A stretch of DNA of 33,204 nucleotides from Acetobacteraceae bacterium. Lineage in GTDB: Bacteria > Pseudomonadota > Alphaproteobacteria > Acetobacterales > Acetobacteraceae. The stretch is taken from the NCBI GenBank assembly GCA_030037665.1, contig JASHQG010000784.1:1-33204 (forward strand), given 5' to 3'. Below are positions 1 through 33,204 of this stretch, piece after piece. Below the pieces are notes generated by a model. It was not told the DNA's origin. It searched no databases and saw nothing but the letters and a program-made list of their open reading frames with translations. Position numbers and translations under genes: made by a program. The stretch's first letter is position 1. Each line of letters begins with the position of its first letter.

Positions 1-363
1 AGCTTGCGGCGACGATGGATCGGCAATCGGCGCCGCCGCGGCCATGTATTGGGCGTGCGCGCGATCGGCAACCAGGCCCTGGGTGATCGCCTCCAGTTCC
101 TTCTTGTCGGGCGCCGCCGGCCGAGGCGGCACCGTCGCCAGATTCGGATACGGCTGGTTGCTGCCGGGCGGCGGCGGACGCTGTTTGGCGATCTCACCGC
201 CCTCCAGGTGGTGCCACCAGTTCACCGGGTTCATCGACGACTGAGAGGACGACGAACACCCCACCAGCAGCAGCGGCACAGCCATGCAGCAGGCAGCGCG
301 GCCAACGGCTTGAACCGCCTTGACCCCGCCAGTAGTTTGCGCGCCCCTTCCGCCGATCGTCAT
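1..363 (-). CDS. Putative lipoprotein (partial, C-terminus outside window)
   Basis: Reading the minus strand from an ATG at 363 gives an uninterrupted frame to the window edge (121 codons). Residues 15-36 form a short signal sequence ending in a lipobox, LVGC, with the lipidated Cys at residue 36, followed by a serine run. The mature part contains NPVNWWHHLEGGEIAKQRPP, then a proline-rich stretch, and looks like a periplasmic lipoprotein anchored in the membrane. A shorter start at 285 would leave only nine residues before the Cys, so 363 is preferred. The gene diverges from phaC with 68 bp between the starts. I recall similar WWH-and-proline-rich lipoproteins of unknown function in Acetobacteraceae; no function is assigned. 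The truncation is only from the window edge. Confidence 0.72.
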   Translation of the reverse strand, partial: MTIGGRGAQTTGGVKAVQAVGRAACCMAVPLLLVGCSSSSQSSMNPVNWWHHLEGGEIAKQRPPPPGSNQPYPNLATVPPRPAAPDKKELEAITQGLVADRAHAQYMAAAAPIADPSSPQA

Positions 364-431
364 ACGCCGTATCCGTCTACGCTGTTGCCACTTCTCTAGC
401 CGCTCGCGATGCCTACGCAAAGGATGTCCGG

Positions 432-2264
432 ATGTCCGACGCCAGCCGAACCCGAACGACCAAGGAAAAGGGCGACGCCGACCCCGGGCCGACCCAGTTC
501 AGGCTGCCCGATCCGGCAGTGCTCAGTCGCTCGATGGCTGACATCGCCGAGCGTTCCCAGCGACTGGTCGCCGACTGGCTGAAGCGCCAGCAGCAGGAGA
601 CGCAGGAAGTCGATCCACTCAATATCGGCAGCGCGTTCATGGAGATGACGGCGAAGCTGATGGCCAATCCGGCCGCGATCATGACAGCGCAGATCGGCTT
701 CTGGCAGGACTACATGACGCTCTGGCAGAACACGACGCGGCGGATGATGGGGATGCCGGCCGAGGCCGTGATCGACGCGCCATCGTCGGACCGCCGGTTC
801 AAGGACGAGGCCTGGAAGGACAACGAGGTCTTCGATTTCATCAAGCAGTCCTATCTGCTGTCGGCGCGTTACGTGCATGACGTGGTGACACATGTGGACG
901 GGCTCGATCCAAAGACCGCGCAGAAGGTGGATTTCTATTCACGACAATTCTGTGACGCGATGAGCCCATCCAACTTCCTGCTTACCAACCCGGAAGTGCT
1001 GCGCAAGACCGCCGAGACCGGTGGCGAGAACCTCCTGAAAGGCCTGAACAACCTGCTTGCGGACCTGGAGCGCGGCAAGGGCAAGCTGCACATCAAGATG
1101 ACCGACATGGACGCGTTCCATGTCGGCGAAAATATTGGCGTGTCACCTGGTAAGGTCATCTACCAGAACGACCTGATGCAGTTGATCCAGTATTCGCCGA
1201 CGACGGAAAATGTGCTGAAGCGGCCGCTGCTAATCGGGCCACCCTGGATTAACAAATTCTATATCTTGGATCTGCGGCCGCGGAACAGTTTTGTTCGGTG
1301 GGCGGTGTCGCAGGGGCATACGGTCTTCGTCGTCTCGTGGGTGAATCCCGACGAAAAGCTCGCAGAGAAGGGCTTCGAGGATTACATGCACGAGGGCTAT
1401 CTCGCGGCGCTGGACGCGATCGAGCAAGCGACCGGGGAGCGTGAGGTCAACGCGATCGGCTATTGCCTGGGCGGCACGCTGCTGGCGTCAACGTTGGCGT
1501 ATATGGCGGCGAAGGGCGACGATCGCATCAAGTCGGCGACGTTTTTCGTGACGATGATGGATTTTCAGGACGCTGGCGAACTAGGCGTGTTCATTGACGA
1601 GGAGCAATTGCGCTCGCTGGAAGAAAAAATGAACGAGCGTGGCTATCTCGAAGGCAGCGAGATGGCAACAACGTTCAACATGCTCCGTGCCAACGATCTG
1701 ATCTGGTCATTTGTGGTCAACAACTACCTGCTGGGCAACGATCCGTTCCCGTTCGACCTGCTCTACTGGAACGCTGATTCCACGCGCATGCCGGCGCGCA
1801 TGCACAGTTTCTACCTGCGCAAGATGTACCAGAAGAATCTACTTGCACGGCCGGGCGGCATCGAGCTGTCGGACGTGCCGATCGATCTGCGCGAGGTCAA
1901 GGTGCCGGCGTATTTTCTGTCCACTCGCGAGGACCATATCGCACCATGGAAATCCACCTATCGTGGGACGCAGTTGCTGAGCGGCAAAAAGCGCTTCGTT
2001 CTGGCCGCGTCGGGACATATCGCCGGCGTGGTCAATCCACCTGAGGGCGGCAAGTACAGCCACTGGATCAATGAGCAACTGCCCGCGGATCCGGAAGCCT
2101 GGTTCAAGGGCGCGACCGAGATCGCTGGCTCGTGGTGGCCGGACTGGCACCGCTGGGTCAGTGCGCAGGCGAAAGCGCAGGTGCCGGCGCGCGTGCCGGG
2201 CGACGGCAAGCTGAAGCCAATCCAGGATGCGCCTGGCAGCTATGTGAAAGTGCGGCTCAGCTGA
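432..2264 (+). CDS. phaC: Class I poly(3-hydroxyalkanoate) synthase PhaC
   Basis: This enzyme polymerises (R)-3-hydroxyacyl-CoA, typically 3-hydroxybutyryl-CoA, into intracellular polyester granules and releases CoA. The 610-residue length fits class I synthases (about 560-620). The N-terminal domain (roughly residues 30-240) is the PhaC-N region. It is followed by an alpha/beta-hydrolase core with the lipase-like box GYCLGG and nucleophile C345. The other triad members are D501 (in STREDHIAPW) and H529 (in ASGHIAGVVNPP). The conserved tryptophan-rich C-terminus (GSWWPDWHRWV) is present. The start at 432 has an AAGGA ribosome site seven bases upstream. No phaA, phaB, phaR or phasin gene was recognised nearby, so monomer supply and granule proteins must be encoded elsewhere. 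Identification is firm; the preferred monomer is inferred. Confidence 0.97.
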   Translation: MSDASRTRTTKEKGDADPGPTQFRLPDPAVLSRSMADIAERSQRLVADWLKRQQQETQEVDPLNIGSAFMEMTAKLMANPAAIMTAQIGFWQDYMTLWQNTTRRMMGMPAEAVIDAPSSDRRFKDEAWKDNEVFDFIKQSYLLSARYVHDVVTHVDGLDPKTAQKVDFYSRQFCDAMSPSNFLLTNPEVLRKTAETGGENLLKGLNNLLADLERGKGKLHIKMTDMDAFHVGENIGVSPGKVIYQNDLMQLIQYSPTTENVLKRPLLIGPPWINKFYILDLRPRNSFVRWAVSQGHTVFVVSWVNPDEKLAEKGFEDYMHEGYLAALDAIEQATGEREVNAIGYCLGGTLLASTLAYMAAKGDDRIKSATFFVTMMDFQDAGELGVFIDEEQLRSLEEKMNERGYLEGSEMATTFNMLRANDLIWSFVVNNYLLGNDPFPFDLLYWNADSTRMPARMHSFYLRKMYQKNLLARPGGIELSDVPIDLREVKVPAYFLSTREDHIAPWKSTYRGTQLLSGKKRFVLAASGHIAGVVNPPEGGKYSHWINEQLPADPEAWFKGATEIAGSWWPDWHRWVSAQAKAQVPARVPGDGKLKPIQDAPGSYVKVRLS

Positions 2265-2874
2265 CATAGCGGCTCCGGTCACCGCGACTTCGCCACCCGT
2301 CGGAGCGGGCGCGGCACCGAACGGACGAAACGGCGGACGTGGTCCTGTCATTTTCACGACTGCCGGGCTTCACCCGGCCATCGGCGCGCTCAATGTTCGC
2401 ATGGCAATGATCGCCGCGCGTGAGATCGTGCGTAGAGGCACGGCGCAACTGTGCATGGCGGTTGGGTCTCCCGTCATGTGCGGTTGGACCACGCAGTGAC
2501 AAAGAACGATCAGCGAAGCTACGTCGACTGCAGCATGGCGAGCTGCGTCGCGTAGTGGGTAGCCGGCAGCGACAGCAGGTTGGTCAACAGCGCAAACACC
2601 TGGTTCGGCGGCAGGCAGAACAATGGTGGCCGAAACAGTGCGCGGGCTGCGGAAGGCGTAGGACGCTTCGTTGACGGCGCCGCGATCAGGATCGATCCAG
2701 GTGTTGAAGCGTCCGATCGGCAGCTGGGCGACCGCTTGCCCCAATTGCGGCGTCCGCACGGTGCAACCGGATCGGACCAGGGCAGCAGCCGGAGCGATGA
2801 GATGGCGCGCATCAGCCATCTCCTCTCCGACCAACATCTCCTCTGAAAATCACATCGTGCTGTCTTGGTAAAAA
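2265..2874. other. 610-bp gap without a confident gene
   Basis: This stretch lies between the convergent phaC and carbonic-anhydrase genes. Open frames exist on both strands, but none has a convincing ribosome site, recognised motif or the strong G/C third-position bias of the neighbours. On the minus strand at about 2519-2837 two overlapping frames each contain short protein-like segments, which could be remnants of a decayed gene. A loose inverted repeat (2272-2277 with 2301-2306, 23-base loop) lies just after the phaC stop and could be a weak terminator. Nothing else is supported. Confidence 0.4.
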
Positions 2875-3444
2875 CTAGATTGCGGATTGCAACCCTGCTC
2901 TGAAGCGCCGCGCCAGATCCCGATAAACCCGCGCATTGCGTGCAAACTTTGCTTGCTCCTCGGCGTCCATGACGCGCCGCAGCTTTGCAGGAGAACCGGT
3001 CCAGAGCTCATTCGGCCCGATGACCTTGCCAGGGGTCAGCAACCCGCCTGCGGCGAGCATCCCTCCTTCCTCAATGATACAACGGTCCAGAACGGTCGCG
3101 GAGATGCCGACGAATCCGCGGTTCTTGATGGTGCAGGCGTGAATGACGGAGTTGTGGCCGACCGTGACGTCATCGCCGATGTAGGCAGGCGCATCGAAGT
3201 CAACGTGAATAATCGTGCCGTCCTGGATATTGGTGCGAGCGCCGATGCGGATCGGCGCCAGGTCACCGCGGACCAGGCAGTGGAACCAAATGCCGGTTTC
3301 CGACCCCACGCTCACATTGCCGATCACTGCCGCCGTGCTCGCGATGAAGGCGTCCGAATGGATGGTTGGCGTGACGCCATCCAGCGAGAACACGGGACCG
3401 AAACCTGCCTCGGGCACAACGCCACCGAACCGCGGATCAGGCAT
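2875..3444 (-). CDS. Gamma-class carbonic anhydrase family protein (left-handed beta-helix)
   Basis: The 189-residue protein has the hexapeptide-repeat pattern of the left-handed beta-helix fold (runs such as [17 protein letters not shown] and [15 protein letters not shown], residues 35-125). A short C-terminal helix follows. Three histidines fit the zinc-site positions of gamma-carbonic anhydrases: H80, H97 and H102. Members of this YrdA/PaaY/CaiE-like family bind zinc; some hydrate CO2, while others act as thioesterases or have no known activity, so the reaction is uncertain. The ATG at 3444 is chosen because GGGAGA lies just upstream; a GTG at 3462 would add six residues. The start overlaps the argC stop codon by eight bases, so the two genes are probably translationally coupled. 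Confidence 0.88.
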
Positions 3445-4390
3445 CCGTCGTCTCCCGTGCACCGACGCCAGCGCGCAGGCCCAGCATCAGGCCGATGTTC
3501 TGCACCGCAGCGCCCGAAGCGCCCTTTCCCAGATTGTCCAGACGAGCGACCAGCACGGCCTGGCGCTGCTTCTCGTTGACGTGGACATAAAGTTCCAGGC
3601 TGTCGGTGTCGTTCAGCGCCTCCGCCTGCAGTTTGCCGTCTGGCTGGGGCGCGGCGACGCTGACAAGTTCGCACCCGACGTAATGCGCCTCCAGTACAGC
3701 GTGCAGATCGGCGCCGGTCGGGTGACCGGGTAGCGTGTCGAGGTGCAACGGCACCGACACCAGCATGCCTTGGCGGCAATGCGCGACTGAGGGAACGAAG
3801 ATCGGCCGCCGGGTCAGACGCGCATAGGCCTGCATCTCAGGCAGGTGCTTGTGCTCCAGTCCGAGCGCATAGAGTTCGAAGGCCGGGCCACCCTCCGTCT
3901 CGTGCGCCTGGATCATCGACTTGCCGCCACCAGAATAGCCGCTCACGGCGTTGACCGAGACCGGATAGTCACGCGGCACCAGGCCGGCGTCGACCAGCGG
4001 ACGGATCAGGCCAATCGCACCTGTGGGGTAACAGCCGGGGTTGGCGACCTTGTGCGCGGCTGCGATGAGCCCGGCCTGGCCGGGCACCATCTCCGGGAAG
4101 CCATAGACCCAGTCGGGGTTCACTCGATGCGCGGTGCTGGCGTCCAGCACCTTGGGCGCTGCGCTGCCCAGGCTTGCAGCCAAAGCGGCAGATTCCACGG
4201 CCGCATCGTCGGGCAGACACAGCACAACGAGGTCTACCTGTGCCATCATGTCCTTGCGCGCGGCCGGATCGCGGCGGTCCGCGTGCGGCAGGCTCTTCAC
4301 GATGACCCCAGGCACCGCCGCGAGCCGATCGCGGATGCCGAGACCTGTGGTTCCAGATTCACCGTCGATGAAGACGCTGGGCTTGGTCAT
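3437..4390 (-). CDS. argC: N-acetyl-gamma-glutamyl-phosphate reductase, type 2
   Basis: ArgC carries out the third step of arginine synthesis: NADPH-dependent reduction of N-acetyl-glutamyl-5-phosphate to the semialdehyde, in the cytoplasm. At 317 residues it matches the short type 2 ArgC family rather than the 340-plus-residue type 1. Characteristic features are the N-terminal nucleotide-binding start [12 protein letters not shown] and the catalytic C120 in [11 protein letters not shown]. The ribosome site GGGAGA lies about eight bases upstream of the ATG. The gene follows rpsI on the same strand after 121 bp and overlaps the downstream carbonic-anhydrase gene, so it may be read partly from the ribosomal-protein promoter. 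Other arg genes are not in the window. Confidence 0.95.
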
Positions 4391-4470
4391 CTGGCTTCTC
4401 CCGGTCGATCACACGCCGCTCCGCCTTGACGAAGGGGGGAGGGGTCCGCGTGCCGCGCCTCGGTGCCACC

Positions 4471-4506
4471 GGTCCCCTGCCCGCCCTCCCGCAGCGGCCG
4501 GGGACC
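4471..4506 (-). terminator. Candidate hairpin between rpsI and argC
   Basis: A perfect seven-base inverted repeat (GGTCCCC at 4471-4477, GGGGACC at 4500-4506) lies six bases after the rpsI stop. The 22-base loop is long and no T-tract follows, so it may attenuate rather than stop transcription into argC. Confidence 0.3.
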
Positions 4507-4511
4507 GTCGC

Positions 4512-5033
4512 CTATCGCTTGCTGAACTGGAAGCTGCGACGGGCCTTAACCTTGCCGTACTTCTTGCGCTCGACCACGCGGGAATCTCGGGTGAGGAACC
4601 CCGCGACCTTCAATATGCCGCGCAGATCCGGTTCATAGTGCGAAAGTGCACGGCTGATCCCATGCCGCACCGCGCCGGCCTGGCCCGAAAGTCCGCCCCC
4701 ATCCACCGTGCAATACACGTCGAACTGGTTGTAACGGTCCGCCACCAGGAATGGCTGGGTGATCAGCATGCGCAGCACGGGGCGGGCAAAATATTGCGCT
4801 GCTTGCTTGCCGTTGATGCTGATTTCGCCCCGGCCGGGCTTGATCCAGACCCGCGCCACCGCGTCCTTGCGCCGCCCGGTGGCATAGGAACGACCGAGCG
4901 CATCGCGCTTCGGCTCGCGCCTGGGTTGCTCCACCAACGCCGGCCCATCGGGTGCCTGGGCGGGCGCCTGCGTCTGCTGTGCGGCCAGCATGTCCTTGAG
5001 ATCGGCGAGACTACGTCCCTGGGTTCCCGACAT
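4512..5033 (-). CDS. rpsI: 30S ribosomal protein S9
   Basis: S9 sits in the head of the small ribosomal subunit, and its basic C-terminal tail reaches the P-site tRNA. The conserved core starts at about residue 46 ([15 protein letters not shown]), contains the glycine-rich [15 protein letters not shown] and ends in the canonical RRSFQFSKR tail. The protein has 173 residues, with about 45 residues of extra N-terminus rich in Gln, Ala and Pro. Alphaproteobacterial S9 proteins often carry an extension, but this one is on the long side. The ATG at 5033 lies four bases after the rplM stop and has GAGG upstream; an in-frame start inside rplM (5102) is rejected as it would overlap by 65 bases. It is co-transcribed with rplM. 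Confidence 0.96.
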
Positions 5034-5037
5034 CGGA

Positions 5038-5505
5038 TCAGCCTCGCTTGTTCTTCGGATTGAGGGCGACGACGTCCAGCTTCGTTGGCTGCTGGCCGTC
5101 ATGCGGGTGTTCGTTGCCCGCGTAGATATAGAGATGCTTCATCTGTCGACGCTGTAACGGCCCACGCGTGATCATCCGTTCCACCGCCTTTTCCAGTACC
5201 TGTTCAGGGCGCTTGCTCGCCAGACGCTGGCGGATGGAGCGACCTTTGATGCCACCGGGGTAACCCGTGTGATAGTAAAAGATCGACTGATCCGCCTTGT
5301 TGCCGGTGATGCGCACCTTAGCAGCGTTCACCACCACGATATTGTCGCCGCAATCAACGTGCGGAGTGAACTGTGCTTTGTGCTTGCCGCGAAGGCGGTT
5401 GGCGATGATGACGGCAAGGCGGCCGAGAACGACGCCGTCCGCGTCGATCAGCACCCAGTCCTTCTTGACCTCCGCGGGCTTCAGCGAGGCTGTGGTCTTG
5501 AGCAT
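5038..5505 (-). CDS. rplM: 50S ribosomal protein L13
   Basis: L13 is an early-assembling protein of the large ribosomal subunit. The 155-residue length is usual. Hallmarks include [15 protein letters not shown], the [16 protein letters not shown] segment, the [11 protein letters not shown] segment and the [11 protein letters not shown] region near the C-terminus. The start follows a GGATCCTCTCCC leader with no perfect ribosome site. It is the first gene of the conserved rplM-rpsI pair, and a plausible sigma-70 promoter and an AT-rich palindrome lie just upstream. Confidence 0.97.
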
Positions 5506-5534
5506 GGGAGAGGATCCGTGTGTTTCGGCGGCGG

Positions 5535-5563
5535 GATATGCGGGTAAACCCCCGTGCGGTCAA
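5535..5563 (-). promoter_or_regulatory. Putative sigma-70 promoter for rplM-rpsI
   Basis: On the minus strand TTGACC (5563-5558) is followed after exactly 17 bases by CATATC (5540-5535), about 30 bases before the rplM ATG. The -35 matches consensus at five of six positions; the -10 is weaker. Placement ahead of a conserved ribosomal operon supports the call. Confidence 0.55.
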
Positions 5564-5574
5564 GGGTTTTACTG

Positions 5575-5594
5575 TGTGGTAATAAAATACCACA
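5575..5594. promoter_or_regulatory. AT-rich perfect palindrome upstream of the rplM promoter
   Basis: TGTGGTA (5575-5581) and TACCACA (5588-5594) form a perfect seven-base inverted repeat around the spacer ATAAAA, in an otherwise very GC-rich region. It ends 11 bp upstream of the putative rplM -35 box, an activator- or operator-like position. The binding protein is unknown. A terminator role for the upstream gene is less likely because no T-tract follows on either strand. Confidence 0.4.
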
Positions 5595-5845
5595 GCACTG
5601 ATGTGACCGTCGGGCGTGCCGCCGAATGCGAATCGGAGCCGCACATGCCGCCGGTGCCTCGCGTTCCTCGTACTACCGCCTCCGGTCCTGCCCGCGTCGT
5701 CCCAACGCGCCGAAGCAGCAGCCGCACATCCCGGCGGCCTTGCGCTTCCAGGGCACCAGGCCAGCGAGAATGCGACGCGGACCGTTCCGGCGCGCTGAGG
5801 TGACGGACAAGGCCGCGGTATCAGGTTGCGGGCCGCGCTGGACCG

Positions 5846-5865
5846 CTGTCCGCTGATGCGGACAG
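5846..5865 (-). terminator. Hairpin after the SGNH hydrolase gene
   Basis: CTGTCCGC (5846-5853) and GCGGACAG (5858-5865) form a perfect eight-base stem with the tetraloop TGAT, five bases beyond the stop codon of the 5871-6656 gene. No T-tract follows on the minus strand, so termination efficiency is uncertain. Confidence 0.5.
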
Positions 5866-5870
5866 ACAGC

Positions 5871-6656
5871 TCAACGGCTGGCGGATACGGTCTTGGGGTC
5901 CCGCAGTGCCGCGACAATCTCTTGTGCCATCGATCGTGCGACGCAGTCATAGCCGCGGTCGTTGTGGTGCAGCCCATCCGTGGCGACGAAATCGACCGGC
6001 GGCGCGCCTTCCTTGCCCCACTCCCGCATCAGCAATGAGCGCGGGAACAAGCTGGCGCCGGTTTGCGCGGCGACCTGCGCGAGCGCCTCGTCCAAGACCC
6101 CATGCTCCGGCGCGGCGTCGATGCGGGGCGAGTGCTGATTGTCCATCAGAATCACGTCGATTCCGGCGTCGTGCAGGCGGTCCACGCCTTCCGTCACCAA
6201 TCGGCGAAACATGGCGGGATCCTCGTTGTGCAGCGCGCCATTGGCGCCGACCTGCCAGATCACGACCTGCGGCCGGACAGCGATGACGTCAGCCTGCAGG
6301 CGTGCCAGCTCTTCCGGAGCATCCTGCCCGCCGATGCCACGATTGAGCACCGCGATATCCCAATGTGGCAGGGCCCGCGACAGGGCCGCCTGCAACACGG
6401 CTGGGTAGGTGTGGGCGAGGTTGGATGCCATGGTCCCGCGGGTCGAGGAGGAACCAAGCGCGACGATGACTCCCTCCACGCCACGCTGGCGCGCCGCACG
6501 AAAATGCGGCAAGTGCAGTGCCGGAAGTGCTGGTAGGGCGGGGCAGAGCGGATCAGCCCAGGCCGGCAGCAGCCACGCAAGCACGGCTGCCCCGACGAGC
6601 ATGGCGACACGGAGCAGACGGCACGCAGGGAATGGCGGGATCGCGAGGCCGGTCAT
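5871..6656 (-). CDS. Secreted SGNH/GDSL-fold hydrolase
   Basis: This 261-residue protein begins with a basic and hydrophobic signal peptide (residues 13-34, probable cleavage after PAWA) and is likely periplasmic or secreted. The SGNH blocks can be read in order: block I as ALGSSSTRG with nucleophile S70, block II glycine in NRGIGGQ, block III asparagine in VGANGALH, and the block V Asp/His pair in DGLHHND. The usual GDS of block I is GSS here. The family comprises esterases, lipases and carbohydrate or peptidoglycan deacetylases; the substrate cannot be read from sequence. It follows folE on the same strand after 90 bp, and no strong ribosome site precedes the ATG. Confidence 0.85.
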   Translation of the reverse strand: MTGLAIPPFPACRLLRVAMLVGAAVLAWLLPAWADPLCPALPALPALHLPHFRAARQRGVEGVIVALGSSSTRGTMASNLAHTYPAVLQAALSRALPHWDIAVLNRGIGGQDAPEELARLQADVIAVRPQVVIWQVGANGALHNEDPAMFRRLVTEGVDRLHDAGIDVILMDNQHSPRIDAAPEHGVLDEALAQVAAQTGASLFPRSLLMREWGKEGAPPVDFVATDGLHHNDRGYDCVARSMAQEIVAALRDPKTVSASR

Positions 6657-6746
6657 TGCTGCTATGAACCGCGCGGGTAGCTGATTGTCCAGTCACCAAA
6701 TGTTCGCATTGGCCGCGCGCTGCGTAGCGGGATGTGGTGGCGGGTC

Positions 6747-7394
6747 TCAATCTCCCAGAATCGCGGTGCCTCGGTTGCCGATCATGGCGAGCAGCTCCCG
6801 CCGCGTCGTCGGGTCATCGCGGAACGCTCCGAGCATCCGGCTGGTGACCATCGTCACCCCAGGCTTGTGCACGCCACGCGTGGTCATGCACTGGTGTGCC
6901 GCCTCAATCACGACGGCGACGCCCCGCGGCTCCAGCACGTCCTGGATCGTATTGGCGATCTGGGCCGTCATCTTCTCCTGGATCTGAAACCGCTTTGCAT
7001 AGGCCTCCACCAGTCGCGCCAGCTTGCTGATGCCGACCACGCGGCGATGCGGCAGGTAGGCAACATGCGCGCGGCCGATGATCGGCACCATGTGATGCTC
7101 ACAATAGCTTTCCAGCCGGATATCGCGCAGCAACACAATCTCGTCGTAGCCGTCGGTTTCCTCGAAGGTTCGTTCCAGCAGAGCGACGGGGTCCATCGCG
7201 TATCCGGCAAAGAACTCCTCAAAGGACCGCGCGACACGGTCAGGTGTGCCGAGCAGCCCCTCACGGGTCGGATCGTCGCCCGCCCAACGCAACAGCGTGC
7301 GCACGGCTTCTTCGGCTTCCTCGCGCGTCGGACGCTCCGTCGCGGAAGCGCTGTCCGCCACGACATGCTGCGGCTTCGGCGTAACGATGTTCAC
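6747..7394 (-). CDS. folE: GTP cyclohydrolase I
   Basis: FolE converts GTP to 7,8-dihydroneopterin triphosphate, the first step to tetrahydrofolate (and to 7-deazaguanine tRNA bases), in the cytoplasm as a homodecamer. The 215-residue product has the zinc ligands C98 and H101 in SYCEHHMVP and C169 in HQCMTTRGV, matching the zinc-dependent FolE type. The GTG at 7394 is selected because GGAGGAG lies nine bases upstream; the longer open frame back to 7493 runs through the apaG terminator hairpin and lacks a start signal. It lies downstream of apaG on the same strand. Confidence 0.95.
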
Positions 7395-7466
7395 CGCGTG
7401 GCTCCTCCAGTCGTCTGTATTGCGGGCGGGGCTGTCCGGTGCCCGCCACCCCCGATATGGCCCCTG

Positions 7467-7489
7467 TCCGCCGGCTCGCAACCGGCGGA
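7467..7489 (-). terminator. Hairpin after apaG
   Basis: TCCGCCGG (7467-7474) pairs perfectly with CCGGCGGA (7482-7489) around a seven-base loop, beginning three bases past the apaG stop codon. No T-tract follows on the minus strand. Confidence 0.5.
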
Positions 7490-7492
7490 GCA

Positions 7493-7984
7493 CTAGTGGA
7501 CCCTACCCCCCTGGTGTGGGCTGTCCAGACTGAACGCGGGAATGGCCACGTCGAAATTCTCACCCGAACTCGGAATGACCATGTGGTACGCGCCAACCAT
7601 GAAGCCGGACGGTGTGTCAAGCGGCGTGCCCGAGGTGTATTCGAAGCACTCGCCCGGCTCGAGCAGCGGTTGCTCGCCCACAACGCCAGCGCCGTGCACG
7701 TGCTGGGTACGGCCGTGCGCATCCGTGATCTGCCACGTGCGCCGCAGCAGCTGCACGCTCTCGCGGCCGGCATTCTCGATCTTCACCCGGTAGGCCCACA
7801 CGTAGTGATGGTCATCAGGATTGGACTGGTCCTCGAGGTAATACGATCGGACAGAAATGCGGATTCCGCGCGTGGTCTTGGTGTAGCCTTCGCGACCTTC
7901 GCCGCGGGGTGTGGCCTGCCGCGGATCGGTTTGCTGCGATCCGCGCGCGCCTGACCGGCTGCCACGAGACTCATCATTCTGCAT
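7493..7984 (-). CDS. apaG: ApaG-domain protein
   Basis: The product has 163 residues, with the ApaG beta-sandwich (fibronectin-III-like) domain in the C-terminal 120. Key segments are [19 protein letters not shown], the WQITDAHG strand and [19 protein letters not shown] with the conserved GVVGxQPxLxPG signature. ApaG has been linked to divalent-cation resistance in enterobacteria, but its biochemical role is unsettled. An extra 38-residue N-terminus is rich in Arg, Ser and Gln and probably disordered. The ATG at 7984 has AAAGGCGG upstream. The gene diverges from a thioesterase gene with a 145-bp shared upstream region. Confidence 0.9.
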
Positions 7985-8129
7985 GACGTAACCGCCTTTC
8001 TGTGCGGTGTGGTATCCGGGCGCCGATTCAAGGCGGAATGCGGCGGCTTGTCCAGCCACGTGCCGCCGATGGACAGTCCGCGCCAAACCCGGTTACGTGG
8101 CGCGCCAACGCAACAACCTTCGGAGCACC

Positions 8130-8573
8130 ATGACCAGCCGCCAACCACCCGGCCGGCGCGCCGACTATCGATGGTTTCACGCAATCACCACGCGCTGGAT
8201 GGACAACGACGTATTCCAGCACGTGAACAACGTGAACTATTTCTCCTACTTCGACACCGCGGTCACCTACTTCGAAATGACAGAGCGGGTGGTCGGCCTG
8301 CTCGACGGCCCCGTGCATTGCGTGGTGGCTGAGGTCGCATGCCGCTACCACAGCTCTCTGGCCTTTCCGGATCAGGTCACCGTCGGCGTGCGCGTCGCGC
8401 ATATTGGCCGGACATCGGTTCGGTATGAGATTGCGGTATTCCGCAATGACGATGATATCGCGGCCGCCGAGGGACATTTCGTGCATGTGTTCGTCGAGCG
8501 TGGGTCGCAGCGGCCAGTAGAGATACCAGCTGAGTCGCGCGCGGTTCTGCAACGGATCACTTTACAGCCATAA
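8130..8573 (+). CDS. Hot-dog fold acyl-CoA thioesterase (4-hydroxybenzoyl-CoA thioesterase type)
   Basis: The 147-residue protein carries the family signature TRWMDNDVFQHVNNVNYFSY near residues 20-40. In it the DNDVFQHVNN segment supplies the catalytic Asp of the 4-hydroxybenzoyl-CoA thioesterase/YbgC/FadM group. Such enzymes are cytoplasmic tetramers that hydrolyse acyl- or aroyl-CoA thioesters. The ATG at 8130 is chosen because CGGAGC lies just upstream; an open frame back to 8007 has no start signal. The SDR-like gene begins 16 bp downstream and is probably co-transcribed, which suggests work on CoA-linked substrates. Confidence 0.88.
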   Translation: MTSRQPPGRRADYRWFHAITTRWMDNDVFQHVNNVNYFSYFDTAVTYFEMTERVVGLLDGPVHCVVAEVACRYHSSLAFPDQVTVGVRVAHIGRTSVRYEIAVFRNDDDIAAAEGHFVHVFVERGSQRPVEIPAESRAVLQRITLQP

Positions 8574-8589
8574 CAACGGAGGAACTCAG

Positions 8590-9372
8590 ATGGATCTGGG
8601 ACTAAACGGAAAGAGGGCCATCGTCTGCGCCGCCAGCAAGGGGCTTGGCAGGGCCTGCGCCACGTCGCTGGCCCGCGAGGGCGTCGAGCTCGTCATCACC
8701 GCGCGCACCGCGTCCGACCTGGAACGCACCGCCGCGGAAATCCGTAACGAGACTGGTGCAAAGGTCACCCCCGTGCCCGGCGATATCACCACCGACTCCG
8801 GCCGCGCCGCGGCTCTGGAGGCGTGCCCGAACCCCGACATCCTGATTAACAATGCCGGCGGACCGCCGCGAGGCGATTTCCGTGAATGGGACCGCGCCAC
8901 GTGGATCAAGGCGGTCGACGCCAACATGCTGACACCGATCTTTCTGATCAAGGCGGTGATCGACGGCATGATCGCTCGCAAATTTGGCCGCATCGTCAAC
9001 ATCACGTCAGCCTCGGTGAAGTCGCCAATCCCCGAGCTCGGGATGAGCAACGGCGCCCGCGCTGGATTGACCGGGTTCGTCGCCGGCCTGGCACGTCAGG
9101 TGGCGCGACACAACGTGATCATCAACAACATCCTGCCCGGGCCGTTCCTGACCGACCGGCTACGCAGCGGGTTCACCGAGGCGGCACGGACGAGCAATCG
9201 GCCGATCGACGAGATCGTGTCCGAGCGAATGAGGGGCAATCCGACCGGCCGCGCCGGCGACCCCGCGGAATTCGGCGACGCTTGCGCGTTCCTGTGTTCG
9301 GGTAAGATCAGCTTCATCGTCGGCCATAACCTGATACTGGACGGCGGTGCGTTTAACTCGTCGATCGCGTAG
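8590..9372 (+). CDS. SDR-fold protein lacking the canonical Tyr/Lys active site
   Basis: The 260-residue Rossmann protein resembles 3-oxoacyl-ACP reductases (FabG type). It has a glycine-rich dinucleotide site (AASKGLGRA, residues 14-22), the structural NNAGG motif, a VNITSAS strand and a C-terminal LDGGAF. Where YxxxK is normally found, the sequence reads SNGAR within GMSNGARAGL, so the catalytic Tyr and Lys are replaced by Ser and Arg. Subfamilies of SDR proteins with this change are known and are usually annotated as oxidoreductases without tested activity. An AACGGAGGAA ribosome site precedes the ATG. The gene follows the thioesterase by 16 bp and precedes the amidase by 297 bp. Confidence 0.9.
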   Translation: MDLGLNGKRAIVCAASKGLGRACATSLAREGVELVITARTASDLERTAAEIRNETGAKVTPVPGDITTDSGRAAALEACPNPDILINNAGGPPRGDFREWDRATWIKAVDANMLTPIFLIKAVIDGMIARKFGRIVNITSASVKSPIPELGMSNGARAGLTGFVAGLARQVARHNVIINNILPGPFLTDRLRSGFTEAARTSNRPIDEIVSERMRGNPTGRAGDPAEFGDACAFLCSGKISFIVGHNLILDGGAFNSSIA

Positions 9373-9669
9373 GTCTGCGGCTGCCGTCTCGTCGTCGTGC
9401 GGCGCACCGAGGAGCATCCGGATGCGGCGCGGCCACCTCCGCTCCGCGTCTGCTCCACCCGCCGGTCATCTGGCGCCTCCAGAGGTGTACGATTCTATGC
9501 CGAAACGCACGATGACGGGAATGGCCAATCTTCTAACAGACTAACATGGCCTGCAAGACGACGATCGAATCGCCGACGCGTTTTCCGGCCGACTGGCGCT
9601 GGCCGGAATGGCCGCCGGCCGCGGCGCGCGGCTGCCGCACCCCATCCGCACGCGCCTGGGAGTGATCGA
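9373..9669 (+). other. 297-bp gap before the amidase, with a possible 39-codon ORF
   Basis: No conventional gene was recognised. The only notable frame is 9546-9665 (ATG to TGA, 39 codons). It is rich in Trp and Pro (ADWRWPEWPPAAARG) and ends four bases before the amidase ATG. It has no ribosome site and could be chance. Confidence 0.3.
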
Positions 9670-11115
9670 ATGCCCCAAGGTCCCAGCTTCCTGCCCGCAA
9701 CAGAGCTCGCCACCCGCATCCGGGCACGCGACATTGGCTGCCTGGAACTGCTCGACCATTACATCGCACGGATCGAACGTCTCGATCCGCACATCAATGC
9801 CGTCGTCGTACGGGACTTCGACCGTGCGCGAGTCCGTGCCCGCCAACTCGACAATCAGTCCGACCGCAAGGCGCCGTTGTTCGGCGTTCCGATGACCATC
9901 AAGGAAAGCTTCGATGTCGAGGGCCTGCCCACCACCTGGGGCGCACCGGCCTTGCGGACCTCAAAAGCCACGCGCAATGCCCTCGCGGTCGATCGCATGC
10001 TGAACGCCGGCGTGGTGTTGTTTGGCAAGACTAACGTTCCACTGATGCTCGCCGACTGGCAGAGCTACAACGATATCTACGGCACCACCAACAATCCTTG
10101 GGATATTGCCCTATCACCTGGTGGTTCGTCCGGTGGTTCGGCTGCGGCTCTCGCTGCGGGGCTCACCGGCATCGAAGCCGGCAGCGATATTGGTTCGTCG
10201 ATACGGAATCCCGCACACTTCTGTGGCGTATACGGCCACAAGCCTACCTGGGGCATTTGCCCGCCACTGGGGCAGGCACTGCACAACAACGTGGCGCAGG
10301 CGGACATTTCGGTGATCGGTCCCCTCGCCCGCTCGGCCGACGACCTTCTGGTCGCGCTCGACGTCATGGCCGGTGCAGAAGACGTCGAAGCCGGCTGGAA
10401 GCTTGATCTGCCGCCGCCGCGCGCGACCACGTTGAAGAAGATGCGTGTTGCCGTCATGACCGAGCACAAGCTCTCGGAAGTCGATCAGTCGATCGTCAAT
10501 AAACTGACTGAGCTCGCTGACTTCCTGCGCCGTGAAGGGGCGACGGTCAGCATGACGGCACGACCGGATTTCGATCTGGTGCACGGTCATCATTTGTATA
10601 TCGAGCTCCTGCGTGCCACGACCAGCGCTCGCTTCGATGACGCGGCAATGCAGCACTGGCACGCCGAGGCCGAGCGGTTGCCGCGCGATGACACCAGCTA
10701 TTACGCACTGATGGCGCGCGGCAACAGCATGACGCACCGCGACTTCCTGATCCGCAACGAGATTCGCCAGCGTATGCGCCGCGCCTGGGCTGCGTTCTTT
10801 CGCCACTACGACGTGTTCCTGTGCCCGGTCGCTGCCAGCGCGGCGCAACCACATAACCAGATCGGCGAACGATGGGAACGGCATATCACCGTCAACGGCC
10901 ATCGGGTGCTGGCGACGGATTCGATGTTCTGGTCCGGCATTTCGTGCTTCTACCTGTTGCCTGCCACGGCGGCACCACTGGGGTTTTCGTCGGACGGACT
11001 GCCGATCGGGGTGCAGATCGTCGGCGCGCAATACGCCGACCGCACCACGATCCAATTCGCGAAGCTCTTGGAAACCGCGTGGCAGGGTTTCGTACCGCCG
11101 CCCGGCTGGGAGTGA
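9670..11115 (+). CDS. Amidase signature family enzyme
   Basis: This 481-residue cytoplasmic amidase has the Ser-cisSer-Lys triad. K78 lies in PMTIKES, the cis-serine is S153 in the glycine/serine loop PGGSSGGSAAA, and the nucleophile S177 lies in GSDIGSSIRNPAHFCG. The family hydrolyses carboxamide bonds of small molecules, peptides or fatty amides; substrate is not predictable here. The start at 9670 follows GGGAGTG; the open frame continues upstream to 9397 without a start signal. Four bases separate its stop from the following SDR-like gene, so these two are surely co-transcribed and translationally close. A GatA role is unlikely because gatB and gatC are absent and family-specific segments differ. 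Confidence 0.93.
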   Translation: MPQGPSFLPATELATRIRARDIGCLELLDHYIARIERLDPHINAVVVRDFDRARVRARQLDNQSDRKAPLFGVPMTIKESFDVEGLPTTWGAPALRTSKATRNALAVDRMLNAGVVLFGKTNVPLMLADWQSYNDIYGTTNNPWDIALSPGGSSGGSAAALAAGLTGIEAGSDIGSSIRNPAHFCGVYGHKPTWGICPPLGQALHNNVAQADISVIGPLARSADDLLVALDVMAGAEDVEAGWKLDLPPPRATTLKKMRVAVMTEHKLSEVDQSIVNKLTELADFLRREGATVSMTARPDFDLVHGHHLYIELLRATTSARFDDAAMQHWHAEAERLPRDDTSYYALMARGNSMTHRDFLIRNEIRQRMRRAWAAFFRHYDVFLCPVAASAAQPHNQIGERWERHITVNGHRVLATDSMFWSGISCFYLLPATAAPLGFSSDGLPIGVQIVGAQYADRTTIQFAKLLETAWQGFVPPPGWE

Positions 11116-11119
11116 AACA

Positions 11120-11902
11120 ATGGACCTCAATCTGCACGGCAAGACCGCATTGATCACCGGCGCATCGAAGGGCATCGGCCGTTCCGCAGCGGAAGTCCTG
11201 GCCGAGGAAGGCGTCAACGTCGTCCTGGTGTCACGCACTCAGGCTGATCTGGATGCGGCGCAGAGCGCCATTTCCGCTCGTCACAACGTGCGTGTTGAGG
11301 TGCACGCGTACGACATAGCCGACAGTCGAAACGTCGACCGGCTCGCGGCACAGCATCCCGACATCGACATCCTGGTGAATAACGCGGGCGCCATCCCCGC
11401 CGGCAATCTGTGGGACGTGACAGAGGATCGCTGGCGTGCCGCCTGGGACCTGAAGGTGTACGGCTACATCAACATGTGCCGCCGCTTTTATGCCGAGATG
11501 AAGCAGCTTGGTCGCGGGGTGATCATCAACATTCTCGGTATGGCTGGCGAGCGCATGGACGCCGGTTACGTCGCAGGCTCCACCGGCAATGCGGGTCTGA
11601 TGGCGTTCACCAGGACGATTGGCGGCGCGGCGTCGGCTGACAACCTGCGCGTTGTCGGCATCAATCCGGGCGCGATCGCGACCGACCGGCTGGTGACAAT
11701 CATGAAGAAACGCGCGCTGGACCGGCTCGGCGACGAGACCCGCTGGGAGGAACTCATGAAACCGCTGCCGTTCGGCCGCGCTGGCACGCCCCAAGAGATC
11801 GGGTGGATGGTTGCATTCCTCGCGTCCGACAAGTCGGCCTATACCAGCGGCACGATCATCACCATCGACGGCGGCGCGGCAAACCGGGGGCCGATGTTCT
11901 GA
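11120..11902 (+). CDS. Second SDR-fold protein lacking the canonical Tyr/Lys active site
   Basis: The 260-residue protein has an intact nucleotide-binding motif (TGASKGIGRS, residues 13-22), the NNAG motif (NNAGAIPAG) and the C-terminal IDGGAA. The YxxxK position reads GSTGN (within AGSTGNAGLMAF), so both the Tyr and Lys are missing and the upstream catalytic serine is also not evident. It may bind NAD(P) without classical SDR chemistry, or use another mechanism. It is a homologue of the protein encoded at 8590, sharing its length, MDLxLxGK start and FGRAGTP/TGRAGDP region, but is clearly divergent. The start lies four bases after the amidase stop. Confidence 0.9.
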   Translation: MDLNLHGKTALITGASKGIGRSAAEVLAEEGVNVVLVSRTQADLDAAQSAISARHNVRVEVHAYDIADSRNVDRLAAQHPDIDILVNNAGAIPAGNLWDVTEDRWRAAWDLKVYGYINMCRRFYAEMKQLGRGVIINILGMAGERMDAGYVAGSTGNAGLMAFTRTIGGAASADNLRVVGINPGAIATDRLVTIMKKRALDRLGDETRWEELMKPLPFGRAGTPQEIGWMVAFLASDKSAYTSGTIITIDGGAANRGPMF

Positions 11903-12046
11903 CGAGCCTCGCCTGTGGTGCAGGAGCGTTCGGCGATCGAAGGGAGACGGGTGGGCGGCATAACTCACTGACAGATTGTGCCTGACGTCCCACACTGCTG
12001 TCGCCATGTTCCGCGGTCGCTCCGGCCAAGCGCATAATAGTCACGA

Positions 12047-13225
12047 TCAAGCAATTACCTGCCCTGCCCGCAACGCGGCAATCTCTGCCGAGGAATATCC
12101 GTGCTCCGCCAGGATCGCGTTAGTGTGCTGTCCGAGCGCCGGTGCGACGCTGCGCGCATCGCCGTCCACAAACGGCGGCAATCCCACCAAATTCGGCAAC
12201 GGCATCTCCTGCGGCACATGCGGATGCTGTAGCCACGCCACTGCGCCGCTCTCCTCGACGTGCTTCTGGCGGAGGAATTCCGTATAGGTGTTCAGTTGCT
12301 CATGCATCACGCGTTGAGCGGCCAGCCGTTCCGACAGCAACGCCGTCGGGTGCGACACCAACAGCGGTTGGATGACCGCGTTGATCTCCGTGGCATGTGC
12401 CTTGCGTCCCTCGATTGTCTGCAGCAAGGGGTCGGCCTCGAACATGGGAAGATCCAGCGCACGGCAGTAGCCCTGCCATTCGAACGGCCGCACGACGGTG
12501 ACCGACAGCCAGCCATCCGCCGTCCTGTGCACACCGTTCGGCGGCACGACCGGTGTGGTGATGCCTCCTTCCAGATAGGACGACATGAGACGCACCACCT
12601 GCAATGATGCGGCGCCTTGCATCAGGCTCGATTCGATGTGCCGGCCGCGTGCTTCTTCGCGCCGCGCATGCAGCGCTGCGGCAACAGCGGTAAAGGTGTA
12701 GAGTGCGGTGCTCATGTCGATCGAGATGATTGGAATGCGATGCGGAATGCCGTCCTCGCCCGTGTTCTCTGCCATGAGGCCGGTATACGCCTGCAGCACC
12801 GGATCCATCGCCGGACGCTCGGATAACGGGCCGGTCTGCCCAAAGCCCGACACTGACACGTACAGAATTCGCGGCTCGCGCGCGGATACGTCGGTGTATC
12901 CGAAGCCCAGGCGCTCGATCACGCCAGGTCGGAACCCTTGCAGGAATACGTCCGCCCCTTCGACCAGCCGCCACAGCACCATGCGACCGGCATCCTGCTT
13001 CAAGTCCAATGTGATCGACCGTTTCCCAACATTGGACGGGATCGAATACGCCGTATTGTCGCCGTAGCGCACGCCCAAAGAGCGCGCCCAGTCGCCGCTT
13101 TCCGGCGGCTCCACCTTGATGACATTCGCGCCGTACTGCGCCAGCAGCATCGCGCAATAGGGTCCGGCAACGCCCTGGCTGAGATCAATCACCTTCAGAC
13201 CGGCGTACGGTGTCTCATAGCTCAC
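12047..13225 (-). CDS. Family III CoA-transferase (CaiB/BaiF)
   Basis: The 392-residue enzyme belongs to the family that moves CoA between carboxylic acids through an aspartyl-CoA thioester. Visible features are the N-terminal GLKVIDLSQGVAGPYCAMLL, VIKVEPPxxGD, the SNVGKRSITLDLK segment, and the probable catalytic D141 in RPAMDPVLQAYTG. The GTG at 13225 is taken as start because GGGAAGGGA precedes it; an upstream ATG at 13282 adds 19 residues of low-complexity sequence. It is divergent from the small monooxygenase gene at 13312. Given the mesaconyl-CoA hydratase-like gene nearby, a dicarboxyl-CoA substrate is possible but inferred. Confidence 0.92.
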   Translation of the reverse strand: MSYETPYAGLKVIDLSQGVAGPYCAMLLAQYGANVIKVEPPESGDWARSLGVRYGDNTAYSIPSNVGKRSITLDLKQDAGRMVLWRLVEGADVFLQGFRPGVIERLGFGYTDVSAREPRILYVSVSGFGQTGPLSERPAMDPVLQAYTGLMAENTGEDGIPHRIPIISIDMSTALYTFTAVAAALHARREEARGRHIESSLMQGAASLQVVRLMSSYLEGGITTPVVPPNGVHRTADGWLSVTVVRPFEWQGYCRALDLPMFEADPLLQTIEGRKAHATEINAVIQPLLVSHPTALLSERLAAQRVMHEQLNTYTEFLRQKHVEESGAVAWLQHPHVPQEMPLPNLVGLPPFVDGDARSVAPALGQHTNAILAEHGYSSAEIAALRAGQVIA

Positions 13226-13311
13226 GGTTTCGTCCCTTCCCTTGTTGCCGCGTGGCCGCGGCGCAGGCAAGCTTGCGGACATCTGCCCCGATCGAACAAG
13301 AGGAGACGACC

Positions 13312-13614
13312 ATGATCCACGTGTTGGCCATCATCACCACAAAGCCTGGCATGCGTGAGCAGGTCCTGGAGGCGTTCCGCGCCAACATGCCCGCGGTCCA
13401 TGCCGAGGCCGGCTGCATCGAATACGGCCCGGTGATCGATGCCGAGTTCCCCGGCGCAAAGTTCGGGGCCGACACGTTCGTGGTGGTGGAAAAGTGGGAA
13501 AGCCCGGATCACTTGAAGGCCCATGCCGCGTCTCCGCACATGGCCGCCTACGCCGCCAAGACGCGCGATCTGCTGGTAAACCGCGAAATCCACGTGATGC
13601 AACCGGCAGCGTAA
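13312..13614 (+). CDS. ABM-domain protein, putative quinol monooxygenase (YgiN-like)
   Basis: This 100-residue single-domain ferredoxin-like-fold protein matches the antibiotic biosynthesis monooxygenase family. It has the start MIHVLAIITTKPG, the AGCIEYG turn, the FVVVEKWESPDHLKAH segment and a terminal His/Met-containing strand. Members form dimers and oxidise quinols or other aromatic compounds without a metal or flavin, though many are uncharacterised. AGAGGAGA lies seven bases upstream of the ATG. A strong hairpin follows the stop, so it is probably transcribed alone. Confidence 0.88.
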   Translation: MIHVLAIITTKPGMREQVLEAFRANMPAVHAEAGCIEYGPVIDAEFPGAKFGADTFVVVEKWESPDHLKAHAASPHMAAYAAKTRDLLVNREIHVMQPAA

Positions 13615-13637
13615 CACCGCCAAGTGCATCACGGCCC

Positions 13638-13680
13638 GACCATCGCCCCGGGGCGCCAGTCCCGGGGCGTTTGGTGGTCG
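13638..13680 (+). terminator. Rho-independent-type terminator after the ABM gene
   Basis: A perfect nine-base GC stem (13644-13652 with 13661-13669, eight-base loop) is extended by an outer CGACCA/TGGTCG pairing (13638-13643 with 13675-13680). Three T residues follow the inner stem. It starts 24 bases past the stop codon. Confidence 0.65.
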
Positions 13681-13717
13681 CCCGCGGTCTCGCTTCACTG
13701 GGAAAGACGGACGGAGC

Positions 13718-14575
13718 ATGCCTGACATCGACATCGAACCCCTGCGCGCGCAGCTCGGTCGCACTGTGGTCGACGAGGACGTGGCGACGGAAGCACCGCT
13801 GCGCGGCATGGCTGCCACGTTCGACCGCGACGAGCCACCGCCGGGCATCGGCGAACCGGTTCCGCCGGGCTGGCATCTCGCGTATTTCCCCGATGCCCCG
13901 AAGCGACGCGAACTCGCCGAAGACGGCCTGCCGACCGGCCGCGGCGTGCTGCCAAAAATGCCTCTGCCTCGTCGCATGTATGCCGGCGCAACATTGACGT
14001 TCCACGCGCCGATTTTGGTCGGCGATAAATTGCGACGGGAGACCGAATTCTCCGACGTGCAGGTTCGTCAGGGCAGCACCGGGACGCTGATCCTGGCGAC
14101 GCAGACACGGCGCATCTACACGCCACGTGGCCTCGCGCTGACCGACGCTCAGCACGGCGTGTTTCGGGAAGCTGTGCCGCCGGGTGCGCAATCCGGCATT
14201 CCGCGCCGCGACTTGCCACCGGCCGATCTGCCGTGGCGGCGCGTCTGGGCGCCGGATTCGGTCACCCTGTTCCGGTATTCGGCGCTCACATTCAATCCGC
14301 ATCGCATCCATTACGACCGACCGTATGCAATGGCGGTGGAGGGATATCCGGGGCTCGTTGTGCACGGGCCGTTCTCGCAGCAATGCCTGCTCGACCTGCT
14401 GCGGGATTGCGTTCACCGGACGATCGTACGATTCGATATGCGGGCCCGCGCGCCATTGTTCGATACGGCGCCGTTCAGCGTCGTGGGACGACCGGTTGGA
14501 GAGGATAGAGCGGAGCTCTGGGCGGTCACGCCGGACGGCACGATCGCCATGCAGGTAAATGCGGTGTTGCAATGA
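13718..14575 (+). CDS. MaoC/FAS1-type double hot-dog dehydratase, mesaconyl-C4-CoA hydratase-like
   Basis: The 285-residue protein has two hot-dog halves. The N-terminal FAS1-like dehydratase half is about residues 10-145. The C-terminal half carries FRYSALTFNPHRIHYDRPYA and the following PGLVVHGP, the active-site pattern of the MaoC/HTD2 group. The closest functional class I recognise is mesaconyl-C4-CoA hydratase (Meh), which turns mesaconyl-C4-CoA into citramalyl-CoA. Other 3-hydroxyacyl (thio)ester dehydratase roles remain possible. GGACGGAGC precedes the ATG. It is convergent with the acyl-CoA dehydrogenase gene. Confidence 0.88.
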   Translation: MPDIDIEPLRAQLGRTVVDEDVATEAPLRGMAATFDRDEPPPGIGEPVPPGWHLAYFPDAPKRRELAEDGLPTGRGVLPKMPLPRRMYAGATLTFHAPILVGDKLRRETEFSDVQVRQGSTGTLILATQTRRIYTPRGLALTDAQHGVFREAVPPGAQSGIPRRDLPPADLPWRRVWAPDSVTLFRYSALTFNPHRIHYDRPYAMAVEGYPGLVVHGPFSQQCLLDLLRDCVHRTIVRFDMRARAPLFDTAPFSVVGRPVGEDRAELWAVTPDGTIAMQVNAVLQ

Positions 14576-14623
14576 AACCTCGCACACGACTCACGAGAGA
14601 CCGAGGGGCGGAGCATCGAGGGT

Positions 14624-14647
14624 GAGCGTGCAGCGTCACGCACGCTC
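14624..14647. terminator. Hairpin between convergent hydratase and acyl-CoA dehydrogenase genes
   Basis: GAGCGTGC (14624-14631) pairs perfectly with GCACGCTC (14640-14647), loop of eight. Outer bases GGGTGA and TCACCC can add to the structure. Its position between two convergent genes suits a bidirectional terminator; neither side has a T-tract. Confidence 0.5.
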
Positions 14648-14650
14648 GCG

Positions 14651-14701
14651 CCTCACCCGCTACGCTGACGCGTCGCCACCTCTCCCGCTTCGCGGGCGAG
14701 G
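14651..14701. repeat. Palindromic repeat-like element overlapping the acyl-CoA dehydrogenase 3' end
   Basis: CCTCTCCCGC (14679-14688) and GCGGGCGAGG (14692-14701) form a ten-base stem with one wobble and a TTC loop. A CCTCACCC block (14651-14658) containing the stop codon sits next to it. Related blocks occur in this window at 20402-20412, 28411-28420 and 29841-29866, always at intergenic ends. This suggests a degenerate dispersed extragenic palindrome family. Confidence 0.45.
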
Positions 14702-15684
14702 TTTTGCTGCCTCGCCATTCGTGGCCCTCGCGCAATCGACAGAGTCGCATCCACATCGGCGAGGATCTGTTCAATCGCAGCATGGTCGCGCGATCCGAAC
14801 TCCGTCAGGTGCGCCCGCGCGCGCGTCGTCCACTCCGCCGCCAGAAGACGCAAACCCACGAGCGTGGCTGACTGTCCGATCGTGTGGCCACTGTCCAGCG
14901 CTTGGACAACGGCGTCGGCTGCGTCCTCGAACACGGCAGCCAATCCGGTCAATCCTCCCGCTGATAACGCCGCGGCGTCCGACCGAGCGCCGATCCGTCT
15001 GAGCAGAAAGCGAAACGCTCCGAGCAGAGCGAACATCCCCACCGCATCCTCGACATCGCGAAACGGCCGAGCCATCCGTTCGTACGCGCTATCCGCCTCG
15101 CCAAGGATTGCCCCCTGGGGCACCCACACGCCGTTCAACGTCAGCCCGCAATGCCGCGACGGGCGCAGCGCATGGTATGCCGCCATCTCGGTCAACGTCG
15201 CACCCGGCGCATCCCGCGGTACGATGAACGCGGTGTAACGTTTCCGCGCGTCGTCCACAGACGTGATCGCCAGCAGGATGAATGCCTCGGCCAAAGGTGC
15301 GTTGCTCACCCACGCTTTCTCACCGTTGATGCGGAATCCGCTGCCATCCGGCTCTGCGCGGGTCGCCAGATGCTTCGGATGCGCACCGACCGTTGGTTCC
15401 GAAATCGCGACCGACAGAGCGCGCCCCCGCCAAGCCGCGCGCTGCACGTCATTGCCGAAGGCATCGATGAAGAACCGGCTGATCAATTGCCGTCCGCCCC
15501 AGATGCCGGCGATGCCGAGCAATCCTGTCCGCGCCACCAGCGCTGCCTTCATCCTCGCGATGGACAGATAATCGGATAGCGGCCTCAACAGTTCCGCTTC
15601 CGCCATTCCCGGCAGCGGGTCATTCGCCGGATCCGGGCAGCGTTGCAACCACGCATCGACCCGTCGCGTGATGTCGTCGTCCAT
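14653..15684 (-). CDS. Acyl-CoA dehydrogenase family protein, divergent and short
   Basis: The 343-residue flavoprotein is recognised by its middle-domain segment ALSVAISEPTVGAHP, followed by the GFRINGEKAWVSNAP pattern. This is the FAD and acyl-CoA binding region that is highly conserved in acyl-CoA dehydrogenases. It is shorter than the usual 380-400 residues, and I cannot place the catalytic glutamate with confidence. The last residues (about NLAREAGEVATRQRSG) are encoded by a palindromic repeat-like sequence and may be acquired. The ATG at 15684 is preferred over 15714 by sequence start (MDDDITRR), although neither has a good ribosome site. It diverges from the luciferase-like gene. The substrate is unknown. 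Confidence 0.8.
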   Translation of the reverse strand: MDDDITRRVDAWLQRCPDPANDPLPGMAEAELLRPLSDYLSIARMKAALVARTGLLGIAGIWGGRQLISRFFIDAFGNDVQRAAWRGRALSVAISEPTVGAHPKHLATRAEPDGSGFRINGEKAWVSNAPLAEAFILLAITSVDDARKRYTAFIVPRDAPGATLTEMAAYHALRPSRHCGLTLNGVWVPQGAILGEADSAYERMARPFRDVEDAVGMFALLGAFRFLLRRIGARSDAAALSAGGLTGLAAVFEDAADAVVQALDSGHTIGQSATLVGLRLLAAEWTTRARAHLTEFGSRDHAAIEQILADVDATLSIARGPRMARQQNLAREAGEVATRQRSG

Positions 15685-15787
15685 CCCGTGACCATGGGAT
15701 CCCGACCGCGGCATGGCAACCGCAGCGGGTCTGGGTTAGCCTTCGGCGCGCCCCACCGCGGGCAAAGGAAACGCAGGAGGATCGGCC

Positions 15788-16894
15788 ATGCTGCTCGGCT
15801 ATTTCGCGATGCCCTCGCATCCGCCGGAGAGAGGCCTGAAAGAAGGCCACGACTGGGACCTGCAGACGCTGCGCTGGCTTGACGAGCTAGGCTACGACGA
15901 AGCCTGGATCGGCGAGCACTACACCGCTCCGTGGGAGCCCCACCCCTCGCCCGATCTCCTGATCGCGCAGGCGCTGCTCCAGACGAAGCGCTTGCGCATC
16001 GGCCCGGGCGGATTCCTGCTGCCGTATCATCACCCCGCCGAACTCGCCGCACGCGTCGCGATGCTCGACCACCTCTCGGAGGGCCGCCTCAACTTCGGCG
16101 TCGCCGCGTCTGGCCTGCCAACCGATTGGGCGATGTTCAACGTCGATGGCAACGCTGGCGTGAACCGCGACATGACGCGTGAATCGCTCGATATGATTCT
16201 GCGCTTGTGGAGCGACGAATCTCCCTTCACCCAGCAGGGCAAATTCTGGACCGTATCGAAGCCCGAACCGATGTTCGGCTTCCTTCACTCCCACATCAAG
16301 CCACTGCAGAAACCGCATCCGCCGATTGGCGTCGCCGGATTCTCGAAGCAGTCGGACACGTTGAAGCTCGCGGGCGAGCGCGGTTTTCTGCCGATGTCGC
16401 TCAATCTCAACCCTGCTTATGTGGCGAGCCACTGGGAAGCGGTGGAAATCGGCGCCGCGCGTGCCGGCCGAACGCCGAAACGCAGCGACTGGCGTCTCGT
16501 GCGCGAGGTGTTTGTCGCCGATACCGATGAGGAAGCATGGAAGCTGTGCGTCGAAGGCATGATGGGCCGGATGATGCGTGAATACTTCCTGCCTCTGCTC
16601 GGGAATTTTGGGTTCCTCGAATTTCTCAAGCATGATCCTGCCGTGGCGGACAGCGACGTGACGCCGGAATACTGCGCGCGGCAAAACTGGCTGGTTGGAT
16701 CGCCGTCGACCGTCGCAGAAAAGTTGGAGCGCATCTACCACGAAGCCGGCGGCTTCGGCGGTCTGCTGGTGTTTGGCTTCGATTACCTGGAGAACCCACA
16801 GGCCTGGTTCCGCTCCCTGAAGTTGTTCAAGGAGGAGGTCGCACCACGCGTCGCGCATCTCTCACCGGACAGCAGAAAGGCTGCGGCGGAGTAG
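15788..16894 (+). CDS. Luciferase-like (LLM class) flavin-dependent monooxygenase
   Basis: The 368-residue TIM-barrel flavoprotein belongs to the bacterial-luciferase superfamily. Diagnostic segments are ELGYDEAWIGEHYTAPWEP, the RLRIGPGGFLLPYHHP strand and LDHLSEGRLNFGVAASGLP. It resembles limonene-monooxygenase-like members that use reduced FMN and O2 to oxidise small hydrophobic molecules; a separate flavin reductase is needed and none is seen here. GCAGGAGGATC gives an excellent ribosome site. The gene starts 103 bp from the divergent acyl-CoA dehydrogenase gene and ends at a strong hairpin. Confidence 0.92.
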   Translation: MLLGYFAMPSHPPERGLKEGHDWDLQTLRWLDELGYDEAWIGEHYTAPWEPHPSPDLLIAQALLQTKRLRIGPGGFLLPYHHPAELAARVAMLDHLSEGRLNFGVAASGLPTDWAMFNVDGNAGVNRDMTRESLDMILRLWSDESPFTQQGKFWTVSKPEPMFGFLHSHIKPLQKPHPPIGVAGFSKQSDTLKLAGERGFLPMSLNLNPAYVASHWEAVEIGAARAGRTPKRSDWRLVREVFVADTDEEAWKLCVEGMMGRMMREYFLPLLGNFGFLEFLKHDPAVADSDVTPEYCARQNWLVGSPSTVAEKLERIYHEAGGFGGLLVFGFDYLENPQAWFRSLKLFKEEVAPRVAHLSPDSRKAAAE

Positions 16895-16902
16895 CACACG
16901 CA

Positions 16903-16931
16903 GCTTCCCTGCCGCATCGCGGCAGGGAAGC
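16903..16931. terminator. Strong hairpin between convergent genes
   Basis: A perfect 13-base stem (16903-16915 with 16919-16931) encloses a three-base loop ATC. It lies eight bases past the luciferase-like gene's stop and nine bases past the convergent VOC gene's stop, as expected of a bidirectional terminator. There is no T-tract on either strand. Confidence 0.7.
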
Positions 16932-16940
16932 CGCAAAATG

Positions 16941-17303
16941 TCAGGCCGTCAGTACCTCCAGCAGGTGGCCGTTCGGATCCTTGAAGTAAAATCCGCGCCC
17001 GCCGTGTCGCTGATTGATTGACATGTCGTCCGACGAGCGCGGCCCGCTGCCGTAGGGGATTGCCGCCTCTTGCACCCGCCGGAAGATCGCGTCGAATTCC
17101 GGCTCGCTCACCTTGAACGCGTAATGATGTGGCTCGAAGCTCGACCACGTGTCGAAATCCAGCACCAGCGTGTCGTTTAGTCGCACGGGCGCGAAGTGCG
17201 ACATTCGACCGCTGTATTCGAGCCCGAAGATGCGGGCGAAGAAGCGCGCAGATGCCTCGTTATCGTGCGCTGGTACGATCGTGTGGTCGAGCAGGATCGC
17301 CAT
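16941..17303 (-). CDS. VOC-superfamily (glyoxalase/bleomycin resistance-type) protein
   Basis: The 120-residue protein has two beta-alpha-beta-beta-beta units. Likely metal ligands of the VOC fold are H7 (LLDHTIV), H59 or H60 (EPHHYAF) and E116 (GHLLEVL), with the typical FYFKDPNGHLLEV ending. VOC proteins include lyases, isomerases and dioxygenases; no specific reaction is assigned. GGGAGG lies just before the ATG. It is divergent from the ArsR regulator gene with 124 bp between the starts, so it may share that regulator's operator region. Confidence 0.88.
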   Translation of the reverse strand: MAILLDHTIVPAHDNEASARFFARIFGLEYSGRMSHFAPVRLNDTLVLDFDTWSSFEPHHYAFKVSEPEFDAIFRRVQEAAIPYGSGPRSSDDMSINQRHGGRGFYFKDPNGHLLEVLTA

Positions 17304-17393
17304 GGCCGCCTCCCTGTCATTGGCACGAGGCTAGCACACTGAGGCCGTTGCGCGCCCGCCCATCAGCTAACGCATCCGTGAATACTTAAGTGA

Positions 17394-17422
17394 TTGCTTT
17401 TCTATCGGAAGCACCATACTAA
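17394..17422 (+). promoter_or_regulatory. Putative promoter of the arsR-type gene, close to a leaderless start
   Basis: TTGCTT (17394-17399) and TACTAA (17417-17422) are separated by 17 bases, and the GTG start is only five bases beyond. Both hexamers match consensus only moderately. The overlapping sequence 17384-17399 contains the palindrome ACTTAAGT and an imperfect AAG-N6-CTT repeat, possible operator half-sites for the repressor itself. Confidence 0.35.
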
Positions 17423-17427
17423 AGCTC

Positions 17428-17775
17428 GTGCTTAACCAACCCGCCCTGCTTGATCAGGCCTTCCAGGCCCTCGCCGACCCAACGCGGCGGGCAATCCTGG
17501 AGCACCTCGCCCGCGGTCCGGCCTCGGTGAGCGACCTCGCACGACCGTTCGAGATGTCGATGCCGGCGGTGATGCAGCACCTCGCGGTGCTCGAAGCCTC
17601 TGGCCTTGTGCGGTCGCAGAAAAGCGGACGCGTGCGCACCTGCCGGATCGACCCGCAGGGGCTGGGCCGGGTCGAAGACTGGATCAACGCCCGCCGCCGG
17701 GAATGGGAGCGACGGCTCGACCGGCTAGGCCAATACCTCGACGAGCTGAACAAGGAAGGAGAACGCAGTGCCTGA
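17428..17775 (+). CDS. ArsR/SmtB-family winged-helix repressor
   Basis: The 115-residue protein has the winged helix of the ArsR family: ALADPTRRAILEHLA (residues 14-28), then a recognition region SMPAVMQHLAVLEASGLV and the wing RSQKSGRVRTCRI. The metal-binding Cys motif of true arsenic sensors (CxC) is absent. It belongs to the type commonly paired with SRPBCC proteins. The GTG start has no nearby ribosome site. The coding end overlaps the SRPBCC gene by eight bases, so the two are translationally coupled and presumably co-regulated by autorepression. Confidence 0.9.
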   Translation: MLNQPALLDQAFQALADPTRRAILEHLARGPASVSDLARPFEMSMPAVMQHLAVLEASGLVRSQKSGRVRTCRIDPQGLGRVEDWINARRREWERRLDRLGQYLDELNKEGERSA

Positions 17776-18736
17776 TACCAACACCGCATCGCCGCTGGTC
17801 ATCTCGCGCCGTTTCGACGCGCCGCGCTCGCTCGTGTACCGGGCATGGACGAGGGCAGAGCACATCAAGCGCTGGTTCAGCCCGGAGACCTTCACGGTTA
17901 CCGACGCCGAGATCGATTCTCGGGTGGGCGGTGTGTTTGCCGTTTGCATGCGCGCGCCAGACGGAAAGACACACTGGTGCCGAGGGAAGTTCACCGAGGT
18001 CACTTCGCCGGATCGGCTGTCATTCTCCACCGATGTGACCGACGGCGACACGCTCATGTTCGTCGCCCACACGACGGTGACATTCGAGGAGGAAGGCGCG
18101 GCCACACGCATGACCGTGCGGCAGCACTACGACCTGCCGAACGATGCATTCCGCTGGGCGGTGCAGGGGGCGCCGGAAGGGTGGCGCACCACGCTGGACA
18201 AGTTCGAGCGGGAAGTCGCGCGGATGCGCGAACGCTCCGCGGTGCATGACAGTTTCACGATCGAGCGGGTGTACGACGCGGCGCCAGCAACGGTGTTCCA
18301 CGCGTTGACCGACCAGGCCGCGAAATCGTGCTGGTTCGCCGGCGGCGGCGACTGGGAGCTGCTGGAGCGCTCGATGGACGTGCGTCCTGGCGGACGCGAA
18401 CGGCTGAAAGGCCGCTGGGGCAATGGCACGGTGACCCTGTTCGATGCCATGTACTTCGATGTGATGCCTGACTCGCGTCTGATCTATGCCTACGACATGT
18501 ACATGAACGAGCGGAAGCTGTCGGTATCGCTGGCGACGATCGAGTTGATGGCCGAGGGGCCGACCAAAACACGGCTCATTGTGACAGAGCAAGGTGTGTT
18601 CCTGGATGGCCATGAGGACGCCGGGGCACGCGAGAAGGGCACCGGATCGCTTCTGGACCGGCTGGGTGCATCGCTGGATGCGTCGCCACGACCGGGATTG
18701 GCCGGTCACCACGCGCCGTTGAACGCCCGGAGGTAA
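17768..18736 (+). CDS. Tandem SRPBCC (AHSA1-like) two-domain protein
   Basis: This 322-residue protein contains two SRPBCC (START-like) domains in series: residues about 8-155 (SRRFDAPRSLVYRAWT start, RWFSPE) and about 160-305 (IERVYDAAPATVFHALTD start, CWFAGG). Each has the usual N-terminal strand, the A-W-T/D helix and the GG-containing turn. The domains bind hydrophobic ligands in a deep cavity, but no enzyme activity is established for most members. AAGGAAGGAG precedes its GTG, which lies inside the end of the ArsR gene. Most partners of ArsR are single-domain, so the fusion is notable. Confidence 0.88.
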   Translation: MPDTNTASPLVISRRFDAPRSLVYRAWTRAEHIKRWFSPETFTVTDAEIDSRVGGVFAVCMRAPDGKTHWCRGKFTEVTSPDRLSFSTDVTDGDTLMFVAHTTVTFEEEGAATRMTVRQHYDLPNDAFRWAVQGAPEGWRTTLDKFEREVARMRERSAVHDSFTIERVYDAAPATVFHALTDQAAKSCWFAGGGDWELLERSMDVRPGGRERLKGRWGNGTVTLFDAMYFDVMPDSRLIYAYDMYMNERKLSVSLATIELMAEGPTKTRLIVTEQGVFLDGHEDAGAREKGTGSLLDRLGASLDASPRPGLAGHHAPLNARR

Positions 18737-18772
18737 CCCGCCGTACTTCGTCATCCGGCGAAAGGGGGAAAC

Positions 18773-18798
18773 CCGAGCGGTTTCGCCGCCGGCTTTTT
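18773..18798 (+). terminator. Rho-independent terminator after the SRPBCC gene
   Basis: CCG-A-GCGG, loop TTTCG, CCGC-CGG form a seven-pair stem with one bulged A, immediately followed by CTTTTT (18793-18798). It lies 37 bases beyond the stop codon at 18736 and is the most canonical terminator in the window. Confidence 0.75.
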
Positions 18799-18978
18799 GG
18801 GAACGCGGATGGCCCTCTCGGGCTTGGTGGAGTTTTCCTGATCTCATGAGCCCGGCTCGACGGATCACCACGTCACGCACGCCCTGCGAGGGAGGATCGG
18901 CCGGGACAGGCGACGTTTGGCGCGCCTCACGCTAATCTTCGTACCATGCGGCATCCCAGCCGCTACGGAGACAGCCGA

Positions 18979-20307
18979 ATGACCGCAAGCCGAGTCCTCC
19001 ACCGCTCAGGCGGCCAGCCTCCCGTCGCGGTCGGCGGTGACGGCATTTACCTCCACCTCGCCGGCGGCACACGGATCATTGACGCCTCAGGTGGCGCAGC
19101 GGTTGCCTGCCTTGGCCACGGCAACCGACGCATCGCTCAGGCAATCGGGGACCAGGCTGCCACCATGGCCTATGCGCACACCGGCACCTTCAGCAGCCAG
19201 CCGGCCGAGGACCTTGCACACATCATCCTCGACGGCGAACCCGGCGGTCTTGCGTACGCGTATTTCTGCTCCTCCGGATCAGAAGGCACCGAAGCGTCGC
19301 TGAAACTGGCGCGGCAGTACTTCGTCGAAATCGGTCAGCCTGAGCGCGTGCATTTCGTTGCCCGCCGGCAGGGCTATCACGGCAACACGCTGGGGGCGCT
19401 TGCCGGCGGCGGCAACATGATGCGGCGCGCAATTTACGAACCCATCCTGTCGCCCGCATTCAGCCTGGTCTCCCCGTGCTTCGCCTATCGCTTCCAGAAC
19501 CAGGATGAAAGCGATGAACAATACGTCGATCGGCTGGCCAACGAACTGGAGGCCGAGTTCCAGCGTCTCGGCCCGGACACCGTCGCGGCGTTCCTGGCCG
19601 AGACTGTAGTCGGCGCAACCACCGGCTGCGTGACCGCCCTGCCCGGCTATTTCCGGCGCGTGCGCGAAATCTGCGACCGACACGGCGCTCTGTTGATCCT
19701 GGACGAAGTGATGTGCGGCATGGGCCGCACCGGCACCATGCACGCCTGGGAGAAGGAGGGGATCGCACCGGATCTGCAGGTTGTGGCGAAGGGGTTGGGG
19801 GGCGGCTATCAGCCGATTGGCGGCGTGCTGATCGGGCGCAAAGTCGTTGAGGCGATCAACGCCGGCTCAGGCGGTTTCGTGCACGGGCACACGTACCAGG
19901 CGCATCCGGTGGCCTGCCAGGCGGCGTTGGAAGTGCAACGCATCATACGGGACGACAACCTGCTGGAGAATGTGCGGGCGATGGGAGAGCGGCTGGAAAC
20001 CGCGCTCGTCGAGCGGTTCGGCAACCACCGACATGTCGGTGACATTCGTGGGCGGGGGTTGTTCTGGGCACTGGAATTCGTCGTCGACCGCGCGACGAAG
20101 CAGGTGTTCGACCCGGCGATGAAGGTGAACGAGCGGGTGAAGCGGGCAGCGCTGGAACGCGGCGTGGCGATCTATCCGATGGGCGGCACGATCGATGGCC
20201 GGCAGGGCGACCATGTGGTGATCGCGCCGCCCTACATCGCAAGGGCCGCGGAGATCGACGCGATCGTCGCGCGAGTCGGCGACGCTGTGGATGCCGCGCT
20301 ATCATAA
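18979..20307 (+). CDS. Class III aminotransferase (PLP-dependent, fold type I)
   Basis: The 442-residue enzyme shows the class III pattern. It has GGAAVACLGHGNRRIAQA near the N-terminus, the phosphate-binding region CSSGSEGTEASLKLARQY, and LLILDEVMCGMGRTG with the PLP-pyridine Asp. The Schiff-base lysine is K271 in VVAKGLGGGYQPIGG. Likely reactions are transfer of an omega- or beta-amino group between an amine/amino acid and an oxo-acid such as pyruvate; the donor is not predictable. The ATG at 18979 is preferred, with ACGGAGAC upstream; an upstream ATG at 18946 lacks a ribosome site. The gene is monocistronic. Confidence 0.93.
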   Translation: MTASRVLHRSGGQPPVAVGGDGIYLHLAGGTRIIDASGGAAVACLGHGNRRIAQAIGDQAATMAYAHTGTFSSQPAEDLAHIILDGEPGGLAYAYFCSSGSEGTEASLKLARQYFVEIGQPERVHFVARRQGYHGNTLGALAGGGNMMRRAIYEPILSPAFSLVSPCFAYRFQNQDESDEQYVDRLANELEAEFQRLGPDTVAAFLAETVVGATTGCVTALPGYFRRVREICDRHGALLILDEVMCGMGRTGTMHAWEKEGIAPDLQVVAKGLGGGYQPIGGVLIGRKVVEAINAGSGGFVHGHTYQAHPVACQAALEVQRIIRDDNLLENVRAMGERLETALVERFGNHRHVGDIRGRGLFWALEFVVDRATKQVFDPAMKVNERVKRAALERGVAIYPMGGTIDGRQGDHVVIAPPYIARAAEIDAIVARVGDAVDAALS

Positions 20308-20373
20308 TATGGCATCCGCGTGCGGCCGGTGAGGTCGCCACGCGGCGGCGGGTGATGGTGGCGCGCGACGAAA

Positions 20374-20411
20374 GGTGAGGGTGACGCGCGCAGAACCGCA
20401 CCACCCTCACC
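20374..20411 (+). terminator. Hairpin after the aminotransferase gene, repeat-like
   Basis: GGTGAGGGTG (20374-20383) and CACCCTCACC (20402-20411) form a perfect ten-base stem with an 18-base loop. It lies 67 bases after the stop. It shares CACCCTCACCC-type blocks with the element at 14651-14701 and may be both terminator and dispersed palindrome. Confidence 0.45.
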
Positions 20412-20499
20412 CGCGGCGCCTTACAAATCGGCCCGTACCGCTCCGCCTGTGAGGTTTAATTCGGCTTGACCCGCGGCTAACATTCGCCACATTCCCCCC

Positions 20500-21456
20500 A
20501 TGCGCAATTTTTCCGACCTGACCGAAAAGGAGGTCCTCGCCCTGGCCATCGCCAACGAGGAAGAGGACAATCGAATCTACACTGACATCGCCGAAGGCCT
20601 GCGCACAGACTATCCCGGCAGCGCCAAGGTCTTTTCCGAGATGGCGGAAGAAGAGAGCGAACACCGCCAGAAACTGCTCGACCTCTACCGGCAGAAGTTC
20701 GGCGAACATATTCCGCTCATCCGCCGCCACGACGTACGCGGCTTCATCTATCACAAGCCGGTCTGGCAGCTCCTGCCGCTGAACCTCGACGAAGTGCGCA
20801 CCCTCGCAGAGAGCATGGAAGTCGAGACCCAGCAGTTCTACCGCCGCGCCGCCGCACGCAGCGAGGACGTTTCCATCCGCAAGCTGCTCGGCGACCTCGC
20901 CGAGGCAGAGGTGGAGCACGAGCACCGCGCGGATCAGTTGCGCGACGAGAACCTGCCGGAGAACGTCCGCCGTGCCGAAGACGTCAAGGCCCGCCGCTCC
21001 TTCGTTCTGCGCTTCATCCAGCCAGGTTTGGCCGGGTTGATGGATGGATCGGTGTCCACACTGGCGCCGGTGTTTGCCGCCGCCCTCGCCACGCAGGACC
21101 CCCGGAAAGCGTTCGTGGTCGGCCTTGCGGCCTCGATCGGCGCCGGCATCTCCATGGGCTTCGCCGAAGCGCTGTCGGATAACGGCAGCCTGACCGGCCG
21201 TGGAGCACCGATTATCCGCGGTGCGATCACTGGCCTGATGACCACCGTCGGCGGCATCGGCCATACCTTGCCATTCCTGATTCCGACGTTCTGGACGGCG
21301 ATGGCGGTTGCAATCGGCGTCGTGGTCGTCGAACTCGGCGTCATCAGCTGGGTGCGGTGGAAATACATGGACACACCGCCAATCCCGGCCACACTGCAGG
21401 TCGCGTTCGGTGGCGCACTGGTGTTTGCCTGCGGGATTCTGATCGGCAGCAGTTGA
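20500..21456 (+). CDS. mbfA: MbfA-type membrane protein: ferritin-like domain fused to VIT1/CCC1 transporter domain
   Basis: This 318-residue inner-membrane protein has an N-terminal ferritin-like (rubrerythrin) domain, residues about 5-150. It carries diiron-ligand candidates E20/E21, E52-x-x-H55, E107/E109 and E137-x-x-H140. A C-terminal VIT1/CCC1-like domain (about 170-318) has roughly five hydrophobic helices. In Bradyrhizobium and Agrobacterium such proteins (MbfA) export iron and protect against iron and peroxide stress; I infer the same here. Unusually the ATG is preceded by CATTCCCCCC with no Shine-Dalgarno sequence. I see no convincing Irr-type (ICE) site in the upstream 100 bp, so its control is unknown. 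Confidence 0.9.
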   Translation: MRNFSDLTEKEVLALAIANEEEDNRIYTDIAEGLRTDYPGSAKVFSEMAEEESEHRQKLLDLYRQKFGEHIPLIRRHDVRGFIYHKPVWQLLPLNLDEVRTLAESMEVETQQFYRRAAARSEDVSIRKLLGDLAEAEVEHEHRADQLRDENLPENVRRAEDVKARRSFVLRFIQPGLAGLMDGSVSTLAPVFAAALATQDPRKAFVVGLAASIGAGISMGFAEALSDNGSLTGRGAPIIRGAITGLMTTVGGIGHTLPFLIPTFWTAMAVAIGVVVVELGVISWVRWKYMDTPPIPATLQVAFGGALVFACGILIGSS

Positions 21457-21479
21457 TCCCTGTTTCAGTGCGAATTGAC

Positions 21480-21503
21480 CGGCCGACGCGCATGGTTCGG
21501 CCG
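21480..21503. terminator. Hairpin between convergent mbfA and nadK
   Basis: CGGCCGA (21480-21486) pairs perfectly with TCGGCCG (21497-21503) around a ten-base loop, 24 bases beyond the mbfA stop and followed by TTCGCC. It could stop mbfA transcription in this 150-bp convergent gap. Confidence 0.4.
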
Positions 21504-21606
21504 TTCGCCGGGATGACGATGCTCGGCACGTTTTCTTGTCAGCCGTGCAGCGACGAAGCAATCCCCCGCTCGGGATGGCGTCGTCGCCGCACTCGTCGCA
21601 ACGACA

Positions 21607-22416
21607 TCAGACGGTGAATTGCTCGGCAACGATCCGCTCGGAGAGTCCCTGACCCGGGTCGAACAATACTGTCACGCTGACCGAGCGGTCTTCGCTGACC
21701 GAGACCGATACGACATCCCGCACTTCGGTGAAGTCTGCCACCGCCGCGGTTGGGCGCTTGTCCGACTCCAACACGTCGAAAAGAACTTTCGCCGTGCTGG
21801 CGAGCAGCGCACCGCGCCAGCGGCGCGGACGGAACGCAGAGATTGGTGTCAGCGGTAGCAGATTTGCCGACAGGGGTACAATCGGGCCATGCGCAGACAA
21901 ATTATAGGCCGTGGAACCGGCGGGCGTGGAAATCAGCACCCCGTCGCAGGTGAGTTCTGCCAGCCGCACGCGCCCGTCAATGGTGATGCGGATCTTCGCG
22001 CTTTGGCGCAACTGCCGAAGCAGACTCACTTCGTTGAACGCCAACGCCTCTTCCTTATGACCATCGCGCGTTGTGGCGAGCATGCGCAAAGGATGCAGCT
22101 CCGCCGCCTGTGCGGACGACAGGCGGGCGGGCAGGTCGTCCTCGCTGAATGTGTTCATCAGGAAACCGACCGAGCCGCAGTTCATCCCATAGACGGGAAT
22201 GCCGCGGTCGAGCACCCGGTGGATCGTTTCCAACATCGAGCCGTCGCCGCCGAGCGCCACCACCACCGACGCCTTGTCGAACGCACAGTCGCCGTAGCGC
22301 GTAACCAGGCGGTCGCGCGCATCGATTGCCAGCGGCGTCGCCGCGGCGGAGAAGTTGATGCGCCCAGGCTGGTAAGCGTCGGCCGGGCGCACCGGCTTTC
22401 GCGGCTGATCGTTCAC
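21607..22416 (-). CDS. nadK: NAD kinase
   Basis: NadK phosphorylates NAD+ at the 2'-hydroxyl of the adenosine ribose to make NADP+, using ATP or polyphosphate. The 269-residue length is usual. The diagnostic GGDG motif (residues 56-59, [17 protein letters not shown]), the NE motif in AFNEVSLLR and [17 protein letters not shown] are all present. The GTG at 22416 is chosen because its GTGA overlaps the stop of the upstream nitrilase-type gene by four bases, a coupling arrangement; the longer upstream open frame lies within that gene. It ends in a 150-bp convergent gap with mbfA. Confidence 0.96.
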
Positions 22417-23249
22417 ACGCGTTTCCGGTGCTCGAGCACCGGCATGTCGCGGCGCACGCGCGCCGTCACCTTGGGATCGATGCGCGCAGTGGCCCAGCCG
22501 GTACCATCCGACACCTTTGCAACCACATGGCCCCACGGATCGACCACCACCGAGTGACCGTAGGTGAAACGCGGCTCCCCCTTCCCTTCCAGATGCTTGC
22601 CCCAGGTCGCCGGTGCGGCGAACCAGCATTGCGTCTCGATTGCGCGGCCGCGGATCAGCGTCTCCCAATGGTCCTTGCCGGTCGCCAATGTGAAGGCGCT
22701 GGGGAGGAAGATCAGGTCGGCGCCCTGCTCGCGCAGTTTCCAGAACAAGTCGGGAAAGCGGATGTCATAGCAGATGGCGCAACCAACCTTGGTGCCGTCA
22801 GCGTCGTAGGTTACGACCTCGTCGCCGGCGCCGTAGGTGTTGCTCTCACGATAGCCTGTGCCGTCGGGAGCAACGATGTCGAAGAGGTGGATCTTACGGT
22901 AGCGTGCGATCTCGGTCCCGTCGGGATTGAATACGACGGTGGTGTTGAACAGTTTTTCCGGGCCTTTTTCGATGATCGAGCCGCCGTGGACGTGGGTCTT
23001 CGTGGCACGCGCGGCCTCGCGCAGAAATTCATACGCGGGACCGCCGGGCTCGTTGGTGCCCTTCGCCGGCAGCAGTTCGGCGTTCGCGTTACGCACGGTT
23101 CGGTCGCCACCGAGGCTGTCCCATACCTCGGGCAGGCCGACGATGTCGGGACGGTCGGCGTCGACCGCCTCCTCGATCAAGCGGCGCGCCTGGGCAATGT
23201 TCTCCGCCTTGTCGGCGCCGGGGTTCATCTGCACGACACTGACGCGCAT
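22413..23249 (-). CDS. Nitrilase-superfamily carbon-nitrogen hydrolase (Nit1/Nit2-type amidase)
   Basis: The 278-residue enzyme has the Glu-Lys-Cys triad: E41 in GLPEVWD, K119 in [10 protein letters not shown] and C160 in [11 protein letters not shown]. The sequence around them resembles Nit2/omega-amidase and deaminated-glutathione amidase, which remove wasteful or toxic side-products of transaminases. The exact amide is inferred. The ATG at 23249 is preceded by CAGGAGC; an ATG 60 bases upstream lacks a ribosome site. It is followed directly by nadK with a four-base overlap, so they form an operon. Confidence 0.92.
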
Positions 23250-23752
23250 GGGTCCAGGCTCCTGCGTATGGGTTGGCGGCAGCGAAGCGTACCGCGCGGG
23301 AAGAGGCAACCGGATCGGCGATCATGACGGCGGATCTTCGCCGAACTGATCGTGCCACGGCCAGGAGCACACGGCGGACAGCGGCGGCTTGCCGGGCATC
23401 TGGTGCGGCAGGCTGCGGCTTGCCCGTTCATCAGTGCGGCCGAGGTCGCGGCACCAGCGCACCAACGCCCCGAAGCGGTCCACCTGTCGATCCCGAGGTT
23501 CGGGGCGTGTGGCGTTGGCCCAATCGTCGGCTCGTAGGGCACGGGATTGAACTGACACCTGCCCTCCGGCAGAGGCTCAGTCAGTGGAGCGGGCTATTGT
23601 GGTGCCCGGGCCTGCAGCCGTCAGCGGCGCTTTTGCTGCTGTCGCGGTGCCCGACCCGGCCTCCACGCGCAGATCCGCGAGCGCCGCTTGCATGGTTCCG
23701 TTTAGTTTGGAACTTTTGGAATCCACCCAGCCACCTGAACAGGAGAGAACGC
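23250..23752. other. 503-bp region between divergent genes without a confident gene
   Basis: It lies upstream of both the minus-strand nitrilase gene and the plus-strand DsbA-like gene. A 78-codon frame on the minus strand (23322-23558) ends in plausible residues (SWPWHDQFGEDPPS) but has no ribosome site and no recognisable homology, so it is not called. The plus frame extending upstream of the DsbA-like gene is rejected for lack of start signals. No tRNA was found. Confidence 0.4.
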
Positions 23753-24313
23753 ATGACCGAGACCACCTGGCGCGCCGATCCGCTTGTCTGGGGCCACGGG
23801 CGCCGCGTGTTCGAGGCGTTCCTCGAGCCCACCTGCCCGTTTTCCGTCCGCGCCTTTAACAAGTTCGACGATCTGCTCGCGCAGGCAGGCGAGGACCGCA
23901 TCACCCTCAAGATCCGCGTGCAGTCGCAACCCTGGCACATGTATTCGGGGGTGATCACGCGGTGTGTCATTGCCGCTTCCACCACGCAGGGCGGCAAGGA
24001 AGCGGCGAAATCCGTCATGGCGGCGGTTGGGGCGCATCGCGAGGAATTCGAGTTCGAGCATCACTCACATGGCCCCAACATGGATGCAACGCCAAACGAG
24101 ATCATCAAGCGGATCGAAATCTACAGTGGCGTAAAGTTGGCTGAGGCATTTGCAATCCCCGATCTCGACCGAGAAATCAAATGGCACTGCAAGTACGCGC
24201 GCCAGAACGGCATCCACGTGTCGCCTACATTCATGATCGACGGGCTGGTGGAGCCTTCCATCGGCAGTGGCGATGCGGTCGGCGAGTGGGTGGCGCGGCT
24301 GTTGAAGAACTGA
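23753..24313 (+). CDS. DsbA-fold (thioredoxin-like) family protein, single active-site cysteine
   Basis: The 186-residue protein has a thioredoxin fold with an active-site-like EPTCPFSVRAF (C28) and the cis-proline region HVSPTFMIDG near residues 155-165, as in the DsbA/disulfide-isomerase-like family. The usual CxxC is reduced to CPFS, so it cannot work as a dithiol oxidase but could act as a monothiol or peroxiredoxin-like protein. It has no signal peptide, so it is cytoplasmic rather than a periplasmic DsbA. CAGGAGAGA precedes the ATG. A perfect ten-base hairpin follows its stop, so it is probably transcribed alone. Confidence 0.85.
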   Translation: MTETTWRADPLVWGHGRRVFEAFLEPTCPFSVRAFNKFDDLLAQAGEDRITLKIRVQSQPWHMYSGVITRCVIAASTTQGGKEAAKSVMAAVGAHREEFEFEHHSHGPNMDATPNEIIKRIEIYSGVKLAEAFAIPDLDREIKWHCKYARQNGIHVSPTFMIDGLVEPSIGSGDAVGEWVARLLKN

Positions 24314-24326
24314 ACGCGAGGACGGC

Positions 24327-24353
24327 GCATTGCCGCTGTTCCTGCGGCAATGC
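24327..24353 (+). terminator. Hairpin after the DsbA-like gene
   Basis: GCATTGCCGC (24327-24336) pairs perfectly with GCGGCAATGC (24344-24353) around a seven-base loop, 13 bases past the stop codon. No T-tract follows. Confidence 0.65.
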
Positions 24354-24541
24354 CTCCAAACCCTGGCCAGCCGACCAGTGAGACTGATCAAACCGCGCTG
24401 GTCGGTGATTGGGGCCCGGTCGACTGGGCAGCAACGCTGCGAAGGCTTGAGCCCATTCGCCGACCGGCGCAGTGTGCACCGGTTGCGCCGTTGCCTCAGG
24501 CTGTGGATCGACGGCGCTCATCCGGGGAGCGAAGTCCTGCA

Positions 24542-25435
24542 ATGACGTTGTCCATCTGCCCGATCGATCCGGTGTCCCGTCCGTTTTTCGCCGGCGTTGC
24601 GTCCGGACTGGATATCACGCAGCCGCTGACGCGCGAGCAGGCAGTCGAGATCGAGAAGGGCATGGACCAGTTCGGCGTGCTGGTGTTTCACAATCAGCGC
24701 TTCACCGACGAAACGCAGATGGCGTTCTCGCGCAATTTTGGCGAGCTGGAAGTGGCGACGACGCACACTGTGCGCGACACCGAGAAAACCCGACTGGGAA
24801 CCCATATAAACGATATTTCCAACCTGGACAGTGACAGCAACGTTCTGGCGCGCGACGACCGGCGTCGCTTGTTCAGCCTGGGCACGCGCCTCTGGCACTC
24901 GGACAGCTCGTTCAAGGACGTCCCGGCAAAATATTCGTTGCTGTCGGCACGGATCGTTCCCTCCAAGGGCGGCAACACCGAATTCGCCGATATGCGCACA
25001 TCGTACGATGCTCTGGATGACGAGACCAAGGCGGAGTGCGAGAACCTCGTGTGCGAGCACAGCCAGTTGTTCTCGCGCGAGCAAATCGGGTTCAGCAATT
25101 TCACCGATGACGAGCGCCGTCGCTTCGCGCCTGTGAAGCAGCGGCTTGTGCGCCGGCATCCATCGACTGGTCGCAAGTCCCTGTTCCTCGCATCGCATGC
25201 CGGAACGATTGTCGGCTGGCCGGTTCCGGAGGCACGGATGTTCCTGCGCGAACTGACAGAGCATGCAACGCAACGGCGATTCGTGTACGCGCATGAATGG
25301 CAGGTGTTCGATCTGGTGATATGGGACAATCGCGCGACCATGCACCGCGGGCGGCGATATGATCCGACCGAGGCGCGGGACATGCATCGCACCACAGTCG
25401 GAGGCACACGCTCAACGATGGCGGAGGCCGCATAG
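24542..25435 (+). CDS. TauD/TfdA-family Fe(II)/2-oxoglutarate-dependent dioxygenase
   Basis: The 297-residue enzyme uses 2-oxoglutarate, O2 and Fe(II) to hydroxylate a small organic substrate. The facial triad is H119-x-D121 (LWHSDSSFK) and H268 (TMHRGRRYD), with the 2-oxoglutarate-binding R283 in ARDMHRTTVGG. Sequence style matches the TfdA (2,4-D)/TauD (taurine)/alpha-ketoglutarate sulfonate group, but the true substrate is unknown. The ATG at 24542 has GGGGAGC about 12 bases upstream; the open frame continues back to 24350 without signals. The nearest neighbours are unrelated, so no operon partner helps with the substrate. Confidence 0.92.
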   Translation: MTLSICPIDPVSRPFFAGVASGLDITQPLTREQAVEIEKGMDQFGVLVFHNQRFTDETQMAFSRNFGELEVATTHTVRDTEKTRLGTHINDISNLDSDSNVLARDDRRRLFSLGTRLWHSDSSFKDVPAKYSLLSARIVPSKGGNTEFADMRTSYDALDDETKAECENLVCEHSQLFSREQIGFSNFTDDERRRFAPVKQRLVRRHPSTGRKSLFLASHAGTIVGWPVPEARMFLRELTEHATQRRFVYAHEWQVFDLVIWDNRATMHRGRRYDPTEARDMHRTTVGGTRSTMAEAA

Positions 25436-25695
25436 CGGCGCCCTTGCCGTGCGCTGCGGCGACCACGCGGAACCCTCCACCCGGCCGTATCGCGAGACCG
25501 TCAGCCCAATCCAGTTGTGATGGCTGGGGCAGGCCTTGTTCGTTGGCAAGCCCTGTCAGCCATTCCCAGTCGTGGCAATTGCGCGCGGCGAGCCACTGCT
25601 GCATTCTGTGAGGCTTCCGACTGCGCTGCGCGGTCGGGAGCGAGGAGCCAATGGCTGAGATAACGAACGTTAGCTACACAAACAGGGAGCCGCCA
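25436..25695. other. 260-bp region before the substrate-binding protein
   Basis: Minus-strand frame 25604-25436 encodes a protein-like stretch (LAARNCHDWEWLTGLANEQ and on) but runs on antisense into the TauD gene without stopping until 25101, so it is not called. No other feature is supported. Confidence 0.35.
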
Positions 25696-26916
25696 ATGAC
25701 GATCTTCACGCGCCGCACGATCCTTGCCGCCCTGCCCAGCGCGCTTGCCCTTGCCACGGTGCCTGCCCGTGCCGCCAGGACGTATGGACCGGGCGTCTCT
25801 GACACAGAGATCAAGATCGGCAACACCGGGCCTTATAGCGGTCCGCTGTCGAACGCCAGTCCGATCCCACTGTCGATGCAAGCCTATTTCAAGATGATCA
25901 ATGCCCAGGGCGGCGTGAACGGGCGCAAGATCAATTGGATCTCGTACGACGATAGCTACTCACCGCCGAAGACGGTCGAGATGACACGCAGGCTGGTCGA
26001 AGAGGATCACGTCCTGTTCGTGGCCGGTCCCGTCGGAACCCCGACGAACAGCGCGGTCTGGCACTACCTGAACGAAAAGAAGGTACCGCAGCTGTTTCCC
26101 GCAACCGGCGCTACGAAGTGGAACGACCCAAAGGGCCATCCGTGGACCATGGCCTTTTTTATCAGCTACCAGGCCGAGGGGCGCATCTATGCCGCGTACA
26201 TCCTGAAGAACAAGCCTGATGCGAAAATCGGTGTGCTCTATCAAAACGACGATTTCGGCAAAGACTATTTGAAGGGTGTGGTCGACGGGCTCGGCGCGAA
26301 GGCCGCGACGATGATCAAGGCCAAGGCAAGCTACGAGAGCACGGACGCGACGGTCGACTCGCAGATTGTCGCTTTACAATCAGCAGGCTGTGATGTCCTC
26401 ATCACGGTCGCCATTCCCAAGTTTGGCGCTCAGGCGGTCAAGAAGGTCGCGGAGATAGACTGGCACCCGCTGCACATCCTCAACGGCATCGCCTCGTCCG
26501 TTGGAGCGACCCTGAAGCCAGCTGGTCTGGCAAACGCAAAGGGGATCATCAGCGACAGCTCTTTCAAGGATCCCACCGATCCTGAATGGCGCAACGACGC
26601 CGGCTACAAGCAGTGGCTCTCGTTCATGGACAAGTATTATCCGAATGGCGACAAAACAGATAACCAGACCGTCTACGGTTACTCGATGGCCGAGACGACG
26701 GTGCAGGTGCTGAAGCAGTGCGGGGACAACCTGACGAGGGAGAACGTCATGAAGCAGGCAGCCAACCTGCATCTTCCATTGCCGATGTTGCTACCCGGCA
26801 TCGTGATCGACACCAGTCCCACCAATTTCGCGCCGATTCACCAAGCCCAAATGCGGCGCTTCAACGGCGAGCGGTACGTTCCATTCGGTCCGATCCTTTC
26901 GGGTGTGACTGCCTGA
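25696..26916 (+). CDS. ABC-type branched-chain amino acid/aromatic-type substrate-binding protein (LivK-like)
   Basis: The 406-residue secreted binding protein has an N-terminal signal peptide (residues 1-26) containing RRTILAAL, which could be a twin-arginine signal, and likely cleavage after PARA. The mature part is the periplasmic-binding-protein type 1 fold: SDTEIKIGNTGPYSGPLS start, the GGVNGRKINWISYDDSYSPPKTVEMTRRLVE segment and FVAGPVGTPTNSAV. Ligands in this family include branched-chain amino acids, amides, urea and aromatic acids. GGGAG precedes the ATG. No permease or ATPase genes are adjacent, so it is an orphan that must pair with a transporter encoded elsewhere. Confidence 0.93.
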   Translation: MTIFTRRTILAALPSALALATVPARAARTYGPGVSDTEIKIGNTGPYSGPLSNASPIPLSMQAYFKMINAQGGVNGRKINWISYDDSYSPPKTVEMTRRLVEEDHVLFVAGPVGTPTNSAVWHYLNEKKVPQLFPATGATKWNDPKGHPWTMAFFISYQAEGRIYAAYILKNKPDAKIGVLYQNDDFGKDYLKGVVDGLGAKAATMIKAKASYESTDATVDSQIVALQSAGCDVLITVAIPKFGAQAVKKVAEIDWHPLHILNGIASSVGATLKPAGLANAKGIISDSSFKDPTDPEWRNDAGYKQWLSFMDKYYPNGDKTDNQTVYGYSMAETTVQVLKQCGDNLTRENVMKQAANLHLPLPMLLPGIVIDTSPTNFAPIHQAQMRRFNGERYVPFGPILSGVTA

Positions 26917-27044
26917 CCCGTGCCGGCGGTTGCGATGCGGTCGTGACCGCCAGCTCCGTTTCCAGGGTGAGTTGCGTCGGATAATGGTGTGGTTTCTCCG
27001 CTAGGATTACACCACAATGCGCGCAACAAACCGGAGGAACGGCC

Positions 27045-27872
27045 ATGCCGATCATCGACGTTCAGGTCCACCCGTTCGATCGCGATCATTCCGGCCGTCC
27101 GTGGGCCGGACCCTCGCATGGACTGAAATCCGCGACCGGCGATGAAATGGTCGCGGCGATGAACGCGGTCGGCGTCGATGCCGCGATCATGGTGTCGTCA
27201 TTCAGCGCCTATCGCTACGACCCAAGTTATGCGCTGGAGGTCTACCGCAAATACCCCGACAGATTCCGCGTCGTCACACCGGTTGATGCGACCGATCCCA
27301 CGATCGACGACGTGGTGGCGCGCTGGGCCGCGACCGAGGGGGCGCGCGGCATCCGCATCATCCTGCGCGAAGGGATGCCGATGGAGCCGGACCATCCCGG
27401 CCTGTCGCGCACGCTCAACGCCGCGGCGCGACACGGACTGCCGGTCAATCTCCTCTGCTGGGGCATGCTGGATAAGGGTGCGGCGATCATGCGCAGGTTC
27501 GCCGACACGGTGATCGTTGTCGATCATCTCGGCCTGTTACAGCCCATGCGTCCGCCGGTTCCCGCCACTGTCTGGGCCGAACTGCCGACATTGGTCGCGC
27601 TGGCGCAGTATCCGAATGTTCGGGTGAAGGTCAGCGGCGCCTGCACCATGTCCCACCAGCCGTTCCCGTATGACGACATCTGGGACAATGTGCTGCGCGT
27701 GATCGACGGGTTCGGACTGGATCGCTGCATGTGGGGCACGGATTGGACGCGCACGATTCAGATGCTGACCTATGAGCAGGGTGTCGTGCCGTTCCGCGAC
27801 AGCACGCGCCTGTCGGCAGCTGACAAGGCGATGCTGATGGGGGGAACGCTGCAGCAGGTCTACAGGTGGTAG
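27045..27872 (+). CDS. Amidohydrolase-2 family metal-dependent hydrolase
   Basis: The 275-residue TIM-barrel protein is of the amidohydrolase-related family that includes ACMSD, gamma-resorcylate decarboxylase and 2-pyrone-4,6-dicarboxylate lactonase. Putative metal-site segments are IIDVQVHPF (D5, H9), VVDHLGLLQ and WGTDWTR near residue 230. Reaction is therefore decarboxylation or hydrolysis of an aromatic or lactone substrate, not assigned. AACCGGAGGAACG is a strong ribosome site. A short inverted repeat (26985-26990 with 27009-27014) lies upstream. A VOC gene follows after 66 bp and is probably co-transcribed. Confidence 0.9.
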   Translation: MPIIDVQVHPFDRDHSGRPWAGPSHGLKSATGDEMVAAMNAVGVDAAIMVSSFSAYRYDPSYALEVYRKYPDRFRVVTPVDATDPTIDDVVARWAATEGARGIRIILREGMPMEPDHPGLSRTLNAAARHGLPVNLLCWGMLDKGAAIMRRFADTVIVVDHLGLLQPMRPPVPATVWAELPTLVALAQYPNVRVKVSGACTMSHQPFPYDDIWDNVLRVIDGFGLDRCMWGTDWTRTIQMLTYEQGVVPFRDSTRLSAADKAMLMGGTLQQVYRW

Positions 27873-27938
27873 CGGCACCTCTTTTCGTGACGCTCAAATC
27901 GTGTACTCTCATGTGATCCCCAACGGGAGGAAAACCGA

Positions 27939-28325
27939 ATGTTCAGCCATATCATGGTCGGCAGTAACGATATCGCCCGCTCGAAGGCGTTTTATGACGC
28001 CGTGTTCGGTGCAATGGGCGCCAAGCCCGGCGTGGAGGACGCCAAGGGCCGGTTGATCTACTCGCATAATGGCAGCCTCTTCATGGTGAGCAAGCCGATC
28101 GACGGCAAGGCTGCCACACACGCCAATGGCGGCACGATCGGCTTCGTTATGGCGAGTCCAGATCAAGCCGACGCGTGGCACAAGGCCGGTGTTGCCCACG
28201 GCGGCAAGTCGATCGAGGACGCGCCAGGCATTCGCCAGGGCGGTCCAGTGCCGATGTATCTCGCGTACCTGCGCGATCCCGACGGCAACAAGCTCTGCGG
28301 ATTTGCGCGCCTTCAGACCGGGTGA
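27939..28325 (+). CDS. VOC-superfamily (glyoxalase-like) protein
   Basis: The 128-residue protein has the VOC pattern: MFSHIMVGSNDIARSKAFYDAVF at the start and LAYLRDPDGNKLCGF at the end. The usual C-terminal metal ligand Glu is Cys or absent and only H4 is clearly placed, so it may not bind metal in the common way. GGGAGGAAAA lies upstream of the ATG. It follows an amidohydrolase gene on the same strand and could act on the same compound, but this is inference. Confidence 0.87.
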   Translation: MFSHIMVGSNDIARSKAFYDAVFGAMGAKPGVEDAKGRLIYSHNGSLFMVSKPIDGKAATHANGGTIGFVMASPDQADAWHKAGVAHGGKSIEDAPGIRQGGPVPMYLAYLRDPDGNKLCGFARLQTG

Positions 28326-28465
28326 AGCGCTGACAAAGCCGCTCGCGCCGGAGCGGTCGAGCTGCGAGGCAGCGTGGGCGAGAGACGAAACACGCGATCC
28401 GTGGGTTCGACCTCTCCCCGCGGCATTCTATGTCGCAACATCACCCACACGGGGAGACGTGGTTC

Positions 28466-28864
28466 CTATCGCGGCCAATCCAGCCGCGGCTCCCGCCGCG
28501 CCGGGCGCGTGGTGGATGGCGGGGCGTCGAGCGGTGTGTGCTCGTCCAGTTCGTGCGGCGCGGGCGGGATTGGTGGTCGGGCGCTCGTCACCGCCCGCTG
28601 CCCCGGAGGCGGTTCGTGGCGCGCCGGTTCGTAGACGTCGTGGTAGTCAATCGGCGGTCCGGGCTCCGGCATGCGTAGCGACAAATGCCGGATTTCGTGC
28701 TGGATTTCGTCGAGCCGCGCCTCCAGCACATCCAACCTGCCTTTAACGCCAATGACGCTGAATGGCATGAACAAAAATGCAAGCGCGTAGAGCAGCGCCG
28801 GCACCACCACCAGCAGTAGCCCCCACCAGGGAAGCCAGTCCGGTACAGGGAAAGGCAGGGTCAT
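28466..28864 (-). CDS. Small single-pass membrane protein with coiled coil, unknown function
   Basis: The 132-residue product begins MTLPFPVPDWLPWWG, then has one strongly hydrophobic helix (about residues 13-40, LLLVVVPALLYALAFLFMPF). A probable coiled coil follows (VKGRLDVLEARLDEIQHEIRHL, about 42-65), and the tail is proline- and arginine-rich and probably disordered. I recall similar unnamed proteins in Acetobacteraceae, but no function is known. The ATG at 28864 is chosen because the sequence pattern begins there; a GTG at 28873 adds three residues. No clear ribosome site is seen. The gene is convergent with the VOC gene. Confidence 0.68.
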   Translation of the reverse strand: MTLPFPVPDWLPWWGLLLVVVPALLYALAFLFMPFSVIGVKGRLDVLEARLDEIQHEIRHLSLRMPEPGPPIDYHDVYEPARHEPPPGQRAVTSARPPIPPAPHELDEHTPLDAPPSTTRPARREPRLDWPR

Positions 28865-28927
28865 GCCGCGCACGCTAACACAACCGAGGCGGGGCGTCGC
28901 GTGCTATGTCCGGGAGCAGCGGCGACG

Positions 28928-29704
28928 TTACCCGAACGCGTAGGCGTCCATGCGCAGAGCGCTGTAGGTCGTGCTGGCGTGTAGGCGCGTTGCCGCGGCG
29001 TTTTCGCCGCCGGCACCAAAGGCCACGAACAGAGGCAGCAGATGCTCCTCGGTCGGGTGCTGCAGGGCGGCGTAGGGCGCCCGGCGGCGATAGGCCAGCA
29101 GCTCGTCGGTGCGGTGCTGCACCAAAGCGTCGTGCATCCAGTTGGAGAAGGCGGCAACATCGGCCGGGGGCGACGTGTCCGGCGCACCGCGGCGCAGACG
29201 GCTCAGATTGTGTGTGAAGGACCCGGAGCCGATCACCAGCACGTCCTCGGCACGCAGCCGGGAGATTGCCTGACCGAGCTTGTGGTGATGCGCGGGGCCA
29301 AGCCGGGATTGCAACGACAGCTGCAGCACGGGGACGTCGTGCGCCGGATACATCAGCGTCAACGGCACCCAGGCGCCATGATCGAGGCCGCGGTCGCGGT
29401 CGAGCTCGGCAGCGAGACCGGCCTCATTCAGCAGCGTCGCCACGCGGCCAGCCAGTTCCGGGGCACCCGGGGCGGGATACCGCGTCGCGTGCAGCGCCGG
29501 CGGAAAACCGTAGAAATCGTGGATCGTCTTGTTGACCGCGACGGCGTTGAGTTCGGGGCGCGCGGTTTCCCAATGCGCCGAGGCGACCAGGATCGCGTCG
29601 GGACGCCCGAGAGCCTCGCCGAGCTGGGACAGGAAGTCGCGGGCCGGGGATGGTTCGAGCGCCATCATCGGCGAGCCATGGCTGAGGAAGAGAGTGGGAA
29701 GCAT
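28928..29704 (-). CDS. DODA-type extradiol ring-cleavage dioxygenase (YgiD-like, LigB superfamily)
   Basis: The 258-residue protein has the LigB/DODA fold signature. H9 lies in FLSHGSPMM, H44 in ASAHWE, H108 in LDHGAWVPL, with later GSGSFTHN (H164) and LQHPTEEHLLPL (H215, H220). H9, H44 and one of the later His residues probably hold the Fe or Zn. E. coli YgiD cleaves L-DOPA; the natural substrate here is unknown. The ATG at 29704 is preceded by GAGGTTAGGTACCCCCC, without a classical ribosome site. It lies 166 bp downstream of the tandem amidohydrolase genes and could be co-transcribed with them. Confidence 0.9.
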   Translation of the reverse strand: MLPTLFLSHGSPMMALEPSPARDFLSQLGEALGRPDAILVASAHWETARPELNAVAVNKTIHDFYGFPPALHATRYPAPGAPELAGRVATLLNEAGLAAELDRDRGLDHGAWVPLTLMYPAHDVPVLQLSLQSRLGPAHHHKLGQAISRLRAEDVLVIGSGSFTHNLSRLRRGAPDTSPPADVAAFSNWMHDALVQHRTDELLAYRRRAPYAALQHPTEEHLLPLFVAFGAGGENAAATRLHASTTYSALRMDAYAFG

Positions 29705-29840
29705 GGGGGGTACCTAACCTCTCGTTTCTCTGCGTGCGGGCGAGACATTCCACTGGGCGTCAGTCCGCGGGTCGAAAGGAGCCGCGTCGAGGGGCGACGT
29801 GGTGCGGTTCCGCCGGTCGCCCTTCACCGGACGTGTCGCG

Positions 29841-29866
29841 CCGCCCGCTTCCGCAGGCGGGAGCGG
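29841..29866 (-). terminator. Hairpin after the 29871-30974 amidohydrolase gene
   Basis: CCCGC (29844-29848) and GCGGG (29857-29861) form an inner stem, with outer CCG/CGG pairings, just past the stop codon at 29871. It resembles the GC-rich palindromic blocks elsewhere in the window. Evidence is moderate. Confidence 0.4.
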
Positions 29867-29870
29867 TGTC

Positions 29871-30974
29871 CTATGCGAAACTGAAAACGCTCAGCGCATT
29901 GTCGCGGAACAACTTGCGCTTTTCCTCCGCCGTCATCTGGAAACCGAACGCCGTGTTCGGGTCATCGAAATCCCAGTGCGGATAATCGCTGGAATAGACC
30001 ATGCGGTCCCAGCCGATCCATTCGAACACCTGGCGCAGGTCGTCCGGGTGCTCGGGTTCTTCCACCGGCTGCGTCGCAAACCAGATGTTGGTTCGGATGT
30101 ACTCGGAGGGCGGTCGCTTCACCAGCGGCACTTCGTCACGCATCTTTGCCCAGTGGTTGTCCAATCGCCAGCCCAGCACAGGCGCCCAGGCAAAGCCGCC
30201 CTCGATCATCACCAGTTTCAGGTTCGGAAATTGCTCGAAGACGCCTTCCAGGATGAGGCTGGCGACCTGATTCTGCATCGAGTGCACCAGCACGTGGTGG
30301 TCCTCGACGTAGAACTGCGGCCACCCACCCGCGCTGGGCGCGCTGGACAGCGTGCCACCGACATGCAGCCCGATCGACAGACCATTCGCCTGCGCGGCGT
30401 CATAGATCGGCCAGTAGCGACGCCGACCGATCGGCTCCGACGTCTTCGATCCCACCTGCACCTGGCAAAAGCGCCAGTCGCCGAGGCGCTTTTCTATCTC
30501 CTTCACCGCTGCGACCGGATCGTCTTGCGGTACCTGGATCGACGCGCGCAGGCGCGGCTCCGGCTCCACGAACTCATGCGCCTGCCAGTCGTTGACCGCG
30601 GCGCACAAGGCCGCTGCCTCATCCAGGTTGCGCGACGTGTTGCAGCCGAGCAGGGGCTCCAGCACGCCGTACATGATGTTATATGGTTCCAGAAGCTGCG
30701 TACGCATGAAATCGACGTCGGAACCCGGCGCGCCGCCATTCGGCGGAAACGAATCCCGCCGTGACAGGAACGGCTGGAAGCGCGGATAGGTGCCGCGGTC
30801 GGCGTACGGCCCCGTGTTGAACTTGCCGTATTGCGCCACGTGCTTGCGCCAGCGCGCGGAGAGGTATTGCTCCAGGGCGCCCGGCTTGGGGAATGGATGC
30901 ACGTCGCAATCAATGATGCCCAGTCGGTTTTCGGCCGCGGCAGACCGCTGCATCAGATCGACGGGTGCGTTCAT
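29871..30974 (-). CDS. Amidohydrolase-2 family protein, second of a tandem pair
   Basis: The 367-residue TIM-barrel metal-dependent hydrolase has a metal-site IIDCDVHPF (D24, H26), a mid-barrel GLHVGG and a late SSDYPHWDFDD (Asp ligand plus His). These are the same segments as in its upstream paralogue and as in the amidohydrolase-2 family of decarboxylases and hydrolases. AAGGAGA lies upstream of the ATG at 30974. Its start overlaps the stop of the upstream gene by four bases (ATGA), so the two are translationally coupled and may form a heteromer or act in sequence. The substrate is unknown. Confidence 0.92.
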   Translation of the reverse strand: MNAPVDLMQRSAAAENRLGIIDCDVHPFPKPGALEQYLSARWRKHVAQYGKFNTGPYADRGTYPRFQPFLSRRDSFPPNGGAPGSDVDFMRTQLLEPYNIMYGVLEPLLGCNTSRNLDEAAALCAAVNDWQAHEFVEPEPRLRASIQVPQDDPVAAVKEIEKRLGDWRFCQVQVGSKTSEPIGRRRYWPIYDAAQANGLSIGLHVGGTLSSAPSAGGWPQFYVEDHHVLVHSMQNQVASLILEGVFEQFPNLKLVMIEGGFAWAPVLGWRLDNHWAKMRDEVPLVKRPPSEYIRTNIWFATQPVEEPEHPDDLRQVFEWIGWDRMVYSSDYPHWDFDDPNTAFGFQMTAEEKRKLFRDNALSVFSFA

Positions 30975-32047
30975 CGCACAGTCTCCTTCAGTCGCGGATA
31001 AGTATCCAACGGATTGTCCACGCAGATCCGCTTCCGCAAGGCGGGTGACAGCCCGTCGGGCAGCACCTTGTCGCCCTCAAACTGCCAGTGCGGATAGTCG
31101 GTTGCAAACAACAACATACGGTCGCTGTCGATCTGTTCCATGATTCGTTCGATCACCGCAGGGTCAGGCGGAGCGTCGACCGGCTGAATGCTGAGGCGCA
31201 CACTCTCACGCAGAATCTCTGCCGGCGAGCGGTTCACCCACGGTACTTCCGCCCGCACGCCACGCCAGGTCTTGATCGCGCGCCACATGAAGCCAGGCAA
31301 CCACGTGACGCCGGATTCCAGCAGCACGACCCGCAGCGACGGAAACTTGTTGAAGATACCGTTGCTGATCAGGCTGAGCATTTGGTCTTCGAATGTCTGC
31401 GAATGCGCAACGTAGTCGTGGAGATGGTGCGACGGCCATCCGGTAGAGGTCGGCGCGTAGCGGTACATGCTGCCAGCGTGAATGCCAATGGGCATATCGT
31501 ACTTCACCGCCGCGTCATAGATCGGCCAGTAATAGCTGCGGCCGAGCATCATCTCGCAGGCGACCGGCATCAGGATCTGCACGAAACGACGATCGCCGGC
31601 GCGCTTCTCTATTTCCTCCACAGCCATGTACGGCGCCTGCGCCGGCACGACGATCGAAGCGCGCAGGCGTGGATCCTGATTCAGCCAGTTCTCGATGACC
31701 CAGTCATTTACCGCGCCGCATATTGCCGCGCCCATCGACTCGCTGACCGCGACCTGACCGCCGGTCAGCGGATTGCAGATCGCCAGACTCATGCCGAAAT
31801 GGTCCAGCGCATCGCGCTGCATCGCCCCGAGATCACCGCCGGGTCGCTTGCCCGAAACGCGCCAGTCGGGCCGGCAGGTGATCGGCGCGTTCAGCGGATA
31901 GCTCATCATGTCGAAGCCGTCGAGGCCGCGCGCGACGAACGATTCCTGCCAGAACGGCTCCATGTAACGCAGCAGAGCCTTAAGGTCCGGCACCCCGGGA
32001 TGGATGTCGCAGTCGATTGCGCCGACGGTGAGCGATGCATCATTCAT
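30971..32047 (-). CDS. Amidohydrolase-2 family protein, first of a tandem pair
   Basis: The 358-residue protein has the metal-site AIDCDIHPG (D14, H16), IGIHAGS, and a late ATDYPHWQFEGDK. Its paralogue immediately downstream shares the order of these segments, with moderate similarity. The family includes 2-amino-3-carboxymuconate-semialdehyde decarboxylase and resorcylate decarboxylases, so a carboxylated aromatic or muconate-type substrate is plausible but unproven. There is no ribosome site before the ATG at 32047; a near-consensus promoter six bases upstream suggests a leaderless mRNA. Confidence 0.92.
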   Translation of the reverse strand: MNDASLTVGAIDCDIHPGVPDLKALLRYMEPFWQESFVARGLDGFDMMSYPLNAPITCRPDWRVSGKRPGGDLGAMQRDALDHFGMSLAICNPLTGGQVAVSESMGAAICGAVNDWVIENWLNQDPRLRASIVVPAQAPYMAVEEIEKRAGDRRFVQILMPVACEMMLGRSYYWPIYDAAVKYDMPIGIHAGSMYRYAPTSTGWPSHHLHDYVAHSQTFEDQMLSLISNGIFNKFPSLRVVLLESGVTWLPGFMWRAIKTWRGVRAEVPWVNRSPAEILRESVRLSIQPVDAPPDPAVIERIMEQIDSDRMLLFATDYPHWQFEGDKVLPDGLSPALRKRICVDNPLDTYPRLKETVR

Positions 32048-32415
32048 GAGCGAATTCTAGCCGCGCCGTGACTTGCCTGTCAGTACCTCCCCCTGCTCCA
32101 CCGGCCAGCGTGACGACTGCCTGCATCGGAGGCGGCCAGGAAATCGCGGACAACGTTCCTGCGAGATGGCCACATCACGCTATCCAACCGACCGGTGGGG
32201 CGGGTAGCCAAGACCTCGGCACTCTCGAGGCCTTCAGACGAACGCCATCAATCTCCGTGACCGCCGACGTCACGATGTCGAGGAGCACCTTCTCGGTCAG
32301 GCGAGGCCGTGATCCACAGGCCAGGCCGGAAAGGCGCGGATAGGCCGAAAGGGGCCAATCGTGCGGCGCACCGCTCCAGGCTACACTCGGCAGCCGCAGG
32401 AAGCAGGGGGCACCA
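32048..32415. other. 368-bp divergent intergenic region
   Basis: It separates the amidohydrolase pair (minus) from the luciferase-like gene (plus) and contains the promoter listed above. A minus-strand frame around 32170-32440 contains a protein-like segment (LTEKVLLDIVTSAVTEID) but has no start signal and runs over the opposing gene; it could be a remnant but is not called. Confidence 0.4.
32054..32083 (-). promoter_or_regulatory. Near-consensus sigma-70 promoter giving a leaderless amidohydrolase mRNA
   Basis: On the minus strand CTGACA (32083-32078) and TAGAAT (32059-32054) each match the consensus at five of six positions, with an 18-base spacer. The ATG begins seven bases downstream of the -10 box, where transcription would start, and there is no Shine-Dalgarno sequence. 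Confidence 0.55.
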
Positions 32416-33204
32416 ATGCACTTCGGCGCGGGCATGTTCTTCACCGATTATTCGATGACCGTCGTGGAACTGGCGGTCGCGCTGGAACAGCGCGGGTTCG
32501 AGTCATTGTGGGCGCCGGAGCACTCGCACATTCCGCTGTCGCGTCGTTCGGCGTTTCCGCAGGGCGGGCCGCTGCCGCGGAAATATGCCGAAGCGATGGA
32601 CCCTTTCGTAACACTCGCCGTCGCCGCAGCGGCGACCGAGCGGCTGAAGATCGGCACGGGCGTCTGCCTGGTGACGCAGCGGGACGTAATTCAGACAGCC
32701 AAACTCGTTGCCTCGATCGACCAGGTGTCGAACGGCCGTTTTCTGTTCGGCATCGGTGGCGGCTGGAACGCCGAAGAGATGGCCAATCATGGCACCACCG
32801 ACTTCAAACATCGTTTCCGGCTAATGCGTGAGCGCGTGGAGGCGATGAAGCGCATCTGGACCGAGGAAAGCGCCGAGTATCACGGGGAACTTGTCGATTT
32901 CGACCCGATGATGTGCTGGCCGAAGCCGGTGCAGAAACCGCATCCGCCGGTCATCGTGGGCGGCGCGTTTCCGTATGGAGCGCGTCGGGCGATCCGTTAT
33001 GGCGATGGCTGGATCCCGCACCACGCGCGCCCGCAATATGAAGATGTCAGCGCGTTTTTGCCACAGTTCCGGCAGATGGCGCTGGGGGCAGGCCGTGATC
33101 CGGCTGCGGTGCCGGTGACACTCTGGGGTGGCAAGGCGGATTACGACCAGATGGCTCGGTATCGCGACATGGGAATTGCCCGTGTAGTGGTGAGCGCGGA
33201 GTCC
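32416..33204 (+). CDS. LLM-class F420/flavin-dependent oxidoreductase (partial, C-terminus outside window)
   Basis: The 263 visible codons run to the window edge without a stop. The bacterial-luciferase-superfamily TIM barrel is visible in RGFESLWAPEHSHIP, ERLKIGTGVCLVTQRDVIQTA, SNGRFLFGIGGGWNAEEM and PVIVGGAFPYGARRAIRYGDGW. The pattern is that of F420-dependent LLM proteins (TIGR03619-like); the cofactor (F420 or FMN) is uncertain. It diverges from the tandem amidohydrolase genes. AGCAGGGGG precedes the ATG at 32416. It is only distantly similar to the other luciferase-like protein at 15788. Confidence 0.9.
   Translation, partial: MHFGAGMFFTDYSMTVVELAVALEQRGFESLWAPEHSHIPLSRRSAFPQGGPLPRKYAEAMDPFVTLAVAAAATERLKIGTGVCLVTQRDVIQTAKLVASIDQVSNGRFLFGIGGGWNAEEMANHGTTDFKHRFRLMRERVEAMKRIWTEESAEYHGELVDFDPMMCWPKPVQKPHPPVIVGGAFPYGARRAIRYGDGWIPHHARPQYEDVSAFLPQFRQMALGAGRDPAAVPVTLWGGKADYDQMARYRDMGIARVVVSAES

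Follow-up and report, generated by a model that had tools for sequence, protein, structure and literature searches.

We identified in a 33,204-nucleotide stretch of DNA (hereafter the window) a double hot-dog hydratase that probably acts as the enoyl-CoA hydratase of a peripheral β-oxidation route. Its gene lies in an ordinary catabolic region of a MAG that its relatives mark as Acetobacteraceae-like. The protein belongs to an uncharacterised alphaproteobacterial clade, and next to its gene are two divergent pairs, one of CoA-transferase and ABM genes and one of ACAD-like and LLM monooxygenase genes. ORFs and Pfam matches (the Pfam scan covered 30 of the 142 window ORFs of at least 90 aa) agree with an earlier note on this DNA, which had described a family III CoA-transferase, a Meh-like hydratase and an acyl-CoA dehydrogenase within 3.6 kb with an ABM gene between them, and confirm these four genes at their positions. 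The CoA-transferase (411 aa; 12047..13282, minus strand) belongs to family III (Frc/CaiB), matching PF02515 (CoA_transf_3) with 326.8 bits over residues 27-387. Its catalytic-type Asp189 aligns to Asp165 of Mct, and a GTG start at 13225 better fits the N-terminus of the ortholog at locus L084 (window frame VSYETPYAGLKV, L084 MSYETPYAGLKV). Divergent from it on the plus strand are a small protein of 100 aa with an ABM domain (antibiotic biosynthesis monooxygenase fold; 13312..13614; PF03992, 60.3 bits) and the Ich/Meh/HTD2-like hydratase (13718..14575; PF13452 FAS1_DH_region, 31.9 bits). The fourth gene, again on the minus strand, encodes a divergent ACAD (acyl-CoA dehydrogenase)-like protein in which Pfam recognizes the middle domain (PF02770, 63.3 bits) and leaves the N and C domains unmatched. 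Its 353-aa ORF spans 14653..15714, and an internal ATG at 15684 is probably the right start, because the ortholog at L038 (62% identity) starts at the same place. This gene diverges from one for a luciferase-like (LLM class) flavin monooxygenase (15788..16894, plus strand; PF00296, 155.7 bits), and the divergent ACAD/LLM pair is also present at L038 (62% and 76%). With CoA-transferase and ACAD on one strand and ABM and hydratase on the other, the strands alternate, so the window's genes are not one operon.

The earlier note was right to call the hydratase Meh/Ich-like. Its best PDB match by phmmer is the itaconyl-CoA hydratase 8khg (E 9.4e-46), which is also the top Foldseek match (E 1.7e-30, TM 0.88) of the AlphaFold model (pLDDT 91.3); the P. 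aeruginosa itaconyl-CoA hydratase (PaIch) is the closest solved structure, at 36-37% identity and TM-scores of 0.84-0.88. The double hot-dog fold and the catalytic dyad are both present, Asn193 and His198 being invariant (15/15). In a tree of 100 rows, the window hydratase falls in a separate clade of 33 rows (SH-aLRT 100, stem 0.73). Left out of the row set were three short rows (two from L114, one from L116) and the copy of the window at L001; from the tree we further removed L002, whose genome is that of L031, and 16 loci in thinning a Reyranella-like group and L072. Named hits of the clade include Acidisphaera sp. S103 and Reyranella species. When 49 clade rows were compared with 5 Ich/Meh rows and 60 others, 10 positions at which at least 90% of the clade rows agree carried another residue than the Ich/Meh majority. 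Pro194, beside the catalytic-type Asn193, is Gly in four of the five Ich/Meh rows, and Leu71, Phe149 and Gln222-Cys223 are His, Tyr and Thr-Leu, respectively, in all five.

We compared these hydratases with reference clusters located through plasmid searches, four of which (L127, L129, L130 and L131) are called itaconate clusters from their ich/mcd/ict gene order, as the hydratase of L120 is called Meh from its own; the L130 cluster is without mmgE, and the L131 lyase gene lies a few genes off on the opposite strand. An AU test rejected the grouping of the window sequence alone with the Meh-like hydratase and the four of the itaconate clusters (p 1.9e-46) but not the union of the whole window clade with Ich and Meh (p 0.131). 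The outcome that the earlier note named as refuting its reading, placement in other clades, applies to the hydratase only in part: its clade is separate but may still join Ich and Meh at depth. The itaconate-cluster hydratases are not one group either: L127 and L129 go together, L131 stands elsewhere and L130, which is 46% identical to the window protein and 47% to PaIch, joins the window's clade in a weak group. From these sequences, Ich function seems to be spread over the hydratase family, and with its representatives so scattered, membership of a separate clade speaks only moderately against such a function.

Among 46 related loci of the hydratase clade, none holds the window's trio of transferase, hydratase and ACAD. 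In 12 of them the hydratase gene follows immediately, on the same strand, on the genes of a heteromeric ACAD pair; the pair is missing in the remaining 34 and in the window. The best models for the pair at L084 were PimC for the large member (231 of 624 bits) and IpdE2 for the small one (126 of 450), both far below cut-off; PimCD is, as the model names also indicate, a pimelate enzyme. In the window's genome, the large member finds its best match by score at 37% identity (C343) and a partial one at 45% over about 210 residues (C439). ABM orthologs (71-76%) lie near the hydratase in 6 of the 46 loci. The CoA-transferase/ABM pair adjoins the hydratase in the window's own arrangement at L034 and L037, and CoA-transferase, ABM, ferredoxin, ACAD pair and hydratase occur together at L041 and L084, with a transferase of the same clade as the window's and an ACAD that, unlike the window's, is heteromeric. 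The earlier note's expectation that a related but different route is likely stands. As a positive control, an Ict-clade transferase abuts a same-strand hydratase of this family in two relatives (G002 and G018).

We infer the following reactions and their order. The family III transferase would use Asp189 to attach CoA to a carboxylic acid, a heteromeric PimC-like/IpdE2-like ACAD, the hydratase's most frequent ACAD partner in relatives, would make the C2-C3 double bond of the acyl-CoA, and the hydratase would most likely hydrate that bond via Asn193-His198, as its family suggests. Activation, dehydrogenation and hydration make a plausible order, and the substrate would be other than itaconate, mesaconate or methylsuccinate. 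We propose only tentatively that changes next to the catalytic Asn adapted the Ich/Meh fold to a bulky or cyclic acyl-CoA, and that the clade and the heteromeric ACAD pair, accompanied in some genomes by the divergent CoA-transferase/ABM, ferredoxin and LLM genes, represent an undescribed alphaproteobacterial route of acid degradation. If the clade does have its own substrate, the annotation of its members as mesaconyl-C4-CoA hydratases would be wrong.

The genes may instead belong to no common pathway and stand, as two divergent pairs of independent catabolic genes, side by side by chance in a catabolism-rich genome, an explanation that we consider rather unlikely but take seriously. The alternating strands are in its favour, as is the abundance of 51 PF02515 matches (some of them fragments) and 28 PF02770 matches in the 6.46-Mb genome. 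By rough arithmetic, random scatter would bring a CoA-transferase and an ACAD within 3.6 kb of the only hydratase of this family that the genome yields at E ≤ 0.001 with a chance of about 0.2%; because catabolic genes cluster, this figure is weak evidence of function. ACAD orthologs were found in at least 9 of 146 relatives (up to 14 ACAD and 12 transferase candidates were scored per genome, and misses are possible). The transferase family co-occurs with the window-type ACAD in 9 of 9 relatives, which hints that the two families work together, yet always on different contigs, as expected of chance juxtaposition. Chance also accounts poorly for the recurrence of the CoA-transferase/ABM-hydratase arrangement at L034 and L037 and for the fuller gene sets of L041 and L084.

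Distinctly less probable is a diverged itaconate/methylsuccinate-type cluster, in which the transferase would activate a C5 dicarboxylate, the ACAD would oxidise methylsuccinyl-CoA and the hydratase would form citramalyl-CoA for a lyase encoded elsewhere. The three enzyme classes are those encoded by ich, mcd and ict in the pseudomonadal cluster described in PMC12290011, and the structural closeness of PaIch, the AU result for the whole clade and the scatter of the itaconate-cluster hydratases all fit. The lyase is absent from the locus, as the earlier note had it (0 of the genome's 13 PF03328 matches lie on the window's contig, C618), and the genome encodes CitE-like proteins, one of which adjoins a CoA-transferase (C680) and is 37% identical to PaCcl; the NCBIfam model RipC_Ccl is not decisive here, since PaCcl itself reaches only 157.7 of 375 bits. 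Further, the window's hydratase is the one member of its family in the genome at E ≤ 0.001, which makes it the candidate if the genome degrades C5 dicarboxyl-CoA. Against this stand the partner enzymes. In a transferase tree of 72 rows (hits shorter than about 850 bases or interrupted by a stop codon in frame, hence L147, were excluded, and the long single branches L148_2702m and L080_15795m, flagged by the tree program, were kept out of the argument), the window type (16 rows), Ict (15) and Mct (16) form separate clades, each with support of 100. The window transferase does not cluster with Ict, the itaconate transferase, of itaconate-type clusters; its identity to Ict is 27-31%, where three other Ict proteins reach 65-72% with the P. 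aeruginosa one. The ACAD-like protein is no ortholog of (RS)-methylsuccinyl-CoA dehydrogenase (Mcd): it aligns to the Mcd of itaconate clusters at 27% identity over 119 residues, and P. aeruginosa Mcd shares 76-82% with three others. Its Glu222 is invariant in 11 of 11 family rows and aligned with a Glu of Mcd, and its structure model, built from two sequences only, is poor (pLDDT 50.4). The genome has better Ict-like (54%) and Mcd-like (65% and 60%) proteins away from the window, and no other itaconate-cluster members were found beside their genes. Among the genome's 44 matches to Ict the window's transferase comes 24th, and among its 29 matches to Mcd the window's ACAD comes 27th. Alternating strands, the trio's absence from the clade loci and the clade-specific changes beside the hydratase's dyad also speak against such a cluster. 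Thus, the family trees, the better own-genome matches and the gene order of relatives leave the earlier note's C4/C5-dicarboxyl-CoA reading unsupported.

Least credible by far is a fragment of the 3-hydroxypropionate bi-cycle with Mct and Meh. In its favour, the hydratase gene just upstream of an above-cut-off Mct (L120, G236) encodes a protein with 41% identity to the window's. The transferase, however, sits in its own clade, the kind of placement that the earlier note named as refuting its reading, is 22% identical to that Mct, scores 38.9 bits against a TIGR04253 cut-off of 725 (passed in 1 of 289 class genomes) and has a gap in the alignment column of Mct Leu43, a Leu/Ile position described as narrowing the active site and as a signature of intramolecular transferases (PMC9813914), and the genome's best Mct-like protein (C722, 436 bits) has no hydratase of this family on its 6.1-kb contig.

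Several known systems come close to this neighbourhood. Mct is likewise a family III transferase with a catalytic Asp, from which the window transferase differs in identity, model score and clade. The pseudomonadal itaconate/methylsuccinate cluster (ich, mcd, mmgE, ict, ccl) also brings a family III CoA-transferase, a hydratase and an acyl-CoA dehydrogenase close together. In P. aeruginosa, however, it is a one-strand run with mmgE and ccl, whereas the window has alternating strands, no lyase on its contig, and a non-orthologous transferase and ACAD. Because at least three separate family III transferase clades (window type, Ict and Mct) adjoin hydratases of this fold, the combination of such a transferase, an Ich/Meh-like hydratase and an ACAD is by itself no evidence of itaconate or mesaconate metabolism. 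The ACAD pair and hydratase of the 12 clade loci, a pair missing in the window, resemble in gene content PimCD and, among combinations of a heteromeric ACAD with a hydratase proposed for steroid catabolism, Scd1AB-Shy1 and ScdC1C2-ScdD, whose ACADs PMC6678751 describes as proposed. Also close are Ich (PA0878; PDB 8khg/8huc) and Meh. The window hydratase departs from them in its long-stem clade, its ten changed positions (one beside the dyad) and its neighbours; it is 34-46% identical to the four itaconate-type cluster hydratases and 41% to the Meh-like one, and shares with Ich and Meh the full-length double hot-dog fold and the Asn-His dyad in a TFNxHRIHYD motif.

The region holds a CoA-transferase (12047-13282, minus strand), an ABM protein (13312-13614, plus), a hydratase (13718-14575, plus), an ACAD-like protein (14653-15684/15714, minus) and an LLM monooxygenase (15788-16894, plus). 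The coordinates and families read in the earlier note were correct, as was its observation that CoA-transferase, hydratase and ACAD lie within 3.6 kb. Because the strands alternate, a single operon is ruled out for the region from the CoA-transferase to the LLM monooxygenase. The window makes up contig C618 in a MAG (6.46 Mb, 803 contigs, 96.7% complete, 6.3% contamination). P. aeruginosa itaconyl-CoA hydratase (Ich) is the top PDB match of the window hydratase by sequence and by fold (model pLDDT 91.3). The closest named relatives of the protein are recorded as Acetobacteraceae, Rhodospirillales or Alphaproteobacteria, and its Asn193 and His198 are conserved in all 15 aligned relatives. In our most likely reading, the protein is probably an enoyl-CoA hydratase acting at an uncharacterised step of peripheral beta-oxidation.

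A search for related loci returned 79, of which 46 (L031-L074, L083 and L084) carry the hydratase clade at 59-76% identity; neighbourhoods were counted in flanks of at most 10 kb either way from the hydratase, on contigs that were often shorter. An ortholog of the window transferase (69-72% identity) lay near the hydratase in four of the 46 clade loci, ABM in six and a window-type ACAD with LLM in one, and in none did transferase, hydratase and window-type ACAD occur together within those flanks. In 12 clade loci the hydratase gene is immediately preceded by two ACAD genes in the same orientation, and none were seen in this position in the other 34; genome G063 has the pair 1.6 kb ahead of the hydratase. 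The large member in L084 has all three Pfam domains and PimC as its best NCBIfam model (231 of 624 bits), and the small member lacks the middle domain and best matches IpdE2 (126 of 450; PimD 99 of 653). L041 and L084 bring together transferase, ABM, ferredoxin, a small protein, the ACAD pair and hydratase, the ferredoxin and small protein having been Pfam-scanned in L084 only. The small protein adjoining the ferredoxin in L084 (6383-6958) has no Pfam match and, from its sequence, looks like a thiol-dioxygenase-type cupin. The MAG holds no close copy of the large pair member (best by score 37%, a partial match 45%), and a paralogous ACAD pair (36% and 33%) is found on its contig C343. Other clade neighbours include a TauD-like dioxygenase upstream of the hydratase (24/46), an MFS transporter and epoxide hydrolase (L064), and PEP-mutase-family and ketopantoate-reductase-like proteins (L067); no substrate follows from these neighbourhoods. 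The window has its own TauD/TfdA-family dioxygenase (24350-25435), about 10 kb from the hydratase and sharing 44-51% identity with the dioxygenases of those 24 (Reyranella-type) loci. Three amidohydrolase_2 genes and a gene for a LigB-type extradiol dioxygenase (27045-32047) follow a periplasmic binding protein (25651-26916) and suggest an aromatic-acid module nearby.

Chance juxtaposition of the window genes ranks second and appears rather unlikely; the co-occurrence of the ACAD and transferase families bears on it. The ACAD, whose Pfam match is the middle domain only, has family members at E <= 1e-20 in nine of 146 relatives (G002, G014, G020, G026, G033, G051, G077, G078 and G089), plus locus L038, and the transferase at 46% identity or more in ten, including all nine, in a scoring that covered part of the candidates per genome, set thresholds after the data were seen and ignored common descent. 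By GyrB, the nine are part of a set of 37 genomes that share 77% identity or more with the MAG (five by partial matches), so that closeness alone does not explain the co-occurrence. The two genes were on different contigs in each of the nine (7-20 kb around each was read), and in the 72-row tree the transferases of G020, G033 and G089 join the second copy of the MAG, encoded on C700, instead of the window's. Glu222 of the ACAD (motif FRDxEDAxG) is conserved in all 11 family rows and aligned with a Glu of methylsuccinyl-CoA dehydrogenase (Mcd); isovaleryl-CoA-type dehydrogenases have their base at this position. In L161 (G051; 10491-11270 and 4173-5057), about 5.4 kb separates the ACAD ortholog from an 86% identical copy of the window SDR (11120-11902), and the two may be linked.

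A diverged itaconate-type route is improbable. The pseudomonadal itaconate/methylsuccinate cluster comprises ich, an ACAD gene, mmgE, ict and ccl (PMC12290011). Among four itaconate-type reference clusters, recognised from annotation, that of P. aeruginosa (L127) shows this order and L129, L130 and L131 show it wholly or partly. In the 100-row hydratase tree the window protein sits in a 33-row clade (support 100, stem 0.73), apart from the hydratases of these clusters and from the one adjoining an above-cut-off mesaconyl-CoA C1-C4 transferase (Mct). The four are themselves scattered, P. aeruginosa and Marinobacter together, Variovorax and Eleftheria elsewhere, the last joining the window's clade with weak support, which argues against an easy reading of the tree. 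Forcing the window hydratase alone with the four and mesaconyl-C4-CoA hydratase (Meh) was rejected by the AU test (p 1.9e-46), yet forcing the whole clade there was not (p 0.131). Ten positions fixed in the clade depart from the Ich/Meh majority, among them Pro194 directly after the catalytic-type Asn, and we infer a possible substrate change; several are near-fixed also in 60 other family rows. The transferase tree (72 rows) separates the window protein and its orthologs (16 rows, SH-aLRT 100) from itaconate CoA-transferase (Ict; 15 rows, support 100) and Mct (16 rows, support 100, stem 2.9). The window transferase, whose catalytic Asp189 is present in the alignment, is 27-31% identical to four Ict, versus 65-72% between P. 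aeruginosa Ict and the other three, and its NCBIfam scan gave nothing above cut-off. P. aeruginosa Ict has 44 matches in the MAG, 23 above the window transferase (top 54%, on C720). The ACAD was rejected as Mcd: it shares 27% identity with Mcd over 119 residues, against 76-82% when P. aeruginosa Mcd is compared with three other Mcd. With the transferase outside the Ict and Mct clades, the ACAD this distant and closer Ict-like and Mcd-like proteins encoded elsewhere in the MAG, the C4/C5 dicarboxyl-CoA pathway proposed earlier is not supported; the accompanying caution that a different route was likely holds in part.

Mcd-like (65% on C577, 60% on C776) and Ict-like (54% and 47%, on C720 and C266) proteins are scattered in the MAG without ich, mmgE or ccl alongside, and queries with Ich, Meh, Ccl, Mct and MmgE found no second cluster member in the 5.6-15 kb around each.

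An Mct/Meh route is very improbable, the window transferase scoring 38.9 of 725 bits with the Mct model, forming a separate clade, sharing 22% identity with an above-cut-off Mct and lacking any residue at Mct position 43, at which a Leu or Ile is the signature of intramolecular transferases (PMC9813914). The MAG encodes a more Mct-like transferase (C722:4517-5704; L121:4499-5740), which scores 436 bits against the TIGR04253 cut-off of 725 and has Ile at the position of Leu43; an ACAD-like ORF lies ahead of it, and the 6.1-kb contig carries no Ich/Meh hydratase. The Mct cut-off was passed in one of 289 genomes of the class; in L120 (G236:C38, 841-3068), from a genome of the window's class, a Meh-like hydratase lies directly upstream of an above-cut-off Mct.

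Heteromeric ACADs with a hydratase acting next have been proposed to work on bile-acid side chains and at a later stage in the breakdown of steroid rings (PMC6678751). The description of the pseudomonadal cluster (PMC12290011) also reports a second Ich homolog in C. necator, with a CoA-transferase and a member of the adenylosuccinate lyase family as neighbours, and places it in a different pathway; such by-forms are therefore already recognised.
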